Part shown: positions 1-64,000 of the stretch, one piece after another
Layout of the letters: each line of letters begins with the position of its first letter
Position numbering within the stretch: position 1 is the first letter of the stretch
Assembly (NCBI RefSeq): GCF_029338515.1
Contig: NZ_CP119988.1
Span: 3,224,001 to 3,288,000 of the forward strand
Reading direction: 5' to 3'
DNA length: 64,000 bases
From: Haloglomus litoreum
Lineage (GTDB): Archaea; Halobacteriota; Halobacteria; Halobacteriales; Haloarculaceae
The notes under the pieces: model-generated
What the model was told of the DNA's origin: nothing
Seen by the model: only the letters and a program-made list of their open reading frames with translations
Database searches by the model: none
Made by a program: the position numbers and the translations under genes

Positions 1-715
1 CCCGACGGGGTGTTCGACGGTCGACGAGCTGCTGGACGGCGGGCTGGAACGCGGCGCCGTGACCCAGATCTACGGTCCGCCTGCGGCCGGGAAGACGAAC
101 CTCGCGCTGTCGGCCGCCGTCGGGGTCGCGGCCCGCGGCGGGACCGCCCTCTACATCGACACGGAGGGGCTCTCGGTCGACCGGCTCGAACAGCTCGCGC
201 GGGCACGCGTCGAGGAGATGGACGATCCCGACGCCACCGTCGAGGACCTCGCCTCGCGCATCATCATCACGGAGGCGTACGACTTCGACGAGCAGGCCGA
301 GGCGGTGCGCGATGCCGCGGAGTTCGCCGACCGCGTCGACCTCGTCGTACTCGATTCGGCGACGGGCTTCTACCGGCTCGCACGCGACGACGAGGACGGC
401 GGCGCCGCGCTCCGGGACGTGGCTCGGCAGGTGACACACCTGCTCTCGCTCGCGCGCAAGCACGACCTCGCGGTGGTCATCACGAACCAGGTGTACGCCG
501 ACCCCGACAGCGAGTCCGAGCGCCCGCGCCCGCTCGGCGGGCACACGCTGACCCACTGGTCCGGCGTCGTGCTGCGGGTCGAGCGGTTCCGGGCGGGGAA
601 CCGGCGCGCCACGTTGGAGAAACACCGCTCGAAGGCTGCGGGGGAGACGGCACGGTTCCGGATCACGGAGAACGGGCTGGAGGGTGTCGAGGAAGGGGCG
701 CCCGCGGAGTTCTGA
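1..715 (+). CDS. radB: RadB recombinase paralogue, 5' end outside window
   Basis: This is a RecA/RadA-superfamily ATPase of the archaeal RadB type, a RadA accessory factor in homologous recombination. The reading frame is open from base 2 and runs to the stop at 713-715, so the first codons lie outside the window. The Walker A motif GPPAAGKTN is followed by a Walker B-like strand (VDLVVLDSATGF). The frame ends soon after the core ATPase domain, and no N-terminal helix-hairpin-helix domain is seen, as expected for RadB rather than RadA. It is convergent with the CBS-domain gene 6 bp away. The family call is from motifs and length. Confidence 0.85.
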   Translation, partial: PTGCSTVDELLDGGLERGAVTQIYGPPAAGKTNLALSAAVGVAARGGTALYIDTEGLSVDRLEQLARARVEEMDDPDATVEDLASRIIITEAYDFDEQAEAVRDAAEFADRVDLVVLDSATGFYRLARDDEDGGAALRDVARQVTHLLSLARKHDLAVVITNQVYADPDSESERPRPLGGHTLTHWSGVVLRVERFRAGNRRATLEKHRSKAAGETARFRITENGLEGVEEGAPAEF

Positions 716-721
716 TCCCCG

Positions 722-1864
722 TTACAGCTCGCCCAGCTTCCGCAGAAGCTGGCCCTCGTACTCCTCGTCGGCCCGCATCCCCTTCTGCTCGAGGACGTTC
801 CGCTCGAGCGTATCGAGCGCGACGTGGAAGGCGGATTCGGCGCCGTAGCCCTCGCCGGAGCCCGCCATCTGCCCGACGTTCGTCCGGAGGCGGATCTGGC
901 ACTGCACCAGCGGCGTCCCTCGGAGCTTCTCGTCGTGCTCGTGGAAGCGGACGTGGGCGTGCTGGACCTGCATCTTCGCGAACTTGTCCGTGGTCCCCTC
1001 GATGGAGCGGACGATCTCCTCGCGCGAGATGGTCTCCAGCAGCGCGACGTTCGTGATCTGGACGTCCATGTGCTCCTCCTCCGTGTACGAGAGCGCACGC
1101 AGCACGTCCGTCTTCGTGAGGATGCCGGCGATGAGGTCGTCGTCCTCGTCCGGCGTGACCACGAGACCGGCGTAGTCGTTCTCCAGCATCGTCTCGACGG
1201 CCTCGCGGACGGACTCGCCCTCGGTCACGGTCGCGACGGGGCTGCTCATCAGGTCCGCGACCGGGAGGTCCAGCACGCGGTCGATGTCGCCCGCGCGGTC
1301 GCCCCGAGTCGTTCGGTCCTTCCGCTGGACGACGAACTCCGCGATGTCGTGGGTCGTCAGCATCCCCACCAGCCGCCCGTTCTCGTTGACCACGGGGAGC
1401 CGCGAGATGCCGTTCTCCCGGAGGCGGTTGATCGCGCGCCCGACGCTCGCGTCCTCGGGGAGCGTCGTGACCTCGTTCGTGGCGATCTGCTCGACCGTCA
1501 GCACGTCGAGGTTGTCCAGGACCGCCTCGAGGATGGCGTCCTCCGTGACGACCCCCCAGAGCCGGTCGGCCTCGAAGACGGGCGCCAGCTTCACGCCACC
1601 TTCCACGAGCATCCGCGCCACGTCCCGGACGTTGGCGGTCCGCTCGACCTGCGGCGCCGTCTGGACCATCCGCGAGGCCTTGGTGTCGTCCTCGACGTGG
1701 GACTGGAGGAGCTGCCGCTCCGTGATGACCCCGACGTACTCGTCGTCCTCGGTCACGACGACGCTCTTCGGGTTCTCACGATCGAACAGGGACCGGACCT
1801 TGGCCAACCGTTCGTCACTGTCCACCTGCACGTACTCGCGGGTCGCGATATCTGCGATGTCCAT
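722..1864 (-). CDS. Four-CBS-domain protein with HPF-like C-terminal domain
   Basis: A 380-residue protein with two tandem CBS pairs (about residues 8-60, 70-122, 128-185 and 200-265), each showing the (S/V)VV.(D/E)..GVIT or G(M/I)LT.(D/T) signature. CBS pairs usually bind adenine nucleotides. The last 110 residues (from about 270) resemble the ribosome-hibernation HPF/S30AE fold: a strand-rich stretch with a conserved H-x-R-F-H-E-H-D run, then a helix with AFHVALDTLERNV. I infer that it may bind ribosomes or rRNA in response to nucleotide state. The CBS assignment is firm and the C-terminal one tentative. The ATG at 1864 starts directly with the first CBS motif. Confidence 0.8.
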   Translation of the reverse strand: MDIADIATREYVQVDSDERLAKVRSLFDRENPKSVVVTEDDEYVGVITERQLLQSHVEDDTKASRMVQTAPQVERTANVRDVARMLVEGGVKLAPVFEADRLWGVVTEDAILEAVLDNLDVLTVEQIATNEVTTLPEDASVGRAINRLRENGISRLPVVNENGRLVGMLTTHDIAEFVVQRKDRTTRGDRAGDIDRVLDLPVADLMSSPVATVTEGESVREAVETMLENDYAGLVVTPDEDDDLIAGILTKTDVLRALSYTEEEHMDVQITNVALLETISREEIVRSIEGTTDKFAKMQVQHAHVRFHEHDEKLRGTPLVQCQIRLRTNVGQMAGSGEGYGAESAFHVALDTLERNVLEQKGMRADEEYEGQLLRKLGEL

Positions 1865-1944
1865 CGTCTTCTCCCGAATCGGTTGACCGCCCGCGCTCTT
1901 AAGATTGGTTCTTGCGTCGGCGCTCGCCCGACCCGCGGACCGGC

Positions 1945-2169
1945 GTGCCCGGATCCGATATCGGCCCCATCGACGACCCCCGACCCGGACCGTTCGTCCG
2001 CGCTCGCGTGCGGTAGGCCTCGCGACTCACCCGGCACCCCGAGGCGCACACGGAACTCCGCCCGGTTCTGGGCGAGCTGGCGCCCGACCTCGGCGCGCCC
2101 ATCGAGCAGTGCCCCGCCTGCGGAGCCCTCGGGACCCGCGAGCGGCTGGCCGACCACGACTGCGTGTAG
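1945..2169 (+). pseudogene. Small zinc-finger-like gene interrupted by an in-frame TAG
   Basis: From the GTG at 1945 a 75-codon frame continues to the TAG at 2167, but codon 24 (2014-2016) is also TAG. Sequence on both sides looks coding: an acidic, proline-rich start, then RLTRHPEAHTELRPVLGEL and a C-x2-C followed by H-x-x-C near the end. One frame with one nonsense codon suggests a recent null mutation. The frame one base over, just downstream (2170-2255, ending VMDAILRHFNAAVHISE), may be a displaced C-terminus. Sense-codon use of TAG is not expected in haloarchaea. Confidence 0.45.
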
Positions 2170-2301
2170 GGGAGACCATCACAATTGTCGACGACGGAGC
2201 CGTGATGGACGCCATTCTCCGCCACTTCAATGCCGCCGTGCACATCAGCGAGTAACGCTGACGCTGAACGAGCGAAAGAAAACAGGAAGGTGGTCAGCTG
2301 T

Positions 2302-2877
2302 TTATTCGACCGTGAACTTTCCGAGCGTGGCCGTGTCGCCGCCGTTCGAGGATTGCCACGTCACGCGAAGCTCGTCGTCACTCTCGAGTTGTTCAAAGTT
2401 GCCGTTGATACTACTGCTACCGTACGTGATAGTGCCAGCCCCGGTATCGCCACTGAACGAGTTCCCTGTGTAGATGGCGTCGACTTTGACAGATGTGCCG
2501 GCGGAAACATCACCAGAACCGCCGAATGGGGCAGCGGAATCGTCGGCAGCTCCCGAGCCCTGCTGAGTGATGTCCACAGCCGGGTTTCCGTTGACCTTAA
2601 TCGAAAGTTGACTCTCGGAAATCTTGTCACCACCGTCGTGGGTCACAGTCACTTCTTTGAGAGTCAGAGGGTTTGTGTTGTCGTTGTCGTACCCAGACAC
2701 CGACTCCTGATCGAACGTGAAGCTCGCCTGCGGGCTCGTGTTCGAGACCTGATCGCCGAGACCGAGCACGAAGGTACCGATCACGGCCGCCAGAATCACC
2801 GTAATCGCGACCATAAGGATGACCCCGATGACCGGTGAAACGGCGTCATCGTCGCTGAGTAGATTTCCGAATTTCAT
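2302..2877 (-). CDS. Type IV pilin, chromosomal array gene 1
   Basis: A 191-residue secreted pilin. The N-terminus ([18 protein letters not shown]) carries the PibD prepilin-peptidase site, with cleavage expected between DDDA and VSPVIG. The hydrophobic segment typical of Haloferax-type adhesion pilins (Pilin_N) follows; it anchors the subunit and forms the filament core. The middle (residues 50-165) is Ser/Thr/Asp-rich and differs between paralogues. The end ([16 protein letters not shown]) departs from the W-T-G-P ending of its neighbours. It is the most promoter-distal gene of the four-gene array, 24 bp after the previous one. Confidence 0.9.
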   Translation of the reverse strand: MKFGNLLSDDDAVSPVIGVILMVAITVILAAVIGTFVLGLGDQVSNTSPQASFTFDQESVSGYDNDNTNPLTLKEVTVTHDGGDKISESQLSIKVNGNPAVDITQQGSGAADDSAAPFGGSGDVSAGTSVKVDAIYTGNSFSGDTGAGTITYGSSSINGNFEQLESDDELRVTWQSSNGGDTATLGKFTVE

Positions 2878-2901
2878 TGTAATTGTTTGGTTGGACGGTG
2901 A

Positions 2902-3435
2902 TTATGCGCTTGGGCCAGTCCACTTGCCGAGCGTGGCCGTATCGCCGCCGTTCGAGGACTGCCAAGTTATCCGGACAGTCGACTTACTGAGGTCCAGGTG
3001 GTCCGCGGCCTGTTGAGTAGTACCACTTCCGCCGAAGCTGAAGTCAGATTCATCCAGCGTATCGGAGGTCCCAGCAGTAACGTCACCACTGGTACCAAAC
3101 GTTGTTCCAACATGGTTAGCTGGCTTATACTTACTACCCGCGGTAGCACTATCGTCGTTGATGAACGCGTTATTCACTGAGGCATTGAGGTTGTTAGCAG
3201 CGATTTTATCGCCACCATCATGAACTACCTCCAGTGAATCGCCTGTAGCGGACGTATCGTTAGTGTAATCGAATGTGAAGCTCGCAGATGGTGCGGTATC
3301 CGATACCTGGTCGCCCAGTCCGAGGACGAACGTGCCGATCACGGCGGCCAGAATCACCGTAATCGCGACCATGAGGATGACCCCGATGACCGGTGAAACG
3401 GCGTTTTCTTCTCCGAGTAGGTTGCTGAATTTCAT
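2902..3435 (-). CDS. Type IV pilin, chromosomal array gene 2
   Basis: A 177-residue pilin. The ATG at 3435 is chosen because the product then begins MKFSNLLGEENAVSPVIG with the PibD site at residues 11-12; a longer frame to 3507 adds sequence unlike any pilin. The H-domain matches the neighbours almost exactly. The central region is divergent and the end is the shared W[17 protein letters not shown] signature. Near-identical ends around a variable middle are typical of this array. It lies 25 bp downstream of gene 3 and is presumably co-transcribed. Confidence 0.9.
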   Translation of the reverse strand: MKFSNLLGEENAVSPVIGVILMVAITVILAAVIGTFVLGLGDQVSDTAPSASFTFDYTNDTSATGDSLEVVHDGGDKIAANNLNASVNNAFINDDSATAGSKYKPANHVGTTFGTSGDVTAGTSDTLDESDFSFGGSGTTQQAADHLDLSKSTVRITWQSSNGGDTATLGKWTGPSA

Positions 3436-3460
3436 TGTGTATTTACCAATTTTTAGCTGA

Positions 3461-3979
3461 TTACGCGTTGGGGCCGGTCCATTTGCCGAGGGTGGCAGAG
3501 TCTCCACCGTTCGAGGACTCCCACGTGATTCGTACGGTGTCGCCGTTTAGCTCCGTTGAGGAAGATGTAGTCTGCAGGTACACCGTCGTACCTGCCACGA
3601 CATCGTCGTCATCCTTAAGCCCTGTATCGGCGAAGTTCTCCGAGGTTGCTGTCGATGGCGAACTCGGGTTAGATGTGCTTGACAGATTCGCTGAAGTTTG
3701 CCAACTGGCACTCAAAGTAGTTGCAGGAATCTTATCACCGCCATCATGCGTTATCTCGAGCTGATCGCCGTCAACACCAGAAGACCCGTCGTAGTTAGCT
3801 TCGTCATTGAAGTCGAAGGTGAAGCTAGCCTGCGGACTCGTGTTCGATACCTGGTCGCCCAGTCCGAGGACGAATGTGCCAATGACGGCGGCGAGGATGA
3901 CCGTAATCGCGACCATGAGGATGACCCCGATGACCGGTGAGACGGCGTCGTCGTCGCCGAATACGTTTTTGAGTTGCAT
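3461..3979 (-). CDS. Type IV pilin, chromosomal array gene 3
   Basis: A 172-residue pilin starting [18 protein letters not shown], with a PibD site after residue 11, then the invariant hydrophobic segment and ASFTFDF strand. The middle is rich in Ser, Thr and Asn (many possible N- or O-glycosylation sites) and unlike its neighbours. It ends in the shared [16 protein letters not shown] motif. Spacing to gene 4 is 24 bp, with no promoter visible in the gap. Confidence 0.9.
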   Translation of the reverse strand: MQLKNVFGDDDAVSPVIGVILMVAITVILAAVIGTFVLGLGDQVSNTSPQASFTFDFNDEANYDGSSGVDGDQLEITHDGGDKIPATTLSASWQTSANLSSTSNPSSPSTATSENFADTGLKDDDDVVAGTTVYLQTTSSSTELNGDTVRITWESSNGGDSATLGKWTGPNA

Positions 3980-4003
3980 TTGAGTGAGGGAATCTTCAAT
4001 TGA

Positions 4004-4477
4004 TTACGCAGCCGGCCCAGTCCACTTGCCGAGGGTGGCCGTGTCCCCGCCGTTCGAGGACTCCCAGGTAACGCGGAGAGTGTCACCGCCGTTAACCTGT
4101 GCCGTCCATGAGGTCCCAGCACTAACAGTGTCGCCGGCCGAGAACCCGCAACTTGTCAGGTCTGTACTGGATGCCACGGAGACGCTCATCTGTCCTGCCT
4201 CGATACCGTCCCCACCATCGTGGGTGATTGTGAGGATGCCGTTAGATCCAGCGCCTGAACTTGAAATGTCTCCACAGTCCGAACTACCAAGGCTTGCACT
4301 CTCGTCGAAGTCGAACGTGAAGCTCGCCTGCGGACTCGTATTCGATACCTGATCGCCGAGACCGAGCACGAATGTGCCGATCACGGCCGCCAGAATCACC
4401 GTAATCGCGACCATGAGGATGACCCCGATGACCGGTGAGACGGCGTCGTCGTCGCCGAATAGGTTACTGAATTGCAT
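4004..4477 (-). CDS. Type IV pilin, chromosomal array gene 4 (promoter-proximal)
   Basis: A 157-residue pilin, first gene of the leftward array. It starts [18 protein letters not shown] and ends WTGPAA. Two Cys residues (in SSDCGDISS and DLTSCGF) could form a disulphide, unusual among its neighbours. A long leader precedes it; the likely TATA box is at 4604-4611, giving an untranslated leader of roughly 100 nt. The 400 bp before the gene are clearly homologous to those before the element's pilin array. Confidence 0.9.
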
Positions 4478-5284
4478 TGTCGTTGTCTCGCGCCCAGGTC
4501 GGTGTGTGTAAGCCGCGCCTACGGCCGACGGGATCGAGCCCGACGCCGACCGCCCAGCCCGGCTCGCTGCCCGGGTCGCGTAGTCACGGAGTCCGACTCG
4601 CCATACATAAATGTACGTGCTGTTCGGGGCCAGATATCTCGACTTAACGAGTCGTTACCTCCCGAATTCAGCCATTTGAGAACCCGAGAGCCAGAACCGA
4701 ATCCACGCGGCCATTCATAAGTAACACCCGGAAACCACCGCCAACGCCCGTCTCCGACCCCCTCCGACGAGTGACACCAGCCAACGCACCGGTTTTCACC
4801 CGTCTAATGGCCCATTAACGCCCGTTTCTGCTGGGGACGCCGTGCGCTGGGCTGTCACGAGCATAAAAACTTGCTGGCCATTCTGAGCGCCCGTAATAAA
4901 GGCCATCACCACCCCAGGGTGTGGCGCGCACCCCGGCTATATCCGGTCGCGCCGCTCGGCGCGTCGAACGCAGGCGGAGGGCCAACCCGGGCAGAGTGTG
5001 GCCCCCCGCATACATACCTCCCCACGCGTGCCGGGCTCATGCAGCACGTGGCAGGCACCCTGGCCTACGCAACCGAGACCTAAAAACAGGCACACCGTTT
5101 TCGGGATATGAGATGACCGCTACCGCGGCGGACATCATGAACGCCGTCGTTTCATGCACGGGCTGGGTCCCCACTCGGCAGCCGATCGATCAGCACCGAA
5201 GTCTCCGAAATCAGGCGCTGCCACTAGCGAGGGGACGCTGTCCAGGCATTCGCTCGAGACCGAGAATAACATCGAATGAGATAC
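4478..5284 (-). promoter_or_regulatory. Long control region of the chromosomal pilin array
   Basis: No convincing gene is seen in these 807 bases. Much of the first 630 bases aligns by eye with 14877-15518 inside the element, although neither side codes for a pilin. Shared landmarks are the leader just before the ATG, the TATA box (TACATAAA on the plus strand, 4604-4611), an odd palindrome TAATGG-C-CCATTA (4805-4817), a GGGTGTG/CGCACCC hairpin near 4917-4935, a CCGG-CTATAT-CCGG palindrome, and a final C(C/T)TAAAAACA. Conservation of many short dyads suggests protein-binding sites or a structured RNA. The rest (about 5105-5284) holds nothing I recognise. Confidence 0.55.
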
Positions 5285-5410
5285 TCGCTCAGGCGCTGGA
5301 ACCGGTCCACTTGCCGAGCGTGCCGTGTCGCCGCCGTTCGCAGAGGCCCACACAACATGAGCGGTGTCGTCATGGCTACCGTTCTCAGCCGTGAGGAGGG
5401 CTAAACGTCG
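5285..5410 (-). pseudogene. Pilin gene fragment (C-terminal end)
   Basis: On the minus strand this stretch encodes a run close to the pilin C-terminus (HVVWASANGGDTA, then GPVPA). A missing base in the GTGGCCGTG block breaks the frame before LGKWTGP. There is no N-terminal half, PibD site or hydrophobic segment. It is the stump of a fifth pilin gene, truncated on its upstream side near 5410, where homology to the element's right end begins. Confidence 0.7.
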
Positions 5411-5939
5411 GCTTTTCTTGGACTGGTGAACTCTTACGGGCGCTGAACACTGGGCTGGGCGTTCGACCCTGCGGGCGTGGACGCACTCGCAGCGTGTACG
5501 GTCGAGACACCCATGACGCCAGGCAACCGTTCCGATGGCCGTTCGTGACCACCGGGTCGCGTGAGGCCGAGCGGGTAGCGTCGCGAGACACCAGCGTCGG
5601 ACGGGGAGGGAGGGCTCGGCGTCGAGCGCCACCCCCAGGTCTCACTCCCGCCCTCGGCCGGACGATGGACGCGGTTCCCGCGGGTGCCTCGCGACCGGAG
5701 GACCTTGTCGCCTCGTCGACGGCCCGGGCGCCGCTGCTCGGCGCTCACGCACGCAACCCGCCTACGCGTGCGCGCAACACAGCCACACTCGGTTCGTCCC
5801 CCGCACGGATTGCAGCTGATGCCGCTCGGGTTGTCACGGGGGGTCTGCGGCTGGGTCTCGCTCATCGTGACGCACCTCCGAGACGGCCTGAGGTTGCAGA
5901 ATGAAACCTCTTATCGAAGGTGTGTCCGTTAAAACTCCA
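5411..5939 (-). pseudogene. Decayed copy of the element's right end
   Basis: About 5640-5939 resembles 47908-48320 at base level: GGTTCCCG.GGGT.C...GTGACCGGAGGAC is shared, and the minus-strand frame from the ATG at 5865 reads like a fusion of homologues of the 43-residue gene (MSE.Q start, CxxC) and the 75-residue gene (VLRSRGT.GNRVHRPA). The last 70 bases before copy 1 also match the pre-junction bases of the element in patches (ACGCACC, ACGGC, TGAG, ACCTCTT). So an older, related element once ended at this site. The part from 5411 to about 5640 is not clearly assignable. Confidence 0.6.
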
Positions 5940-6024
5940 TGGGTTGGGGCGGGTTGCCGAATTTCAGAAGCGCAGCACCGGTTTCCGATGCGATTGCCGC
6001 TGCTTGGGTGGGTTCAGTTGTCAT
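5929..6024 (-). CDS. Attachment-site ORF, truncated form (31 codons)
   Basis: The ATG at 6024 lies inside the end of the integrase gene (11-bp overlap). The frame MTTEPTQAAAIASETGAALL... crosses the left junction and stops at 5929 after three flank-encoded residues (MEF). At the internal junction the same frame continues to 49 codons (48256-48405). If translated, its C-terminus depends on which DNA is joined to the site. Evidence for translation is only the overlap with int and the open frame. Confidence 0.4.
   Translation of the reverse strand: MTTEPTQAAAIASETGAALLKFGNPPQPMEF
5930..5960. other. Left attachment junction (attL-like)
   Basis: Sequence identity with the internal junction starts exactly at 5940 (TGGGTTGGGGCGGG...). 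Bases up to 5939 differ (ends AAACTCCA here, CTGCAG at 48320). The integrase stop is 74 bp away, the usual int-att arrangement. The core must start at or after 5940, but its length cannot be fixed without the right end. No tRNA gene overlaps the site. Confidence 0.6.
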
Positions 6025-7054
6025 CGTCAGCCTCCATCGAAAGGCGGCTAACCGATTCCGCCCGGCGTTCGTAGAACTCCTCGTCGGCACCGGCCACGTC
6101 GTAGTGCTTCCGGATGACCTCCGGGCTCGCGTTGACGCGTTTCGCGACGACCTCGACGGGCAGCCCGCGGTTGAGCTGCCAGGTGATCGACCCCGTCCGG
6201 ATGCGGTGTGGCGAGAGCGTCGACGGGCAGTGGACGGCCTCCCCACGGGTGAACCAGTCACAGGACTGTCGGAGCTTCCCGTGTGGGCACTCGACGGCCC
6301 GGCAGGGCGTGGTGGCGTAGTACGACCACGAACGCAGGGTGTTCTTACTCGGGCGGCCCTGCGTCGTCGTGAGCAGCGGCCGACGCTTGTGGTCGTCGAC
6401 CATCTCCGTCCGGTTGAGGGCGAGATACCGGGTGAGGGTGGTCGCAGTCTCGTCGGGGATGCCGACCAGCCGCTCGCCCCCGGCGCCGTTCTTGAGGGTG
6501 GTGCCGGTCTCCGGGCGGTGGACGAACCGGACCGTGCAGGCATCGGTGTCGATATCCCGGATATCCAGTCCGCGGATGGCGCCGACACGGGCGCCGATGA
6601 ACCAGGCCAGCTCCAGCAGGACGTGATGGGTCGTCGCCCGCTCGAAGCCGTCGCGATAGCTGCGGATAATCGCCAGCGCACTGTCGGCCTCGAGACGCTC
6701 GGAGTTGACCTCGTCGCTCTCGTCGATACTCGGCGGGTCGATCTTCTCGGACAGGCCATCCGCGACGAGTTCGACGCGCTCACAGTACGCGAGGAACTGC
6801 CGCAGCGTCGTGAGTTCGTTCGACAGCGTGACCGGACTGACGCCGGTCGCGCGCCGGTCGTGCTCGTAACTGTCGAGGTCCCAGCCCGAGAGGTCGCGAA
6901 TCGACTCGATGCCCTCCTGGTCGTCGCACCACTCGACGAACAACTTGAGCCGGTACCAGTACCCCGAGACGGTCGCCTCGGCCTTGTCGACCCGGAGCTT
7001 GTCGAGCCAGCGGTCGACGGCCTGGCGGGGGTCGAGGTCGGGGGCACGGCTCAC
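6014..7054 (-). CDS. Tyrosine integrase (intact copy)
   Basis: A 346-residue XerC/D-like site-specific recombinase, presumably responsible for element integration and excision. Residues 1-100 form the SAM-like core-binding domain (RQAVDRWLDKLRVDKAEATVSGYW). The catalytic domain shows Arg156 (GARVGAIRGLDI), His283-x-x-Arg286 (SPHRIR) and the nucleophile Tyr318 (KHYD). An unusual Cys/His cluster (C251, C256, H258, C265) may bind zinc. The GTG at 7054 is chosen because it overlaps the TGA of the J-domain gene (GTGA) and begins right before the conserved domain; longer frames run through that gene. It is the last full gene of a five-gene leftward operon, next to the attachment site. Confidence 0.9.
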   Translation of the reverse strand: MSRAPDLDPRQAVDRWLDKLRVDKAEATVSGYWYRLKLFVEWCDDQEGIESIRDLSGWDLDSYEHDRRATGVSPVTLSNELTTLRQFLAYCERVELVADGLSEKIDPPSIDESDEVNSERLEADSALAIIRSYRDGFERATTHHVLLELAWFIGARVGAIRGLDIRDIDTDACTVRFVHRPETGTTLKNGAGGERLVGIPDETATTLTRYLALNRTEMVDDHKRRPLLTTTQGRPSKNTLRSWSYYATTPCRAVECPHGKLRQSCDWFTRGEAVHCPSTLSPHRIRTGSITWQLNRGLPVEVVAKRVNASPEVIRKHYDVAGADEEFYERRAESVSRLSMEADDDN

Positions 7055-7635
7055 GAATCTCCCTCCAGCATGGCCTCCTCGGCCTCGACGACGCGCTGGA
7101 ACGCGTCCGTGCTCCCGCCGTTGTCCGGGTGGGTCTCCTTCTTCCGGGCGCGTGCGGCCCCCTTCACGACGCTCTCGGGCGCATCTGGGGCGACGCCCAG
7201 CACCTCGTGCGGTGGCGGGCCGGTCGCGACCGGCTCGTCGCCGGGCAAGGCCTGGGTCTCGAACTCGGAGCCGACTGTGCCCACGCCGTATCGGTCGAGG
7301 GCGCGCTTCGCTTCGAGGTACTTCGCGATGGCGCGGGCGTTGTCCCGGAGGGTGGTCCACCGGTCACACGGGAACGCCCGGCCCTCCCCGTCGAGGTCGC
7401 AGTAGACCACGACGCCGGGGTCCTCGGGCTCGCGGTCCTGGTAGGGCCGATGCGGGTGCCGCTGGGTGTGTGGCGCGGCCGTCTCGACGCGCGGGTTGAC
7501 CGCGTCCATCTGGTCGAGCTGTTCGAGGATGGAGTCGAACGCCTCCGTCTGGGAGACACGGAACCCGTGCGGGTACCGAGTGCGTTCGGCGGGTGGCGTG
7601 CGCTCAAATCCTGCCGGCCAATCGAGGTCGCTCAT
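7051..7635 (-). CDS. J-domain (DnaJ-like) protein
   Basis: A 194-residue protein. The C-terminal third (about residues 140-194) is a compact J-domain: PHEVLGVAPDAPESVVKGAARARKKETHPDNGG, with the essential HPD that stimulates Hsp70/DnaK ATPase. The N-terminal part has no known domain (Pro/His-rich linker, then a region with CDLDGEGRAFPCD). The ATG at 7635 overlaps the stop of the upstream gene (ATGA) and its own stop overlaps the int GTG, so translation is probably coupled. It may recruit host DnaK for replication-complex remodelling or particle assembly; that is inference. Confidence 0.8.
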   Translation of the reverse strand: MSDLDWPAGFERTPPAERTRYPHGFRVSQTEAFDSILEQLDQMDAVNPRVETAAPHTQRHPHRPYQDREPEDPGVVVYCDLDGEGRAFPCDRWTTLRDNARAIAKYLEAKRALDRYGVGTVGSEFETQALPGDEPVATGPPPHEVLGVAPDAPESVVKGAARARKKETHPDNGGSTDAFQRVVEAEEAMLEGDS

Positions 7636-8696
7636 GTGTCCACCTCCAGTCCGTGCGCGGCCAGCAGGTCGGCCACCTGGTCGCCGAACGCCCGCCGGGC
7701 CAGCCCGACGACGACATCCACCTCGCCCTCGTCGGCCGTGGCGGCACACAGCTGGGTGAGCATGGCTGCCCGCAGGTGTGTCTGCAGGCCGACCCCGTCG
7801 GTGGCGCGCTCGACCGGATAGCGCAGCAGCCGGCTCTCGGGGTAGGCGTAGGTCTTCGTCGGCGGGCTGATCTTCTCTCCGTCCGGGAGGAACACGCAGT
7901 TGTAGACGGGCTCCTCCGGGGCGGCGTCGAACATGGCGGCGGTCCCGTCCGAGCGAGTCTGTGGGTGCTCGCCGGCGGGTTGGGTGGCGACGCTGACGAC
8001 CTGGAGCGCCTGGCCACTCGCGAGATCGACCACGACATCGCCGGCGGTGAGGCTGGCGTCGGTCGGCTCGTAGCGCACGCCGCCGTCGGTCACGAGGTCG
8101 TCGGCGTCGGCATCCAGCAGCGCCTTCGCGGCCCCGTGCCGACAGTGGCCCGACTCGCCCTCGTCGTCTCGCTCGCGGGGCTCGGCGAACCCGTGTGAGC
8201 AGTCCTGGCAGGTCCACCGGTCGGCGGCGGGCTCGCCACCGAAGGCGACGCCGCCGGCGTTACAGCGGATGTTGGTGCTGTCACACCGGGGACAGCACGT
8301 CACCGTCCCGCCGTCGGTCACGAGATCGTCCTCACACGCGGCCGGTGGCCGCCCACCGGTGCCGGGAGCTGGGCCACGAGCCCCGGGCTCGCGAACGACC
8401 AGCGCCGCCGGGCCGAATCCGGTCCCGCAGGTCCCACAGTAACACGGTGCCGACGGGACGGCGGTGACGTTGTCCCCCCGCCGCAGCCGCGGGTTCGAAT
8501 CGTCACAGGACGGGCAGGCGTACACCGTATCGTCGTCGGGGTGAGTCAGGCGGCCACGAGCGTCGCGGTGGCGCTGGAGTGCATCGGCCGGCGCCCGGTC
8601 GTTCGGGCCTGCGTCGCTGATGCCCAGCTCGTCACGGAGGTCCTCATCCTCGACGAGCGCCCGCTGGGCCGCGAGGATGTCGTCGGCGTGGGCCAT
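7632..8696 (-). CDS. Multi-zinc-ribbon protein of unknown function
   Basis: A 354-residue protein with several Cys pairs: CPSC near residue 63, CYCGTC near 85, CPRC near 132, then CQDC, consistent with two or three zinc ribbons. The acidic C-terminal half (about 180-354) carries a VYNCVFLPDGEKISPPTKTYAYPESRL segment, and a helical end. Zinc ribbons of this sort bind nucleic acid or protein partners; no enzymatic motif is visible. The ATG at 8696 shares its A with the TGA of the upstream microprotein. No family recognised. Confidence 0.7.
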   Translation of the reverse strand: MAHADDILAAQRALVEDEDLRDELGISDAGPNDRAPADALQRHRDARGRLTHPDDDTVYACPSCDDSNPRLRRGDNVTAVPSAPCYCGTCGTGFGPAALVVREPGARGPAPGTGGRPPAACEDDLVTDGGTVTCCPRCDSTNIRCNAGGVAFGGEPAADRWTCQDCSHGFAEPRERDDEGESGHCRHGAAKALLDADADDLVTDGGVRYEPTDASLTAGDVVVDLASGQALQVVSVATQPAGEHPQTRSDGTAAMFDAAPEEPVYNCVFLPDGEKISPPTKTYAYPESRLLRYPVERATDGVGLQTHLRAAMLTQLCAATADEGEVDVVVGLARRAFGDQVADLLAAHGLEVDT

Positions 8697-8809
8697 CAGA
8701 GCCCACCTCCGGCGACGAGCACCCCGCCCAGGACGATGCCGAGCAGGCCGACGACCAGGTGCGAGAGCACGAAGAACTTCACGCCGGGACCGGTCCGAAC
8801 GGCGCTCAT
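8696..8809 (-). CDS. 37-residue single-TM microprotein
   Basis: Encodes a short basic N-terminus followed by one hydrophobic helix (FFVLSHLVVGLLGIVLGGVLVAG). The ATG at 8809 overlaps the upstream stop (ATGA) and the TGA overlaps the next ATG (TGATG), a fully coupled arrangement that supports translation. Function unknown; perhaps a membrane tether or small regulator within the integrase operon. Confidence 0.6.
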   Translation of the reverse strand: MSAVRTGPGVKFFVLSHLVVGLLGIVLGGVLVAGGGL

Positions 8810-9258
8810 CGCTCTGCCTCCACATCACCGACCAGCCCGTCGATGTGCTCGCGGAAGCACCGCTGCGAGCAGAACGCCCCGGGCCGGTAGTGATCGCTGT
8901 CGTCGACCTGCAGCTGCCAGAGCACGAGGTCGTTCGTCTCGTGATGGGCGTCGGGCGAGCACACGCTGTCGCCACACTGCCAGCAGGTCCACTCGTTGGG
9001 GCCGGGCACGGCCGACAGGAGCCGCCGGATGGCGTCGTCGTGGGTCTCGTCGGCGGACGTGACGTGGTCCAGGTGCTCGTGGGTCTCTGGCGAGACGCGG
9101 ACGGTGCGCCCATCGTCGACCTCGCGCAGCTGGTCAAGCGCGGTTTCGAACCTCTCGATCTCCGTGTCGGTCAGCCCCGGCTCGATGCTGGTCAGCAGGC
9201 CGTCGAGCCGGCTGACCGGGTCGGTACGCTCGTCGCTGTCGCTCTCGGTGGGAATCAT
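8806..9258 (-). CDS. Zinc-finger protein, first gene of the integrase operon
   Basis: A 150-residue protein. Residues 1-80 are acidic and helical with a segment (TVRVSPETHEHLDHVTSADETHDDAIRRLL) resembling haloarchaeal antitoxin or DUF7557-like dimerisation modules. The C-terminal half has C-x2-C (CWQC), C-x2-H-H and C-x3-C (CSQRC) groups expected to bind zinc. Probably a DNA-binding regulator or part of the integration complex. It heads the operon that ends with int; about 290 bases of gene-free DNA lie upstream. Confidence 0.65.
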   Translation of the reverse strand: MIPTESDSDERTDPVSRLDGLLTSIEPGLTDTEIERFETALDQLREVDDGRTVRVSPETHEHLDHVTSADETHDDAIRRLLSAVPGPNEWTCWQCGDSVCSPDAHHETNDLVLWQLQVDDSDHYRPGAFCSQRCFREHIDGLVGDVEAER

Positions 9259-9551
9259 GTGGTAGTCACTCCGTCTGGATTCGGTAAGCTCGCGGTACCG
9301 CCTCGCAATCGTGCGGGGGTTTGAAGCCCCGTGGCGTCGTCTTCCCTCATGCTGAGGCCCCCACGGCGGCGCGGAGTGGAGTCCGCCCGCCGACCCCCTT
9401 TCTGAGGAGCCGACAGGATGCCGCCGAGCGAGGGCTGTCTCTGGCTTGTGGGTGCCGGGTACTTATTTGTTGGCACACAATTAGTTGTGCGCCGGCAATT
9501 AACGTATCAGCAACCTGACCACTTTTCGTACAGGAGTTTGAATGGCGAAGC
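9259..9551. promoter_or_regulatory. Divergent control region with a 22-bp operator-like palindrome
   Basis: Gene-free DNA between the leftward integrase operon and a rightward winged-helix gene. At 9472-9493 is GGCACACAA-TTAG-TTGTGCGCC (8 of 9 arm pairs), 59 bp before the ATG of the winged-helix gene. An A/T-rich box (ACTTATTT) precedes it. The dyad is a good candidate for binding by one of the two small winged-helix proteins encoded to its right. Confidence 0.5.
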
Positions 9552-9791
9552 ATGGGACGGCCACCTGAGCACAGCGATAAGGAGATTCTACAACTCTTCA
9601 TCGAGGCGGGGGAACCTGTGCTTTTCACCGTAGAAGTGGCCGAATCGCTGGATAAGACGCAGCAGAGCGCGTACAGCCGATTGGAGAAGCTGGAGGGGAT
9701 GGGATACGTCGGCTCAAAAGCGACCAGCAAACACTCGTCTCGCGTCTGGTGGATCACGCATGCGGGCAGAATGTTCGCTACCGAGGACTGA
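9552..9791 (+). CDS. Winged-helix regulator (79 residues)
   Basis: A small protein with a winged helix-turn-helix: AESLDKTQQSAYSRLEKLEGMGYVGSKA is a recognition-helix and wing pattern like PadR/MarR or phage repressors. The ATG at 9552 is preceded by AGGAG (9531-9535). An out-of-frame ATG 10 bases earlier opens only an 8-codon frame. The 3' end overlaps the convergent winged-helix gene by 14 bp. Probably controls the element's own promoters. Confidence 0.75.
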   Translation: MGRPPEHSDKEILQLFIEAGEPVLFTVEVAESLDKTQQSAYSRLEKLEGMGYVGSKATSKHSSRVWWITHAGRMFATED

Positions 9792-10026
9792 GTGGCCGCC
9801 AGAGAACCACGTTGCTCGATAGCTTCAGGCGCTCTACTTCCCCAGCGTCTCGTAGCTGACGAAGATAGTAATAGGCATTCTGCTGACTCGTACCGAGTTC
9901 GTCGCCTACGTACTTGCTGGTCACTGGCCAGTCGGCGTCGTACATGAAATTCAGAACGCGCTCTCGGCTTAGGTCTGGATCGTCCCCGCCCCCCGGATTG
10001 GCTGCGGTCATGGTCGTGTCGTACAT
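9778..10026 (-). CDS. Winged-helix regulator (82 residues)
   Basis: Helix-turn-helix protein: RERVLNFMYDADWPVTSKYVGDELGTSQQNAYYYLRQLRDAGEVERL. It shares the (S/T)QQ(S/N)AY recognition-helix motif with the convergent 79-residue protein, so the two are paralogues. A TATA-like ATAAGTT lies about 20-25 bp upstream of the ATG (minus strand), suggesting a leaderless transcript. Two convergent overlapping paralogous repressors could form a switch. Confidence 0.75.
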   Translation of the reverse strand: MYDTTMTAANPGGGDDPDLSRERVLNFMYDADWPVTSKYVGDELGTSQQNAYYYLRQLRDAGEVERLKLSSNVVLWRPLSPR

Positions 10027-10165
10027 TGTGTGCGAACAAAGAACTTATGGTGAAAGCACCGAATGATTCTGGATAGGAACAGACGCCTCTCGCGGGTCGA
10101 GCCACCGAGAACGTGGCCGCCCCGCCCCGGTGCAACGGGTCGAGGCGAACGTTCCTACAACACGC

Positions 10166-10351
10166 ATGAGTTCCTACACCGACACCGGACAAAAATCGTC
10201 CGGCCCGATGGGACCGCTCGAAAGCCACCACGTCGTCTGCCGCGACTGCGCGTTCGAGGAGATCTGCTCGACCAGCTGGGCAGCCGACTCGGTCGCCCGA
10301 ACGCACCGCGGCGAGACCGACCACCGACTGGCGCTCGCGAGGGTCGAGTGA
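10166..10351 (+). CDS. 61-residue protein with CxxC pair
   Basis: Starts MSSYTDTGQKSS and contains CRDCAFEEIC, followed by a conserved-looking H-x4-D-H pattern. It resembles the short haloarchaeal zinc-finger proteins that read 'C.DC.FE...' and are common on plasmids and viruses. The TGA overlaps the ATG of the next gene (TGATG). The ATG at 10166 is chosen over a longer start at 10130 because the protein-like sequence begins there. Confidence 0.6.
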   Translation: MSSYTDTGQKSSGPMGPLESHHVVCRDCAFEEICSTSWAADSVARTHRGETDHRLALARVE

Positions 10352-10671
10352 TGTCCGACCAGGTCGTCCACCTGGAGGAGCTGTTCGGCGCGGAGGTACT
10401 GGTCTGGCGAAGCGGCCGCGCGACGGTCTGCCCGTGGGACGATACGACGGACCCGGAATCGCCGGCCGCTCGCGACCTCGCCGGTCTGCCGGCACCCCGG
10501 CCCGACCAGCCGCCTGTCGACGGGCACTACGTCGACCAGGAGCTGACGGACATCGTCGAAGCGATCCAGGCGGCGAACGTCCCGCTCGCGGTCCGGTTGC
10601 TGGTCGAGTCCAAGGCCGAGAACATCCGCGCCGAGCTGGACCCGACGAGCGTCCGGACGGAGGCCGAGTGA
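10351..10671 (+). CDS. 106-residue acidic protein, unknown
   Basis: No family recognised. A strand-rich N-terminus (VVHLEELFGAEVLVWRSGRATVCPW) is followed by a Pro-rich linker and an amphipathic helix (ELTDIVEAIQAANVPLAVRLLVESKAENIRAELD). Both ends overlap neighbours by one base (TGATG), so it is part of a coupled three-gene set, 10166-10808. Confidence 0.6.
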   Translation: MSDQVVHLEELFGAEVLVWRSGRATVCPWDDTTDPESPAARDLAGLPAPRPDQPPVDGHYVDQELTDIVEAIQAANVPLAVRLLVESKAENIRAELDPTSVRTEAE

Positions 10672-10808
10672 TGCGAACCGAGTGGCTGTTCCCGGCCGAC
10701 ACGGTCCGGGGGCGGGCCGACCGAGCCCACGTCGACCTGCGGCAGCGAACACTCCGGGAGTACGCGGACGGAACGAACGACGATCCACTGCCTGCGACCG
10801 GGCCGTAG
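10671..10808 (+). CDS. 45-residue protein, unknown
   Basis: Short charged frame MRTEWLFPADTVRGRADRAH... starting within the TGA of the preceding gene. No motif. Support comes from the overlapping start and codon use matching its neighbours. A GC-rich dyad (CGCGCGCCCGCGCG) follows the stop. Confidence 0.45.
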   Translation: MRTEWLFPADTVRGRADRAHVDLRQRTLREYADGTNDDPLPATGP

Positions 10809-10868
10809 CCCCTCGCGCGCCCGCGCGTAGGGGTGGCTTTTTCACAACCCGTTCCAACGTCCTCGATA

Positions 10869-11459
10869 GTGACATCGCGAGGGGGAAACGACGGCCGCGA
10901 CGAAGCACTGGAAGAGTCGCGTCGTGTGATGGACAAGCAGGTCGCCACCTTGGAGAGTATCGACGACAAAGCCATGCGGACGGTCCGAACGGCCATTATC
11001 GTCCTCGGGTTCGTGGCCTCGACTGCCGGGATTGCGGGCCCGAGCGAACTGGGTGGAATCCCGCTTACGACCCAGGTGTTTCTCTTCTTCGGCGTTGCAT
11101 TCCTCCTTATCGCTGCGTTCGTCGGTATCGGCACATACACCGTGACTGAGTACCCTGTCGGTGTTCGCGACGACTTCCGCGACAGGGCGCTGCGGCGGAG
11201 TCGTGAGAAATGGGTTGAGAGTCTCCTCGGGAAATATGATGAGTGGACAGCCGAGCTTGAGGATGAAATTACGACCAACGGGGGATATTTGGAAGACGCA
11301 CAGTTCGCACTACTCATCGGGATTTTCTGCCTCGTATTCGCTGCCGGGTTAGTGGTGCTGAAGCAGTCGTACGGGGTCGAGCCACTCCAGGCAACAGGGG
11401 CCGTGTTCCTGTCGGTGCTGACGGGACTCCTGCTATTCGCGCTTAAATCGAGGTGGTAA
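10869..11459 (+). CDS. Four-TM membrane protein with cytoplasmic helical loop
   Basis: A 196-residue protein. Two hydrophobic helices lie near residues 38-58 and 68-90 and two more near 150-195, separated by a charged loop of about 55 residues (RDRALRRSREKWVESLLGKYDEWTAELEDEI). The GTG at 10869 is preferred: a T-rich TATA-like stretch lies about 25 bp upstream, as for leaderless haloarchaeal transcripts. An earlier GTG at 10833 would place that box inside the gene. The layout resembles small membrane sensors of haloarchaeal mobile DNA, but the family is not known to me. Confidence 0.65.
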   Translation: MTSRGGNDGRDEALEESRRVMDKQVATLESIDDKAMRTVRTAIIVLGFVASTAGIAGPSELGGIPLTTQVFLFFGVAFLLIAAFVGIGTYTVTEYPVGVRDDFRDRALRRSREKWVESLLGKYDEWTAELEDEITTNGGYLEDAQFALLIGIFCLVFAAGLVVLKQSYGVEPLQATGAVFLSVLTGLLLFALKSRW

Positions 11460-11506
11460 TCTACACCCAGTAGTTTTACTGTCGCGGAGTAGTAGGAGCG
11501 ATTGTG

Positions 11507-11641
11507 ATGTCCGACAGCGATACCGACTCCGAGTCCGACGACACGATTCGTGTCCGCAAGGGCTCCGAGCGCGCCCGCCGGTTCTTCTCGTTCTTCGGGA
11601 TCCGGTCGGCCCGGATGGAGCGCGAGCGCCAGGAGCGGTAA
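11507..11641 (+). CDS. 44-residue acidic/basic microprotein
   Basis: Encodes an acidic start (SDSDTDSESDD) then a basic, aromatic half (RVRKGSERARRFFSFFGIRSARMERERQER). A TAGGAG purine run lies 8-12 bases before the ATG, and a TATA-like AGTTTTACT lies about 30 bp upstream. Charge-segregated proteins like this are found on haloarchaeal plasmids, possibly as nucleic-acid-binding or regulatory peptides. Function unknown. Confidence 0.5.
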   Translation: MSDSDTDSESDDTIRVRKGSERARRFFSFFGIRSARMERERQER

Positions 11642-11724
11642 TCGCTGACGAGCACCCGCATTATAGATGGCTGAACCAGCTCCTCCACGACCAAGCCACT
11701 GCTCTGAACACCCTCGCCGCACGC

Positions 11725-11955
11725 TCAGACCACCACCCACACCTTCCGGTTTGCCTCGATTCGCTCCACCACGTCCAGCCCACGAACCCGACAGGCCCGC
11801 CGCAGCAGATATTCGACCGTCCGCTCGTCGCTCCCCAGCTCGGCCGCGAGGTCGGCGGCATCGAGCCGGCGCTCGCCGCGGGCGAGTCGGTTGCCGATGG
11901 CGTGCCGAAGTTGCTTCTCCCGTCGCCGCTCGTGGTCGCCAGTGATGGCTGCCAT
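11725..11955 (-). CDS. Helix-turn-helix protein downstream of orc1
   Basis: A 76-residue basic protein (ERRREKQLRHAIGNRLARGERRLDAADLAAELGSDERTVEYLLRRACRVRGL), a compact HTH with a C-terminal strand (RKVWVVV). It is oriented with orc1/cdc6 and could be expressed from that side. Perhaps a copy-number or partition regulator; inferred from context only. Confidence 0.65.
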   Translation of the reverse strand: MAAITGDHERRREKQLRHAIGNRLARGERRLDAADLAAELGSDERTVEYLLRRACRVRGLDVVERIEANRKVWVVV

Positions 11956-11998
11956 ACCTGGCCGGATGCAAACGAGGGTAAAAGGCGTCCTTCGCGCG

Positions 11999-12017
11999 CT
12001 TCCGGGTTTCCGGGTTT
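11999..12017. repeat. Origin-type repeat, 3' side of orc1
   Basis: CTTCCGGGTTTCCGGGTT occurs here at the end of the orc1 gene and again at 13095-13112 in front of it. Each is itself two near-copies of TTCCGGGTT. Just to the left, 11970-11985 reads AAACGAGGGTAAAAGG, similar to the G-rich tail of haloarchaeal origin recognition boxes. Repeats on both sides of an orc1/cdc6 gene are typical of haloarchaeal replication origins. Confidence 0.45.
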
Positions 12018-13050
12018 ACTCGGCCGCGGGCTCGGCCTCGGGCGAGTCGATCTCGACGACGTGATACCGACGAGCAGGCCCTTCGCCGGTCGCGGTCGCC
12101 AGGTTGTAGCTCTGGAGCTTCCCGAGGTAGTCCCGGACCGTCCGCTTCGTCTTCGGCGACGACACCCGCTGGGTATATTCCTCGTACACCGCTTTCGGAG
12201 CCGCTCCGCCGTCGGCGTTCGCGAGCACCGCGTAGACGGCCCGCTGGTGGTCGTTCAGCCGTTCGAGGTCGGCCTGTCGCTGCTCGCGAGCCGCCTCGGG
12301 GATGGCCGGGGTGATATGACTCCCGTCGATCACGCCCGCTTCATCGTCCATCGCCCGCCGGGCGGCCCGTCGGAGGATGCTGATGGCCCGGCGGGCGTCC
12401 CCGGCCGCGGCGTCGGCGATGCGTTCGAGCTGCGGTCGCTCGACCGCGCCGGGTTCGAGCGCGCCGCGGGCTCGCCGGTCGAGGATGGAGACGAGCGTGT
12501 CGAGGCTGTAGCTGTCGCAGTGGACATGGACGCCCGAGCGGAACCGTGACCGCAGGCGCTCGTCGAACAGGCCCGAGAGCGACTGCTCGTCGTTGGTCAC
12601 CAGGACGAGCGTCAGCTTCGGGATGGAGTAGAGTTCGCCGAGGAGCCCGGGGTCGCCCAGCTGGTCGGCTTCGTCGAGCACCGCGAGGTAGGGGGCGTCG
12701 ACATCGCGGAGTCGCGAGAGCATCGTGTCACGGGCTGTGGTCCGATGGATGTCGTGGGTGGGCGCGACCGGGTCGAGGAGTTCGAGGAGCACGCGAAACG
12801 GCTTGCTGGCGGCCCAGCAGTCGACATGTTTCGTGTGGATGTCGAGCCGCTCCTCCTCGATCTGCTGGAGCGAGTAGCGCGCGAGACAGGTCTTCCCGGC
12901 GCCGGATGGCCCGGTGATGAGCGCGTCTTCGGGCCGCCCGCCGTCGGCGACGGGCTGGAGGGCGGTCTGCAGGAGATTCTTCTCCGGGTTGCGGTGGACG
13001 ATCTCCCGCGGGACCCAATCCGCCTGGAGGACACGGGCGTTGGTAATCAT
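12016..13050 (-). CDS. orc1: Orc1/Cdc6 replication initiator
   Basis: A 344-residue AAA+ initiator. Walker A GPSGAGKT is at residues 47-54, Walker B LAVLDEAD at 122-129, sensor 1 VTND at 151-154, and the GDARRAISIL sensor-2 helix follows. The C-terminal 90 residues form the winged-helix DNA-binding domain (LNDHQRAVYAVLANADGG.APKAVYEEYTQRV...YLGKLQSYNL). It recognises origin repeats and recruits the MCM helicase. The gene is flanked by matching repeats, and a TATA-like TTATGA lies about 25 bp before the ATG (leaderless). Its presence implies the element can replicate autonomously. Shorter than most chromosomal Orc1 proteins, as usual for plasmid versions. Confidence 0.9.
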   Translation of the reverse strand: MITNARVLQADWVPREIVHRNPEKNLLQTALQPVADGGRPEDALITGPSGAGKTCLARYSLQQIEEERLDIHTKHVDCWAASKPFRVLLELLDPVAPTHDIHRTTARDTMLSRLRDVDAPYLAVLDEADQLGDPGLLGELYSIPKLTLVLVTNDEQSLSGLFDERLRSRFRSGVHVHCDSYSLDTLVSILDRRARGALEPGAVERPQLERIADAAAGDARRAISILRRAARRAMDDEAGVIDGSHITPAIPEAAREQRQADLERLNDHQRAVYAVLANADGGAAPKAVYEEYTQRVSSPKTKRTVRDYLGKLQSYNLATATGEGPARRYHVVEIDSPEAEPAAE

Positions 13051-13080
13051 ATCGTGTCCTGTCCCCCGCGGGGGTCATAA

Positions 13081-13112
13081 CCGGAAGGGTCAGACTTCCG
13101 GGTTTCCGGGTT
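13081..13112. repeat. Inverted and direct repeat upstream of orc1 (candidate origin)
   Basis: CCGGAAG (13081-13087) and CTTCCGG (13095-13101) form a perfect 7-bp inverted repeat with a 7-base spacer, 31 bp upstream of the initiator ATG. The second arm is the start of the CTTCCGGGTTTCCGGGTT repeat also present at 11999. It is a candidate Orc1 binding site, for origin function, autoregulation or both. The rest of the gap to the pilin gene shows nothing else. Confidence 0.5.
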
Positions 13113-13169
13113 CGCCGTGGCTGTCGCTCAGCGGTGTGGAAAGAATGGAGAAGTCGGTGGTTAGCTGCT

Positions 13170-13781
13170 CTAGGCGTCCGGACCGGTCCACTTGCCGAGC
13201 GTGGCCGTGTCGCCACCGTTCGAGGAGGACCACGTCACGCGGATAGTCGCCCCATTCAGCTGTAGGCTATCGATTTCCTTGCTCCCCGTAGGTTCATCAG
13301 CACTGTCGACGTTCACCGACTGGTCGCTGTCACCGTCGAGGTCATTAGCATTGTCTGCCGCACTAGCCTGTTGGAAGTCATCACCGGCAAGCGTTGCCGC
13401 ACTACCTGCCGAAACATCGCCAGAGCCCGCTTCTTCCTCCCAGGTATCAGAGTCTGGGCGTATCTTTGCATCGTACGGAACTCCAGTTTGTGGGTTGCTG
13501 TCTGTACCGATTGCCCCAGTACTAGCGAAGCTAATCTGTGAAGCAGCAATCTTGTCCCCACCATCGTGCGTGATAGTAAGGGAATCGGCAGTACCCGGAG
13601 CGTTATCAGTCAGGTCGAACGTGAAGCTCGCCTGCGGGCTCGTGTCACTGACCTGGTCACCGAGACCGAGCACGAACGTGCCGATGACGGCAGCCAGGAT
13701 GACGGTTATCGCGACCATCAGGATGACCCCGATGACCGGCGACACCGCGTCGTCGTCGCCGAGTAGGTTTGTGAATTCCAT
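13170..13781 (-). CDS. Type IV pilin, element array gene 1
   Basis: A 203-residue pilin. The ATG at 13781 gives [18 protein letters not shown] with the PibD cleavage site after residue 11; a frame extending to 13853 is rejected because it adds the tail of the neighbouring pilin region. It has the same H-domain as the chromosomal pilins, a long divergent middle (two Asp/Ser-rich stretches) and the shared [21 protein letters not shown] ending. Promoter-distal member of the three-gene leftward array. Confidence 0.9.
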   Translation of the reverse strand: MEFTNLLGDDDAVSPVIGVILMVAITVILAAVIGTFVLGLGDQVSDTSPQASFTFDLTDNAPGTADSLTITHDGGDKIAASQISFASTGAIGTDSNPQTGVPYDAKIRPDSDTWEEEAGSGDVSAGSAATLAGDDFQQASAADNANDLDGDSDQSVNVDSADEPTGSKEIDSLQLNGATIRVTWSSSNGGDTATLGKWTGPDA

Positions 13782-13806
13782 TTTCTTGATAAATTTTTTT
13801 CGCTGA

Positions 13807-14406
13807 TTACGCGTCCGGGCCAGTCCACTTGCCGAGCGTGGCCGTGTCGCCACCGTTCGAGGAGGCCCAGGTGACCCGAACAGTGGCCTCGTTCAGGTCA
13901 ACGTTGTTTACAGTCGATCCTCCAGTTTCAGAGTTTGCGATAACCGAGTAGGTACTACCTCCTTCGGCCTGTATCGTGATGCTACTGCCGGCAGATACCT
14001 CACTGGGTCCATCGTTGTCGTCAGTATTGTCGTTCTGCATATCTGCGATGGCCTGCCAGCTGCTTCCATCCTGGAGCGAACCGCCCTGGATGAAGACATC
14101 CGATGGGGTGCTCGCATCAAGATCATCGACAGCGCCAGTGGCTTTGATACTGAGCTGCGACGCGGAAATCTTGTCACCACCATCGTGAGTAACCGTTAGG
14201 CGGTCTTGCGGCGTCCCACCATTCTCACGATCGTCAAAGTCGAACGTGAAGCTCGCCTGCGGGCTCGTGTTCGAGACCTGGTCCCCGAGACCGAGCACGA
14301 ACGTGCCGATAACGGCGGCCAGGATGACGGTTATCGCGACCATCAGGATGACCCCGATGACCGGCGAGACCGCGTCTTCGTCGGCGAACAGGTTACCGAA
14401 TTCCAT
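13807..14406 (-). CDS. Type IV pilin, element array gene 2
   Basis: A 199-residue pilin beginning [18 protein letters not shown]. It has a PibD site, an invariant hydrophobic segment, then a middle region (residues 55-175) not shared with its neighbours. It ends in the same [18 protein letters not shown] motif as gene 1. It lies 25 bp upstream of gene 1 and 2 bp downstream of gene 3, so all three are one transcript. Confidence 0.9.
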
Positions 14407-14408
14407 CG

Positions 14409-14876
14409 TTAGTTAGCCTCCGGTCCAGTCCACTTTCCGAGCGTAGCCGTGTCGCCACCGTTCGAGGATTCCCAGACAACGCGGACCGTATCACTGTTGT
14501 CTGCATCAACCGTGGCGGTATCACCGGCAGTTACGTCGTTTGACCATCCCGATGGGCTCTCGATAGTGTCGGTTCCATCAGTGACGGAGAGCTGCGAGAC
14601 AGCAATCCCGTCACCACCATCATGCGTGATGCTCAGTTCACCACTGTCGGAGTTGTCACCATTATTTGCCAGTTCGCTTGTGTCAGTGACTGATACACTG
14701 CCGTCGAAGTCGAACGTGAAGCTCGCGGTCGGACTCGTGTTCGAGACCTGGTCCCCGAGACCGAGCACGAACGTGCCGATAACGGCGGCCAGGATGACGG
14801 TTATCGCGACCATCAGGATGACCCCGATGACCGGCGACACCGCGTCGTCGTCGCCAAGTAGGTTGTTGAGTTTCAT
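14409..14876 (-). CDS. Type IV pilin, element array gene 3 (promoter-proximal)
   Basis: A 155-residue pilin starting [18 protein letters not shown], closest in size and position to the promoter-proximal chromosomal pilin at 4004-4477. It ends WTGPEAN. The leader before its ATG is nearly identical to that of the chromosomal array. Pilins carried by a mobile element could change host adhesion, aggregation or virus susceptibility; this is inferred. Confidence 0.9.
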
Positions 14877-15518
14877 TGTCGTTGTCTCGCGCCCAGGGGC
14901 GTCGTGTGTAAGCCACGCTTACGGCCGACGGGATCGAGCCCGACGCCGACCGTCCAGCCCGGCTCACGGCCCGGGTCGCGTAATCTTCCGGACCGACTCT
15001 CCACATATAAATGCACGTGCCGTTCGGCCGCGGATACAGGAGTTTAATGCGTCATTACGGCCCGAATTCGAGCGTCTGAGGCTACCGAGACCCAACCCGT
15101 ATCCACACGGATATTCATACGAATCCCGGACAAACAACCGTGAGAGGCCATCTCCAGGCCGACGAACCGACCCACATCCACCAACGCCCCGGAATCTACC
15201 CGCGTAATGGCCCATTAACGGCGATTCCCACCGCGGATGGCGTGCCCAGGATTGACAGCCCCTGATAAAGCTGCTGGCCAGTTAGAACGTCGCTAATAAA
15301 GGTCACCACCATCCAGGGGTGTGGCGCGCACCCCGGCTATATCCGGTCTGGCCGCTCAGGAACTGAAAGCGCGGGCGGGGGACCAACCCGGGCAGAGTGG
15401 CCCCCCACTCACATACCCTCCCCACGAGTGCCGGGCTCATGCAGCACGTGGTGGGCACCACCGCCTACGCCGGCCACGCCTAAAAACAGCCCCACCGTTT
15501 TCCCACCCCGAAACCACC
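14877..15518 (-). promoter_or_regulatory. Long control region of the element's pilin array
   Basis: About 640 gene-free bases homologous to the region upstream of the chromosomal pilins. It holds a clear TATA box (ATATAAA on the plus strand, 15005-15011), giving a leader of about 100 nt, the TAATGG-C-CCATTA dyad (15205-15217), a GGGGTGTGGCGCGCACCCC hairpin (15317-15335), the CCGG-CTATAT-CCGG dyad, GTGCCGGGCTCATGCAGCACG, and the final CCTAAAAACA. Conservation far beyond a simple promoter suggests several regulator sites or a structured RNA. Confidence 0.55.
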
Positions 15519-16388
15519 CTACCGCGGCAGGAACCCGTCCAGCACGGGTGGCGCCCCTAGCAACTCGGCCGCCCGGATATCCAGCCGGATGTTGGTCCCG
15601 GCATCGACCCGGACCTCATCATCCTGCGGGGCGACCGACCGGAGCAGCCGGGCGATAGCCTCACGGCGGCCGTCGTGGTGCATCGCGAGCTGCAGTGGCA
15701 TCCCGCCTCCGGGGAGCGCCGTCCCGCGCTGCCGGACCGCGACCCGGGCGGCAGCCAACCGCACCGGCCGCGGCGCGTCGAGCAGCAGCCACGGCGGGAG
15801 CGACGGCCCCTCGGTCGCGCTCGTCGGCGCCCCCAGGACCGCCAACAGCCGCCCGAGCACCGAGCCATCCCGCTTGGGGACCCACTCGGTCCCGCTGATA
15901 TCGTCGTCGACGTGTCGACGACCCCACTCCAGGCCGAGCACCGAGCCGATGTGCTCGATGTCGGGCTCGGTCCCGTCGGCGACCGACCACGCGGGGAGCC
16001 ACCCCTGCCGCGGGAGCGACCCGCCGACCACGATCCAGACGATGAGCGCCGACAGCGCCCGCAGTGTCGACTCACCCCAGTCGAGATGCAGCCAGCCGTT
16101 GGCCGTCAGCGTGTCCAGAGCCCGCACCGCATCCGGTCGCCCGTCGCCGTCGACCCAGGCGCGAATCCGCCCTCGCGGGAGGTCCAGCGCCGTCGCGACG
16201 GCGCCCGAGCCCTGGTTCGGATGGCTGGCGGAGTACTCGCGAACGCGCTGGTAGTTCTCGACGAGCGTTGCGGCGTCAACCGTCTCGCTGCTGGTCCCGT
16301 AGGTGTCGATGAACCGCTCGCGGACGGCGCCGACGTCGGTCGGGTCGGCGACGCGACGCAGTTCGCCAGCAGGCATTGGCGTGCCCAT
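15519..16388 (-). CDS. HTH-containing protein, possibly homing-endonuclease-like
   Basis: A 289-residue protein. An N-terminal segment (residues 40-90, SASHPNQGSGAVATALDLPRGRIRAWVDGDGRPDAVRALDTLTANGW) is a helix-turn-helix followed by an amphipathic helix. The hydrophobic centre (LSALIVWIVVGGSLPR, GSVLGLEWG, GSVLGRLLAVLG) resembles haloarchaeal proteins with a degenerate LAGLIDADG-type fold, where such cores bind DNA. No catalytic acidic pair can be pointed to. The ATG at 16388 is one of two (the other is four codons in). Confidence 0.5.
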   Translation of the reverse strand: MGTPMPAGELRRVADPTDVGAVRERFIDTYGTSSETVDAATLVENYQRVREYSASHPNQGSGAVATALDLPRGRIRAWVDGDGRPDAVRALDTLTANGWLHLDWGESTLRALSALIVWIVVGGSLPRQGWLPAWSVADGTEPDIEHIGSVLGLEWGRRHVDDDISGTEWVPKRDGSVLGRLLAVLGAPTSATEGPSLPPWLLLDAPRPVRLAAARVAVRQRGTALPGGGMPLQLAMHHDGRREAIARLLRSVAPQDDEVRVDAGTNIRLDIRAAELLGAPPVLDGFLPR

Positions 16389-16533
16389 CTCCGGACGGGC
16401 GTATCAATCCCCGCGTTCCAGTGAGCGAGTATCCTGTGAACCCGCTCACTCATCGGCCGATTCGGGGGTGAACCCGCCTCAATCACCGCGCCCACCCCAG
16501 CGTTTGTGCCGGTCTACACCAGACAAGACGCTC

Positions 16534-17139
16534 ATGGTTCGCGTGGACGATGGCGGCGACGTGACGAAGTGCTGGCTCGACCAGGAGGAACTCTCCCGGC
16601 TGGAACGGGTGGCCGGTCGCGACGACTGGATGCGCGAGGTGGCCATCCAGTTGATGGGCCGGTGCGGCCTGCGCGCTCACGAAGTGCCGTACCCGGCCGA
16701 CGAGCATCTCCGCTGGAGCGAGGAGGGCGAGTGTTGGCTGTTCGAGGTCCGGGGCAAGAACACGAGCGGCGGCGACCGGAAGCTCCGCGACGCCTGGATG
16801 CCTGACCGCGTCGCCGAGGACCTGAACAAGTACACGCGAGAGCGCGACCTCGGCCGGGGCGACCCGTGGGTCCCGCGCTCGACGCCGACGGTGCGGCGCT
16901 GGGTCGACACCGCGACGGACGACATCGCCGACCAGTTGGGCGACGACCGCTGGCGGTCGGTGACCAGCCACGATCTCCGCCGCAGCTGGGCGACCCACCA
17001 CCTCGTCGAGGAGGGCCGAGACGTACGGACCATGATGTCCATCGGTGGCTGGAGTGACTACTCGGCCATCGAGCCGTATCTGAAAGAAGCGACCGAGGCA
17101 CGCATTGGCGAGGTGATGGGAGGCCCAGAAGCCCTATAG
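16534..17139 (+). CDS. Second tyrosine recombinase, short
   Basis: A 201-residue recombinase consisting of little more than the catalytic domain: Arg47 (RCGLRAHEV), Lys75 (RGKN), His146-x-x-Arg149 (SHDLRR), Trp173 (GGWSD) and the nucleophile Tyr182 (EPYL). It lacks the SAM-like core-binding half of the main integrase. The ATG at 16534 begins at the first plausible domain residues; upstream codons are in low-complexity sequence. Such short XerC-like proteins are common on haloarchaeal plasmids and may resolve multimers or invert segments. A GTGAGCG/CGCTCAC inverted repeat lies about 80-110 bp upstream. Confidence 0.85.
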   Translation: MVRVDDGGDVTKCWLDQEELSRLERVAGRDDWMREVAIQLMGRCGLRAHEVPYPADEHLRWSEEGECWLFEVRGKNTSGGDRKLRDAWMPDRVAEDLNKYTRERDLGRGDPWVPRSTPTVRRWVDTATDDIADQLGDDRWRSVTSHDLRRSWATHHLVEEGRDVRTMMSIGGWSDYSAIEPYLKEATEARIGEVMGGPEAL

Positions 17140-17208
17140 GCGGATTGACAAAAACTTAACACAGAGGAGGCTCATTACTTTTTAACAAGACTGCACTCAG
17201 GAGCCATT

Positions 17209-17691
17209 ATGTCTACTATTAATGACTTGTCTGAACAGGAACGGTGGATATTGAGGCTCCTTTACGCTCCGCAGAACAAGAGCGACGGCGATATTACCAT
17301 TGAGGGTCGGACCAGATTGGTCAAGGGCCTATTCTTGATAGAGAGAATGTTTGCTGACAGATTCTCTGATTTTCGAGGTACTGGCTTTGATTTTGAGCCC
17401 TACAAGTACGGTCCATTTGACCAAGACGTGTACGATAGCTTGGAGAGCCTGGAGGAGAGGGGGCTTGTCAAAGAAGTCCCCACTCATCCAGAGAATGGAG
17501 ATCGAATAGAACTCACATCCCAGGGGAAGCGAACTGGGGAGGAAGTATTCATGAATCTACGCCCGGAGCAAAAGAGCCATTTATCCTGGATTAAGGGAAA
17601 GCACGTGCAACAGCCGGTGGCTCAGTTGCTGAGCTTTGTCTATAACAAATACCCAGATATGGCAGAGAATACCGAATATAAAGGTTTCTGA
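17209..17691 (+). CDS. YwgA/SocA-like winged-helix protein
   Basis: A 160-residue protein visibly richer in A+T than its neighbours. The pattern (RTRLVKGLFLIERMFADRF, FEPYKYGPFDQDVYDSLESLEERGLV, then IELTSQGK) matches the YwgA-like group related to Panacea/SocA antitoxins. A TATA-like TTTTTAAC lies 26 bp upstream of the ATG, giving a leaderless start. It is followed after 4 bases by a membrane protein, forming a two-gene unit that could be an antitoxin-toxin or defence pair. Pairing is inference. Confidence 0.65.
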   Translation: MSTINDLSEQERWILRLLYAPQNKSDGDITIEGRTRLVKGLFLIERMFADRFSDFRGTGFDFEPYKYGPFDQDVYDSLESLEERGLVKEVPTHPENGDRIELTSQGKRTGEEVFMNLRPEQKSHLSWIKGKHVQQPVAQLLSFVYNKYPDMAENTEYKGF

Positions 17692-17695
17692 GATA

Positions 17696-18256
17696 ATGGT
17701 CGGTATCCCTGAAGTGATGGTGGGGGTGGGTAGTATTTACATCACTGCTGCGGCATTTCTCTGGCGAGAAACCCGGAATCTACGGAAGGAATATGGAGAA
17801 GACTATGACGATATGATGACCTATCGTGCAAGCCAGTTCAGGTCTGAACTGCACGATATTGTCACTGATGTACTTCAAGACGTTAACATGGCGGAGTATC
17901 AGGGCACCGATGAAGATGATCTGGAAGTTATGGATGCAATGGAATCCATAGATCGCACACAACTGACTGAAGTAGAGGAAGCGCTTCGCGAGTATGACCG
18001 GCCTCCAGAGTTAGTATCCACGACACAGGACGAGTACGGAACTACCACAAACAACCTTCTCTTTGCAGGAGGTTCAGCACTGATAATGGCCGTTGGATCC
18101 GTCCTTGCGAACGGTAATAGCGAACAAGGAATCCAGATTATCTTAGGGGCCTTTCTAGTAGTAGGCACAATAACGGCGGTCAATAGCTTTAGGGCTGCTA
18201 GAAGTGCCGAGAAGGAAGTAAACGAAGCCGTCAGAGACTATACTGAAGATTACTGA
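17696..18256 (+). CDS. Membrane protein paired with the YwgA-like gene
   Basis: A 186-residue protein, A+T-rich like its partner. One N-terminal TM helix (PEVMVGVGSIYITAAAFLW) is followed by a helical soluble part, then a hydrophobic hairpin near the C-terminus (LLFAGGSALIMAVGSVLANG, IQIILGAFLVVGTITAV). The ATG at 17696 follows the upstream TGA after 4 bases; an earlier in-frame start would lie inside the preceding gene. Function unknown, perhaps a membrane-acting effector. Confidence 0.6.
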   Translation: MVGIPEVMVGVGSIYITAAAFLWRETRNLRKEYGEDYDDMMTYRASQFRSELHDIVTDVLQDVNMAEYQGTDEDDLEVMDAMESIDRTQLTEVEEALREYDRPPELVSTTQDEYGTTTNNLLFAGGSALIMAVGSVLANGNSEQGIQIILGAFLVVGTITAVNSFRAARSAEKEVNEAVRDYTEDY

Positions 18257-18258
18257 TA

Positions 18259-18603
18259 TTACGGCGCTTCGACCAGCACATCCTCACCGTCGCTCATCCG
18301 CATGAGATACAGCGACTCCTGGAGTTCGGCATCGAGCCACTCCCGGATCCCGGGCGGGAGCGTCACCGCGACCGAGTCCCCGCACTCACCCAGCGTCCGC
18401 TCGTAGTCGACCGCGTCCGAATCGTAGTCGCCCAGGTGAAGCGTTGCCCCCCGCTCGGCGTACTTCCCGGCGCCACGGTCGATTCCGACTGCCTCGCCCA
18501 CCGAGAGCCCGGCGTCGGCCACCCACCCAGGGTCCAGCGTCACCCCGTGCCGACGTGTCCCGAGACACATCAGCGAGCGAATAGAACAGTTCTGCGCTGA
18601 CAT
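18259..18603 (-). CDS. Duplicated AbrB/SpoVT-like regulator
   Basis: A 114-residue protein. Two stretches resemble the swapped-hairpin AbrB motif: RHGVTLDPGWVADAGLSVGEAVGID and DSVAVTLPPGIREWLDAELQESLYLMRM. The ATG at 18603 gives MSAQNCSIRS; a longer frame from 18684 runs into the tandem repeats. The gene is divergent from the membrane-protein operon, and four 11-bp repeats sit between them, so it is a natural candidate for the operon's regulator. The family call is moderate, from pattern only. Confidence 0.55.
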   Translation of the reverse strand: MSAQNCSIRSLMCLGTRRHGVTLDPGWVADAGLSVGEAVGIDRGAGKYAERGATLHLGDYDSDAVDYERTLGECGDSVAVTLPPGIREWLDAELQESLYLMRMSDGEDVLVEAP

Positions 18604-18669
18604 ACGATAACCGGAGAGGTCAATCGTAACAAATCCTGCGTCCAGAGCGACCGCAGACCGGCGGTTGTT

Positions 18670-18713
18670 GCACAGTATCTGCACAGTATCCGCACGCCAT
18701 CCGCGCAGTATAA
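18670..18713. repeat. Four 11-bp tandem repeats (operator array)
   Basis: Four consecutive units: GCACAGTATCT, GCACAGTATCC, GCACGCCATCC, GCGCAGTATAA. The 11-bp period is close to one helical turn, so bound proteins would line up on one face. It lies between the AbrB-like gene (start 18603) and the large rightward operon (start 18789). The last unit includes TATAA. Confidence 0.6.
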
Positions 18714-18788
18714 TCCGACGGTTGACACGTTATCTGGCCGTGGGTGAGCGGAAGTCCGTCGGTCGCCCCGGCGGGCGGAGCGCAACCC

Positions 18789-18971
18789 ATGAGCGCAACA
18801 CCAGAGAGCGAGCGTAAGCCGCTCTCGACCTCCTTTTCGCAGGAGGCACGACCCAGTGGTATCGACAGCGTGGCGACGCGCGCTGACATCACCTCGAACC
18901 TCCAGCTCGGCGACCTGGCAACCGTCGACGAGGAGCTGTTCGAGGTCTTCGACCTGGAGGGCCGCCGATGA
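18789..18971 (+). CDS. 60-residue leader protein of the membrane-protein operon
   Basis: Acidic, apparently soluble protein (MSATPESERKPL...DEELFEVFDLEGRR), no motif. The stop overlaps the start of the surface glycoprotein gene (ATGA). The ATG at 18789 lies about 75 bp from the 11-bp repeats. Probably an assembly or regulatory factor, or only a leader for translational coupling. Confidence 0.55.
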   Translation: MSATPESERKPLSTSFSQEARPSGIDSVATRADITSNLQLGDLATVDEELFEVFDLEGRR

Positions 18972-20530
18972 GGCGGCTGGCCCACAGCGGCTTCGTCGCC
19001 CTGATCGCCATCCTGCTCGCGACCTCGATGGTCGCCCCGGTCGCGATGGCCGATCACGACGAGCGCGAGAACGGTCCACCGCCTATCGACACGACGAGCG
19101 ACGAGAGTCCGCGCGTCTGGGTCGAGGAGACCGACGTGACCATCGCCGAGCACCGGATGGGCGAGCACGGCACGGACCCGCTCGCCTACGAGGCTGACGA
19201 CGGGAGCAACACGGAGCTCCCGGCAGAAGTGAACGCCTCAGACGCCGACGCACCCATCGAGGTGTCGCCGGCGTACATCGACGACCCGGACCTCTACGGC
19301 CCCGTCACCGACGACGAGGGTAACGTCGAGGACCAGTCGTTCGTCGCTGAGGAGGGTGACTGGGCCATCAGCGGGAGCGCCTCCGCGAAGGGCAGCGCCA
19401 CGGAGTGGTCCGACGCACCGAACTTCCGCGCGGCGCCGACCCAGCTCGCCACCGACGGCAGCATGACCGCCGGCGACACGGTGCTGTTCAACTACTCGGA
19501 CAACGTCACCCTGGACAACGCCCGGAAGCGGGTGCTCACCGTGGCTGGTGAGGTCAACACCCTCGACAGTGGCGCGCACGTCCGCTTCGAGATCGTCGAC
19601 AAGGACGGCGACTTCACCTACTCGAACATCTCCACCAGCGCCGCTGACGCGAACGAGGAGACGTTCGCGAACGAGACCGGCGCCTTCTACGCGAGTACCC
19701 GCGTCGACACGCTGGTCTCGGCGAACGGCGTCCAGGGCTCCGGCGACGGGACGATGGACGAGATCAACGCCGTCCGGCTGAACATCTCGGAGGCGGACGC
19801 TGACCTCGCCATCACCGGGATGGACATCTCCTCGAAGGAGACGAAGAGCTTCGCGACGGTCGCATACCAGGACGACTCGGACGACCGGTACGAGACCGAG
19901 ACGCGAACGAACGTCGACGGCGGTGCCGTCCGCCTTCGCTCGCTCGACGGGCTCGCGGACCACTGGGGCGACGCCCACGTCCACGACCTCGTCGTCGGCG
20001 CCGGCGACGCGACGGTCAACTACGGCCTGAGCATGGCCGACGGGTCGAACGTCACCATGACCGACGCCGAGGACTACGCCAGCTACTCCGACCGGCTGGA
20101 GGGCCAGCCGCTCGCGGTCTGGGACATCCCGGCGCCGGTCGACGTGACTCACGGCACGCTCGACCTCGTGGCCGAGCAGCGCCAGCCCGGCAGTCAGTAC
20201 ATCAGCGTCGACTACGCCACCGGCTACGCCGGCAACTACTCCGAGGCCACCACCACCGACGCGACGAGCCAGTTCAGCGGCGCCATCGGCGACCGCGTCG
20301 AGCTGGCGACGGACATCTCGGCGTCCAGCGACCACGACGCCGCAGTCGGGATGGAGATCGTCTACACGAGCTCCGAGGCCGACGCGGTGTACCAGTCCGC
20401 CCCCGCGATGGGCGGCCCGACCGGGAAGTCCGGCGGGTTCTTCAGCACTATCTGGGGCAAGGTCGCCGGACTCGGTGGCGCGCTCGTGACCGCGCTCGGT
20501 CTCGGGAAGATCTTCGGCGGAGGGAGCTGA
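18968..20530 (+). CDS. Secreted, C-terminally anchored surface protein (spike-like)
   Basis: A 520-residue protein. Signal peptide: residues 1-28 (MRRLAHSGFVALIAILLATS...AMA, then DHDE). An acidic ectodomain of about 450 residues carries many N-glycosylation sequons (NAS, NYS, NVT, NIS, NET). A Gly/Ala-rich hydrophobic helix (about 489-515) and no cytoplasmic tail follow. This plan (Sec signal, large glycosylated ectodomain, C-terminal anchor) is that of pleolipovirus spikes and of surface proteins of vesicle-forming haloarchaeal plasmids. It is the first large gene of the operon, followed by a string of small membrane proteins. No sequence family was recognised. Confidence 0.7.
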   Translation: MRRLAHSGFVALIAILLATSMVAPVAMADHDERENGPPPIDTTSDESPRVWVEETDVTIAEHRMGEHGTDPLAYEADDGSNTELPAEVNASDADAPIEVSPAYIDDPDLYGPVTDDEGNVEDQSFVAEEGDWAISGSASAKGSATEWSDAPNFRAAPTQLATDGSMTAGDTVLFNYSDNVTLDNARKRVLTVAGEVNTLDSGAHVRFEIVDKDGDFTYSNISTSAADANEETFANETGAFYASTRVDTLVSANGVQGSGDGTMDEINAVRLNISEADADLAITGMDISSKETKSFATVAYQDDSDDRYETETRTNVDGGAVRLRSLDGLADHWGDAHVHDLVVGAGDATVNYGLSMADGSNVTMTDAEDYASYSDRLEGQPLAVWDIPAPVDVTHGTLDLVAEQRQPGSQYISVDYATGYAGNYSEATTTDATSQFSGAIGDRVELATDISASSDHDAAVGMEIVYTSSEADAVYQSAPAMGGPTGKSGGFFSTIWGKVAGLGGALVTALGLGKIFGGGS

Positions 20531-20532
20531 AG

Positions 20533-20994
20533 ATGAGCGCGTCCGGTGCGGGTGGCCCCCGAGTCCGGCGGCTGTTCGACCGGGCGAAGAACGCCGGCTC
20601 CATCGGCGGCGTCATCTTCCAGGGCCTGAGCGCGGTGCTGCTGGCCATCGGCACTGTACTCGCGAGCGGCGTGTTCACGCTGGCGGATATCTTCATCAAG
20701 CCGGCGCAGTCGTTCGCAACCGAGTCGGCTGGCCTGGTCGAGTCGTTCCTCGGCTCGTTCGGCATCGTCATCGACTTCGGCGCCATCGCGAGCGCTCGGT
20801 CCATCGGCCCAGGCGGGCTCTTCGCGAGCCCGTTGTCGCTCCCCATCGCGTTCGCCATCATCGGGCTGTCCGCCTACGTGATCATCGCCATCACCAGCGA
20901 GGAGGAGACGACGAACTTCTTCCCGCTGATCGGGAGCGGCTTCAACCTCCCGACGCCGGGCTTCACCGACGCCGAAGAAGAGGAGGAGGGCTGA
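20533..20994 (+). CDS. Small multi-TM protein A
   Basis: A 153-residue protein. After a basic start (RVRRLFDRAKNAG) come a hydrophobic region (GVIFQGLSAVLLAIGTVLASGVFTLADIFI), a weakly hydrophobic middle and a second TM (PIAFAIIGLSAYVIIAIT), ending in an acidic tail (DAEEEEEG). It starts 2 bases after the spike-like gene. Possible membrane-embedded structural or matrix-type protein. Confidence 0.65.
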   Translation: MSASGAGGPRVRRLFDRAKNAGSIGGVIFQGLSAVLLAIGTVLASGVFTLADIFIKPAQSFATESAGLVESFLGSFGIVIDFGAIASARSIGPGGLFASPLSLPIAFAIIGLSAYVIIAITSEEETTNFFPLIGSGFNLPTPGFTDAEEEEEG

Positions 20995-20996
20995 CG

Positions 20997-21053
20997 ATGC
21001 CGGGCCGAACCACTCACGGCGAGGTGCGGCCGGGGGTGGTCCGGCGTGGTTAG
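20997..21053 (+). CDS. Possible 18-codon coupling ORF
   Basis: ATG at 20997, two bases after the previous stop, with the TAG at 21051 overlapping the next GTG start by 8 bases. It encodes a basic peptide (MPGRTTHGEVRPGVVRRG). It may be translated only to carry ribosomes to the next gene. Support is positional. Confidence 0.3.
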   Translation: MPGRTTHGEVRPGVVRRG

Positions 21054-21396
21054 CCTCAGCGACTTCCTCACGACCGGCCCGGACGGCTTCACGACGCCAG
21101 ACTTCGGCCGCCTTACCCAGGTCGGCATCGGCGCGACGTTCGGGGCGCTGTTCACCGGCCTGACGAGCCTCGTGTTCGGCGTCTTCGACATCCCGATTGC
21201 GCTGCTGGGCGGCCTCGGCGATTTCCTCACGAGCGTCGTCGCGGTCGTCGTCGGACTGCCGGGTGTCCTCGTCAGGGAGGGCTTCCTCGCGACGTGGATG
21301 TTCGTCTACGAGGCAGGCCCGGCTGGCCTCCCCGTCGCGCTGGGAATCGGGCTGACGGCCGTCTTCGTCTTCAGGTGGGTGGTCAGCCGTGCCTGA
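21046..21396 (+). CDS. Small multi-TM protein B
   Basis: A 116-residue protein with a GTG start. Polar first 25 residues, then long Gly-rich hydrophobic stretches (ATFGALFTGLTSLVFGVFDIPIALLGGLGDFLTSVVAVVVGLPGVLV) and a final TM (LPVALGIGLTAVFVFRWVV). Its 3' end overlaps the next gene by 8 bp. Alternating amphipathic and TM helices resemble those of proteins A and C, possibly paralogous. Confidence 0.6.
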   Translation: MVSLSDFLTTGPDGFTTPDFGRLTQVGIGATFGALFTGLTSLVFGVFDIPIALLGGLGDFLTSVVAVVVGLPGVLVREGFLATWMFVYEAGPAGLPVALGIGLTAVFVFRWVVSRA

Positions 21397-21856
21397 GGAC
21401 GATGGCGGCATCCCGCTCTTCCCGACCGGCGGCGGAACGGCAGCCCGGAGCGCCCAGTTCGCGAGCGAGACGGCGGACTTCCTCCGGCGATTCGCGAGCA
21501 ACCCGGCGGCGCTGGTCATCAGCGTCGTCTCGGGGTTCGTCGTGAGCGTCGTGCTGGGGTTCTTCGAGTTCCTGATCGGCGCCGTGCTGTACCCGTTCGA
21601 CCTGCTGGTCGGCGGTCTCAACTGGCTGCAGCGCCAGCTCGTGCTCGCGTTCGCGTTCGTCGGGTTCGACATCCTCGGCACACTGCGTGGGGTCCAGGAG
21701 TCGCTGGCCGTCGCCGTTGAGGCAGCCGGCCCGGCCGGTCCAGTCGTCGCTGCGGGCGCCGTCGGACTGGCGCTGTTCGTTCTGTATCGAGTCACCGTGG
21801 CCGGGCTGGAGTTCATCCCGGGCGGCAGCAGCATCATGGCACTTCTCGGACGATGA
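21389..21856 (+). CDS. Small multi-TM protein C
   Basis: A 155-residue protein, GTG start overlapping protein B. Polar N-terminus (PEDDGGIPLFPTGGG), then three to four hydrophobic helices (LVISVVSGFVVSVVLGFFEFLIGAVLY; LVLAFAFVGFDILG; VVAAGAVGLALFVLYRV). It shares the F-x-G-x-x-x-x-V-F/FDIL style of protein B. Overlaps the next gene by 4 bp (ATGA). Confidence 0.6.
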   Translation: MPEDDGGIPLFPTGGGTAARSAQFASETADFLRRFASNPAALVISVVSGFVVSVVLGFFEFLIGAVLYPFDLLVGGLNWLQRQLVLAFAFVGFDILGTLRGVQESLAVAVEAAGPAGPVVAAGAVGLALFVLYRVTVAGLEFIPGGSSIMALLGR

Positions 21857-22149
21857 CACTGACAACACAAGCACGAGAGGCCTTCGCTCACCCACTCACG
21901 CAGCTCTCGGCGCTGGTGAGTCTGCTGGGCGCGTGGGGATTCGGCTGGTTCGAGCCGGCCTGGACGTTCATCTCGGCGACCTCCAGCTACTGGTTCCCGG
22001 CCATCGCGGTCTCGGCGGGCGAGATCCTCCCCCGACTCGGCTACGGCGAAATCGCCGGGCCACTGCTGCTCGGGGCGGCCATCGCGTTCGTCACCGTCCA
22101 GCTGGACCGGCTGAAGGACCGTGCGGTATCCTGGTACAACAACCGATGA
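21853..22149 (+). CDS. Small two-TM protein D
   Basis: A 98-residue protein with two to three hydrophobic stretches (LSALVSLLGAWGFGWF; FPAIAVSAGEIL; AGPLLLGAAIAFVTV) and a basic C-terminus (DRLKDRAVSWYNNR) likely facing the cytoplasm. ATGA overlaps at both ends. Confidence 0.6.
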   Translation: MTLTTQAREAFAHPLTQLSALVSLLGAWGFGWFEPAWTFISATSSYWFPAIAVSAGEILPRLGYGEIAGPLLLGAAIAFVTVQLDRLKDRAVSWYNNR

Positions 22150-22223
22150 GACACATCACACACACTCAGACGGAGGAATCGCCGGCCGCGCTGAGCGGCC
22201 GAACTACCGGAGGTGGCGCCTGA
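22146..22223 (+). CDS. Possible 25-codon microprotein
   Basis: MRHITHTQTEES...TTGGGA, with its start overlapping the previous stop (ATGA) and its stop overlapping the next ATG (TGATG). The exact overlaps at both ends argue for translation, at least as coupling. No hydrophobic segment. Confidence 0.4.
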   Translation: MRHITHTQTEESPAALSGRTTGGGA

Positions 22224-22642
22224 TGGCGGAGCTGTTCGGCTTCCAGGTGCCCGGAGCGGTGACGCTGTTCATCATCGTCTTCGGTGGGTCGTTCCTGCTG
22301 CTGGCGGGCCGCTACATCGCGGCGTACCTGAACGCGCCGGAGTCGAGCGACGACCGGTTCGAGTGGGCGACCAACCGGACGGCCCGGTGGCTGGGGATGA
22401 TCTTCGGCGGCCTGCTGGCGACGGCGGCCGTGGCGATCACCCAGGGCGTGGACATCGTCGCGATGGGCACGCAGTTCATCGGGATGCACCCGTTCGTCGT
22501 CTCGAACCTCGCCGGCATCGGCCTCGGCGCCGGCGTGCTCTCGGGGAACATCCAGCTGACGACCGACCAGTACGTCGGTCTCGCGCTGATGGCCGTCTTC
22601 GGCACGTACCTTCTCTCGGAGGTGTACGGCGTTGACGGGTGA
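22223..22642 (+). CDS. Small four-TM protein E
   Basis: A 139-residue protein. TM helices near residues 8-30 (AVTLFIIVFGGSFLLLAGRYIAAY), 48-68 (WLGMIFGGLLATAAVAI), 80-102 (FVVSNLAGIGLGAGVL) and 112-133 (VGLALMAVFGTYLLSEV). Size and topology are similar to the four-TM VP3-type membrane proteins of pleolipoviruses, although I see no sequence signature. Overlaps the next gene by 11 bp. Confidence 0.6.
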   Translation: MAELFGFQVPGAVTLFIIVFGGSFLLLAGRYIAAYLNAPESSDDRFEWATNRTARWLGMIFGGLLATAAVAITQGVDIVAMGTQFIGMHPFVVSNLAGIGLGAGVLSGNIQLTTDQYVGLALMAVFGTYLLSEVYGVDG

Positions 22643-23003
22643 GTACGGCAGCCTCACGGAGTACATCAGTGCCTACCAGCGGTACAGCGGTGGGCCACCG
22701 ATTCCAGACGAAGCGGCTGAACGTCGTGGCGAGACCCGCAAGACGAAGGCGTACATCCCCGTGGCGCTGGCGGCGCTGGTGCTGGCTGCGATTCCACCAG
22801 CACTCCTGGTCGGTCCGACGGCGAGTCTGTCGAACCCTGGCCTCACGGTGCCGTACATGGCCTGTACGCTGGGTATCGCCTGGATGCTGATGGATATGCT
22901 GGGCGGCGCGGTCCTCGACTGGTACGAGGACGTGCCCCGACGCGGGCTCGACCGCGTCGACGCCGAGTACGGTCTCGCGGAGGTGAGCACCGATGCCGTT
23001 TGA
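22632..23003 (+). CDS. Small two-TM protein F (TTG start)
   Basis: A 123-residue protein. TTG at 22632 is the only in-frame start that keeps the N-terminus (MTGEYGSLTEYISAYQRYSGG). Two TM segments (YIPVALAALVLAAIPPALLVG; VPYMACTLGIAWMLMDMLGG), then a polar tail (EDVPRRGLDRVDAEYGL). Overlaps the next gene by 11 bp. Confidence 0.6.
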   Translation: MTGEYGSLTEYISAYQRYSGGPPIPDEAAERRGETRKTKAYIPVALAALVLAAIPPALLVGPTASLSNPGLTVPYMACTLGIAWMLMDMLGGAVLDWYEDVPRRGLDRVDAEYGLAEVSTDAV

Positions 23004-23307
23004 CCAGCTCCCAGCGGTCGTCGACGGCGCACGCTACGGTGTCGCACTGGTCACGACGGGCGTGCTGCTGCTGTACACCTACCGGCGTGTCGTCGCCGGC
23101 AGCGACGAGGACCCGAGCATCGCGCTCTCCTACGGGGGTCGACAGGGCTACGTCTCGTTCCTCGTGACGGGCGTGGCGGCCGCGGCGTTCGTCGCCGGCG
23201 GCTGGATACTGTCGCTCTCGCCGGAGATCATGGAGCAGCCAGCGCTGGCGCTAATCCCGCTCGCGCTGGTCGTCGGCATCGGCATCGTGGAGGTGCGTGA
23301 GTCGTGA
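22993..23307 (+). CDS. Small three-TM protein G
   Basis: A 104-residue protein: TM1 (GVALVTTGVLLLYTYRRVV), a charged loop, TM2 (YVSFLVTGVAAAAFVAGGWIL), TM3 (ALALIPLALVVGIGIVEV). The stop overlaps the next GTG (GTGA). Part of the continuous coupled operon. Confidence 0.6.
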   Translation: MPFDQLPAVVDGARYGVALVTTGVLLLYTYRRVVAGSDEDPSIALSYGGRQGYVSFLVTGVAAAAFVAGGWILSLSPEIMEQPALALIPLALVVGIGIVEVRES

Positions 23308-23864
23308 TTCACGGCTCGTTCGACGAGCGTGAGACGCGGTCAGCGGTCGAGCAGGATGCAGCCGAGCGGACGCTGGACCGCGACTGGACGCTGCTGGAGG
23401 CGCTGATGGAGACGAAGCAGCTCGGTCTCCTCGTGTTCATGCTCGTTCTCATCGGGGTGCTGGTGTACGCCGGCGCACGAATGGCGGCGACGGGCGACCC
23501 GCTGGTCGGCGTCGGGCTCGCCGGCGCGAGCCTCGTCGGAGGCGGGCTGCTTCTGGACTCGGTGCTCTGTGTCCAGACGCCCGCGCACGTCCACGAGTGT
23601 CGCAAGTGCCGCCGAGAGACGGACCGCTGGCGTGGACCCACCCGAGACGACCAGTGGGTCACCTCGCTCGTCGGGCAGCCCTCAGCGGCCGACAGGACGC
23701 CCTCGGCGACACGCTACGAACGGGAAGCCGAACCGCGGGCCTGGGCTGGCGAGGCGGAACCCGCAGTCCGGAAGCTATCCAAGCCGCGGTCGGTCGCCGC
23801 TGACCCACCATCGAGCGTCGATGGCGGTCAACCGCGCCCGTCCTCGGGAGGTGCTGGCGACTGA
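23304..23864 (+). CDS. Membrane protein with CxxC cytoplasmic tail
   Basis: A 186-residue protein, GTG start. A charged helix (residues 1-38) is followed by two TM segments (LGLLVFMLVLIGVLVYAGARM; LVGVGLAGASLVGGGLLLDSVL), then a soluble tail with HECRKCRRETDRW, a CxxC that may bind zinc, and a Pro/Ser-rich end. The stop shares one base with the next ATG. Could link the membrane complex to cytoplasmic partners such as the ATPase. Confidence 0.6.
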   Translation: MIHGSFDERETRSAVEQDAAERTLDRDWTLLEALMETKQLGLLVFMLVLIGVLVYAGARMAATGDPLVGVGLAGASLVGGGLLLDSVLCVQTPAHVHECRKCRRETDRWRGPTRDDQWVTSLVGQPSAADRTPSATRYEREAEPRAWAGEAEPAVRKLSKPRSVAADPPSSVDGGQPRPSSGGAGD

Positions 23865-24007
23865 TGGCGACCTTCGTCAAGGTCGATATGCGCGCCGTCG
23901 CCGTTCTCCTCATCGGCGGCGCCGTGCTGGCGGCGGTCGTCGTCGCCCCGGACGCCGTGACCGGTCTCGTCAACGACATCCTCGGCGCCATCCCGGAGGG
24001 GATCTGA
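23864..24007 (+). CDS. 47-residue single-TM microprotein
   Basis: MATFVKVDMRAVAVLLIGGAV..., one hydrophobic helix then a short amphipathic end. The start overlaps the upstream TGA (TGATG), and the stop is 2 bases before the next GTG. Like a miniature membrane subunit; unknown function. Confidence 0.6.
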   Translation: MATFVKVDMRAVAVLLIGGAVLAAVVVAPDAVTGLVNDILGAIPEGI

Positions 24008-24009
24008 AC

Positions 24010-25890
24010 GTGCGGGCACGCGTCGCTGCGGCGCTGGCCGCCCTCGCGCTCGTGGCGTCGGTCGTTCCGGCGGTCGCCGTCGCTGTCCCGCAGCAGGACG
24101 GCACGCCGACCACGACACCGACGCCAGCGACAGGTACCCCAACCCCGGGCGCGAACCAGTCGAGCACGCCTGCGGCCTGGATGTCGGCGTCGCTCGATCA
24201 GTCGCCGACGCCAACAGCGACGCCGACCCCGACGGCAACCCCCACCACGACGGCGACGGCGACCGCAACGCCGGCGCCGGCCCAGTCCAGCTCCGGCAGC
24301 GCTGCGGCGGAGCCCGACGGCCCGACCATCGAGGAGCTCTCCCGCGGCGGCCAGCCGGTCGCGGCGGACGCACAGAGCCTGCGCCTCGCCGAGGACCGCT
24401 TCTGGTGGCTCATCGCGTGGCCGGCCGGATCGAGCGGCGCCCCGGACAACTCGAACTGGAAGTACGTCGGCGCGCAGGGGATGCAGACGGTCAAGAAGAA
24501 CGAGGTCTACCTCCGGACGTTCGCGCTGGATTCGGGCGAGACGGACCTGAAGATCGCCTACTGGGAGCCGAAGACGCGCACGGTCCAGCGAGGCAACTCG
24601 ACCGATACCGTCCGCTATGCGGCCAACGTGAGCGTTCACACGCAGACGCTGGACTACCAGCGCGGCCGGCCGACCATCGAGGTCCCGCTCCAGCGCCACG
24701 AGAACCCGGTTCGCGTGACGATGTGGCTGGCCGACAACCCGGAGACGCGGTGGGTCTTCGGCCACCACTCGGTCGCGACCACCCAGTCGGCGGGCATCGA
24801 CTCGGAGGGCGACTACCTCCAGTCTGTCATCTTCGACTTCGGCTGGTTGCTCCTGGTCGGCCTCATCACCGGCGGGTGGTCCATCCGGAAGGCGATGGCC
24901 ATCGCCGGCGTGGGACCGCAGTGGGGCTACTTCCCGTGGGTCCTGGGCTGGTCGCTCACGACCGGCATCGCGCTGTTCATCGACTACAGCGGCATCGCGA
25001 ACTTCGTCGTCGCGAATCCGTGGGCGATATCGCTGTGGGTGCTCGTGCTGGCGTGGCTGATCATGCTGGAGACCTTCCAGCAGAACGTCGACAAGGTCCG
25101 CTTCGTCCAGCCGAAGGTCGAGGACGCCAAGTCGCCGCGGGGCGAGTCGGTCGTCGGCCGCATCGGCGAGTCCGAGACGACGAAGCGGGTCGTCAAGCTC
25201 CCGGACGGCGGCCACGCGGTCGTCGGCAAGGGGCCGCTGCGGTTCCTCTCTCGGCTGTTCGGACAGCCGGCGACGTTCTACAACTACGACGAGCGGGCGG
25301 CGATGGTCGAGGTCGACGAAGGCTCCGTCGACGAGAAGATCTACATCGACCCCGACGCCGAGGAGGTCCTCGACATCGAGCCGGAGGGCTTCACCTTCGC
25401 GTGGAAGCGGGCGGTCCCGAAGACGACCGACGAGGGCGAGACGGTCCTCGACGAGGATGGCGAGCCGGTCACGGAGTCGGCCTGGAACGTCGACCGCATC
25501 CTCGTCAGCTGTGCCGGCGCCGCGGCGGTCGGTGCGCTGGCGGGACTCGCACTGAGCCCGCTCGTCGGCGTCGGCGCGCTCGCGACGGCGCTGCTCGTCG
25601 GGATGCTCGGGCCGAAACACGACGCCTACGCACGAGCGGACTTCGCGCCGGCGCATCTCGATAGCGTCCACGCGTCGATGGTCGCCATGCGGCAGGGGAC
25701 CGAGGACGCGAAGACGTTCGAGGAGATGGAGCAGAAGCTCGGCGAGGCCAGCGTCCAGCCCATCAAGCAGGCGATGAGCCTGATGCGGGGCTACTCGGCC
25801 GGCGTCAACGGCGAGATGCACGAGGTCTACGAGGAGTTCCAGGACACCGACCCGAACACGAGTGACGAGGAGGTGCCGGCCGATGACTGA
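24010..25890 (+). CDS. Large secreted-plus-membrane assembly protein
   Basis: A 626-residue protein, GTG start at 24010 immediately followed by a Sec signal (RARVAAALAALALVASVVPAVAVA). Residues 35-110 form a Thr/Pro-rich, likely O-glycosylated stalk. An ectodomain (about 110-270) with NVS and NST sequons follows, then three to four TM helices (SVIFDFGWLLLVGLITGG to LWVLVLAWLIMLETF). A cytoplasmic domain (residues 360-495) comes next, then two Gly/Ala-rich TMs and a helical, acidic C-terminus (MEQKLGEASVQPIKQAMSLMRGY). The mixed topology suggests a central scaffold connecting the surface to the cytoplasmic ATPase. Family not recognised. It overlaps the next gene by 8 bp. Confidence 0.65.
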   Translation: MRARVAAALAALALVASVVPAVAVAVPQQDGTPTTTPTPATGTPTPGANQSSTPAAWMSASLDQSPTPTATPTPTATPTTTATATATPAPAQSSSGSAAAEPDGPTIEELSRGGQPVAADAQSLRLAEDRFWWLIAWPAGSSGAPDNSNWKYVGAQGMQTVKKNEVYLRTFALDSGETDLKIAYWEPKTRTVQRGNSTDTVRYAANVSVHTQTLDYQRGRPTIEVPLQRHENPVRVTMWLADNPETRWVFGHHSVATTQSAGIDSEGDYLQSVIFDFGWLLLVGLITGGWSIRKAMAIAGVGPQWGYFPWVLGWSLTTGIALFIDYSGIANFVVANPWAISLWVLVLAWLIMLETFQQNVDKVRFVQPKVEDAKSPRGESVVGRIGESETTKRVVKLPDGGHAVVGKGPLRFLSRLFGQPATFYNYDERAAMVEVDEGSVDEKIYIDPDAEEVLDIEPEGFTFAWKRAVPKTTDEGETVLDEDGEPVTESAWNVDRILVSCAGAAAVGALAGLALSPLVGVGALATALLVGMLGPKHDAYARADFAPAHLDSVHASMVAMRQGTEDAKTFEEMEQKLGEASVQPIKQAMSLMRGYSAGVNGEMHEVYEEFQDTDPNTSDEEVPADD

Positions 25891-26602
25891 GAGTCGTCGC
25901 CCAGCGCTACGGAAGCTCGCCGCTGACCAGCGGACGCTCGTCGAGGACCTCCACGCCGGGTTCGAGACCCGCGAGGATGTGCTCCTCTGGCTCCAGCGCG
26001 TGGCTGTGCGGTCGCTGGGATACATCCCGGACGAGTGGTTCCAGGCAGTCGCGCTGCGCCCAGATGTCCTAGACGATCTCGTCGGCGACAGTGACATCGA
26101 ACAGTTCCGCCGCGGCCAGCTCGGCGACGTGGTGCTGCACCGCGCGTTCCGGACCGCGTTCCATCGCGTTCGCGAGCGCGTCCACGAGTACACGGACTCG
26201 GAAAAGGGCGAGCAGCGCGAGGGGACGCCGGACCCTGAGCGGCAGAAGTTCATCGCGATGCGCCCGGAGCTGTCGGCGACGGACCGGGCCCAGCACGAGG
26301 CGCTGGTCGATCTCTTCGAGGGCTTCTCGGACCGCGAGGCCATCCGGCTGTGGGTCCACGACCTTCGCCCGGCGACCGAGGGCAACCTGCCGGCGTCGTT
26401 CCTGGAGTACTGCTGCTACACGCCGATGGGATACGACCCACTGGTCGCCCCACCGGACGATGGTCCGGCCCGGACCGCCCGCGAGAACCTCGCGGCGACG
26501 GTGCTACTGCCGGCGATGAACCGCGGCATCCGCACACTGCAGTCGGGCGCTGAGGAGACGGTCGAGACCGTGACCGACAGCCACGAGCCTCTCTCTACCT
26601 GA
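25883..26602 (+). CDS. Soluble helical protein before the ATPase
   Basis: A 239-residue charged, helical protein without TM segments (LRKLAADQRTLVEDLHAGFETREDVLLWLQRVAVRSLGYIP...). Two stretches look internally repeated: RTLVEDLHAGFETREDVLLWLQRV and EALVDLFEGFSDREAIRLWVHDL, suggesting a duplicated domain. It overlaps the scaffold gene and ends one base before the ATPase start, so it is likely a cytoplasmic partner of one or both. Confidence 0.6.
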   Translation: MTESRRPALRKLAADQRTLVEDLHAGFETREDVLLWLQRVAVRSLGYIPDEWFQAVALRPDVLDDLVGDSDIEQFRRGQLGDVVLHRAFRTAFHRVRERVHEYTDSEKGEQREGTPDPERQKFIAMRPELSATDRAQHEALVDLFEGFSDREAIRLWVHDLRPATEGNLPASFLEYCCYTPMGYDPLVAPPDDGPARTARENLAATVLLPAMNRGIRTLQSGAEETVETVTDSHEPLST

Positions 26603-26603
26603 T

Positions 26604-27932
26604 ATGAGTCAGACACGACAACGCACACGACTGGACGGCACCGCCGGTAAGAGCGACGTTCGCGAGTGGATTCGCGAGGAGTTTCAGGCTCACACGTCCT
26701 CGAAGCAGGCGTACTACCACGACTCCGGCGGCTCGTTCGGCCTCGACGCGCAGCGGAATCGCCACCACGACGGCGAGTCCATCTACCAGCACTTCGGCGC
26801 GAAGCCGTTCTGGAAGGTCCTCGAGAAGATCGAGGCGTCGAACCACCCGGCCTACCGCTACCCGAGCGCGTACCTGAACGCGCTTATCCACGTCTCGGAC
26901 GCGGATATCTGGGCACTGGAGCGTGGCGACCTCGACCGGTTCTCCGATGAACCCGAGACCCGCCAGCGGGTGATGGAGTGGCTCGCGAAGCCCGAGAACC
27001 GCGACATCCTGGACGCGATGGACGACGGCGGTATCGGGTGGCACGCCCACTCGAAGCCAGGGAAGGGCAAGACGAGCGCGGCGAACTTCCTGTGCGGCGC
27101 CCGGATGACGGAGATCAACAACGAGACCGTCCTCTGGCAGCTGACGCTCGACGAGTGCGAGATCCTCCCGCTGGCCCCCTACGTCACGCTGGCGATGCCG
27201 GCCGGTGTCGACGTGCGGCTCATGGCAGTGCCGAGGGACGATTCGCTCCCGCGGGTCGAGATCGACCCGACCGATGTCTTCCGTGACACGCTCACGTACA
27301 CGGACCCGGTCGACCTGCTGGAACAGACCTGTCCAGGCGCCATCTACGGCGTGCTGCCGGACCCGAAGTTCCGTGGGTGCGAGGAGCTGGTCGAGGCCTC
27401 GTTCACCTCGGCGTGGCAGGCCGAGGACACCGAGGAGAACACGGGCCTCGTCGAGTGGATGCACGGGCTCGTCCACGCCCGAGCGAAGAAGGACGTGACG
27501 CTGCACCCGACGACGGCGGTCATCGACGAGGCGGGCGACATGCTGCCGATTCGCCCGGAGAACGATGCCAACGACACGAAGACGAAGGTGAAGGGCTTCG
27601 CGGAGGCCTACGGCAAGGCTCGAAAGAAGAACTTCTCGTGCGTCTTCATGTCGCACTCCCTGACTACGTTCGAGGAGACGGTCAGGGAGAAAGAGCGCCT
27701 CTGGATGACGATGCCGGAGACGCCTACGCCGAGTGGGCGCCTGACCGGACTGCCGGATAGCGTCCCGATCAAGGGCAACTACGCCAGTCGCCTCTCGAAG
27801 GGGCAGGCGGTCATCTGGAACTCGATGAACTTCGTCGACATCCAGTGGCCGAACCCGTACCGGACCTACGGGTTCGAGGGCGAGATCTCCATCTCCTACC
27901 CGGAACGCGAGGTGGCGCTCCGTGATATCTGA
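26604..27932 (+). CDS. P-loop ATPase (HerA/FtsK-like, morphogenesis or secretion)
   Basis: A 442-residue ATPase. Walker A-type loop SKPGKGKTS at residues 150-158, Walker B AVIDEAGD around Asp308-Glu309, and a possible sensor motif in CVFMSHSLTTFEE. No TM helices. Order and size recall the single NTPase found after the membrane proteins in pleolipovirus genomes and the HerA/VirB4-like motors of archaeal secretion or DNA-export systems. Probably powers particle or vesicle assembly or DNA loading. It is the last gene of the tightly coupled run; a GC-rich hairpin follows 13 bases after the stop. Confidence 0.75.
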   Translation: MSQTRQRTRLDGTAGKSDVREWIREEFQAHTSSKQAYYHDSGGSFGLDAQRNRHHDGESIYQHFGAKPFWKVLEKIEASNHPAYRYPSAYLNALIHVSDADIWALERGDLDRFSDEPETRQRVMEWLAKPENRDILDAMDDGGIGWHAHSKPGKGKTSAANFLCGARMTEINNETVLWQLTLDECEILPLAPYVTLAMPAGVDVRLMAVPRDDSLPRVEIDPTDVFRDTLTYTDPVDLLEQTCPGAIYGVLPDPKFRGCEELVEASFTSAWQAEDTEENTGLVEWMHGLVHARAKKDVTLHPTTAVIDEAGDMLPIRPENDANDTKTKVKGFAEAYGKARKKNFSCVFMSHSLTTFEETVREKERLWMTMPETPTPSGRLTGLPDSVPIKGNYASRLSKGQAVIWNSMNFVDIQWPNPYRTYGFEGEISISYPEREVALRDI

Positions 27933-27944
27933 GCGCAGCACCAC

Positions 27945-27970
27945 CCCCGGATTTTCACCGGCGACCGGGG
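27945..27970 (+). terminator. GC-rich hairpin after the ATPase gene
   Basis: CCCCGG (27945-27950) pairs with CCGGGG (27965-27970) across a 14-base loop containing ATTTT. It may terminate or attenuate the operon before the second transcription unit starting near 28047. There is no clear T-run after it, so function is uncertain. Confidence 0.3.
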
Positions 27971-28046
27971 CTGCGTCGTCTCGGCGCGCTGACACGCCCC
28001 GTACGCGCGCGTGTTTAACCTGCAAGCGCGAGGGGGGTGGTCAGTC

Positions 28047-28340
28047 GTGGTGATTTTCGAGCTCGTCGAGGCCGTGCTGGGCTTCCTCGCCGAGCACGTC
28101 GGCGTCGAGCTCGGCGTGTCGATCAGCGCGCTGGCGCTGGTCATCGTCGGCATCTGGTACGGGCGGGAACTGTCGACGCTGCTCGTCGGCGCGGCGCGGT
28201 GGGTTCGCATCGGAAGCGTGGTCGTCGGCGTGGTCGCTCTCGTGGTCATCGGCGGCGTCACGACGGGTGCGCTCTCGCTGGACAGCGGGGTCGTGGCACA
28301 GCTGCTGGAACTGCTCGGTTCGGTAGCGGAGGGTCTCTGA
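28047..28340 (+). CDS. Small two-TM protein upstream of the adhesin-like gene
   Basis: A 97-residue protein. GTG at 28047 is preferred because a purine-rich GAGGGGGGT run lies just upstream. A GTG at 28011 would extend it by 12 residues. Hydrophobic segments: ELVEAVLGFLAEHVGVELGVSISALALVIVGIWY and VRIGSVVVGVVALVVIGGVTTG, ending in LLELLGSVAEGL. Small amphipathic proteins of this type resemble the operon's other membrane microproteins. Confidence 0.55.
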   Translation: MVIFELVEAVLGFLAEHVGVELGVSISALALVIVGIWYGRELSTLLVGAARWVRIGSVVVGVVALVVIGGVTTGALSLDSGVVAQLLELLGSVAEGL

Positions 28341-28344
28341 AACG

Positions 28345-30819
28345 ATGAACGAGACACATCACACGGACGACGGCGGAGGCATCGTCGAGGACAAACTGCG
28401 GCTGGCGGAGCTGGCGGGCCATCTCGGCTCGTGGCTCGCGGTCGTGACGACGATGGTGATGGTCGGCGCGGCGGCGGCCCGCGAGGTGAATCCGGTCAGC
28501 GCGTTCGTCATCGAGCACGCCTCGATGGAGACGTGGGCGGTCGGGACGCCGCTGCTGGTGTTCGCGGGTTTCACCATGCTGCGGTACGCCCGCGCTCGTA
28601 ACGAGGCGCCGGACGATCTCCTGAAGACGCACCACCTCGGCGGCCTTCTCGCGAGCGGCCTCCTCGCGGACGGGCTGCTGAACTGTTACGCGGTCGCGAC
28701 CGCGGGCCTGCCCGAGACGCTTCGTTGGTCCGTGATCGCGGGCGAGGCGGCGGCCGTGGGCGTGCTCGCGCTCGTCCTGATCGTGCGACCGGACCCGCGA
28801 CCGCTCGTCTCGGCGGGTCGAGATGTCACCAGTCGGCTGTCGGCTGTTGAGGCGCGGAGCGTGGCGCTGGCGCTGATGGTGGTCACGTCGATGTTCGTCG
28901 GTGCTGTGTCAATCTCCCTGGGACCTCTCCCTGCTGCGGATCGCGCGTCTGCTGCGGGAACCGTTGTTGACGATTTCGAGGACGGTTCGATTTCAGATTG
29001 GACTAAGGTGATTAACGGGCAGGCCTTCTCGGCAAGTCAGAATCGAGCTTATGAAGGGTCTTATTCGATGTTACATGATGGCTCGGATAACGGCGGTGGT
29101 GCGCGGATCACGAAAGACCTGAGTTCTGCAAATCCATCTAGTGCTTCTGCATGGGTCTACTACGCAAATTATTCGAGTTCAACACGAACATCGGCATTTA
29201 AATTGCGAAGCAGTAGCGGAAGTGTCGCAACCCGCGTAGAAGTCAAGGAATCGGACGGGAGTCTTTTTGTAGATTCGACGGATACCGGATTCGATATACC
29301 TCAAAATGAGTGGGTACGGTGGAAGTATAAAAATATTGATTACAATTCCGATACCTACACGGTAATAATACTGGACGCTGACGGAAATGAGATTTACAAC
29401 CAAACCGGCGTTGGCTTCGTAAATAGCGTTAGTGTAGAGCAATTCGCTGTTCTCGGAGGAAGTGGTGGCTATCAATATTGGGATTTCTTCGCAGTTGACG
29501 GGGCTGCTGTCGGCCAGCCCGTCTCTGGGACTATCTCCACGGCCGACGGCTCCGGGATCAATGGCGGGACTGTGGAATTGCTGGACTCCTCGGACTCCGT
29601 GATCTCCACGACGACGACCAACAGCAGCGGATACTACCAGTTCGATGCTGTCTCTGACGCAACGGATTACCAAATTCGCGCTTCGGCGTCGGGTTACCAG
29701 AACAAGACCTCGGATAGCTTCGATGTTGCCGGCGCCCCGCGAACTGTCGACCTGAAACTCTTCGAGAGCGGAACCTTCGTCCGCGAGTTCCAGCTCGACG
29801 AGGCCGCGAAGCAGACCTACCCGCCTTCGCTGTCGCGGCTGGAGGTCTACCGTTTCGACCGTGCTATCGAGTTCCCGCTGCCCGGCGGCACGACGTTCAA
29901 GGCCGGCCCTGGCACCTGGAAGGAGATCTCCGACAAGGACATCAACGCCTACGGGAAGGCGAGCGTCCGCCTGGAGGACGGCACGCCCTACCGCGTCGAG
30001 GTCGTCGCGACCAGCGGTGACCGCTCGACACGCTGGGGCTCGCTGGGCTGGCGGGCGAACAAGTCGGCGCCGGACCCGTACCTGATCAGCGTCGGCGACC
30101 AGGATGTGACGGCCACGCCGACCGCGACCGGCACGGCGACCTCGCCGACGGCCACGCCCGTCGCGACGGACGGCGGGACCAGCGGAGGAGGCGTGTCAGG
30201 GCCCGATTACCCTGGCCTGAATCCGCCGTGTGACCCCTTCGACCGGGACAACGACGGGAACCTCCAGGAGTGCCCCGACGGCGACGAGACCGACGGGCCC
30301 GGCTCGACCGTGACGTACACCGCGTCGGACGGGTTCGGGCCGCGCATCGCCGGGGAGTGTGTCCTCACGGACGGCACGACCGGGCTCCTCATCGAGTACT
30401 GGGACCCGTCCTACGAGACGACGAGCCTCACGTTCAACGTCTCGCACGAGAACAGCTCGTACAGCGGGGATCGGCAGTTCGACACGGCCGCGGGCTACGC
30501 GACGTGGTGCGTGGCCGACGCCGTGACCGGAAACGCCTCGGACGCGGCCGACGGCGCGCTCACGGGCAACTACACGGCCAACGGCACGACGTTCAACTAC
30601 ACCGAGTCGCTCCAGCAGTCGTCGCTGCTGGGCGGGCCGCTCGGCGGCGGTGGCGGCTCTGGCGCGGGCGGGGCGACGCCCGGGCAGCAGGTCGTCGGCA
30701 TCGGCCTGTCGGCTGGCGTGGGCTACCTGCTCGTCCGGCGCTTCACCGACTTCCGCATCAGTTCGGCGCTCTCGGGGGCGGTCTCCCGGGCCCGGTCGCT
30801 CGTGGGTGGTGGCTCGTGA
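28345..30819 (+). CDS. Large modular membrane adhesin with acquired LamG-like domain
   Basis: An 824-residue protein. Residues 1-190 hold four to five TM helices. Residues 205-385 (28957-29500) form a strand-rich, Ser/Asn/Tyr-rich module like a concanavalin/LamG carbohydrate-binding domain (VVDDFEDGSISDWTKV... at the start). Residues 390-475 form a CarboxypepD_reg/PEGA-like beta-sandwich (PVSGTISTADGSGINGGTVELLDS). A third ectodomain, a Thr/Pro stalk (590-612), a DRDNDGNLQE calcium-loop-like motif and a final TM (VGIGLSAGVGYLLV) follow. The LamG-like module is distinctly A+T-richer than the rest, as if inserted recently. Probably determines attachment to host or partner cells. Confidence 0.7.
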   Translation: MNETHHTDDGGGIVEDKLRLAELAGHLGSWLAVVTTMVMVGAAAAREVNPVSAFVIEHASMETWAVGTPLLVFAGFTMLRYARARNEAPDDLLKTHHLGGLLASGLLADGLLNCYAVATAGLPETLRWSVIAGEAAAVGVLALVLIVRPDPRPLVSAGRDVTSRLSAVEARSVALALMVVTSMFVGAVSISLGPLPAADRASAAGTVVDDFEDGSISDWTKVINGQAFSASQNRAYEGSYSMLHDGSDNGGGARITKDLSSANPSSASAWVYYANYSSSTRTSAFKLRSSSGSVATRVEVKESDGSLFVDSTDTGFDIPQNEWVRWKYKNIDYNSDTYTVIILDADGNEIYNQTGVGFVNSVSVEQFAVLGGSGGYQYWDFFAVDGAAVGQPVSGTISTADGSGINGGTVELLDSSDSVISTTTTNSSGYYQFDAVSDATDYQIRASASGYQNKTSDSFDVAGAPRTVDLKLFESGTFVREFQLDEAAKQTYPPSLSRLEVYRFDRAIEFPLPGGTTFKAGPGTWKEISDKDINAYGKASVRLEDGTPYRVEVVATSGDRSTRWGSLGWRANKSAPDPYLISVGDQDVTATPTATGTATSPTATPVATDGGTSGGGVSGPDYPGLNPPCDPFDRDNDGNLQECPDGDETDGPGSTVTYTASDGFGPRIAGECVLTDGTTGLLIEYWDPSYETTSLTFNVSHENSSYSGDRQFDTAAGYATWCVADAVTGNASDAADGALTGNYTANGTTFNYTESLQQSSLLGGPLGGGGGSGAGGATPGQQVVGIGLSAGVGYLLVRRFTDFRISSALSGAVSRARSLVGGGS

Positions 30820-30823
30820 GGAG

Positions 30824-30958
30824 ATGACCGTCGACGCGATTCTCGCGACGGTCGCCGAGCTGGGTGAGCACCACGCGCTGCTGGAGATCGTCGAGCGAGA
30901 CGGCGTGGACATCGTCCGGTGTCTCCGGTGTGGGCACGCGGTGGTGGTCGGGCCGTGA
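30824..30958 (+). CDS. 44-residue zinc-knuckle protein
   Basis: MTVDAILATVAELGEHHALLEIVERDG... ends with RCLRCGHAVVVGP, one CxxC pair that would need a second pair from a dimer or partner. The ATG is 5 bases after the adhesin stop, with GGAG just before it. Last gene of the rightward operon. Unknown function. Confidence 0.55.
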   Translation: MTVDAILATVAELGEHHALLEIVERDGVDIVRCLRCGHAVVVGP

Positions 30959-31004
30959 CGGGGCGCGGTGTGAACACAGCTCCTGGAACCGAATCCAGAA
31001 CCGG

Positions 31005-31178
31005 ATGCAACCCACCCGTCACGATGCTGTCGACCAACTGGAACCCGATAGAACTGGTGAAACCCTCACTCTGCGATATGTTTCAGCGATCTTGCTGAAT
31101 ACAGTGCGCGAGTCGGTCACGACAGAGGGTCATTGGCGCGGGCGCGAATTAGCTGAGACAGTCATCGAATATCACTAA
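31005..31178 (+). CDS. Possible 57-residue hypothetical protein
   Basis: The frame MQPTRHDAVDQLEPDRTGETLTLRYV... ends 8 bases before the convergent gene. A TGTGAACACA dyad (30969-30978) lies 27 bp before the ATG. No family recognised, and A+T content is intermediate. It could be chance, but the frame is open and residue composition is protein-like. Confidence 0.35.
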   Translation: MQPTRHDAVDQLEPDRTGETLTLRYVSAILLNTVRESVTTEGHWRGRELAETVIEYH

Positions 31179-31185
31179 GCCCGAT

Positions 31186-31791
31186 TTATGTGTCCTGATC
31201 CGAGCCTTGTCTGAGTTCAACGCCGAGCAACTCACGAAAATGATTCTCCAGTTCGCGCTTCAACTCTGGAACGGTATCATCGTCGATCTTCTCCCAATCT
31301 TCTACCCATACATCCATCCGTTCTATCGGATCAAATGCTGACGTTCCCTGCTCATGAACTCGATAAATAGCGAAATCATCAAATACTTCTTTGAATTCGC
31401 CAAGCATTTCCTCGGTGGTTTCACACACGTCTGGCGGGAGATAGACCCGATTCTTCTCATAGTATTCTCGAAACGACTCGCCAGAGTCAGCTGCTTGCTT
31501 GATCTTTTCATGTTGGGGGATTTCTCCCGTCCCTTGAAAGGGTTTCACAAGCGACCGCATGTCTTCCTCGAAGTCAACCATTTTTGTAAATAATTCACCG
31601 ACAACTTCTCCCCGTTTTGTATGTAGGTCAGAAAACCGGATCTTCTCCTTTTCCAACTCAGTTTGATACTGTTGTAGTTGCTTATCGAAATACTGGGTGA
31701 TGGCACTTTTCGCAATAAAATATAGAAGTCCGGCTCCAACTGAAAGAAAACCCAAGTCACGAATGAGGTTAATCCACTCCCCGATGGCCAT
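31186..31791 (-). CDS. Membrane-anchored coiled-coil protein
   Basis: A 201-residue, A+T-rich gene. N-terminal TM (residues 8-28, LIRDLGFLSVGAGLLYFIAKSAI) followed by a coiled coil (QYFDKQLQQYQTELEKEKIRFSDLHTKRGEVVGELFTKMVDFEEDM) and an acidic helical domain. The TM plus 'F.DLH.KR.EV..ELY.K' layout recurs in proteins of bacterial and archaeal defence islands, of unknown mechanism. It is isolated, convergent with the adhesin operon, and presumably cargo. Confidence 0.6.
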   Translation of the reverse strand: MAIGEWINLIRDLGFLSVGAGLLYFIAKSAITQYFDKQLQQYQTELEKEKIRFSDLHTKRGEVVGELFTKMVDFEEDMRSLVKPFQGTGEIPQHEKIKQAADSGESFREYYEKNRVYLPPDVCETTEEMLGEFKEVFDDFAIYRVHEQGTSAFDPIERMDVWVEDWEKIDDDTVPELKRELENHFRELLGVELRQGSDQDT

Positions 31792-32118
31792 GCCGGTCCA
31801 ATCCTTCCCTCTAACTTAATTTTATGGTGTGATGCCTCTAACTACCTTTACCCATCTCAATAATCTGCTTTGGATTCTGCTGACTACACTCTCTGTATCG
31901 GTCACGCCGATTTTGTCAGCCTGTGAGGGTCTCGACGGCGTCCCGCTCGCGGCCGCCCCGTTCGGCGTTGACGCCGTCGCGGTGCTGACACGGCGCCATG
32001 CCACTGCGCTGGGGAGTCCGTGAGGAGCCTTCCGAGACCTCCACTCGGGACGGGCGTAGAAACCGCCGCGATAGAAGCGTTCAATCTGTGTCAGCGTCCT
32101 CGTACCTCCTGAATATCC
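31792..32118. other. Intergenic region, no gene seen
   Basis: Frames here are shadows or low-quality. The left end is A+T-rich (CTTAATTTTATGG near 31814) and probably contains the promoter of the leftward coiled-coil gene. The centre (about 31925-32000) is GC-rich with a GCGTTGACGCCGTCGCGG stretch. The transition from A+T-rich to G+C-rich near 31920 looks like a junction between DNA of two origins. Confidence 0.4.
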
Positions 32119-32493
32119 ATGGTCTGGAACCTCCTCACCCTCATCGTCGCCTATCTTATCGCGTGCGCTGGGGCCTACGCGCTCCACGAAGCTGCCCACT
32201 ACGTCGTCCACGCGCGATATGCCGAGACGGTATCGCTCACCATCGCGTGGCCGGCGCCCTCCGTGACCGCCACGTACGGCCTCGACGGCTCGCCGACCGT
32301 GGCGCGACTGGGCTCGGTCGCCCCCACGGTCGTCTTCGCGCCGCTCGTGGGGCTGGGCATCTACCTCTACATGACCTTCTACCCGATTCCGACCCTCTCG
32401 CCGACGGTCTGGACGATGGTCGCGGTGCCGCTGCTCATCCTCGTCTACCCGACGGCCGACGACCGGCACGGGTACTGGTACGGCTTGCAGTAG
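32119..32493 (+). CDS. Minimal membrane HExxH metalloprotease-like protein
   Basis: A 124-residue protein. TM1 contains the zinc-protease motif HEAAH (ALHEAAHYVVHARY); two more TMs follow (VVFAPLVGLGIYLYMTFY; TVWTMVAVPLLILVY). The motif on a membrane helix is like site-2 (M50) intramembrane proteases or the DUF3267 group. The protein is shorter than typical S2P, and a third zinc ligand is not certain (a C-terminal DDRHGYW is one option). It may process a membrane-bound regulator. Confidence 0.55.
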   Translation: MVWNLLTLIVAYLIACAGAYALHEAAHYVVHARYAETVSLTIAWPAPSVTATYGLDGSPTVARLGSVAPTVVFAPLVGLGIYLYMTFYPIPTLSPTVWTMVAVPLLILVYPTADDRHGYWYGLQ

Positions 32494-32626
32494 CGGCTCT
32501 GTGGCGAGAGCGTGCGCTGCCGCCGTGAATGGTCGTGTCTCCTACACAGAAAGGGGTGGTTCTACCCCCACTCTGAGGATAAAAACTAGGTTGCTGTAAA
32601 CGCACGATAGGGTAGGGTATCTGTGC

Positions 32627-33253
32627 ATGAGCAAGGTAGCCGGCTACGTCCGCGTCTCGACGGAGCAGCAACGAGAGGAACAGAGCCACGAACAGCAGCG
32701 GGAGAAGCTCACCACCTGGGCTAACCGCAACGACCACGAGATCGAGGTCTTCGAGGACATCGCCATCTCCGGTCAGTCGGATGACCGGCCAGCGTACGAG
32801 GAGATGATGGACCGTCTCGACGAGTTCGACATGGTGGCGGTCAGGGAGCTGTCACGGTTCGGCCGCTCGCTCAAGCGCGTCCTTCAGGATATCGAACGCC
32901 TCGACGAGCACGGTGTCGAGTTCAACTCGATCACGGAGGACTTCTCGACGGACTCGGCGATGGGGACGGCGATGCTCCAGATGATCGGTGTGTTCAACGA
33001 GTTCTGGGCGAACCTCGCCCGGGAGCGGGCGCTGGAGAATGTCCAGCGGCGCCGTGAGAACGGCGAGCCGGTCGGCCGCCCGAAGAAGCTGGACGAGGAG
33101 CAACGAGCGGAGGTGTTCGACCTGCGCCGAGCTGGAGTCTCCTACACGAGCATCGCACGCGTGATGGAAGCCGACCCGGAGACGCCCGACTCGATCTCAC
33201 GCGAGACGATCAGACGCTACTGTAACGATGAGGGCGTGACCCCCGAGACATGA
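32627..33253 (+). CDS. Serine recombinase (resolvase/invertase family)
   Basis: A 208-residue protein with the complete resolvase catalytic domain: nucleophile Ser11 (GYVRVSTEQQ), arginines in VRELSRFGRS, the E-helix region (DFSTDSAMGTAMLQMIGVFNEFWANLARER), then a C-terminal HTH (GRPKKLDEEQRAEVFDLRRAGVSYTSIARVM). It could resolve multimers, which matters for an element found as a tandem repeat. The DNA before it has a GGGGTGG/CTACCCCC hairpin (32554-32572) and AGGGTAGGGTAT, possible res sites. Confidence 0.85.
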   Translation: MSKVAGYVRVSTEQQREEQSHEQQREKLTTWANRNDHEIEVFEDIAISGQSDDRPAYEEMMDRLDEFDMVAVRELSRFGRSLKRVLQDIERLDEHGVEFNSITEDFSTDSAMGTAMLQMIGVFNEFWANLARERALENVQRRRENGEPVGRPKKLDEEQRAEVFDLRRAGVSYTSIARVMEADPETPDSISRETIRRYCNDEGVTPET

Positions 33254-33477
33254 CGGCGGATAGCGACACACGAGCCGTCCGAGACGCACTGCTCGACAAA
33301 CTCAACGAGGCGGGCTCGCGGACGAAGGACCGCCTGGTGGCCATTGTCGCTGCGGCAGAAGGGGTTGATGAGACGGCCGTGGAACGGGAGTTCGGCAAGC
33401 TTCTGGTCGGGGGACACGTCGAGGGGCTCCCTGGCATCGAGGGTGCCTTCATTCTCGTCGAGGACCCACGCGACTAA
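33250..33477 (+). CDS. 75-residue partner of the serine recombinase
   Basis: Acidic helical protein (DTRAVRDALLDKLNEAGSRTKDRLVAIVAAAEGVDETAVEREFGKLLVGGHV), with HTH-like spacing in the second half. It overlaps the recombinase stop by 4 bp (ATGA), so the two are co-expressed. Could be a directionality or accessory factor; inference from pairing. Confidence 0.6.
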   Translation: MTADSDTRAVRDALLDKLNEAGSRTKDRLVAIVAAAEGVDETAVEREFGKLLVGGHVEGLPGIEGAFILVEDPRD

Positions 33478-33669
33478 TCCCTGCACACGACCTCCGGGGC
33501 AGAGCGCCGATCTCGTGTGGCGGACTGATTCTCGGGCGCTGTAGACTGCAGGGTGGGTGGTGTCTCTCCCGGACGGCCGCCGACCGGCGTGGCTACCTCT
33601 GCGGCTCACCGGAGGCGCATCCTCGCGAAGGCAAAGAACACAAATGGGCGCGTTCGAATCGCCTCACTC

Positions 33670-34149
33670 ATGACCAGTGGCGGGCGCGAGGAGCCGCCCT
33701 ACGAGGTGATCGACTACCTGGAGGCGAATGGCCCAGCCCCAGGCTCGGATCTCCCGACCGAGGTAGCGGCTCGCCATCGTGCGGTCGGCGTCCACTCGTT
33801 CACGATTCGGGGGGCGAGAAATGGGGCTGGTGCGAGCTTCGGGAAACAGGTCGTTGCCGTCTACCACCTCAAAGAGCACCCGCCGGCCGAAGTCATCGAC
33901 GCTTTCCTCGAAGCGAACGAGCACCTCATCGAGCACGGGACCCCGAACGGGCTGGTCCGACGATTCGGCGGCCACGGGCCGGCGTGGCGCGATGCTGCTC
34001 GAACCGTACTCGAAGAGGAATACGGGATGCCGACCGGCGATCCGGGCCCCGACTCGCGAGGCTCGCCACAGAAGGTCAAATGCCCCCGCTGCGAGGAGTT
34101 CATCGACGACCTCGGTTCTCACCTCCGTAATGGGTGTGAGGGAGACTGA
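33670..34149 (+). CDS. Zinc-finger hypothetical protein
   Basis: A 159-residue protein. ATG at 33670 is chosen over upstream starts because preceding codons are low-complexity. An N-terminal HTH-like stretch (PPYEVIDYLEANGPAPGSDLPTEVAARHRAV) and a C-terminal C2HC-type finger (CPRCEEFIDDLGSHLRNGC). Possibly a transcription factor. About 160 bases after it are non-coding. Confidence 0.6.
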   Translation: MTSGGREEPPYEVIDYLEANGPAPGSDLPTEVAARHRAVGVHSFTIRGARNGAGASFGKQVVAVYHLKEHPPAEVIDAFLEANEHLIEHGTPNGLVRRFGGHGPAWRDAARTVLEEEYGMPTGDPGPDSRGSPQKVKCPRCEEFIDDLGSHLRNGCEGD

Positions 34150-34313
34150 AGGCCTCGCCGGAGCAGCGCACGCTGCCGATTGCCCTGGAATTGGATGTGC
34201 GAGGCTCTGTCGAAACCCTCAATCGGTGATAGGTTCTGACTGCTGTGCTGAATACACAGCGCATATGCAGCAATCGACGCTGGATTCAAGAGCTAAGTCA
34301 GAGTGGATGCAGT

Positions 34314-34697
34314 ATGGAACCCCGGAATTTCCTGCGTGTGGAGGGACTGGCTGTCTTGGGGATTGCGCTGGCTGGGTATTTCACCCTTGATGGCTCAGTT
34401 TGGTTGCTGCTCATTCTTGCGCTAGCCCCCGACTTATCGATGATTGGGTATCTCGCTGGTACTCGAATCGGCAGTCTGAGCTATAATATCGTCCATACGT
34501 ACACATTACCGCTCGCCCTCGGTAGCCTCGGCTTCTGGGCTGACATCCGAATGGCCCTCCTTATCGCTCTGATTTGGGCTGCCCACATCGGAGCTGACCG
34601 TCTCGTGGGATATGGTCTGAAATTCGAATCCGGATTCAAAGACACACATCTCAGTACCCAGCCTGCTCCAGTGGACGCCTTCACCAAATCTGATTAA
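34314..34697 (+). CDS. DUF4260 membrane protein
   Basis: A 127-residue protein matching DUF4260 in detail: RVEGLAVLGIALAGYF, LILALAPDLSMIGYLAGTRIGSLSYN, HTYTLPLALGSLGF, ALIWAAHIGADRLVGYGLKFESGFKDTHL. Four TM helices. Biochemical role unknown in the family. ATG at 34314 starts the conserved part; an upstream start would add 23 unrelated residues. A stray chromosomal-type gene, likely cargo. Confidence 0.85.
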   Translation: MEPRNFLRVEGLAVLGIALAGYFTLDGSVWLLLILALAPDLSMIGYLAGTRIGSLSYNIVHTYTLPLALGSLGFWADIRMALLIALIWAAHIGADRLVGYGLKFESGFKDTHLSTQPAPVDAFTKSD

Positions 34698-35061
34698 TAA
34701 TCGAACAGCTCTGCTGACTTCACGCTCTATATGCAGCACGCCGTTGCTGTCAGATGAGTTCTACCTCCTCCGAGTAGGAGCGGGGTGAACACAGCCCTGC
34801 TAATCACTCGTCGAGCCAGGAGAAACCACCTTGTCGAGATTCCTGCCTGAAACTCGAAGCCTCATCGTGGTATAAGCAGAGGGGCGATTCGGGTTCGCAT
34901 TCGCCTCGATCTCGCTCGGCACCGCCGGATTGTGAACACAATCTGCGGGGGTCACGAGCACCCGATGTGAACACATCCGGAGTATCCCCGAGGAGCTGTA
35001 ACATCTCGAGTGCGACTGGTGGGGGTCGCACCCGACTAGTTCCGGCAATCGAGCGTAATAA
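34698..35061. other. Intergenic region with TGTGAACACA-type dyads
   Basis: No gene I can support. A minus-strand frame (34804-35031) looks partly protein-like but has no start context. Three near-identical dyads occur: GGTGAACACAG near 34786, ATTGTGAACACAAT near 34927, GATGTGAACACATC near 34966. A fourth is at 30969. They suggest binding sites for one regulator. Confidence 0.35.
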
Positions 35062-35069
35062 TTCAAGAG

Positions 35070-36006
35070 GCTCTGGTGAATCGCTTGACTGCGTCGGATT
35101 CGACCGTTAGAACGAGGAAGATGAAGCGGGAAACCGTCGATGCTCTATGTCGAAGATTTCCCGCTTCACAAGCAAAGCCGTCCAGTTAGCTAAAAATGCT
35201 GTTGGTGAGCGAGGCGAAGTCGCCGCCCCCGAAGGGGGTGGCGGCTTCGCCGAGTATGCGGTCGTGTCGCTGCACTGTCTGCGGGTTTACTTGGAGAAAT
35301 CGTACCGAGAAACACTCGATCTGCTGAGCGAGATGCCACAAATACTGGCCGAGATCGGCCTCGACGAGGCCGATCTCCCCGACCACTCGACGTTAGTGAA
35401 GGCGTTTGACAGGCTCAAGACAGCACTCTGGCGCGTGCTGCTCCGACTCTCGTCGGAGCTGCACGACCCGAGCGGACACGCCGCGATCGACGCGACATTC
35501 TTCGACCGCGAGAACGCCAGCAAGCACTACTGCCGCCGGACGAATTACCGCGTCCAGACGCTGAAAACGACCGCTCTGGTTGACACAGAAACGCAAGCGG
35601 TTCTCGACGTTCATTGCTCGACCGGAAAACCACACGACACCCACCTCGGCTGGCAGGTCGCCCGCCGCAACGCGGGCGACCTGACCAGCCTCGCCGCCGA
35701 CAAGGGCTACGACTGGATGGAATTACGCGAGAAACTGAGGGAAGACGGCGTGAGACCGCTGATCAAACACCGCGAGTTCCGGCCCATCGATCACGCGCAC
35801 AACGCGCGGATCGATGGGCCTCGCTACCGCCAACGATCGATGTGTGAGACCGTCTTCTCGGCGATTAAGCGCACGCTCGGCGACGCCGTGCGTGCGCGAG
35901 CATGGTTTCGTGAGTTCCGAGAAATCGTCCTGAAATGTGTCGTTCACAACATCAAGCGAGCCGTCACACCGTGAGATCAAACGCCCTCTGGCGATTCACC
36001 AGAGCC
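35070..36006 (+). mobile_element. IS5-family insertion sequence with 8-bp target duplication
   Basis: A 937-bp element bounded by perfect 16-bp inverted repeats GGCTCTGGTGAATCGC (35070-35085) and its complement (35991-36006). Both sides carry ATTCAAGA (35062-35069 and 36007-36014), the 8-bp target duplication expected for this group (ISH1-like). One intact transposase gene inside, so it is probably active or recently so. It abuts the 3' end of the methyltransferase gene. Confidence 0.9.
35147..35974 (+). CDS. IS5-family transposase
   Basis: A 275-residue DDE transposase: first Asp in HAAIDATFFDRENASKHY, second in LAADKGYD, and the final Glu in the CETVFSAIKRTLGDAVRAR helix (Y/E-R/K signature). 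Length and motifs fit the ISH1 group of IS5. The gene is complete, between inverted repeats with a target duplication. Confidence 0.9.
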   Translation: MSKISRFTSKAVQLAKNAVGERGEVAAPEGGGGFAEYAVVSLHCLRVYLEKSYRETLDLLSEMPQILAEIGLDEADLPDHSTLVKAFDRLKTALWRVLLRLSSELHDPSGHAAIDATFFDRENASKHYCRRTNYRVQTLKTTALVDTETQAVLDVHCSTGKPHDTHLGWQVARRNAGDLTSLAADKGYDWMELREKLREDGVRPLIKHREFRPIDHAHNARIDGPRYRQRSMCETVFSAIKRTLGDAVRARAWFREFREIVLKCVVHNIKRAVTP

Positions 36007-36019
36007 ATTCAAGAGGAAA

Positions 36020-38404
36020 TTACGCTTCTAGTCCCAGTATAGACTCGATTTGTTGGTCAATTTCGGATAGCTTCTCGGCTTCCTTTTCTCCGTCCCCTTC
36101 TCGTCTGGCTGCACACAGGCCCTCGAAGAGTTCGGCCAACTGGCTACAGACAGGCTCGTCCAGTTCTCTCGGATCGATAACCGGAGCGGATTCCAGTTGG
36201 CTGATTTCGAGTTTTTCCAAGCCGCTATAGTCATGGCTGGATTTACTGAGAATTCGTTCAACAAAAGTACTATTCAGATACGCCAGCAGGGCGTCTCGGT
36301 CATGATCCTTATAGTCGAAATCAAGTGAGATGTTGTGGACGTTATTGAGCGTCAACAATCCCATCTCGTTCCGGTAGAATTGGAACCCATTCCGATTCAT
36401 GTACTTACCGAGGATTGGAGTAGGCTCCCGTGAATCCACCCGATACCACGGGTTCCTTCCTGAAACGAGTGTTCCGTCTGTCACGCCCTCCTTTTCACCC
36501 TTCTCCAGATAGTTAAGAACGCTCTGACACTCTATCTCCGACTTATCGATAACTCCCTCCTCATCAAAACAATAGAGCAACCAGACATCATCGCCATTGT
36601 CTCGCCATTCCTCCCAGTCTGATTTCTTGATGTTGAGGATATCGAGTCCTCTCGCAGTACGAAGAATCCGCTCGCGATATTGACGTGGAATCGAATGTCG
36701 GTCTACATCATCAGATGATAGACAGAAGAAATCGTTTTTTCCCGTCGCAATTCCTCGCTTGATGGTCGCGACATCATTGAAAGGGACCAATTCAGGAAAC
36801 TCGCCAATGTCGGTTTCACTAAAATAGTGGGTCCAGCGTTCGGTCGGCGTTAGAATCTCCTGTGCAATCCCTGTCACGAAGTCCACTTCTGGGCGTTCTG
36901 CAAGAGATTCAGTATCCGAGAGGAACTCCTCGGCGTTGCTTGTCGACGGCCATTCATTAACCCGGACGAACTGCGTCTCGTGAGTGGAATCCGGGGAGGC
37001 AGCCTCCAGAAGCAGGATGCTTGGTCTGGTCCGAACTCCCTCAAATACCTCCACACTGTCATCGAGTTGTATCACAGCATGAATTGCGAATCTCCTGAGG
37101 AGATACTGCTTAAGTTTGCGTCCGAAATTCGTATCCATGAATCGGGAGGGAATGATGAATGCTGCTCTTCCTCCCGGAGTTAGGAACTGTGCTGAGTGAA
37201 TCAGGAAGTACCCATACAGTGGAGTTTTTTCAAGGAAATTGAATCCAGTCTCATCAGATACTACGCGATTCAGATCAGACTTCATCTGGTTATCCAAAGC
37301 CTGATGGCGCGAATAGGGAGGGTTCCCAATCACACCATCATATTCTTGCAATCTATCTTTGCCAGAGAATATTGGGCTAAATTGGATGAAGTCGCCTTGG
37401 TGAAGGTCTGGAGAGCCGCCTCCGTCGGCGAGCTTCAGAGATGTCGCTGCCATCGTGATCGCAATCTCATCGATATCGATTCCGGTAAGATCCCGCAGTG
37501 GATGAGCCGCCCCCTTTTCGATTTTCTTCGATAGAACCTGGTAAGACAGCTGGCCCGCACCGATACCAGGATCTAAAACTCGGTCGTCGGAATTTTGGAC
37601 CGTCCAAGATGCCATGAATTCGCTGATGTGGGGTGGGGTGGCGAACTGACCGAGGTTTCGCCGTGACGATTGGGAAACCAGGGCCTCGTATGTGTCGGAA
37701 AGTACGCTAGCGGGGTTTGCAGACCGGATGAATGCATTACGTAATGCTAACAGGATGCTGTCTACCTCGCCTGGGCTATCCTTGACGACCTCGTCGACGA
37801 GGGAGGGTTTGAAACCTTGATTCTCTGTTAGTTGGTGGGCCTTGTCGAAGCATTCGCTCCAGTCCAACTCGAGTGAAAGTGGAGCGAGAGAATCCTCCTC
37901 TTTCTGGTGAAGGGAATATAGCGTCGCCTTCAGAAACCGATTGAAAACAGCGACTCGTGCTGAATAGGATTCAATCGGGGTGTTCTCTGTATTGACTCTC
38001 TCGGTAGCCCACTCCGTCACACTGGTTGTTATGCTGCCGTTGAGCCCTTGTGCAAGTCTCAGGATAGTCTCGGAGAGAAGTTCCGTCACAGTCCGGTCGT
38101 CTATTGTTGAGACTTCCGAGGAGAAATCTATCTGCGTATTCAGGGTCCATCGAAATGAATTTCCGAACTTCTCAGATTCAATTACGCCGAAATCATCCAG
38201 CCGGTGGAGTTTATTGAGAGCAGTCTTAGTGCAACAACCGAGGTTATCCTTCACACCGCTCGTTTTATCCACGTCGTCTAGTCCTACTGTCAATAGGGTC
38301 CGGAAAAGAGGAAATTCGGCACGGTACTGGCCGGTTCTTCTTTCCCGGGTATTCGACATACAGTGTCCATTACAAGCGTTTGTAAAGGCCTTTTCGGACT
38401 CCAT
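36020..38404 (-). CDS. N6-adenine DNA methyltransferase (Eco57I/TaqI class)
   Basis: A 794-residue protein. A winged-helix-like N-terminus (TALNKLHRLDDFGVIESEK) and a helical region lead to the amino-methyltransferase core: FATPPHISEFM, motif I DPGIGAGQLSYQVL, motif II GIDIDEIA, motif III GDFIQF, catalytic motif IV NPPY (GVIGNPPYSRH). The C-terminal half resembles the target-recognition part of M.TaqI/Eco57I enzymes. No PD-(D/E)xK nuclease motif is seen, so it is not an obvious type IIG enzyme. Translation may begin at 38404 or 38359. The gene is A+T-rich, divergent from the kinase operon with a 121-bp shared promoter region, and likely marks self DNA for that system. Confidence 0.8.
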   Translation of the reverse strand: MESEKAFTNACNGHCMSNTRERRTGQYRAEFPLFRTLLTVGLDDVDKTSGVKDNLGCCTKTALNKLHRLDDFGVIESEKFGNSFRWTLNTQIDFSSEVSTIDDRTVTELLSETILRLAQGLNGSITTSVTEWATERVNTENTPIESYSARVAVFNRFLKATLYSLHQKEEDSLAPLSLELDWSECFDKAHQLTENQGFKPSLVDEVVKDSPGEVDSILLALRNAFIRSANPASVLSDTYEALVSQSSRRNLGQFATPPHISEFMASWTVQNSDDRVLDPGIGAGQLSYQVLSKKIEKGAAHPLRDLTGIDIDEIAITMAATSLKLADGGGSPDLHQGDFIQFSPIFSGKDRLQEYDGVIGNPPYSRHQALDNQMKSDLNRVVSDETGFNFLEKTPLYGYFLIHSAQFLTPGGRAAFIIPSRFMDTNFGRKLKQYLLRRFAIHAVIQLDDSVEVFEGVRTRPSILLLEAASPDSTHETQFVRVNEWPSTSNAEEFLSDTESLAERPEVDFVTGIAQEILTPTERWTHYFSETDIGEFPELVPFNDVATIKRGIATGKNDFFCLSSDDVDRHSIPRQYRERILRTARGLDILNIKKSDWEEWRDNGDDVWLLYCFDEEGVIDKSEIECQSVLNYLEKGEKEGVTDGTLVSGRNPWYRVDSREPTPILGKYMNRNGFQFYRNEMGLLTLNNVHNISLDFDYKDHDRDALLAYLNSTFVERILSKSSHDYSGLEKLEISQLESAPVIDPRELDEPVCSQLAELFEGLCAARREGDGEKEAEKLSEIDQQIESILGLEA

Positions 38405-38525
38405 TCTCGTGCCGTATTATTTTAATTAGGATATACACAATTGCTAGACAATTTGAGTGAAAGCATCGGAATCGATGGCTACCAAGAAACTTTAACACGC
38501 GGAGAATAAGGAGAATTGAGTAACC
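38405..38525. promoter_or_regulatory. Divergent promoter of methyltransferase and kinase operon
   Basis: A 121-bp A+T-rich gap. On the plus strand ACTTTAACA (about 38488-38496) is a TATA-like box some 30 bp from the kinase GTG, and AAGGAG (38509-38514) is a ribosome-binding site. On the left, TATTATTTTAATTAGG (about 38416-38430) is likely the leftward TATA region. Shared control of the two arms is plausible. Confidence 0.5.
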
Positions 38526-40991
38526 GTGTCTCAGACAGACCGTGAGGAGATACTAGAATCTGGTGAGACTACCTTCTCTAGCGACAGCAAACTTCTCTCG
38601 GAGATCGGGGAGCGGCTAATCGCAACCCCCGACATCGCCTTAGCCGAGCTCATCAAGAATAGTTACGACGCGGACGCAACGAAGTGCAACATATGGTTGG
38701 AGGATGACCGAGAGACCCTTGTCGTGAAGGACGACGGTCATGGGATGACCAAAGAAGAATTCCTCAACTATTGGATGACCGTCGCGACTACAAGCCGACT
38801 TGAGCAGGAAACCTCCAAGAGATATAATCGGGAACTTACCGGAGCGAAGGGGGTAGGGCGGTTCGCAGTCCGGAATCTCGGACTTGAGCTTGAATTGAGT
38901 ACAGTTGCTAAATACGACGAACATGATGAATATAGGAGGCTGACCGCATATTTCCGATGGGCAGATTTCGAGAGCGGGGAACAATTGGAAGAAGAAAACG
39001 TTGAGTACGTAATTGAGCCAGCGACCGAGTCAGAGGAAGGAACAGAACTCCGCATCTCTGATCTTCAAGACTCTTGGACTCAGGAGGAGTTGGAAGAGGT
39101 CTCCGGAGAGGTTCTCGATATCATCTCGGCACCTTACGAAACGAATCGGTCGTTAATGGACCAAGACGACGAACAAGTCGATCCTGGTTTCTCAGTATAT
39201 TTTGCTCCACCAGGAGAAGGGTCACCCACGAAAAGCGCAGCACAGGAGATTTACGAGCGGTATGTTGCAAAGATAAGTATAGAGATCGAAGCTGACAAGC
39301 TAACCTACGAATGCGAATATCCCTATGGTTATGATGAAGATGAAGCAGAGGAACGAACGTACGAATTTACTCTCGACAGGAATCTAATAGGGGACCTACA
39401 TGGTGAGATACGGTATTTTAACCGAAATTATCCCGGGGTTTTCCGGGGGATGGACAAAATCGACGGACGTTCTGCCCCAAAGTGGCTCAAAGAGAATGGG
39501 GGAATCCGAGTTATTGACAAAAATTTCCGCGTACCACCGTATGGAGACCAAGGGAACGACTGGCTAAATATTTCTGAGTCGCACGCACGTCGAGAGCGGG
39601 CATGGCGTTCGTCCTTTGCTGCCGCTCTTACCGCCGATGATGAGATATCTGACGATGAGGTCGAAGAGAGCCAGCTCAATTTACCTCGGAAGAACCAAGT
39701 TCTCGGAGCACTCCAGGTATCCAGCCACAGACCAGAACATACCAGTGTAGATCGTGGCAGTATCGACCATCTCGTTCCTGCGATGGACCGCCAAGGATTC
39801 GTTGAAAACGACGCGATGAATCAACTGGTGGATGTGGCTCGAGGGGGGTTGGAAATCATTGCCATCTTGGACAGGGAAGAGAAACTCCGAAGGGAGCAAG
39901 CGGAGGCCGAGGACGCTGGTTCGGAGCTCCAATCTGAAATCAAGGAGACGAAGGAGCAATTAGAGGAAGAAATTGATGAGATCGTCGACGAGCTAGATTC
40001 TACCACAGCGGACGAATCCGTCAGCGACGCTGACAATGGTACTACCTCCACCGGTGCCAGCGAGAATGGGGACAGCAGTCTCGGAGACTTCGTTGATACC
40101 GGGGACACCGATACAGGAAGTTCTACACAAAGTTCAGTTTCGGACGCTGGGGGAGTGTCTAGCGAGAAGGTCCGCGAGAAGCTCACCGAAGATATCAAAC
40201 CAGAGATTGAGGAGTCCTACAGCGAATTAGAAGCAAGAGTCCAAGAGTACGAGGAGGCTCAAGAGAACCTACGAACCTCTGTCGAGTCGATGTACCTCAT
40301 GAGCGCAGTAGCTGCGTTCATGACTCACGAGACAGGAGAACTACTTAGAGAGGCGGACAACATGATCGAGGCCTGGGAACAGGTTCCAGAGGAGGAACGT
40401 GACGAAGCGTTCGAGTCGAGATTAGAGACAACAAAAGAGGCAAAGGAGAAATTCAACAAGCAACTGGGTTACGCGAAGCGGTTCATGACTGGTCTTGATG
40501 AAGGGTTACAGAACGAGCTCTTCGTAAATGGCAAATTGGACGAAGTGATTCACCAGTTCGATCACTATACAGAGGAACGATATATCGAGATTGAAAGGAA
40601 TGTCCCACAGCGCCTCAAGACTCCAGAATTGAATCCCAGCATCTACACGGGCGTAATTATGAATCTCTTCACTAATGCTGTTAAAGCCGTTCTAGATGTG
40701 CCAGCAAAGGACCCAGGAAGGATAATCCGATTCGACGCTGAAAATCGGGACGGCTGGCACATACTTCGTGTCTCCGACACAGGTGTGGGGATTCCAGAAG
40801 GAATGGAAGAGCGGATCTTCGACCCGCTTTTCTCGACAACCGATATCTCGGATGAGGGGCCACTCGGGAGTGGTGTCGGTCTCGGACTGTATGTGGTTAA
40901 GCGAGTCGTCGAACGCTCTGATGGACAAATCGAGGTTGTTGAGCCTCCGGAGGGGTTCGAAACCTGTTTCGAAGTTAGGTTCAAACGATGA
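38526..40991 (+). CDS. Dual-GHKL protein: Hsp90-like ATPase plus histidine-kinase module
   Basis: An 821-residue protein, GTG start. Residues 25-115 carry an Hsp90/MutL-type GHKL ATP site: N box ELIKNSYDAD (41-50), DDGHGM (69-74), GAKGVGRFA (107-115). Residues 470-590 are acidic coiled coil and low-complexity linker. The C-terminal third is a histidine-kinase-like unit: H-box FMTHETGELL with His601, N box NLFTNAVKAV (Asn717), DTGVGIPEG (751-759), GSGVGLGLYVV (781-791). Two ATP-binding GHKL domains in one chain are uncommon. With the next gene's receiver domain this looks like a cytoplasmic two-component relay, perhaps sensing foreign DNA. A+T-rich, probably transferred. Confidence 0.8.
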   Translation: MSQTDREEILESGETTFSSDSKLLSEIGERLIATPDIALAELIKNSYDADATKCNIWLEDDRETLVVKDDGHGMTKEEFLNYWMTVATTSRLEQETSKRYNRELTGAKGVGRFAVRNLGLELELSTVAKYDEHDEYRRLTAYFRWADFESGEQLEEENVEYVIEPATESEEGTELRISDLQDSWTQEELEEVSGEVLDIISAPYETNRSLMDQDDEQVDPGFSVYFAPPGEGSPTKSAAQEIYERYVAKISIEIEADKLTYECEYPYGYDEDEAEERTYEFTLDRNLIGDLHGEIRYFNRNYPGVFRGMDKIDGRSAPKWLKENGGIRVIDKNFRVPPYGDQGNDWLNISESHARRERAWRSSFAAALTADDEISDDEVEESQLNLPRKNQVLGALQVSSHRPEHTSVDRGSIDHLVPAMDRQGFVENDAMNQLVDVARGGLEIIAILDREEKLRREQAEAEDAGSELQSEIKETKEQLEEEIDEIVDELDSTTADESVSDADNGTTSTGASENGDSSLGDFVDTGDTDTGSSTQSSVSDAGGVSSEKVREKLTEDIKPEIEESYSELEARVQEYEEAQENLRTSVESMYLMSAVAAFMTHETGELLREADNMIEAWEQVPEEERDEAFESRLETTKEAKEKFNKQLGYAKRFMTGLDEGLQNELFVNGKLDEVIHQFDHYTEERYIEIERNVPQRLKTPELNPSIYTGVIMNLFTNAVKAVLDVPAKDPGRIIRFDAENRDGWHILRVSDTGVGIPEGMEERIFDPLFSTTDISDEGPLGSGVGLGLYVVKRVVERSDGQIEVVEPPEGFETCFEVRFKR

Positions 40992-42085
40992 GTCAATCCA
41001 GCCCAAAGTGCGTGATGGTATTCGAGGATAAGGAAGAAAATCTCTGGGACTTGGTCAATCCCCTCGAGGAGGACCTTGATCCAGACGAATTCTATGTCGA
41101 GAACTTCACGGGAGATAGGTCGGCAAATGAAGACGAGAGCGATGTCGATTTTGTAATGAGAATCTTGGAGGAAGAAGATTATCCAGTCCTCGTAGTTTTA
41201 GATGCAGAACTCAACCAATATATTGAAAGCACCGTAAGGAAGTCGGATGTGAAGGATGCTTGTCTTGAACTGGGTGTTCCTCTCTGTGTGTATCATCGTG
41301 ACGAAGGTGAGTATTCAGACCCCGAGAACATCAAAGAATCAGAAGACCACTTGATCAAATTGGATCCCAAAGAAGGACACGAGCAGATGGCAGAAAGCTG
41401 TGCCATCTTAGCGAAGGGGTTCAACGAGATTCAAGAAAAACTCAAAGAGCGATTGGCCGATGCTGACCCTGAAGATCTCCTTGAGCCGCCATCGGAGTTT
41501 ATGAAGGATATTACCGATGTGCCCGTAAGTGCGAAAGCGAATCTCGACAAATACTCTTGGGGACAGTCAGAGAGCGTTGCAATCCTGAAAGAAGGGGGAG
41601 ATAAGCAAGACAGTATCCGCCGTAAATCCACTGTCCTCGGCTACTGGATCCACAACCAGCTTCTGGAATATCCTGGTGTCCTGCTGAATCCGGTTGCAGC
41701 AGCCTCATATCTGGGGGTAAATCACGAAGTCTTTGCTGAGGATGAAGAATACCATGAACCGCTGGAAGAAGCCCTCTATCAAGGGCCCTTCTCGGGACTT
41801 GATAATTGGTGGTGGAAAGCCGAAATTGATGGCCTACTAAACCGAAATACAACCCCTGAAGATGGTAGCGTCATTTCTGGCAGAGAGTTCCTCTCTCGAG
41901 AAGGATACGATATCGGACCAGTACAATGTTTAGAAGGGCACGATGGAGCAGGATATTATTGCATACTGACGGGAGAGCCAGTCTGTGAGGACGACTCAGT
42001 GAGTCCGGAAGCGTGGATACCGGCTGGTGCATCGATATCGAGGATCTCCGAAGGGGAGTATATGAAACTAAGCGGGTGGGACTGA
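40988..42085 (+). CDS. Receiver-domain protein with unknown output domain
   Basis: A 365-residue protein overlapping the kinase by 4 bp (ATGA). Residues 5-130 look like a REC domain: acidic pair Glu13/Asp14 (VMVFEDKEEN), phospho-acceptor Asp72 in VLVVLDAEL, and Lys124 in HLIKLDP. The remaining 230 residues (with WGQSESVAIL, WWWKAEIDGLL, CLEGHDGAGYYCILTGEPVCED) match nothing I know and are probably the effector. No DNA-binding HTH is apparent, so it may not be a transcription factor. Confidence 0.7.
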   Translation: MSQSSPKCVMVFEDKEENLWDLVNPLEEDLDPDEFYVENFTGDRSANEDESDVDFVMRILEEEDYPVLVVLDAELNQYIESTVRKSDVKDACLELGVPLCVYHRDEGEYSDPENIKESEDHLIKLDPKEGHEQMAESCAILAKGFNEIQEKLKERLADADPEDLLEPPSEFMKDITDVPVSAKANLDKYSWGQSESVAILKEGGDKQDSIRRKSTVLGYWIHNQLLEYPGVLLNPVAAASYLGVNHEVFAEDEEYHEPLEEALYQGPFSGLDNWWWKAEIDGLLNRNTTPEDGSVISGREFLSREGYDIGPVQCLEGHDGAGYYCILTGEPVCEDDSVSPEAWIPAGASISRISEGEYMKLSGWD

Positions 42086-42092
42086 CGATATT

Positions 42093-42890
42093 ATGTCTAT
42101 TGCACAAGTTAATGGGGAAGATCTTGACAACCTCCAAACTGCTTTTTCAACATTTATTTACCAGATTCTATCTGAGACTGAGTCTCCCCAGAGATTCAGT
42201 TTCTCAGACAAGTTTAATCTTGAATTCGAAGATAACACTCATATCATATTTGAAACCGGAGATTCAGAATGTCTCTTCATTGGACCTCTTTCGTATCGGC
42301 CCGGCGACTCAAGCGAGTCTATAGAGATCTACATCCAATTCGGATTAACAGTGAGGGCAAAAGATCTCGAAGATCGTAGATGTTACGAGGTGGTCAAATC
42401 TGCGACAGAGGTTGTGTATCTGAGGATTAAGGAGAACGAAGAGGGTGAAGAATACCGTGAGAGGGCCCAGGGACTTCACTTCGATTTTGACATAACCCCA
42501 GATCACGAGCTGGACGGGGAATATGCCAACCATCCCGTCTTTCATGCCCAGTATAATCCGAATTGTGTAGACACCAGCGCAATTGACCGTTGGGACCCCG
42601 AAACTCACAACACTTCCTATCCAGATTATCCACGTATCCCCTGCGCTCCGTTCGATTTTGTGTCGGTAATCTACATGATTATGAACGATCACTTACCAAA
42701 GGAGGTTCGCAAGAACAAGGGATGGCCACAAAATGTTCTCCACGAGTATTTGCCTCGATTCCCGAGGGAACCGTTTGAACTCGCCCCGGCAGACAATCTT
42801 CGGATGACACCAGAGTGGTGGTATCTTTTCCCAAGTCGGAATGAGGATGGGTCCCCTAGATTAAGGCCAGACCACCACCGTCCTTTGTAG
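42093..42890 (+). CDS. Unknown third protein of the kinase operon
   Basis: A 265-residue protein, ATG 7 bases after the receiver gene. A beta-rich first half (FSFSDKFNLEFEDNTHIIFETGDSECLFIGPL) then a helical region and a Trp/Pro-rich end. Conserved-looking features are HFDFDITPDHELDG and RIPCAPFDFVSVIYMIMNDHLP. No nuclease or TM motif is seen. Its place suggests a sensor or toxin of the same system. Confidence 0.6.
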   Translation: MSIAQVNGEDLDNLQTAFSTFIYQILSETESPQRFSFSDKFNLEFEDNTHIIFETGDSECLFIGPLSYRPGDSSESIEIYIQFGLTVRAKDLEDRRCYEVVKSATEVVYLRIKENEEGEEYRERAQGLHFDFDITPDHELDGEYANHPVFHAQYNPNCVDTSAIDRWDPETHNTSYPDYPRIPCAPFDFVSVIYMIMNDHLPKEVRKNKGWPQNVLHEYLPRFPREPFELAPADNLRMTPEWWYLFPSRNEDGSPRLRPDHHRPL

Positions 42891-43128
42891 TGGATGATTT
42901 AGCACGCCCCGCGGGGCTGAGCGGAGCGGTGTCTATTTTTTCGCCAGTGCCCTTAGGCACACCTCCCTAAGGGGCCCTGCCCGCGAGGTGCAAACGCCCG
43001 TGCCGCCAGCTGTCGCTCGACGGTCGTAATCGCAAGGGACAGGGTGCGAATGAGGGCACCCATCCGGAGCTATCTCGGAGTGGTTTATAAAAGAACCGAC
43101 CGCTGGCCAGTGATGCCTCTACCGAGTC
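42891..43128. terminator. Convergent intergenic region with terminator-like hairpins
   Basis: Between the kinase operon and the leftward replication operon. GCCCCGCGGGGC (42906-42917) followed by a T-run (CTATTTTTT, 42933-42941) looks like a rightward terminator; CCTTAG/CTAAGG (42951-42956 and 42967-42972) is a second hairpin. A TTTATAAAAG box near 43083 resembles a strong promoter without an obvious gene. No other gene seen. Confidence 0.45.
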
Positions 43129-45165
43129 TCAGACGAGGCGGCCGGTCCCCTTGCGGCCGAGGATCTCGGTCTCGACGGCGTTGTTCACCGCGACCTTCTC
43201 GTTCTTCCAGACGCGCTCGCCCTGCTCGTCGTGGTAGGCGACGTGCGCGAACGCGAACTTCCGGACGTCGATGCCGGGCGTGGCGTCGGCGGCCTCGAAC
43301 CCGGCCCGCAGCACCTTGACCAGCTCGTGCCGGGAGAGGTTGCCGCTGGCGAGATCGAGCCGGAGCCCGTCGCGGTGGTGGTCCTGGAGCGTCGCGCCGT
43401 AGCGCTGGACCCACTTGCCGAACGGGGAGTCCTCGGGAACCTCCTGGTCGGCACTCGATAGGAGCGACCGGATGCCGCGCTGGATGCCGTCGAGGTCGCG
43501 TTCGAGGATGGCCATCAGCTCCTGCACCCGGTCCCGGACGATGCTGTCGGCGAAGGAGAGCTGCTGCATCGTCGACAGCAGCGACTCGTACTTCCGGAAC
43601 GTCCGACTGACCGTACTCGTCGACGTGTCGGCGGCGTCGGCGAGCGCCGCCTGGTCCTCGAACTCGCCACCGTCGGCCAGCGCTCGCAACACACCCTGCT
43701 GGTGCTCGGTCGGTGGGTCCTCCAGCATCGCCTTCGTCGCGAGGTTGCGCTCCTGGTCGACGGCGAGGTCGATGGGATCACCGACGATGTCGACCGCCTG
43801 CCGGACCTCCTGCTCCATCGCGACGGGCGCGAAGTGGTCGTCGGGGACCCAGTGCTCGGCCTCGGGCCGGCGACTGAGCCCGGCCCACTGGATGGCGTTC
43901 ACGAGGTACTCCTGCAGCTCGACTGCGAGATCGTCGATGGTCAGCCCACCGTCGGCGTGCTCGGTGAGGAAGGGGATGGACACGTCGTAGGGCGTGTACC
44001 CCCGTGACCACTGGACCTCCAGCTTCGGGTGGTCGGTCGGATGCCCGTCCGGGTCCCGCGCGTCCTCGCGAGCGTTCTTCATGAGGTAGCACTTCAGCAG
44101 CTTGCCGACGCCGTGCCCACTGTAGAGGTTCGAGAGCCCGGTCGGGTTGAGCGAGACGGCGGTCCGCTTGCCCGACACGTCCTCGTTGTCCCACTTCAGC
44201 TCTCCCTGGCCCTGCCGGCGGCTGGAGAAGACAGCGAGCCGCTCCAGCAGGCCCTCGGGGTTGACCAGGTGCTGATCGGCGACCTGCTTCAGCACGCGCA
44301 CGTAGTACGCGAGCCCGGTGATTCGAGAGCGCTCGTGGACGTGATCGCGGGCGAACCAGTCCGGGCGGATGCCGAGCTGGCCGGCGAACCCCTGGATCAC
44401 ATCGAGGAGGTCCTCGCGATCGACGCTCGAGGATTTCACCTCGATGCGAACGCCCTCGGGACAGCCCCGGAGCGAGTCGATGGGCTCGTCGTCGTCGATG
44501 TTGATGCCTTCGAGCGCGGGGCGAATGATGAGCGTGACGCGCCGGTTCAGGTTCGGGTCCGACGCGTCGACGAGCGGCGCGGTGAACTCGATGTAGCTCT
44601 CCCCGCTGTCCTGCGGGCGCGTCTTGATGTTCCCCTGCCAGTACCCCGCGTTCTTGTGGTCGTACGCCTCCGGTTGGATGCCGTGGGCTTCCAGCGACGC
44701 CTCGCTCGCGAACACCCATTCGGTGTCGGCGGCTTCGAAGCTACAGACGAGGTCGGGCTCCCAGCGGTCGAGCAGGAGCCGATACGGGTAGAGGCCGTCC
44801 TCGCCGGGCTCGTCGGTCGTCGGCGTGAACAGCAGCTGCGCGTTCAGCTCGTGGACCTGGGGCTTCACCGTGTCGTGGATGGCCGTCGGCTCGGTGGCGC
44901 CGGGCTCGTCGCCCTCCCAGCGGCCCTCGGCGTCGCTTCGGTCCTCGCAGGTGTGCGTGCGCTGTCCGGTGACGGTCGAGAATAACTCGCGGCACCAGCG
45001 GCAGCCGCTGATGGCGTCGGAGTCCTCGTCGTCACGCTCTGCGTCGCTCGTGTCGGGCTCGGCGTCGCCGAAGACGGCCTCGGCCTGCGCGACCGGGTCG
45101 AGGTCGGCGTCGATGGCCTCCTCGATCTCGTCGTCGCCGACTGGTTCGCGGCGCTCGCGGGCCAT
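43129..45165 (-). CDS. Large haloarchaeal plasmid protein with zinc finger and C-terminal HTH
   Basis: A 678-residue protein. An N-terminal acidic tail and a finger (CRWCRELFSTVTGQRTHTC, about residues 55-73) precede a long central domain with FTAPLVDASDPNLNRRVTLIIRPALEG and YYVRVLKQVADQHLVNPEGLLERLAVFSSRRQGQG. A winged helix follows (HQQGVLRALADGGEFEDQAALADAADTSTSTVSRTFRKYESLL, about 510-555) and a helical end. It resembles the DUF7845-type proteins of haloarchaeal plasmids and viruses, suspected replication or partition factors. Terminal gene of the leftward operon 48263-43129. Confidence 0.6.
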   Translation of the reverse strand: MARERREPVGDDEIEEAIDADLDPVAQAEAVFGDAEPDTSDAERDDEDSDAISGCRWCRELFSTVTGQRTHTCEDRSDAEGRWEGDEPGATEPTAIHDTVKPQVHELNAQLLFTPTTDEPGEDGLYPYRLLLDRWEPDLVCSFEAADTEWVFASEASLEAHGIQPEAYDHKNAGYWQGNIKTRPQDSGESYIEFTAPLVDASDPNLNRRVTLIIRPALEGINIDDDEPIDSLRGCPEGVRIEVKSSSVDREDLLDVIQGFAGQLGIRPDWFARDHVHERSRITGLAYYVRVLKQVADQHLVNPEGLLERLAVFSSRRQGQGELKWDNEDVSGKRTAVSLNPTGLSNLYSGHGVGKLLKCYLMKNAREDARDPDGHPTDHPKLEVQWSRGYTPYDVSIPFLTEHADGGLTIDDLAVELQEYLVNAIQWAGLSRRPEAEHWVPDDHFAPVAMEQEVRQAVDIVGDPIDLAVDQERNLATKAMLEDPPTEHQQGVLRALADGGEFEDQAALADAADTSTSTVSRTFRKYESLLSTMQQLSFADSIVRDRVQELMAILERDLDGIQRGIRSLLSSADQEVPEDSPFGKWVQRYGATLQDHHRDGLRLDLASGNLSRHELVKVLRAGFEAADATPGIDVRKFAFAHVAYHDEQGERVWKNEKVAVNNAVETEILGRKGTGRLV

Positions 45166-45297
45166 CTACGCGGTCACCTCCAGCCGGCCGAAGTGCTCGC
45201 GCCGCGTCCAGGGCACGACCCGGGCGGCGCCGCGGCCGTAGGCCCAGACGGTCGCGCCGTGGAGGTGCTCGCGGGCGATGGTGCGGCGCCGGGCCAT
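45166..45297 (-). CDS. 43-residue basic microprotein
   Basis: MARRRTIAREHLHGATVWAY..., 43 residues, between the 678- and 169-residue genes with no gap: its stop directly abuts the next ATG. Basic and aromatic, perhaps nucleic-acid-binding. Support comes from tight packing. Confidence 0.5.
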   Translation of the reverse strand: MARRRTIAREHLHGATVWAYGRGAARVVPWTRREHFGRLEVTA

Positions 45298-45807
45298 CTA
45301 CGGGTCCCCTCCGTCAGTGGCGACCGGCGTGGCGTTCGAGACGGCACTCAGCTCGGCGACCGACCGCGTGATCGTCTCGCAGTCGGGGCACCGGTAGCCC
45401 GGCCCCTCCCGGCCCTCGACGACGCTGCCGCAGTCGTCGTGAACGAGGTCGGGGCCGGCGTCCGCTTCCGGCTCGGGGGCGGGCGCGGGCCGGGCTCGGA
45501 CGGCGGGCTCGTCGCGCTCCTTCAGCGTCTTGTCGCGCTGGTTGAGCCAGGCCATGATCTGCTGGCGCGGGCCGCGCTCGATGCGGACCTCGACCGCTTG
45601 CCAGGCGTCCAACACCTCGCGTGAGCGGATGCCCTTGATGCGGGCGTGGACCGCGCGCTGCAGCGTCCGGTCGGTGTGGCCCGGCCCGCGTTCGACCAGC
45701 TCGCGGTCGAGCCAGCGGCCGGGGTCCTCGCCGATGTCGGCCGCGATGGGCTCGCGCCACGCCGGCGTCGCGTCGTCGTCGCCGGCGCTCTGGAACTCAG
45801 ACGGCAT
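45298..45807 (-). CDS. Zinc-ribbon protein (169 residues)
   Basis: Helical N-terminal half (RWLDRELVERGPGHTDRTLQRAVHARIKGIRSREVLDAWQAVEVRIERGPRQQIMAWLNQRDKTL), Pro/Ala linker, then DDCGSVVEGREGPGYRCPDC, a zinc ribbon. ATG at 45807 shares its A with the upstream stop (TGATG). The helical part resembles small replication or partition proteins. Role unknown. Confidence 0.6.
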   Translation of the reverse strand: MPSEFQSAGDDDATPAWREPIAADIGEDPGRWLDRELVERGPGHTDRTLQRAVHARIKGIRSREVLDAWQAVEVRIERGPRQQIMAWLNQRDKTLKERDEPAVRARPAPAPEPEADAGPDLVHDDCGSVVEGREGPGYRCPDCETITRSVAELSAVSNATPVATDGGDP

Positions 45808-46085
45808 CAACCCTCACCCCCGTCGACGACCTGCTCCTGGCTCCCGCCGTCGCTGTGCCAGAGCCCCCAGAGTCGCCGTCTGACCCGCTCCCGGACCCGG
45901 TCACGCTCGGCCTCAGTGAGGTCGTAGCAGGTCGGGCAGTAGTCGACGGTCCGCTCGCGGTACGGATGCCGCACCCAGGCCAGACAGGCCGCACACCGCC
46001 CAGGGCTGGACCGGCCGAACTCCGCGTCGCCGACCTTATCGACCGGCGGGAGGTCCGACGGCGGGTCGGCACCGTCACTCGACAC
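45807..46085 (-). CDS. 92-residue zinc-finger protein
   Basis: Two CxxC pairs (CAACLAW and CPTCYDL) about 30 residues apart, followed by a basic helix (AERDRVRERVRRRLWGLW). A small treble-clef-like nucleic-acid-binding protein. Overlaps the nuclease gene (11 bp) and the 169-residue gene (1 bp). Confidence 0.65.
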   Translation of the reverse strand: MSSDGADPPSDLPPVDKVGDAEFGRSSPGRCAACLAWVRHPYRERTVDYCPTCYDLTEAERDRVRERVRRRLWGLWHSDGGSQEQVVDGGEG

Positions 46086-46578
46086 CGTCGCTCACCTCCG
46101 CGTCCCGGAAGACGTGCGACCACGCCAGCTTCGTGTGCGTACACCGCCCGTCGACCTCGATCCAGCTCCCGCGCAGCTCGTCGACCAGCGACGCCGGGAC
46201 GAGCTTCATGGCCAGGGGGTCGCGGTCGGGATACGGCACCGCAACCACGAACACGTAGACGCCGGCGGACTCCAGCAGCTCGGCGTGCTGCCCCTCGCGG
46301 AGGTAGAAGCGCCCGGTCTTCTCGGCCTGGCCTTGGACAGCGGCGACGCTCTTGATCTCGACGGGCGTGCCCTGCTCGACCAGCGCGATGCCGGCGAACG
46401 GGAGCCGCTCACTTGGCGCGAGGCACTGCTCGGCGATGGCATCGTGCCGGCTGTCTCGCTCGGGCGCGGCCCGAAGTTCCTCGACCCGCTGAATCACCGT
46501 CGCCTCGACGCGCTCGCCGAGGCGTTTCGACCGGGCGAGTCGACTGTCGGCCTCGGGCTGACGGCGGGACACGCTCAT
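46075..46578 (-). CDS. PD-(D/E)xK nuclease-like (Holliday-junction-resolvase fold)
   Basis: A 167-residue protein. A core GIALVEQGTPVEIKSVAA strand pair contains the E-x-K catalytic motif, and GRFYLREGQHAELLESAGVYVFVVAV is the following helix-strand pair of the restriction-endonuclease-like fold. The preceding acidic residue may be one of those in LAPSERLPFAGIAL. It probably processes branched DNA during element replication, in line with the neighbouring clamp. ATGA overlap with the clamp gene. Confidence 0.65.
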   Translation of the reverse strand: MSVSRRQPEADSRLARSKRLGERVEATVIQRVEELRAAPERDSRHDAIAEQCLAPSERLPFAGIALVEQGTPVEIKSVAAVQGQAEKTGRFYLREGQHAELLESAGVYVFVVAVPYPDRDPLAMKLVPASLVDELRGSWIEVDGRCTHTKLAWSHVFRDAEVSDGVE

Positions 46579-47468
46579 GCCCTACCTCCGGACTGCAGGA
46601 TGGGCGCGACGTGGTACTCGGCCTCGGCGACGGGCCGCTGTTCGCCGTGGCGCTCGGCTTTCAGCGTCCAGCGCAGCCGGAAGTCCGTGTCCGCACCGAA
46701 CTGGAACGAGACGACGGCGCCGTCTGGGATGGATCCGACGACATCGCGGACCAGATCGCCGGAGTAGACAGACTCGACCTCGGTCTCGGGCGTCCGGATG
46801 GCGTCCTCGGTCGCGACCGGCGCGTCGACGTTGTCGATATCGCTGTCACCGATGACGTGCAGCGTGCCGTCGGGCTCGCCGCGGACGTGGTACTGGTCGC
46901 TGGTACTCCCGAACCCGTCCACTGCACGGAAGGGAACGCGGGCGTGTCGGGCTGCAGCGACCAGCTGACGCCGGTCGACGGCGGCGCGGTAATCGTAGTC
47001 GCGTTCCAGCTCGGACGCCCGCAGCGTGCCCAGGTCGTCGTAGACGGCGACGGTGCGGTCGACCGGCCCCGCCCGAAGGTGTAGGGGCTGGCCGGGCTGG
47101 TCGACGGTGATCGAGACGGCCTCTTCCGCGTCGGGCTCGGCCAGCCGGGCGGTCTCGTGGAACGGCCGCAGCGCGACGATGCGCTCGGTCGGCTCGTCGC
47201 CGAAGTGCTGGAACTCCTCGAAAGCCTCGGCGAACAGCGTCGTCTCCAGCTGCATCGTTTTCGCGTCGTTGACGACCGAGGCGTGGATGCCGTCGCCGTC
47301 GACACGGAGCGGCGCCTCCGGGTGGACGATGTCGAGCGCGGCGAGCCAGTCCTGGAGGAGCCCTGGCGCGATGACGCCCTGGGTGACGATCTCCGAGGGT
47401 CCCTGTGCAGCGACCGGGTCTGGATACTCGGCGTCGCCGCCCCAGTGGGAGTTTCCGGTGAGGCTCAC
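46575..47468 (-). CDS. PCNA-like sliding clamp
   Basis: A 297-residue protein with the two-domain clamp pattern. Domain 1 includes LLQDWLAALDIVHPEAPLRVDGDGIHASVVNDAKTMQLETTL; an interdomain strand follows. Domain 2 ends with SVYSGDLVRDVVGSIPDGAVVSFQFG.TDFRLRWTL and YHVAPIL, where archaeal PCNA has YL..(M/V)...IP....V.(V/L).(F/L)G...P......Y.(L/M)AP(R/K). It is highly diverged and longer than host PCNA (about 247 residues), so likely an element-specific clamp loading its own polymerase or nuclease. Confidence 0.7.
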   Translation of the reverse strand: MSLTGNSHWGGDAEYPDPVAAQGPSEIVTQGVIAPGLLQDWLAALDIVHPEAPLRVDGDGIHASVVNDAKTMQLETTLFAEAFEEFQHFGDEPTERIVALRPFHETARLAEPDAEEAVSITVDQPGQPLHLRAGPVDRTVAVYDDLGTLRASELERDYDYRAAVDRRQLVAAARHARVPFRAVDGFGSTSDQYHVRGEPDGTLHVIGDSDIDNVDAPVATEDAIRTPETEVESVYSGDLVRDVVGSIPDGAVVSFQFGADTDFRLRWTLKAERHGEQRPVAEAEYHVAPILQSGGRA

Positions 47469-47908
47469 GCCAGCTCACCCCTGTCGAGGTCGTACTGCTC
47501 GTCGAGCAGCCGCGCCAGCACCTCGGCCTCGGCGCCAGCCACCGGGTCGCCCGCGCCACCGAAGGCACCGGGGAACGCTCGGGTACAAGCCCACTGGACC
47601 GCGCGGGGCCGATACCCCTCGCCGTCGTAGTGGGCCTCGTAATCCCGATACCACGTGCGAGAGACCGCGCGGTCCACGTAGAGCACGCGGATCAGGCCGC
47701 GGTCGCCGTCGAGCCCCCGGAACCGGCCGCGGACCATCAGCACGGCGTAGCCGACGTGCTCGGTCGCGTCCCGGTCGGCACGGTCGAAGCGAGCCGCCCG
47801 CCAGCTGGCGGGGAGGGTCCGGGGCTCGGTTGCGGCCCGGAAATCCGCATCGTCGGGGAAGTACGTCGCGAGGACGGCCCCATCTGGCGTGGCGTCGGTC
47901 GCCGCCAT
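47465..47908 (-). CDS. 147-residue protein, unknown
   Basis: No motif recognised. A mixed alpha/beta protein with RGLIRVLYVDRAVSRTWYRDYEAHYDGEGYRPRAVQWACTRAFPGAFG and an acidic C-terminal helix. ATGA overlap with the clamp gene and TGATG overlap with the previous gene place it firmly in the operon; perhaps a clamp or nuclease partner. Confidence 0.55.
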   Translation of the reverse strand: MAATDATPDGAVLATYFPDDADFRAATEPRTLPASWRAARFDRADRDATEHVGYAVLMVRGRFRGLDGDRGLIRVLYVDRAVSRTWYRDYEAHYDGEGYRPRAVQWACTRAFPGAFGGAGDPVAGAEAEVLARLLDEQYDLDRGELA

Positions 47909-48135
47909 CAGGCATCACCCTCGTCGGCCGGCCGGTGAACCCGGTTCCCGTGGGTACCCCGTGACCGGAGGACGGTCTCACCCTCGTCGGGCCCGTCCTC
48001 GGGGAAGCAGTGCTGACACGGCGGATGGAAGGCGAGCAGGCCGCCGGTCGCGGGCTCGGCCCGCCAGTCGCTGTTGGTCCGGCTACAGGCCGGCTCGGGG
48101 CCGTCGTCGGGGCGCCGCTGCTGCTCGACGCTCAT
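47908..48135 (-). CDS. 75-residue zinc-finger protein
   Basis: MSVEQQRRPDDG..., with CQHCF, an upstream Cys, and a C-terminal VLRSRGTHGNRVHRP stretch. A decayed homologue of the same stretch is encoded at about 5650-5730 outside the element. Overlaps both neighbours by 1-4 bp. Confidence 0.6.
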   Translation of the reverse strand: MSVEQQRRPDDGPEPACSRTNSDWRAEPATGGLLAFHPPCQHCFPEDGPDEGETVLRSRGTHGNRVHRPADEGDA

Positions 48136-48263
48136 GGCCGACACCTCCCGTCTTCGCGAGCGGTGCAGCGGGGCGGCTGGTCGGGGTCGAAGCGCTCGCC
48201 ACAGAACCAGCACACCGGGTCGGGGAGGGACCCGATGTCGAGTGAGCGCTGCGGCTCACTCAT
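48132..48263 (-). CDS. 43-residue zinc-finger protein, first gene of the right-end operon
   Basis: MSEPQRSLDIGSL... with CWFCGERF and a second Cys pair (C33, C41 of 43), enough for one zinc site. The ATG at 48263 overlaps the end of the junction-spanning ORF by 8 bp, so it can receive ribosomes from upstream across the attachment site. A decayed homologue starts at 5865. Confidence 0.6.
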   Translation of the reverse strand: MSEPQRSLDIGSLPDPVCWFCGERFDPDQPPRCTAREDGRCRP

Positions 48264-48405
48264 CGGAACGCACCCCCTGAAAAACGGCTTGAGAGGTAAT
48301 GTACCTCTTTTTTACTGCAGTGGGTTGGGGCGGGTTGCCGAATTTCAGAAGCGCAGCACCGGTTTCCGATGCGATTGCCGCTGCTTGGGTGGGTTCAGTT
48401 GTCAT
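48256..48405 (-). CDS. Attachment-site ORF, full form (49 codons) spanning the copy junction
   Basis: The frame starts at 48405 inside the 3' end of int (11-bp overlap), runs through the 48320/48321 junction and stops at 48256 inside the next gene (8-bp overlap). Residues 1-28 come from the left end of the element, residues 29-49 (TAVKKRYITSQAVF...) from the right end. It would be complete only in the circle or in a tandem, linking the integrase operon with the replication operon. A predicted regulatory peptide or only a coupling ORF; translation not shown. Confidence 0.5.
   Translation of the reverse strand: MTTEPTQAAAIASETGAALLKFGNPPQPTAVKKRYITSQAVFQGVRSDE
48292..48308. promoter_or_regulatory. 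Perfect inverted repeat beside the attachment site
   Basis: AGAGGTA-ATG-TACCTCT, followed by TTTTT (48309-48313), 12 bp from the junction. Candidate integrase or accessory-factor binding site, or a rightward terminator hairpin isolating copy 2. It is inside the 49-codon ORF. A decayed partial match (ACCTCTT) remains left of copy 1. Confidence 0.5.
48305..48341. other. Internal attachment junction between copies (attP-like)
   Basis: The junction of the end of copy 1 with the start of copy 2 at 48320/48321 has the sequence expected of attP in the excised circle. A perfect inverted repeat lies just left of it at 48292-48308. The same TGGGTTGGGGCGGG core follows as at 5940. Confidence 0.6.
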
Positions 48406-49436
48406 CGTCAGCCTCCATCGAAAGGCGGCTAACCGATTCCGCCCGGCGTTCGTAGAACTCCTCGTCGGCACCGGCCACGTCGTAGTGCTTCCGGATGACC
48501 TCCGGGCTCGCGTTGACGCGTTTCGCGACGACCTCGACGGGCAGCCCGCGGTTGAGCTGCCAGGTGATCGACCCCGTCCGGATGCGGTGTGGCGAGAGCG
48601 TCGACGGGCAGTGGACGGCCTCCCCACGGGTGAACCAGTCACAGGACTGTCGGAGCTTCCCGTGTGGGCACTCGACGGCCCGGCAGGGCGTGGTGGCGTA
48701 GTACGACCACGAACGCAGGGTGTTCTTACTCGGGCGGCCCTGCGTCGTCGTGAGCAGCGGCCGACGCTTGTGGTCGTCGACCATCTCCGTCCGGTTGAGG
48801 GCGAGATACCGGGTGAGGGTGGTCGCAGTCTCGTCGGGGATGCCGACCAGCCGCTCGCCCCCGGCGCCGTTCTTGAGGGTGGTGCCGGTCTCCGGGCGGT
48901 GGACGAACCGGACCGTGCAGGCATCGGTGTCGATATCCCGGATATCCAGTCCGCGGATGGCGCCGACACGGGCGCCGATGAACCAGGCCAGCTCCAGCAG
49001 GACGTGATGGGTCGTCGCCCGCTCGAAGCCGTCGCGATAGCTGCGGATAATCGCCAGCGCACTGTCCGGCCTCGAGACGCTCGGAGTTGACCTCGTCGCT
49101 CTCGTCGATACTCGGCGGGTCGATCTTCTCGGACAGGCCATCCGCGACGAGTTCGACGCGCTCACAGTACGCGAGGAACTGCCGCAGCGTCGTGAGTTCG
49201 TTCGACAGCGTGACCGGACTGACGCCGGTCGCGCGCCGGTCGTGCTCGTAACTGTCGAGGTCCCAGCCCGAGAGGTCGCGAATCGACTCGATGCCCTCCT
49301 GGTCGTCGCACCACTCGACGAACAACTTGAGCCGGTACCAGTACCCCGAGACGGTCGCCTCGGCCTTGTCGACCCGGAGCTTGTCGAGCCAGCGGTCGAC
49401 GGCCTGGCGGGGGTCGAGGTCGGGGGCACGGCTCAC
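48395..49436 (-). pseudogene. Tyrosine integrase, copy 2, frameshifted
   Basis: Same as the intact integrase at 6014-7054 except for one extra C at 49066-49067 (GTCCGGCC instead of GTCGGCC). The shift falls after about codon 123, before all catalytic residues (Arg156, His283/Arg286, Tyr318), so only the core-binding domain would be made, followed by a long out-of-frame tail. The catalytic part is still open in its own frame. Confidence 0.85.
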
Positions 49437-50017
49437 GAATCTCCCTCCAGCATGGCCTCCTCGGCCTCGACGACGCGCTGGAACGCGTCCGTGCTCCCGC
49501 CGTTGTCCGGGTGGGTCTCCTTCTTCCGGGCGCGTGCGGCCCCCTTCACGACGCTCTCGGGCGCATCTGGGGCGACGCCCAGCACCTCGTGCGGTGGCGG
49601 GCCGGTCGCGACCGGCTCGTCGCCGGGCAAGGCCTGGGTCTCGAACTCGGAGCCGACTGTGCCCACGCCGTATCGGTCGAGGGCGCGCTTCGCTTCGAGG
49701 TACTTCGCGATGGCGCGGGCGTTGTCCCGGAGGGTGGTCCACCGGTCACACGGGAACGCCCGGCCCTCCCCGTCGAGGTCGCAGTAGACCACGACGCCGG
49801 GGTCCTCGGGCTCGCGGTCCTGGTAGGGCCGATGCGGGTGCCGCTGGGTGTGTGGCGCGGCCGTCTCGACGCGCGGGTTGACCGCGTCCATCTGGTCGAG
49901 CTGTTCGAGGATGGAGTCGAACGCCTCCGTCTGGGAGACACGGAACCCGTGCGGGTACCGAGTGCGTTCGGCGGGTGGCGTGCGCTCAAATCCTGCCGGC
50001 CAATCGAGGTCGCTCAT
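49433..50017 (-). CDS. J-domain protein, copy 2
   Basis: Second copy of the gene at 7051-7635, same protein (194 residues, HPD motif). Here it precedes the broken integrase. Confidence 0.8.
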   Translation of the reverse strand: MSDLDWPAGFERTPPAERTRYPHGFRVSQTEAFDSILEQLDQMDAVNPRVETAAPHTQRHPHRPYQDREPEDPGVVVYCDLDGEGRAFPCDRWTTLRDNARAIAKYLEAKRALDRYGVGTVGSEFETQALPGDEPVATGPPPHEVLGVAPDAPESVVKGAARARKKETHPDNGGSTDAFQRVVEAEEAMLEGDS

Positions 50018-51078
50018 GTGTCCACCTCCAGTCCGTGCGCGGCCAGCAGGTCGGCCACCTGGTCGCCGAACGCCCGCCGGGCCAGCCCGACGACGACATC
50101 CACCTCGCCCTCGTCGGCCGTGGCGGCACACAGCTGGGTGAGCATGGCTGCCCGCAGGTGTGTCTGCAGGCCGACCCCGTCGGTGGCGCGCTCGACCGGA
50201 TAGCGCAGCAGCCGGCTCTCGGGGTAGGCGTAGGTCTTCGTCGGCGGGCTGATCTTCTCTCCGTCCGGGAGGAACACGCAGTTGTAGACGGGCTCCTCCG
50301 GGGCGGCGTCGAACATGGCGGCGGTCCCGTCCGAGCGAGTCTGTGGGTGCTCGCCGGCGGGTTGGGTGGCGACGCTGACGACCTGGAGCGCCTGGCCACT
50401 CGCGAGATCGACCACGACATCGCCGGCGGTGAGGCTGGCGTCGGTCGGCTCGTAGCGCACGCCGCCGTCGGTCACGAGGTCGTCGGCGTCGGCATCCAGC
50501 AGCGCCTTCGCGGCCCCGTGCCGACAGTGGCCCGACTCGCCCTCGTCGTCTCGCTCGCGGGGCTCGGCGAACCCGTGTGAGCAGTCCTGGCAGGTCCACC
50601 GGTCGGCGGCGGGCTCGCCACCGAAGGCGACGCCGCCGGCGTTACAGCGGATGTTGGTGCTGTCACACCGGGGACAGCACGTCACCGTCCCGCCGTCGGT
50701 CACGAGATCGTCCTCACACGCGGCCGGTGGCCGCCCACCGGTGCCGGGAGCTGGGCCACGAGCCCCGGGCTCGCGAACGACCAGCGCCGCCGGGCCGAAT
50801 CCGGTCCCGCAGGTCCCACAGTAACACGGTGCCGACGGGACGGCGGTGACGTTGTCCCCCCGCCGCAGCCGCGGGTTCGAATCGTCACAGGACGGGCAGG
50901 CGTACACCGTATCGTCGTCGGGGTGAGTCAGGCGGCCACGAGCGTCGCGGTGGCGCTGGAGTGCATCGGCCGGCGCCCGGTCGTTCGGGCCTGCGTCGCT
51001 GATGCCCAGCTCGTCACGGAGGTCCTCATCCTCGACGAGCGCCCGCTGGGCCGCGAGGATGTCGTCGGCGTGGGCCAT
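50014..51078 (-). CDS. Multi-zinc-ribbon protein, copy 2
   Basis: Second copy of 7632-8696, same 354-residue protein, with the same coupled start and stop. Confidence 0.7.
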   Translation of the reverse strand: MAHADDILAAQRALVEDEDLRDELGISDAGPNDRAPADALQRHRDARGRLTHPDDDTVYACPSCDDSNPRLRRGDNVTAVPSAPCYCGTCGTGFGPAALVVREPGARGPAPGTGGRPPAACEDDLVTDGGTVTCCPRCDSTNIRCNAGGVAFGGEPAADRWTCQDCSHGFAEPRERDDEGESGHCRHGAAKALLDADADDLVTDGGVRYEPTDASLTAGDVVVDLASGQALQVVSVATQPAGEHPQTRSDGTAAMFDAAPEEPVYNCVFLPDGEKISPPTKTYAYPESRLLRYPVERATDGVGLQTHLRAAMLTQLCAATADEGEVDVVVGLARRAFGDQVADLLAAHGLEVDT

Positions 51079-51191
51079 CAGAGCCCACCTCCGGCGACGA
51101 GCACCCCGCCCAGGACGATGCCGAGCAGGCCGACGACCAGGTGCGAGAGCACGAAGAACTTCACGCCGGGACCGGTCCGAACGGCGCTCAT
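51078..51191 (-). CDS. 37-residue single-TM microprotein, copy 2
   Basis: Second copy of 8696-8809, unchanged, including both overlaps with neighbouring genes. Confidence 0.6.
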   Translation of the reverse strand: MSAVRTGPGVKFFVLSHLVVGLLGIVLGGVLVAGGGL

Positions 51192-51640
51192 CGCTCTGCC
51201 TCCACATCACCGACCAGCCCGTCGATGTGCTCGCGGAAGCACCGCTGCGAGCAGAACGCCCCGGGCCGGTAGTGATCGCTGTCGTCGACCTGCAGCTGCC
51301 AGAGCACGAGGTCGTTCGTCTCGTGATGGGCGTCGGGCGAGCACACGCTGTCGCCACACTGCCAGCAGGTCCACTCGTTGGGGCCGGGCACGGCCGACAG
51401 GAGCCGCCGGATGGCGTCGTCGTGGGTCTCGTCGGCGGACGTGACGTGGTCCAGGTGCTCGTGGGTCTCTGGCGAGACGCGGACGGTGCGCCCATCGTCG
51501 ACCTCGCGCAGCTGGTCAAGCGCGGTTTCGAACCTCTCGATCTCCGTGTCGGTCAGCCCCGGCTCGATGCTGGTCAGCAGGCCGTCGAGCCGGCTGACCG
51601 GGTCGGTACGCTCGTCGCTGTCGCTCTCGGTGGGAATCAT
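51188..51640 (-). CDS. Zinc-finger protein of integrase operon, copy 2
   Basis: Second copy of 8806-9258, same 150-residue protein. Confidence 0.65.
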   Translation of the reverse strand: MIPTESDSDERTDPVSRLDGLLTSIEPGLTDTEIERFETALDQLREVDDGRTVRVSPETHEHLDHVTSADETHDDAIRRLLSAVPGPNEWTCWQCGDSVCSPDAHHETNDLVLWQLQVDDSDHYRPGAFCSQRCFREHIDGLVGDVEAER

Positions 51641-51853
51641 GTGGTAGTCACTCCGTCTGGATTCGGTAAGCTCGCGGTACCGCCTCGCAATCGTGCGGGG
51701 GTTTGAAGCCCCGTGGCGTCGTCTTCCCTCATGCTGAGGCCCCCACGGCGGCGCGGAGTGGAGTCCGCCCGCCGACCCCCTTTCTGAGGAGCCGACAGGA
51801 TGCCGCCGAGCGAGGGCTGTCTCTGGCTTGTGGGTGCCGGGTACTTATTTGTT

Positions 51854-51875
51854 GGCACACAATTAGTTGTGCGCC
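51854..51875. promoter_or_regulatory. Operator-like palindrome, copy 2
   Basis: Second copy of the GGCACACAA-TTAG-TTGTGCGCC dyad (9472-9493) in the divergent control region 51641-51933, unchanged. Confidence 0.5.
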
Positions 51876-51933
51876 GGCAATTAACGTATCAGCAACCTGA
51901 CCACTTTTCGTACAGGAGTTTGAATGGCGAAGC

Positions 51934-52173
51934 ATGGGACGGCCACCTGAGCACAGCGATAAGGAGATTCTACAACTCTTCATCGAGGCGGGGGAACCTG
52001 TGCTTTTCACCGTAGAAGTGGCCGAATCGCTGGATAAGACGCAGCAGAGCGCGTACAGCCGATTGGAGAAGCTGGAGGGGATGGGATACGTCGGCTCAAA
52101 AGCGACCAGCAAACACTCGTCTCGCGTCTGGTGGATCACGCATGCGGGCAGAATGTTCGCTACCGAGGACTGA
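51934..52173 (+). CDS. Winged-helix regulator (79 residues), copy 2
   Basis: Second copy of 9552-9791, same protein. Confidence 0.75.
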   Translation: MGRPPEHSDKEILQLFIEAGEPVLFTVEVAESLDKTQQSAYSRLEKLEGMGYVGSKATSKHSSRVWWITHAGRMFATED

Positions 52174-52408
52174 GTGGCCGCCAGAGAACCACGTTGCTCG
52201 ATAGCTTCAGGCGCTCTACTTCCCCAGCGTCTCGTAGCTGACGAAGATAGTAATAGGCATTCTGCTGACTCGTACCGAGTTCGTCGCCTACGTACTTGCT
52301 GGTCACTGGCCAGTCGGCGTCGTACATGAAATTCAGAACGCGCTCTCGGCTTAGGTCTGGATCGTCCCCGCCCCCCGGATTGGCTGCGGTCATGGTCGTG
52401 TCGTACAT
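52160..52408 (-). CDS. Winged-helix regulator (82 residues), copy 2
   Basis: Second copy of 9778-10026, same protein and same 14-bp convergent overlap. Confidence 0.75.
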   Translation of the reverse strand: MYDTTMTAANPGGGDDPDLSRERVLNFMYDADWPVTSKYVGDELGTSQQNAYYYLRQLRDAGEVERLKLSSNVVLWRPLSPR

Positions 52409-52547
52409 TGTGTGCGAACAAAGAACTTATGGTGAAAGCACCGAATGATTCTGGATAGGAACAGACGCCTCTCGCGGGTCGAGCCACCGAGAACGTGGCC
52501 GCCCCGCCCCGGTGCAACGGGTCGAGGCGAACGTTCCTACAACACGC

Positions 52548-52733
52548 ATGAGTTCCTACACCGACACCGGACAAAAATCGTCCGGCCCGATGGGACCGCT
52601 CGAAAGCCACCACGTCGTCTGCCGCGACTGCGCGTTCGAGGAGATCTGCTCGACCAGCTGGGCAGCCGACTCGGTCGCCCGAACGCACCGCGGCGAGACC
52701 GACCACCGACTGGCGCTCGCGAGGGTCGAGTGA
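52548..52733 (+). CDS. 61-residue CxxC protein, copy 2
   Basis: Second copy of 10166-10351, unchanged. Confidence 0.6.
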   Translation: MSSYTDTGQKSSGPMGPLESHHVVCRDCAFEEICSTSWAADSVARTHRGETDHRLALARVE

Positions 52734-53053
52734 TGTCCGACCAGGTCGTCCACCTGGAGGAGCTGTTCGGCGCGGAGGTACTGGTCTGGCGAAGCGGCCG
52801 CGCGACGGTCTGCCCGTGGGACGATACGACGGACCCGGAATCGCCGGCCGCTCGCGACCTCGCCGGTCTGCCGGCACCCCGGCCCGACCAGCCGCCTGTC
52901 GACGGGCACTACGTCGACCAGGAGCTGACGGACATCGTCGAAGCGATCCAGGCGGCGAACGTCCCGCTCGCGGTCCGGTTGCTGGTCGAGTCCAAGGCCG
53001 AGAACATCCGCGCCGAGCTGGACCCGACGAGCGTCCGGACGGAGGCCGAGTGA
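52733..53053 (+). CDS. 106-residue acidic protein, copy 2
   Basis: Second copy of 10351-10671, unchanged. Confidence 0.6.
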   Translation: MSDQVVHLEELFGAEVLVWRSGRATVCPWDDTTDPESPAARDLAGLPAPRPDQPPVDGHYVDQELTDIVEAIQAANVPLAVRLLVESKAENIRAELDPTSVRTEAE

Positions 53054-53190
53054 TGCGAACCGAGTGGCTGTTCCCGGCCGACACGGTCCGGGGGCGGGCC
53101 GACCGAGCCCACGTCGACCTGCGGCAGCGAACACTCCGGGAGTACGCGGACGGAACGAACGACGATCCACTGCCTGCGACCGGGCCGTAG
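53053..53190 (+). CDS. 45-residue protein, copy 2
   Basis: Second copy of 10671-10808, unchanged. Confidence 0.45.
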   Translation: MRTEWLFPADTVRGRADRAHVDLRQRTLREYADGTNDDPLPATGP

Positions 53191-53250
53191 CCCCTCGCGC
53201 GCCCGCGCGTAGGGGTGGCTTTTTCACAACCCGTTCCAACGTCCTCGATA

Positions 53251-53841
53251 GTGACATCGCGAGGGGGAAACGACGGCCGCGACGAAGCACTGGAAGAGTC
53301 GCGTCGTGTGATGGACAAGCAGGTCGCCACCTTGGAGAGTATCGACGACAAAGCCATGCGGACGGTCCGAACGGCCATTATCGTCCTCGGGTTCGTGGCC
53401 TCGACTGCCGGGATTGCGGGCCCGAGCGAACTGGGTGGAATCCCGCTTACGACCCAGGTGTTTCTCTTCTTCGGCGTTGCATTCCTCCTTATCGCTGCGT
53501 TCGTCGGTATCGGCACATACACCGTGACTGAGTACCCTGTCGGTGTTCGCGACGACTTCCGCGACAGGGCGCTGCGGCGGAGTCGTGAGAAATGGGTTGA
53601 GAGTCTCCTCGGGAAATATGATGAGTGGACAGCCGAGCTTGAGGATGAAATTACGACCAACGGGGGATATTTGGAAGACGCACAGTTCGCACTACTCATC
53701 GGGATTTTCTGCCTCGTATTCGCTGCCGGGTTAGTGGTGCTGAAGCAGTCGTACGGGGTCGAGCCACTCCAGGCAACAGGGGCCGTGTTCCTGTCGGTGC
53801 TGACGGGACTCCTGCTATTCGCGCTTAAATCGAGGTGGTAA
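53251..53841 (+). CDS. Four-TM membrane protein, copy 2
   Basis: Second copy of 10869-11459 with the same GTG start and upstream T-rich box. Confidence 0.65.
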   Translation: MTSRGGNDGRDEALEESRRVMDKQVATLESIDDKAMRTVRTAIIVLGFVASTAGIAGPSELGGIPLTTQVFLFFGVAFLLIAAFVGIGTYTVTEYPVGVRDDFRDRALRRSREKWVESLLGKYDEWTAELEDEITTNGGYLEDAQFALLIGIFCLVFAAGLVVLKQSYGVEPLQATGAVFLSVLTGLLLFALKSRW

Positions 53842-53888
53842 TCTACACCCAGTAGTTTTACTGTCGCGGAGTAGTAGGAGCGATTGTG

Positions 53889-54023
53889 ATGTCCGACAGC
53901 GATACCGACTCCGAGTCCGACGACACGATTCGTGTCCGCAAGGGCTCCGAGCGCGCCCGCCGGTTCTTCTCGTTCTTCGGGATCCGGTCGGCCCGGATGG
54001 AGCGCGAGCGCCAGGAGCGGTAA
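53889..54023 (+). CDS. 44-residue charge-segregated microprotein, copy 2
   Basis: Second copy of 11507-11641, unchanged. Confidence 0.5.
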   Translation: MSDSDTDSESDDTIRVRKGSERARRFFSFFGIRSARMERERQER

Positions 54024-54106
54024 TCGCTGACGAGCACCCGCATTATAGATGGCTGAACCAGCTCCTCCACGACCAAGCCACTGCTCTGAACACCCTCGCC
54101 GCACGC

Positions 54107-54337
54107 TCAGACCACCACCCACACCTTCCGGTTTGCCTCGATTCGCTCCACCACGTCCAGCCCACGAACCCGACAGGCCCGCCGCAGCAGATATTCGACC
54201 GTCCGCTCGTCGCTCCCCAGCTCGGCCGCGAGGTCGGCGGCATCGAGCCGGCGCTCGCCGCGGGCGAGTCGGTTGCCGATGGCGTGCCGAAGTTGCTTCT
54301 CCCGTCGCCGCTCGTGGTCGCCAGTGATGGCTGCCAT
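54107..54337 (-). CDS. Helix-turn-helix protein, copy 2
   Basis: Second copy of 11725-11955, same 76-residue protein. Confidence 0.65.
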   Translation of the reverse strand: MAAITGDHERRREKQLRHAIGNRLARGERRLDAADLAAELGSDERTVEYLLRRACRVRGLDVVERIEANRKVWVVV

Positions 54338-54397
54338 ACCTGGCCGGATGCAAACGAGGGTAAAAGGCGTCCTTCGCGCGCTTCCGGGTTTCCGGGT

Positions 54398-55432
54398 TTA
54401 CTCGGCCGCGGGCTCGGCCTCGGGCGAGTCGATCTCGACGACGTGATACCGACGAGCAGGCCCTTCGCCGGTCGCGGTCGCCAGGTTGTAGCTCTGGAGC
54501 TTCCCGAGGTAGTCCCGGACCGTCCGCTTCGTCTTCGGCGACGACACCCGCTGGGTATATTCCTCGTACACCGCTTTCGGAGCCGCTCCGCCGTCGGCGT
54601 TCGCGAGCACCGCGTAGACGGCCCGCTGGTGGTCGTTCAGCCGTTCGAGGTCGGCCTGTCGCTGCTCGCGAGCCGCCTCGGGGATGGCCGGGGTGATATG
54701 ACTCCCGTCGATCACGCCCGCTTCATCGTCCATCGCCCGCCGGGCGGCCCGTCGGAGGATGCTGATGGCCCGGCGGGCGTCCCCGGCCGCGGCGTCGGCG
54801 ATGCGTTCGAGCTGCGGTCGCTCGACCGCGCCGGGTTCGAGCGCGCCGCGGGCTCGCCGGTCGAGGATGGAGACGAGCGTGTCGAGGCTGTAGCTGTCGC
54901 AGTGGACATGGACGCCCGAGCGGAACCGTGACCGCAGGCGCTCGTCGAACAGGCCCGAGAGCGACTGCTCGTCGTTGGTCACCAGGACGAGCGTCAGCTT
55001 CGGGATGGAGTAGAGTTCGCCGAGGAGCCCGGGGTCGCCCAGCTGGTCGGCTTCGTCGAGCACCGCGAGGTAGGGGGCGTCGACATCGCGGAGTCGCGAG
55101 AGCATCGTGTCACGGGCTGTGGTCCGATGGATGTCGTGGGTGGGCGCGACCGGGTCGAGGAGTTCGAGGAGCACGCGAAACGGCTTGCTGGCGGCCCAGC
55201 AGTCGACATGTTTCGTGTGGATGTCGAGCCGCTCCTCCTCGATCTGCTGGAGCGAGTAGCGCGCGAGACAGGTCTTCCCGGCGCCGGATGGCCCGGTGAT
55301 GAGCGCGTCTTCGGGCCGCCCGCCGTCGGCGACGGGCTGGAGGGCGGTCTGCAGGAGATTCTTCTCCGGGTTGCGGTGGACGATCTCCCGCGGGACCCAA
55401 TCCGCCTGGAGGACACGGGCGTTGGTAATCAT
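54398..55432 (-). CDS. orc1: Orc1/Cdc6 replication initiator, copy 2
   Basis: Second copy of 12016-13050, same 344-residue AAA+ initiator. Flanking repeats are also duplicated (54381-54399 and 55463-55494), so the tandem array carries two candidate origins. Confidence 0.9.
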   Translation of the reverse strand: MITNARVLQADWVPREIVHRNPEKNLLQTALQPVADGGRPEDALITGPSGAGKTCLARYSLQQIEEERLDIHTKHVDCWAASKPFRVLLELLDPVAPTHDIHRTTARDTMLSRLRDVDAPYLAVLDEADQLGDPGLLGELYSIPKLTLVLVTNDEQSLSGLFDERLRSRFRSGVHVHCDSYSLDTLVSILDRRARGALEPGAVERPQLERIADAAAGDARRAISILRRAARRAMDDEAGVIDGSHITPAIPEAAREQRQADLERLNDHQRAVYAVLANADGGAAPKAVYEEYTQRVSSPKTKRTVRDYLGKLQSYNLATATGEGPARRYHVVEIDSPEAEPAAE

Positions 55433-55551
55433 ATCGTGTCCTGTCCCCCGCGGGGGTCATAACCGGAAGGGTCAGACTTCCGGGTTTCCGGGTTCGCCGT
55501 GGCTGTCGCTCAGCGGTGTGGAAAGAATGGAGAAGTCGGTGGTTAGCTGCT

Positions 55552-56163
55552 CTAGGCGTCCGGACCGGTCCACTTGCCGAGCGTGGCCGTGTCGCCACCG
55601 TTCGAGGAGGACCACGTCACGCGGATAGTCGCCCCATTCAGCTGTAGGCTATCGATTTCCTTGCTCCCCGTAGGTTCATCAGCACTGTCGACGTTCACCG
55701 ACTGGTCGCTGTCACCGTCGAGGTCATTAGCATTGTCTGCCGCACTAGCCTGTTGGAAGTCATCACCGGCAAGCGTTGCCGCACTACCTGCCGAAACATC
55801 GCCAGAGCCCGCTTCTTCCTCCCAGGTATCAGAGTCTGGGCGTATCTTTGCATCGTACGGAACTCCAGTTTGTGGGTTGCTGTCTGTACCGATTGCCCCA
55901 GTACTAGCGAAGCTAATCTGTGAAGCAGCAATCTTGTCCCCACCATCGTGCGTGATAGTAAGGGAATCGGCAGTACCCGGAGCGTTATCAGTCAGGTCGA
56001 ACGTGAAGCTCGCCTGCGGGCTCGTGTCACTGACCTGGTCACCGAGACCGAGCACGAACGTGCCGATGACGGCAGCCAGGATGACGGTTATCGCGACCAT
56101 CAGGATGACCCCGATGACCGGCGACACCGCGTCGTCGTCGCCGAGTAGGTTTGTGAATTCCAT
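55552..56163 (-). CDS. Type IV pilin, element gene 1, copy 2
   Basis: Second copy of 13170-13781, same 203-residue pilin. No sequence drift even in the variable middle. Confidence 0.9.
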   Translation of the reverse strand: MEFTNLLGDDDAVSPVIGVILMVAITVILAAVIGTFVLGLGDQVSDTSPQASFTFDLTDNAPGTADSLTITHDGGDKIAASQISFASTGAIGTDSNPQTGVPYDAKIRPDSDTWEEEAGSGDVSAGSAATLAGDDFQQASAADNANDLDGDSDQSVNVDSADEPTGSKEIDSLQLNGATIRVTWSSSNGGDTATLGKWTGPDA

Positions 56164-56188
56164 TTTCTTGATAAATTTTTTTCGCTGA

Positions 56189-56788
56189 TTACGCGTCCGG
56201 GCCAGTCCACTTGCCGAGCGTGGCCGTGTCGCCACCGTTCGAGGAGGCCCAGGTGACCCGAACAGTGGCCTCGTTCAGGTCAACGTTGTTTACAGTCGAT
56301 CCTCCAGTTTCAGAGTTTGCGATAACCGAGTAGGTACTACCTCCTTCGGCCTGTATCGTGATGCTACTGCCGGCAGATACCTCACTGGGTCCATCGTTGT
56401 CGTCAGTATTGTCGTTCTGCATATCTGCGATGGCCTGCCAGCTGCTTCCATCCTGGAGCGAACCGCCCTGGATGAAGACATCCGATGGGGTGCTCGCATC
56501 AAGATCATCGACAGCGCCAGTGGCTTTGATACTGAGCTGCGACGCGGAAATCTTGTCACCACCATCGTGAGTAACCGTTAGGCGGTCTTGCGGCGTCCCA
56601 CCATTCTCACGATCGTCAAAGTCGAACGTGAAGCTCGCCTGCGGGCTCGTGTTCGAGACCTGGTCCCCGAGACCGAGCACGAACGTGCCGATAACGGCGG
56701 CCAGGATGACGGTTATCGCGACCATCAGGATGACCCCGATGACCGGCGAGACCGCGTCTTCGTCGGCGAACAGGTTACCGAATTCCAT
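56189..56788 (-). CDS. Type IV pilin, element gene 2, copy 2
   Basis: Second copy of 13807-14406, same 199-residue pilin. Confidence 0.9.
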
Positions 56789-56790
56789 CG

Positions 56791-57258
56791 TTAGTTAGCC
56801 TCCGGTCCAGTCCACTTTCCGAGCGTAGCCGTGTCGCCACCGTTCGAGGATTCCCAGACAACGCGGACCGTATCACTGTTGTCTGCATCAACCGTGGCGG
56901 TATCACCGGCAGTTACGTCGTTTGACCATCCCGATGGGCTCTCGATAGTGTCGGTTCCATCAGTGACGGAGAGCTGCGAGACAGCAATCCCGTCACCACC
57001 ATCATGCGTGATGCTCAGTTCACCACTGTCGGAGTTGTCACCATTATTTGCCAGTTCGCTTGTGTCAGTGACTGATACACTGCCGTCGAAGTCGAACGTG
57101 AAGCTCGCGGTCGGACTCGTGTTCGAGACCTGGTCCCCGAGACCGAGCACGAACGTGCCGATAACGGCGGCCAGGATGACGGTTATCGCGACCATCAGGA
57201 TGACCCCGATGACCGGCGACACCGCGTCGTCGTCGCCAAGTAGGTTGTTGAGTTTCAT
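56791..57258 (-). CDS. Type IV pilin, element gene 3, copy 2
   Basis: Second copy of 14409-14876, same 155-residue pilin. Confidence 0.9.
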
Positions 57259-57900
57259 TGTCGTTGTCTCGCGCCCAGGGGCGTCGTGTGTAAGCCACGC
57301 TTACGGCCGACGGGATCGAGCCCGACGCCGACCGTCCAGCCCGGCTCACGGCCCGGGTCGCGTAATCTTCCGGACCGACTCTCCACATATAAATGCACGT
57401 GCCGTTCGGCCGCGGATACAGGAGTTTAATGCGTCATTACGGCCCGAATTCGAGCGTCTGAGGCTACCGAGACCCAACCCGTATCCACACGGATATTCAT
57501 ACGAATCCCGGACAAACAACCGTGAGAGGCCATCTCCAGGCCGACGAACCGACCCACATCCACCAACGCCCCGGAATCTACCCGCGTAATGGCCCATTAA
57601 CGGCGATTCCCACCGCGGATGGCGTGCCCAGGATTGACAGCCCCTGATAAAGCTGCTGGCCAGTTAGAACGTCGCTAATAAAGGTCACCACCATCCAGGG
57701 GTGTGGCGCGCACCCCGGCTATATCCGGTCTGGCCGCTCAGGAACTGAAAGCGCGGGCGGGGGACCAACCCGGGCAGAGTGGCCCCCCACTCACATACCC
57801 TCCCCACGAGTGCCGGGCTCATGCAGCACGTGGTGGGCACCACCGCCTACGCCGGCCACGCCTAAAAACAGCCCCACCGTTTTCCCACCCCGAAACCACC
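57259..57900 (-). promoter_or_regulatory. Pilin control region, copy 2
   Basis: Second copy of 14877-15518, with the TATA box at 57387-57393 and the TAATGG-C-CCATTA dyad at 57587-57599. No gene in it. Confidence 0.55.
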
Positions 57901-58770
57901 CTACCGCGGCAGGAACCCGTCCAGCACGGGTGGCGCCCCTAGCAACTCGGCCGCCCGGATATCCAGCCGGATGTTGGTCCCGGCATCGACCCGGACCTCA
58001 TCATCCTGCGGGGCGACCGACCGGAGCAGCCGGGCGATAGCCTCACGGCGGCCGTCGTGGTGCATCGCGAGCTGCAGTGGCATCCCGCCTCCGGGGAGCG
58101 CCGTCCCGCGCTGCCGGACCGCGACCCGGGCGGCAGCCAACCGCACCGGCCGCGGCGCGTCGAGCAGCAGCCACGGCGGGAGCGACGGCCCCTCGGTCGC
58201 GCTCGTCGGCGCCCCCAGGACCGCCAACAGCCGCCCGAGCACCGAGCCATCCCGCTTGGGGACCCACTCGGTCCCGCTGATATCGTCGTCGACGTGTCGA
58301 CGACCCCACTCCAGGCCGAGCACCGAGCCGATGTGCTCGATGTCGGGCTCGGTCCCGTCGGCGACCGACCACGCGGGGAGCCACCCCTGCCGCGGGAGCG
58401 ACCCGCCGACCACGATCCAGACGATGAGCGCCGACAGCGCCCGCAGTGTCGACTCACCCCAGTCGAGATGCAGCCAGCCGTTGGCCGTCAGCGTGTCCAG
58501 AGCCCGCACCGCATCCGGTCGCCCGTCGCCGTCGACCCAGGCGCGAATCCGCCCTCGCGGGAGGTCCAGCGCCGTCGCGACGGCGCCCGAGCCCTGGTTC
58601 GGATGGCTGGCGGAGTACTCGCGAACGCGCTGGTAGTTCTCGACGAGCGTTGCGGCGTCAACCGTCTCGCTGCTGGTCCCGTAGGTGTCGATGAACCGCT
58701 CGCGGACGGCGCCGACGTCGGTCGGGTCGGCGACGCGACGCAGTTCGCCAGCAGGCATTGGCGTGCCCAT
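57901..58770 (-). CDS. HTH protein (289 residues), copy 2
   Basis: Second copy of 15519-16388, unchanged. Confidence 0.5.
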   Translation of the reverse strand: MGTPMPAGELRRVADPTDVGAVRERFIDTYGTSSETVDAATLVENYQRVREYSASHPNQGSGAVATALDLPRGRIRAWVDGDGRPDAVRALDTLTANGWLHLDWGESTLRALSALIVWIVVGGSLPRQGWLPAWSVADGTEPDIEHIGSVLGLEWGRRHVDDDISGTEWVPKRDGSVLGRLLAVLGAPTSATEGPSLPPWLLLDAPRPVRLAAARVAVRQRGTALPGGGMPLQLAMHHDGRREAIARLLRSVAPQDDEVRVDAGTNIRLDIRAAELLGAPPVLDGFLPR

Positions 58771-58915
58771 CTCCGGACGGGCGTATCAATCCCCGCGTTC
58801 CAGTGAGCGAGTATCCTGTGAACCCGCTCACTCATCGGCCGATTCGGGGGTGAACCCGCCTCAATCACCGCGCCCACCCCAGCGTTTGTGCCGGTCTACA
58901 CCAGACAAGACGCTC

Positions 58916-59521
58916 ATGGTTCGCGTGGACGATGGCGGCGACGTGACGAAGTGCTGGCTCGACCAGGAGGAACTCTCCCGGCTGGAACGGGTGGCCGGTC
59001 GCGACGACTGGATGCGCGAGGTGGCCATCCAGTTGATGGGCCGGTGCGGCCTGCGCGCTCACGAAGTGCCGTACCCGGCCGACGAGCATCTCCGCTGGAG
59101 CGAGGAGGGCGAGTGTTGGCTGTTCGAGGTCCGGGGCAAGAACACGAGCGGCGGCGACCGGAAGCTCCGCGACGCCTGGATGCCTGACCGCGTCGCCGAG
59201 GACCTGAACAAGTACACGCGAGAGCGCGACCTCGGCCGGGGCGACCCGTGGGTCCCGCGCTCGACGCCGACGGTGCGGCGCTGGGTCGACACCGCGACGG
59301 ACGACATCGCCGACCAGTTGGGCGACGACCGCTGGCGGTCGGTGACCAGCCACGATCTCCGCCGCAGCTGGGCGACCCACCACCTCGTCGAGGAGGGCCG
59401 AGACGTACGGACCATGATGTCCATCGGTGGCTGGAGTGACTACTCGGCCATCGAGCCGTATCTGAAAGAAGCGACCGAGGCACGCATTGGCGAGGTGATG
59501 GGAGGCCCAGAAGCCCTATAG
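58916..59521 (+). CDS. Short tyrosine recombinase, copy 2
   Basis: Second copy of 16534-17139, intact with all catalytic residues. Unlike the main integrase, this recombinase is functional-looking in both copies. Confidence 0.85.
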   Translation: MVRVDDGGDVTKCWLDQEELSRLERVAGRDDWMREVAIQLMGRCGLRAHEVPYPADEHLRWSEEGECWLFEVRGKNTSGGDRKLRDAWMPDRVAEDLNKYTRERDLGRGDPWVPRSTPTVRRWVDTATDDIADQLGDDRWRSVTSHDLRRSWATHHLVEEGRDVRTMMSIGGWSDYSAIEPYLKEATEARIGEVMGGPEAL

Positions 59522-59590
59522 GCGGATTGACAAAAACTTAACACAGAGGAGGCTCATTACTTTTTAACAAGACTGCACTCAGGAGCCATT

Positions 59591-60073
59591 ATGTCTACTA
59601 TTAATGACTTGTCTGAACAGGAACGGTGGATATTGAGGCTCCTTTACGCTCCGCAGAACAAGAGCGACGGCGATATTACCATTGAGGGTCGGACCAGATT
59701 GGTCAAGGGCCTATTCTTGATAGAGAGAATGTTTGCTGACAGATTCTCTGATTTTCGAGGTACTGGCTTTGATTTTGAGCCCTACAAGTACGGTCCATTT
59801 GACCAAGACGTGTACGATAGCTTGGAGAGCCTGGAGGAGAGGGGGCTTGTCAAAGAAGTCCCCACTCATCCAGAGAATGGAGATCGAATAGAACTCACAT
59901 CCCAGGGGAAGCGAACTGGGGAGGAAGTATTCATGAATCTACGCCCGGAGCAAAAGAGCCATTTATCCTGGATTAAGGGAAAGCACGTGCAACAGCCGGT
60001 GGCTCAGTTGCTGAGCTTTGTCTATAACAAATACCCAGATATGGCAGAGAATACCGAATATAAAGGTTTCTGA
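59591..60073 (+). CDS. YwgA/SocA-like protein, copy 2
   Basis: Second copy of 17209-17691, unchanged. Confidence 0.65.
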   Translation: MSTINDLSEQERWILRLLYAPQNKSDGDITIEGRTRLVKGLFLIERMFADRFSDFRGTGFDFEPYKYGPFDQDVYDSLESLEERGLVKEVPTHPENGDRIELTSQGKRTGEEVFMNLRPEQKSHLSWIKGKHVQQPVAQLLSFVYNKYPDMAENTEYKGF

Positions 60074-60077
60074 GATA

Positions 60078-60638
60078 ATGGTCGGTATCCCTGAAGTGAT
60101 GGTGGGGGTGGGTAGTATTTACATCACTGCTGCGGCATTTCTCTGGCGAGAAACCCGGAATCTACGGAAGGAATATGGAGAAGACTATGACGATATGATG
60201 ACCTATCGTGCAAGCCAGTTCAGGTCTGAACTGCACGATATTGTCACTGATGTACTTCAAGACGTTAACATGGCGGAGTATCAGGGCACCGATGAAGATG
60301 ATCTGGAAGTTATGGATGCAATGGAATCCATAGATCGCACACAACTGACTGAAGTAGAGGAAGCGCTTCGCGAGTATGACCGGCCTCCAGAGTTAGTATC
60401 CACGACACAGGACGAGTACGGAACTACCACAAACAACCTTCTCTTTGCAGGAGGTTCAGCACTGATAATGGCCGTTGGATCCGTCCTTGCGAACGGTAAT
60501 AGCGAACAAGGAATCCAGATTATCTTAGGGGCCTTTCTAGTAGTAGGCACAATAACGGCGGTCAATAGCTTTAGGGCTGCTAGAAGTGCCGAGAAGGAAG
60601 TAAACGAAGCCGTCAGAGACTATACTGAAGATTACTGA
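60078..60638 (+). CDS. Membrane protein paired with YwgA-like gene, copy 2
   Basis: Second copy of 17696-18256, unchanged. Confidence 0.6.
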   Translation: MVGIPEVMVGVGSIYITAAAFLWRETRNLRKEYGEDYDDMMTYRASQFRSELHDIVTDVLQDVNMAEYQGTDEDDLEVMDAMESIDRTQLTEVEEALREYDRPPELVSTTQDEYGTTTNNLLFAGGSALIMAVGSVLANGNSEQGIQIILGAFLVVGTITAVNSFRAARSAEKEVNEAVRDYTEDY

Positions 60639-60640
60639 TA

Positions 60641-60985
60641 TTACGGCGCTTCGACCAGCACATCCTCACCGTCGCTCATCCGCATGAGATACAGCGACTC
60701 CTGGAGTTCGGCATCGAGCCACTCCCGGATCCCGGGCGGGAGCGTCACCGCGACCGAGTCCCCGCACTCACCCAGCGTCCGCTCGTAGTCGACCGCGTCC
60801 GAATCGTAGTCGCCCAGGTGAAGCGTTGCCCCCCGCTCGGCGTACTTCCCGGCGCCACGGTCGATTCCGACTGCCTCGCCCACCGAGAGCCCGGCGTCGG
60901 CCACCCACCCAGGGTCCAGCGTCACCCCGTGCCGACGTGTCCCGAGACACATCAGCGAGCGAATAGAACAGTTCTGCGCTGACAT
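60641..60985 (-). CDS. AbrB-like regulator, copy 2
   Basis: Second copy of 18259-18603, unchanged. Confidence 0.55.
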   Translation of the reverse strand: MSAQNCSIRSLMCLGTRRHGVTLDPGWVADAGLSVGEAVGIDRGAGKYAERGATLHLGDYDSDAVDYERTLGECGDSVAVTLPPGIREWLDAELQESLYLMRMSDGEDVLVEAP

Positions 60986-61051
60986 ACGATAACCGGAGAG
61001 GTCAATCGTAACAAATCCTGCGTCCAGAGCGACCGCAGACCGGCGGTTGTT

Positions 61052-61095
61052 GCACAGTATCTGCACAGTATCCGCACGCCATCCGCGCAGTATAA
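61052..61095. repeat. Four 11-bp tandem repeats, copy 2
   Basis: Second copy of the operator-like array at 18670-18713, all four units conserved. Confidence 0.6.
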
Positions 61096-61170
61096 TCCGA
61101 CGGTTGACACGTTATCTGGCCGTGGGTGAGCGGAAGTCCGTCGGTCGCCCCGGCGGGCGGAGCGCAACCC

Positions 61171-61353
61171 ATGAGCGCAACACCAGAGAGCGAGCGTAAG
61201 CCGCTCTCGACCTCCTTTTCGCAGGAGGCACGACCCAGTGGTATCGACAGCGTGGCGACGCGCGCTGACATCACCTCGAACCTCCAGCTCGGCGACCTGG
61301 CAACCGTCGACGAGGAGCTGTTCGAGGTCTTCGACCTGGAGGGCCGCCGATGA
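61171..61353 (+). CDS. 60-residue operon leader protein, copy 2
   Basis: Second copy of 18789-18971, unchanged. Confidence 0.55.
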   Translation: MSATPESERKPLSTSFSQEARPSGIDSVATRADITSNLQLGDLATVDEELFEVFDLEGRR

Positions 61354-62912
61354 GGCGGCTGGCCCACAGCGGCTTCGTCGCCCTGATCGCCATCCTGCTC
61401 GCGACCTCGATGGTCGCCCCGGTCGCGATGGCCGATCACGACGAGCGCGAGAACGGTCCACCGCCTATCGACACGACGAGCGACGAGAGTCCGCGCGTCT
61501 GGGTCGAGGAGACCGACGTGACCATCGCCGAGCACCGGATGGGCGAGCACGGCACGGACCCGCTCGCCTACGAGGCTGACGACGGGAGCAACACGGAGCT
61601 CCCGGCAGAAGTGAACGCCTCAGACGCCGACGCACCCATCGAGGTGTCGCCGGCGTACATCGACGACCCGGACCTCTACGGCCCCGTCACCGACGACGAG
61701 GGTAACGTCGAGGACCAGTCGTTCGTCGCTGAGGAGGGTGACTGGGCCATCAGCGGGAGCGCCTCCGCGAAGGGCAGCGCCACGGAGTGGTCCGACGCAC
61801 CGAACTTCCGCGCGGCGCCGACCCAGCTCGCCACCGACGGCAGCATGACCGCCGGCGACACGGTGCTGTTCAACTACTCGGACAACGTCACCCTGGACAA
61901 CGCCCGGAAGCGGGTGCTCACCGTGGCTGGTGAGGTCAACACCCTCGACAGTGGCGCGCACGTCCGCTTCGAGATCGTCGACAAGGACGGCGACTTCACC
62001 TACTCGAACATCTCCACCAGCGCCGCTGACGCGAACGAGGAGACGTTCGCGAACGAGACCGGCGCCTTCTACGCGAGTACCCGCGTCGACACGCTGGTCT
62101 CGGCGAACGGCGTCCAGGGCTCCGGCGACGGGACGATGGACGAGATCAACGCCGTCCGGCTGAACATCTCGGAGGCGGACGCTGACCTCGCCATCACCGG
62201 GATGGACATCTCCTCGAAGGAGACGAAGAGCTTCGCGACGGTCGCATACCAGGACGACTCGGACGACCGGTACGAGACCGAGACGCGAACGAACGTCGAC
62301 GGCGGTGCCGTCCGCCTTCGCTCGCTCGACGGGCTCGCGGACCACTGGGGCGACGCCCACGTCCACGACCTCGTCGTCGGCGCCGGCGACGCGACGGTCA
62401 ACTACGGCCTGAGCATGGCCGACGGGTCGAACGTCACCATGACCGACGCCGAGGACTACGCCAGCTACTCCGACCGGCTGGAGGGCCAGCCGCTCGCGGT
62501 CTGGGACATCCCGGCGCCGGTCGACGTGACTCACGGCACGCTCGACCTCGTGGCCGAGCAGCGCCAGCCCGGCAGTCAGTACATCAGCGTCGACTACGCC
62601 ACCGGCTACGCCGGCAACTACTCCGAGGCCACCACCACCGACGCGACGAGCCAGTTCAGCGGCGCCATCGGCGACCGCGTCGAGCTGGCGACGGACATCT
62701 CGGCGTCCAGCGACCACGACGCCGCAGTCGGGATGGAGATCGTCTACACGAGCTCCGAGGCCGACGCGGTGTACCAGTCCGCCCCCGCGATGGGCGGCCC
62801 GACCGGGAAGTCCGGCGGGTTCTTCAGCACTATCTGGGGCAAGGTCGCCGGACTCGGTGGCGCGCTCGTGACCGCGCTCGGTCTCGGGAAGATCTTCGGC
62901 GGAGGGAGCTGA
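61350..62912 (+). CDS. Spike-like surface protein, copy 2
   Basis: Second copy of 18968-20530, same 520-residue protein. Confidence 0.7.
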   Translation: MRRLAHSGFVALIAILLATSMVAPVAMADHDERENGPPPIDTTSDESPRVWVEETDVTIAEHRMGEHGTDPLAYEADDGSNTELPAEVNASDADAPIEVSPAYIDDPDLYGPVTDDEGNVEDQSFVAEEGDWAISGSASAKGSATEWSDAPNFRAAPTQLATDGSMTAGDTVLFNYSDNVTLDNARKRVLTVAGEVNTLDSGAHVRFEIVDKDGDFTYSNISTSAADANEETFANETGAFYASTRVDTLVSANGVQGSGDGTMDEINAVRLNISEADADLAITGMDISSKETKSFATVAYQDDSDDRYETETRTNVDGGAVRLRSLDGLADHWGDAHVHDLVVGAGDATVNYGLSMADGSNVTMTDAEDYASYSDRLEGQPLAVWDIPAPVDVTHGTLDLVAEQRQPGSQYISVDYATGYAGNYSEATTTDATSQFSGAIGDRVELATDISASSDHDAAVGMEIVYTSSEADAVYQSAPAMGGPTGKSGGFFSTIWGKVAGLGGALVTALGLGKIFGGGS

Positions 62913-62914
62913 AG

Positions 62915-63376
62915 ATGAGCGCGTCCGGTGCGGGTGGCCCCCGAGTCCGGCGGCTGTTCGACCGGGCGAAGAACGCCGGCTCCATCGGCGGCGTCATCTT
63001 CCAGGGCCTGAGCGCGGTGCTGCTGGCCATCGGCACTGTACTCGCGAGCGGCGTGTTCACGCTGGCGGATATCTTCATCAAGCCGGCGCAGTCGTTCGCA
63101 ACCGAGTCGGCTGGCCTGGTCGAGTCGTTCCTCGGCTCGTTCGGCATCGTCATCGACTTCGGCGCCATCGCGAGCGCTCGGTCCATCGGCCCAGGCGGGC
63201 TCTTCGCGAGCCCGTTGTCGCTCCCCATCGCGTTCGCCATCATCGGGCTGTCCGCCTACGTGATCATCGCCATCACCAGCGAGGAGGAGACGACGAACTT
63301 CTTCCCGCTGATCGGGAGCGGCTTCAACCTCCCGACGCCGGGCTTCACCGACGCCGAAGAAGAGGAGGAGGGCTGA
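62915..63376 (+). CDS. Small multi-TM protein A, copy 2
   Basis: Second copy of 20533-20994, unchanged. The 18-codon coupling ORF follows at 63379-63435. Confidence 0.65.
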   Translation: MSASGAGGPRVRRLFDRAKNAGSIGGVIFQGLSAVLLAIGTVLASGVFTLADIFIKPAQSFATESAGLVESFLGSFGIVIDFGAIASARSIGPGGLFASPLSLPIAFAIIGLSAYVIIAITSEEETTNFFPLIGSGFNLPTPGFTDAEEEEEG

Positions 63377-63427
63377 CGATGCCGGGCCGAACCACTCACG
63401 GCGAGGTGCGGCCGGGGGTGGTCCGGC

Positions 63428-63778
63428 GTGGTTAGCCTCAGCGACTTCCTCACGACCGGCCCGGACGGCTTCACGACGCCAGACTTCGGCCGCCTTACCC
63501 AGGTCGGCATCGGCGCGACGTTCGGGGCGCTGTTCACCGGCCTGACGAGCCTCGTGTTCGGCGTCTTCGACATCCCGATTGCGCTGCTGGGCGGCCTCGG
63601 CGATTTCCTCACGAGCGTCGTCGCGGTCGTCGTCGGACTGCCGGGTGTCCTCGTCAGGGAGGGCTTCCTCGCGACGTGGATGTTCGTCTACGAGGCAGGC
63701 CCGGCTGGCCTCCCCGTCGCGCTGGGAATCGGGCTGACGGCCGTCTTCGTCTTCAGGTGGGTGGTCAGCCGTGCCTGA
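63428..63778 (+). CDS. Small multi-TM protein B, copy 2
   Basis: Second copy of 21046-21396, unchanged. Confidence 0.6.
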   Translation: MVSLSDFLTTGPDGFTTPDFGRLTQVGIGATFGALFTGLTSLVFGVFDIPIALLGGLGDFLTSVVAVVVGLPGVLVREGFLATWMFVYEAGPAGLPVALGIGLTAVFVFRWVVSRA

Positions 63779-64000
63779 GGACGATGGCGGCATCCCGCTC
63801 TTCCCGACCGGCGGCGGAACGGCAGCCCGGAGCGCCCAGTTCGCGAGCGAGACGGCGGACTTCCTCCGGCGATTCGCGAGCAACCCGGCGGCGCTGGTCA
63901 TCAGCGTCGTCTCGGGGTTCGTCGTGAGCGTCGTGCTGGGGTTCTTCGAGTTCCTGATCGGCGCCGTGCTGTACCCGTTCGACCTGCTGGTCGGCGGTCT
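63771..64000 (+). CDS. Small multi-TM protein C, copy 2, cut by window end
   Basis: Second copy of 21389-21856. The frame is open at the window edge and about half the gene is visible. Confidence 0.6.
   Translation, partial: MPEDDGGIPLFPTGGGTAARSAQFASETADFLRRFASNPAALVISVVSGFVVSVVLGFFEFLIGAVLYPFDLLVGG

Follow-up and report, generated by a model that had tools for sequence, protein, structure and literature searches.

What is the function of a tightly packed operon of secreted and membrane proteins with a P-loop ATPase, carried within the genome of Haloglomus litoreum (4.695 Mb, one contig)? The operon lies in a 64,000-nucleotide stretch of this genome (the window, 3,224,001-3,288,000), and was originally predicted to hold at least 17 close or overlapping genes, to lack capsid, portal and tail genes, and to belong to no recognised family. 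All three statements are supported, the second for the element proteins scanned, with 17 ORFs found on the + strand at window 18,744-30,958, overlapping by 1-11 nt or spaced by 1-78 nt, and each with the haloarchaeal coding signature of high GC3 and low GC2. Their products are a secreted spike-like protein (spike520), many small membrane proteins, a 626-aa signal-peptide/TM protein (st626), a soluble 239-aa protein (sol238), a P-loop ATPase (ATP442), and an 824-aa surface protein (adh824); the lengths first given for the four large proteins (520, 626, 442, and 824 aa) are confirmed, the predicted soluble partner is the 239-aa protein, and both spike520 and st626 begin with N-terminal signal-like segments. 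The gene set is not a product of chance, because other genera keep the same set in the same order. The genes are as follows, with identities to a sister element of the same genome where given.

18,259-18,684, -, divergent small gene upstream of the operon, possibly an AbrB-like regulator judging by its position (AbrB-like ORFs lie here in relatives); no family match
18,744-18,971, +, 75-aa first operon gene; 4-nt overlap with the spike gene; 61% to sister element
18,968-20,530, +, spike520, secreted, ~520 aa, rich in beta structure and hydrophobic at its C-terminus; nearly all loci have homologues
20,533-20,994, +, TM protein 1, 153 aa, first of five conserved small TM proteins; position kept in 16 loci
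21,046-21,396, +, TM protein 2, 116 aa, paralogue of TM protein 1 (hhalign of families 97.9%)
21,389-21,856, +, TM protein 3, 155 aa; conserved across relatives' loci
21,853-22,149, +, TM protein 4, 98 aa; conserved across relatives' loci
22,223-22,642, +, TM protein 5, 139 aa; conserved across relatives' loci
22,632-23,003, +, accessory TM protein, 123 aa; no counterpart found in sister element
22,993-23,307, +, accessory TM protein, 104 aa; 93% to sister element
23,304-23,864, +, 186-aa TM protein with Cys/His-rich segment; 55% to sister element
23,864-24,007, +, 47-aa hydrophobic microprotein
24,010-25,890, +, st626, 626 aa; family profile matches 72 of 391 genomes; structure model
25,883-26,602, +, sol238, soluble, 239 aa, start at 25,883; two tandem ~100-aa repeats
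26,604-27,932, +, ATP442, P-loop ATPase, 442 aa; Walker motifs, weak Zot-like/FtsK-HerA-like signal, PHROG 22963 in relatives
28,011-28,340, +, 109-aa TM protein after the ATPase, from comparison with sister element and relatives
28,345-30,819, +, adh824, large surface protein, 824 aa; CarboxypepD_reg (Pfam PF13620, 2e-13)
28,852-29,729, +, exchangeable ectodomain segment of adh824; GC 52%, PQQ-type beta-propeller here in sister element
30,824-30,958, +, 44-aa CxxC microprotein, last operon gene; 93% to sister element

Comparison of the operon proteins with Pfam, PHROGs, NCBIfam, PADLOC, and PDB profiles gave nothing informative except the CarboxypepD_reg domain of adh824, the weak Zot likeness and PHROG 22963 match of ATPase relatives, and a marginal mad8 match of ATP442 in PADLOC. 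From its structure model and sequence, st626 comprises a signal peptide, a Thr/Pro linker (~residues 22-102), a beta domain, TM helices, a second beta domain, and a helical C-terminus. The O-glycosylated stalk first ascribed to this protein is present in so far as the linker is Thr/Pro-rich, whereas its glycosylation had been predicted from composition only. The models of spike520 (mostly beta, mean pLDDT 63) and st626 (mean pLDDT 65) are too weak at these values to support any fold claim, and Foldseek searches with spike520 (viral library, PDB) and st626 (PDB) returned generic beta-sandwich or jelly-roll matches only, at low TM-score. The two repeats of sol238 are evident from the alignment of its N-terminal half with its C-terminal half (hhalign 99.3%, E 9e-21). 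Alignment of 16 ATPase homologues reveals Walker A, an invariant DE Walker B, and conserved Arg residues. ATP442 may tentatively be placed in the pumping-ATPase group (Zot/pI, FtsK-HerA) on weak family scores, with a Zot profile likeness in five of the 16 homologues (best E 0.004) and none for the window protein, which differs further in having no TM segment; PHROG 22963 is matched by relatives of ATP442 and by ATPases of other Halobacteriota islands. The large surface protein adh824 consists of an N-terminal multi-TM region, an ectodomain with the CarboxypepD_reg domain, and a C-terminal TM segment.

The element that carries the operon measures 42.38 kb and is inserted where tRNA-Val(GAC) ends (3′), with the att repeats, the tRNA site, and the adjacent integrase all consistent with the integrative element originally proposed. 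As assembled, the element is present as two tandem copies of 42,381 and 42,382 bp, which differ by one inserted base only; the operon genes are as first described, but the duplication of the whole element had been missed, and the operon restarts at +42,382. The landmarks of the element are listed below.

5,940-5,952, no strand, attL core TGGGTTGGGGCGG, left end of element copy 1; identical 13-mer at 5940, 48321, and 90703
6,014-7,360, -, tyrosine integrase (SAM-like and Phage_integrase) adjoining attL; Pfam PF02899 4e-8, PF00589 7e-5
12,016-13,050, -, Orc1/Cdc6-type replication initiator of the element; Pfam Cdc6_lid 4e-12
16,531-17,139, +, REC201, small second tyrosine recombinase; several relatives also have one upstream of the module; Pfam PF00589 3e-10
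43,129-45,165, -, DUF7845 protein of the element; Pfam PF25227 5e-63, blastp matches in genomes G237, G095, and G001
48,321-48,333, no strand, att core at the junction of the two tandem copies; identical 13-mer
61,126-64,000, +, second operon copy, continuing past the window to about genome 3,297,340; 18,789-30,958 is exactly identical to the copy at +42,382

The third 13-mer, at 90703 in window numbering, is the 3′ end of tRNA-Val(GAC). The inserted base, an extra C at about window 49,067, frameshifts the integrase of copy 2 and leaves that of copy 1 intact; it may be an error of sequencing, or it may truly inactivate the gene and so stabilise the array. Homologues of the DUF7845 protein recur near the tRNA end of other elements, and a replication or regulatory role is possible for it. 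The element also contains a low-GC island (about 49%) at window 36,020-42,890, which resembles a defence locus, of restriction or another type, and comprises an Eco57I-type N6 methylase (36,023-38,404, -), a protein with two HATPase domains and a weak BbrUII/HgiDII restriction-enzyme match (38,526-40,988, +), and two genes without an assigned family; a DDE transposase (35,147-35,971) lies just upstream. Four type-IV-pilin-like ORFs with near-identical N-termini are found on the - strand, two outside the element (2,302-2,877 and 3,461-3,979) and two inside it (13,807-14,406 and 14,409-14,876), with pilin-like genes present on pHTUR05 and pNG100 as well.

A second integrative element of the same genome (99,739 bp, tRNA-Thr(CGT)) carries the same module at a nucleotide identity of about 82%, with 82-90% through most of the operon, and is likewise assembled as two tandem copies, here exactly identical (genome 1,185,736-1,385,227). 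These tandem arrangements may exist as such in the genome, or may stem from assembly where integrated and circular forms coexist. The predicted large adhesin is present, with a correction concerning part of its ectodomain: at window 28,852-29,729, inside the adh824 gene, GC content drops to 52%, from 70% on both sides, and this segment is missing from the sister element, which encodes a PQQ-type beta-propeller at this position (Pfam 4e-74); a third element encodes FG-GAP repeats here. Judged from sequence, such a swap of the adhesin ectodomain is what a recognition domain would be expected to show. Receptor-binding proteins typically exchange the tip while the anchor and base are kept, although other surface adhesins do so too.

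The module extends well beyond Haloglomus, with the st626 profile matching 72 of 391 Halobacteria genomes (25 of 86 genera), and the ATPase as sole query matching 52 of 292. Gene order is kept in 16 loci, each with a spike (about 470-580 aa), at least 4-5 small TM proteins of conserved size, st626, sol238, the ATPase, and a surface protein of 700-1,280 aa, the last lying before st626 instead of after the ATPase in two of them. The spike, TM protein 1, st626, sol238, and ATPase diverge in step from locus to locus (Mantel r 0.30-0.82, p ≤ 0.04), and the module has thus largely been inherited as a unit. A homologous integrase was found in the 60-kb regions around the module in 12 of 13 relatives, and in eight of the 13 the 3′ end of a tRNA gene is repeated, as a copy of 13-17 bp, no more than about 200 bp from it, across the module. 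The elements so delimited measure about 21.6-34.6 kb and occupy tRNA-Ile, Lys, Pro, Ala, and Arg genes, giving a range of about 22-42 kb for elements with att-mapped ends, the window element included. The module accounts for 11.8 kb of the smallest (about 21.6-21.9 kb), the rest of which comprises an integrase, Cdc6, a small second recombinase, regulators including an AbrB-like ORF, and a DUF7845-like protein, with little space for cargo; capsid, relaxase, and T4SS genes were not recognised in it.

Homologues of st626, sol238, and the ATPase are also encoded on circular plasmids of Haloarcula, namely pNG300 (NC_006391) and pNYT2 (CP019157), and of Halosegnis. On pNG300 and pNYT2 these genes, with small genes upstream, are annotated only as hypothetical; unlike the window module, these free circular plasmids have a 515-aa ATPase and an MCM/AAA gene inserted before it, and a spike520 homologue was not identified on either. 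Remote relatives of the ATPase occur in other Halobacteriota (L085 9,829-10,767, L086 9,609-10,457, and L088 9,570-10,625), with those of L086 and L088, the two tested, matching PHROG 22963. The regions around the remote ATPases (L085-L089) are island-like and lack the other module genes; those of L085, L086, and L088 have TM proteins and large secreted proteins, and are possibly further unrecognised virus-like elements.

Scanning of the window-element proteins (small ORFs in part) against Pfam and NCBIfam recognised no capsid, portal, tail, archaellum, relaxase, VirB4, VirD4, VirB6, or other T4SS family, and no S8 protease; the matches to T4SS or archaellum systems that would have spoken against the original prediction did not appear. 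The sequenced phages gave no match in tblastn searches with the ATPase, the concatenated operon proteins, and two remote ATPases, and IMG/VR scans gave no relatives of the ATPase. Absence from IMG/VR is weak evidence, as apHPVs are likewise reported absent from it (PMC10818511). A description of the module was not found in the open literature.

Taken together, we consider it close to an even chance that the operon serves a family of haloarchaeal integrative plasmid-like elements as their conserved module for dissemination, most probably by way of membrane particles, whose formation we infer from the genes. That the module helps the element to move between cells is probable. This reading is supported by the integrative nature of the element (att, tRNA, integrase), the presence of the module in 25 of 86 genera and of its parts on circular plasmids, the correlated divergence of its genes, the weakly Zot-like ATPase and its PHROG 22963 relatives, the swap of the adhesin ectodomain, the share of the smallest element that the module takes up, and the scan of the element proteins, which brought up neither T4SS, relaxase, capsid, or portal families nor an S8 protease. 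The element would excise, replicate with its Cdc6 and other genes, and express the module, whereupon the small TM proteins, the spike, and st626 would assemble in the membrane. At the cytoplasmic face, sol238 and the P-loop ATPase would act together, probably driving DNA loading or extrusion, with the ATPase, sol238, and st626 moving DNA through or into the membrane; the spike and the large adhesin, its tip domain exchanged between elements, would then recognise the next cell. The most likely product would be a membrane vesicle or pleomorphic virion studded with spikes, similar in function to pleolipoviruses and pR1SE vesicles, and built from proteins without detectable homology to either. Against a particle count the lack of homology to any proven virion or vesicle protein, the lack of ATPase relatives in IMG/VR or sequenced phages, where a free particle might predict some, the size of the surface proteins, which at 800-1,280 aa exceed those of pleolipoviruses, and the weak scores on which the ATPase group assignment rests.

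The main rival, which we regard as rather unlikely, is a contact-dependent DNA transfer machine resembling archaeal conjugation, in which the TM proteins and st626 would form a channel, the ATPase would pump DNA, and the spike and adhesin would hold the partners together. Integration at a tRNA gene by a site-specific integrase, the assembled tandem copies, and the size of the element are all reminiscent of ICEs, a P-loop ATPase with a weak Zot/pumping-type signal alongside many TM proteins fits a channel, and the empty phage and IMG/VR searches fit such a machine at least as well as they fit a particle. However, relaxase, VirB4, VirD4, and VirB6 families, of which the first three mark T4SS-type ICEs, were not recognised by Pfam and NCBIfam among the element proteins scanned, and the ATPase has 442 aa and no TM segment. 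Archaeal conjugation is too diverse for missing Pfam matches to decide. We prefer a budding membrane particle, since most of the space in the smallest elements goes to the module and the scan recognised no family of conjugation proteins.

It is improbable that the operon encodes a surface system that benefits the element without moving DNA, through remodelling of the host surface, adhesion, superinfection exclusion, or protein secretion. Most of the products are surface or membrane proteins, the same element has an R-M/defence-like island, and modular tips are found in surface adhesins too, all as such a system would have it. Cargo, however, is usually dispensable and variable, whereas the module, P-loop ATPase included, is conserved as one block and fills over half of the smallest elements.

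The pleolipovirus-like plan noted in the original prediction is real, as the module and the Pleolipoviridae (HRPV-1, HRPV-3, SNJ2, His2) share an architecture of a secreted ~500-aa signal-peptide spike, small TM proteins, and a P-loop ATPase directly preceded by a ~250-aa protein, and SNJ2, like the window element, integrates into a tRNA gene by a tyrosine integrase. Homology to VP3, VP4, ORF6, and ORF7 did not emerge from hhalign of the module families against seven pleolipoviruses, in which links among pleolipovirus genera served as the positive control. Whilst the same method joins all pleolipovirus genera tested at 96-100% per gene (spike 100%; ORF6/ORF7 96-98%), the module spike scores 3.7% against the VP4 fusion spike, the five TM families 0.1-0.7% against VP3, and st626 and sol238, the candidates for ORF6/ORF7 between spike and ATPase, 0.1-14%, a range that also covers spike, st626, and sol238 against VP4, ORF6, ORF7, and ORF9. 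The ATP442 family aligns with the pleolipovirus ATPase (VP8 NTPase) at 94%, over 63 columns around Walker B only, a signal of the P-loop superfamily, and the two fall into different PHROGs (22963 for module relatives, 1979 for pleolipoviruses). Furthermore, a pleolipovirus spike was not recognisable among the 50 best Foldseek hits of the low-confidence spike520 model, the module elements are larger (22-42 kb compared with 7-17 kb), and they encode an extra 600-aa TM protein and an adhesin of 800-1,280 aa. A precedent for hidden kinship exists in the Archaeoglobus pleomorphic virus AvPV1, whose homology to pleolipoviruses is detectable only by sensitive profile comparison (PMC10919331). We consider a very divergent pleolipovirus lineage very unlikely.

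For the pR1SE type, represented here by pHTUR05 and pHALXA03 with their genes assigned to ORF numbers by position, kinship through the core genes is contradicted: the core proteins show no hhalign similarity to the four main module families, the sole value above 5% (72%) covering a 30-residue N-terminal signal-like segment, and no homologues of apHPV core ORFs 6, 8, and 9 or of the ORF17-25 cluster were found in the module. Each of these plasmids has an S8 protease adjoining a large ORF6-like protein, and the corresponding subtilisin-like S8 protease (ORF7) was not recognised among the window-element proteins scanned (small ORFs in part). Both are plasmid-like elements in which a cluster of signal-peptide and TM surface proteins closes with an ATPase, and both have a large surface protein bearing an exchangeable beta-propeller, and an integrase and Cdc6 or MCM nearby. 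Membership of the module among pR1SE-like apHPV plasmids is nevertheless extremely unlikely, given the S8 protease not recognised and core genes already at odds with those of these two plasmids. The window element differs further in its compact single operon and its tRNA integration.

The preferred reading, dissemination by membrane particles, leads to a broader proposal, which we advance tentatively: a third class of self-encoded haloarchaeal membrane particle, formed by self-packaging integrative plasmids with a spike, five conserved TM proteins, st626, a two-repeat adaptor, and a pumping ATPase, which would retarget by swaps of the adhesin tip, would be present in nearly one fifth of Halobacteria genomes, and has no detectable homology to pleolipoviruses or the pR1SE type. 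pR1SE is a known case of this way of life, in which an archaeal plasmid encodes its own membrane transfer; the proteins of the module are not known from it, and there is a sizeable chance that the module is a separate class. It occurs in 72 of 391 Halobacteria genomes, yet its main proteins fall into no Pfam or NCBIfam family, and structural comparison gave no relative for them. The plasmid-bearing strains Haloarcula marismortui (pNG300) and H. taiwanensis (pNYT2) make the idea of a transfer particle directly testable. If the modules do form transfer particles, haloarchaea may have evolved the plasmid-vesicle or pleomorphic-virus lifestyle on more than two occasions, and much of their gene transfer would use an unrecognised route.

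Follow-up and report, generated by a model that had tools for sequence, protein, structure and literature searches.

The element and its tandem joint

The window analyzed is a 64,000-nucleotide stretch (genome positions 3224001 to 3288000) of the 4.70-Mb chromosome of the haloarchaeon Haloglomus litoreum; coordinates refer to the window unless stated otherwise. It contains an element of 42.4 kb in tandem arrangement, with copy 1 at positions 5940 to 48320 and copy 2 beginning at the joint, at 48321, and extending as far as genome position 3314702, the 3' end of a gene for tRNA-Val(GAC) (genome 3314702 to 3314777, outside the window). The 3' end of this gene, the target of the element, carries the att core, which is found as TGGGTTGGGGCGG in an attP-like context at the tandem joint (48321 to 48333, plus strand) and as attL at the left end of copy 1 (5940 to 5952, plus strand). 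Over the approximately 15.7 kb of overlap compared, the sole difference between the copies is a 1-bp insertion at 49067 in copy 2 (CTGTCCGG versus CTGTCGG at 6686 in copy 1). A sample that held both circles and single integrants could have been misassembled as a tandem, and the assembly cannot tell the two cases apart. An earlier note on this DNA had taken the left end as chromosomal and the downstream operon as absent there. The truncated form of the open reading frame (ORF) that it described at this end is present (see below), but positions 5618 to 5726, which adjoin the end, resemble the right-end operon (75% identity over 110 bp, E = 3e-14). Because of this identity, the segment looks more like the decayed remnant of a sibling element at that tRNA-Val site than like plain chromosome. 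The sibling, the tRNA-Val target, and the frameshift in the adjacent integrase gene had been overlooked in that note.

The SNJ2-type tyrosine integrase is intact in copy 1 (346 amino acids; 6014 to 7054, minus strand). Its catalytic residues R156, H283, R286, and Y318 are invariant with the SNJ2 integrase, and its nearest relatives among 146 genomes of the family belong to two genomes of the same genus. In copy 2, the gene (48395 to 49436, minus strand) is split into two frames by the insertion at 49067, approximately 670 nt before its stop.

Directly after the joint follows a co-directional replication operon on the minus strand that ends, as in the SNJ2-type layout, in a Rep gene and an origin hairpin. 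Its first gene encodes a 43-amino-acid CxxC protein (CWFC...C; 48132 to 48263), followed by genes for a 75-amino-acid Cys-containing protein (47908 to 48135), a 147-amino-acid protein without Pfam match (47465 to 47908), a 297-amino-acid clamp-like protein (46575 to 47468), a 167-amino-acid protein that matches PHROG 2095, a group of unknown function (46075 to 46578), and a 170-amino-acid protein with a weak zinc-ribbon match (45298 to 45810). The labels "clamp" and "nuclease" given previously to two of these products are plausible, unproven assignments: the first corresponds to a weak Rad9 match (E = 8e-4, below the Pfam cut-off) and the second to PHROG 2095. The "large plasmid protein" of that note is a 678-amino-acid Rep-Arvir (DUF7845) initiator (43129 to 45165; PF25227, E = 5e-63), a class of rolling-circle initiators that was defined with SNJ2 and has DUF7845 as its domain (PMC13107129). 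It carries KCYLMK opposite the SNJ2 catalytic motif KHYYMK, and Tyr283 of the SNJ2 Rep is essential (PMC13107129); the winged helix-turn-helix (wHTH) part gave a weak, below-cut-off match at residues 487 to 527. Just downstream of Rep lies a putative replication origin hairpin, GTGTGCCTAAGGGCAC (42947 to 42962, minus strand; stem TGCC/GGCA, loop TAAG), the SNJ2 counterpart of which is TGGC-TAAG-GCCA. The TAAG loop is also common to HRPV9, HHPV4, PL23, and Harhisp1, and the stem varies by compensated pairs among these four, SNJ2, and the element studied here.

We interpret the element as an integrative replicon of haloarchaea that is inserted at tRNA-Val and combines an integrase of the SNJ2 type with a Rep-Arvir replication module. 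Searches against Pfam and PHROGs gave no match to pleolipovirus spike or membrane structural genes among the ORFs searched, which included part of the small ones. The cargo at 36020 to 42085 resembles an island for restriction or defence: an N6 DNA methylase gene (794 amino acids) is divergent from two others, one encoding a protein with a pair of HATPase domains and one a companion gene. Genes for archaeal type IV pilins are found both within the element (13807 to 14876) and in its left flank (2302 to 4477). The element also holds a second tyrosine-recombinase-like ORF (16303 to 17139), a serine resolvase (32627 to 33253), and a DDE transposase (35147 to 35974).

The joint itself is spanned by a 49-codon ORF, MTTEPTQAAAIASETGAALLKFGNPPQPTAVKKRYITSQAVFQGVRSDE (48256 to 48405, minus strand, ATG start), referred to here as the bridge ORF. 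Its start overlaps the end of int by 11 nt (int stop, 48395 to 48397) and its end overlaps the CxxC gene by 8 nt (ATG of that gene at 48263), exactly as the earlier note had stated, and the att core lies inside it. At the left end of copy 1, the same ATG opens a 31-codon form with the tail MEF (...PPQPMEF; 5929 to 6024, minus strand), also as described. The gene layout thus agrees with the proposal that the complete ORF exists only at joined ends, where int precedes it and a co-directional replication operon follows. The gene that follows the bridge ORF is preceded by a Shine-Dalgarno (SD)-like sequence, and judged by this sequence the CxxC gene may be translated without coupling.

Relatives of the bridge ORF

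Because the DNA is GC-rich and the minus-strand frame of the bridge ORF is open as far as 49062, its openness by itself is weak evidence; this extent, together with the frequency of long antisense frames in this region, would fit an open frame that arose by chance. We gathered relatives by their integrase from the 146 genomes of the family, further genome contigs, and phage and plasmid records; scans of viral contigs provided no usable relatives. We counted 78 non-redundant loci, each with a recognizable tRNA-type core, and defined a coupled start as an ATG located between -14 and +6 relative to the int stop. Such an ATG was found in 74 of these 78 relatives, which are not fully independent of one another, compared with an expectation of 22.9 (s.d. 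3.8) under a model of synonymous recoding and shuffled spacers. Given the start, 39.7 of the 74 ORFs would be expected to be open through the att site with shuffled spacers, and all 74 were. Relatives that share the integrase thus conserve the ORF; a lack of such conservation is what the earlier note had named as evidence against its proposal.

The right-hand part of the ORF was studied in 32 attP forms, of which 11 were natural circular or tandem forms and 21, including the present one, were integrated elements whose two ends had been paired via the tRNA gene and rejoined by script. The ORF stops at the start of the next gene in 31 of the 32, mostly through a 4-nt ATGA or GTGA overlap, and those that reach this start represent 29 different combinations of left and right lengths. 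The sole attP form without a bridge ORF is LSV-48N (L037, 5600 to 6010), in which the gene order is the same. Over the same interval, the other two frames were open in only 9 of 62 cases. When left and right halves were recombined, cognate pairs succeeded in 29 of 30 cases, versus a mean of 12.9 for random pairing, which never exceeded 22 in 20,000 permutations, and 11.3 when the right halves were shuffled. The single cognate pair that failed (PL23) was due to an error of the automatic start-finder, and the TTG start of Harhisp1 was not seen by it; for the count of 32 forms, we assigned these two starts manually. One further rejoined pair (G092r) failed and was excluded, since its tRNA gene carries several stacked elements and the two halves probably come from different ones. 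Taken together, the counts among relatives, the shuffling and mispairing controls, and the rarity with which the other frames are open refute a chance frame by comparison, and we consider that explanation scarcely credible.

Frame, peptide, and palindrome

A number of observations bear on what is maintained by selection. (i) The core is read in each of the three possible frames, even where its sequence is identical (e.g., GGCGGTCCCA). A fixed frame for each tRNA core, by which any left half would fit any right half, was considered and rejected for this reason. (ii) Peptides from unrelated elements show no resemblance to one another; where a C-terminal WSA recurs, it is presumably encoded by the SD-like region of the next gene. 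(iii) Among close-relative pairs, which overlap one another, the left half of the ORF had a pN/pS of 0.71, compared with 0.056 when these pairs were examined at the end of int; the right halves gave 0.74, from few changes. (iv) The loci L077 and L076 are a frameshift apart, and the ORF of L077 is still open. Since neither the core frame nor the peptide is conserved while the ORFs stay open, the data suggest that what selection mainly maintains is a frame that crosses the joint in register and without a break, not the peptide. The frame is absent in single integrants, and such selection must therefore act in the circular or tandem state.

The experimental work on SNJ2 permits a comparison with the alternative that what matters is the amino acid sequence of a small functional protein, such as a replication or addiction factor, which the ORF would encode and which would be produced in the circle alone. 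In SNJ2, ORF26 extends across attP, and its translation was shown with a GFP fusion (PMC13107129); the stability of this fusion, together with the suggestion of a HopBA1-like toxin in SNJ2, is compatible with such a protein. Nonsense mutations in any of orf19 to orf26 stop the rise in copy number that follows excision; in the orf26 mutant, attP still forms and copy number does not rise (PMC13107129). A nonsense mutation, however, also removes coupling and causes polarity, and the SNJ2 Rep and origin placed behind a foreign promoter replicate without orf26, although unstably (PMC13107129). Because the orf26 nonsense mutation blocks the rise yet Rep and origin function without orf26, a polar or coupling role would fit better than an essential peptide. 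The ORFs of the SNJ2 group (SNJ2, HHPV4, pHK2, and Halfgib1) share a GRxRLAxL-like C-terminal stretch, and some peptide function is possible in this group; in most relatives, by contrast, the peptides are unrelated, the core is read in different frames, and pN/pS is about 0.7. We regard a small functional protein as unlikely.

Immediately past the core, toward the replication genes, lies a palindrome (AGAGGTA-cat-TACCTCT; 48292 to 48308, minus strand) with a stem of 7 (shuffle p = 0.02), preceded by an A-rich box. Palindromes at this place are enriched family-wide (combined p = 8e-10) and are missing or weak in several members (G103, G074, G114, and G141). For A/T-rich octamers within 25 nt of the core, the enrichment is mild (combined p = 8e-4); in many relatives, a TATA-like A/T box immediately follows the core. 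From the position of this box before the palindrome, the replication operon may have a local promoter. A stronger form of this idea, in which a promoter inside the core region, made up of the A/T box and a palindromic operator, drives the operon in both states and the ORF is a by-product of dense packing, would account for the enrichment of octamers and palindromes and for the SD-like sequence before the next gene. It leaves unexplained the matched frames of halves that lie tens of kilobases apart when integrated, and in SNJ2 the mapped transcription start lies within int and no such box follows the core; we hold it to be very unlikely. The palindrome could equally be an operator or an integrase arm site as an insulator.

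A proposed translated bridge and its precedents

The anatomy, the conservation, the compensation between frames, and the lack of peptide constraint are established here by sequence comparison, and in our opinion these data are probably best explained if the ORF is a translated bridge, so that integration splits the replication genes from the int operon and excision or a tandem joint reunites them. At this locus, ribosomes that end int would restart at the overlapping ATG of the bridge ORF, cross the att core and the palindrome, and then restart on the first replication gene. Unbroken translation would prevent polarity and let the transcript and its ribosomes reach rep, whereas the integrated right end would lack such traffic. 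The palindrome may act there as an insulator or terminator that shields the replication operon against transcription from the tRNA gene or the host, and in the circle the ribosomes on the bridge ORF would carry transcription past it. Overlapping genes of Haloferax volcanii are strictly coupled, as found for 9 of 9 pairs (PMC6728339), and archaeal polarity has been attributed, probably, to FttA (PMC12548453). The generalization is an evenly balanced proposition: in SNJ2-type elements, be they viruses, plasmids, or islands, the attP ORF would be selected as a content-free bridge, and continuity of the frame would sense the state of the element. Whether the frame is kept in register between ends tens of kilobases apart so that ribosomes carry transcription past an insulator hairpin only when these are joined is, to us, a proposition with about equal weight on either side. 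If the bridge model is true, the ribosome reads out a change in DNA topology and the small protein is incidental.

The earlier reading of this locus was thus largely right, and it was not new, as the architecture had been published. In 2021, attP-bridging CDSs located between int and a gene for a CxxC protein were described for the pleolipovirus-like proviruses Halfvol1, Halfgib1, Humcor1, Harhisp1, SNJ2, HRPV-9, and Halfvol2, and a regulatory protein was proposed as their product (PMC7911831). As in those cases, the ORFs described here start near the end of int, contain attP, end at or over the CxxC gene, are complete only in the circle, and vary in sequence; the bridge ORF of the present element shows these traits, being close to the end of int and on the same strand, holding the core, and overlapping the CxxC gene. 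Unlike the proviruses of 2021, the present element measures 42 kb, has its joint in a chromosomal tandem, and has no pleolipovirus structural gene recognized among the ORFs searched. In 2026, the restoration of an int-orf26-rep operon by excision was shown experimentally for SNJ2, which replicates only after excision; excision brings int and orf19 to orf25 together in a single transcript, whose start lies 419 nt inside int (PMC13107129). The order int, attP ORF, CxxC and further small genes, DUF7845 Rep, and origin hairpin, as well as its splitting by integration, is common to SNJ2 and the present element. The peptides of the two ORFs are unrelated, and transcription, translation, and mutants were tested in SNJ2, whereas our data consist of sequence. 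The claim that the state of the element would control the replication genes without a dedicated switch protein was too strong, as SNJ2 also has a lysogeny regulator region (orf4 to orf10). Excision-gated read-through is classical in Tn916 (PMC11658703), where circularization likewise gates transcription across joined ends and an insulator lies near one end; Tn916 differs in being bacterial, in carrying conjugation genes, and in achieving read-through by an antiterminator RNA, with no translated bridge ORF. As far as a limited literature search shows, the family-wide matching of frames and the absence of peptide constraint are additions to this literature, and the switch known from pleolipoviruses now also covers a tandem island of 42 kb and many divergent elements in haloarchaea.

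The tandem arrangement joins the replication operon of copy 1 to the int gene of copy 2 on the chromosome, and the int that feeds the joint at 48320/48321 is therefore the frameshifted one. Because of this frameshift, coupling from a full-length int to the bridge ORF is probably lost or impaired in this copy; a transcript start inside int similar to that of SNJ2 would fall after the frameshift. Related arrangements were observed in plasmids and other loci of the survey. In a Haloarcula marina plasmid (L039, 8398 to 8563), a 165-bp duplication comprises the end of int and the att core; in its first copy, the bridge ORF is still open and ends beside the second. A similar duplication is present at locus L082. 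In a Halomicrobium urmianum plasmid (L171, NZ_CP084093.1), the int-att-CxxC layout is repeated in at least three tandem copies with a period of 14,077 bp.
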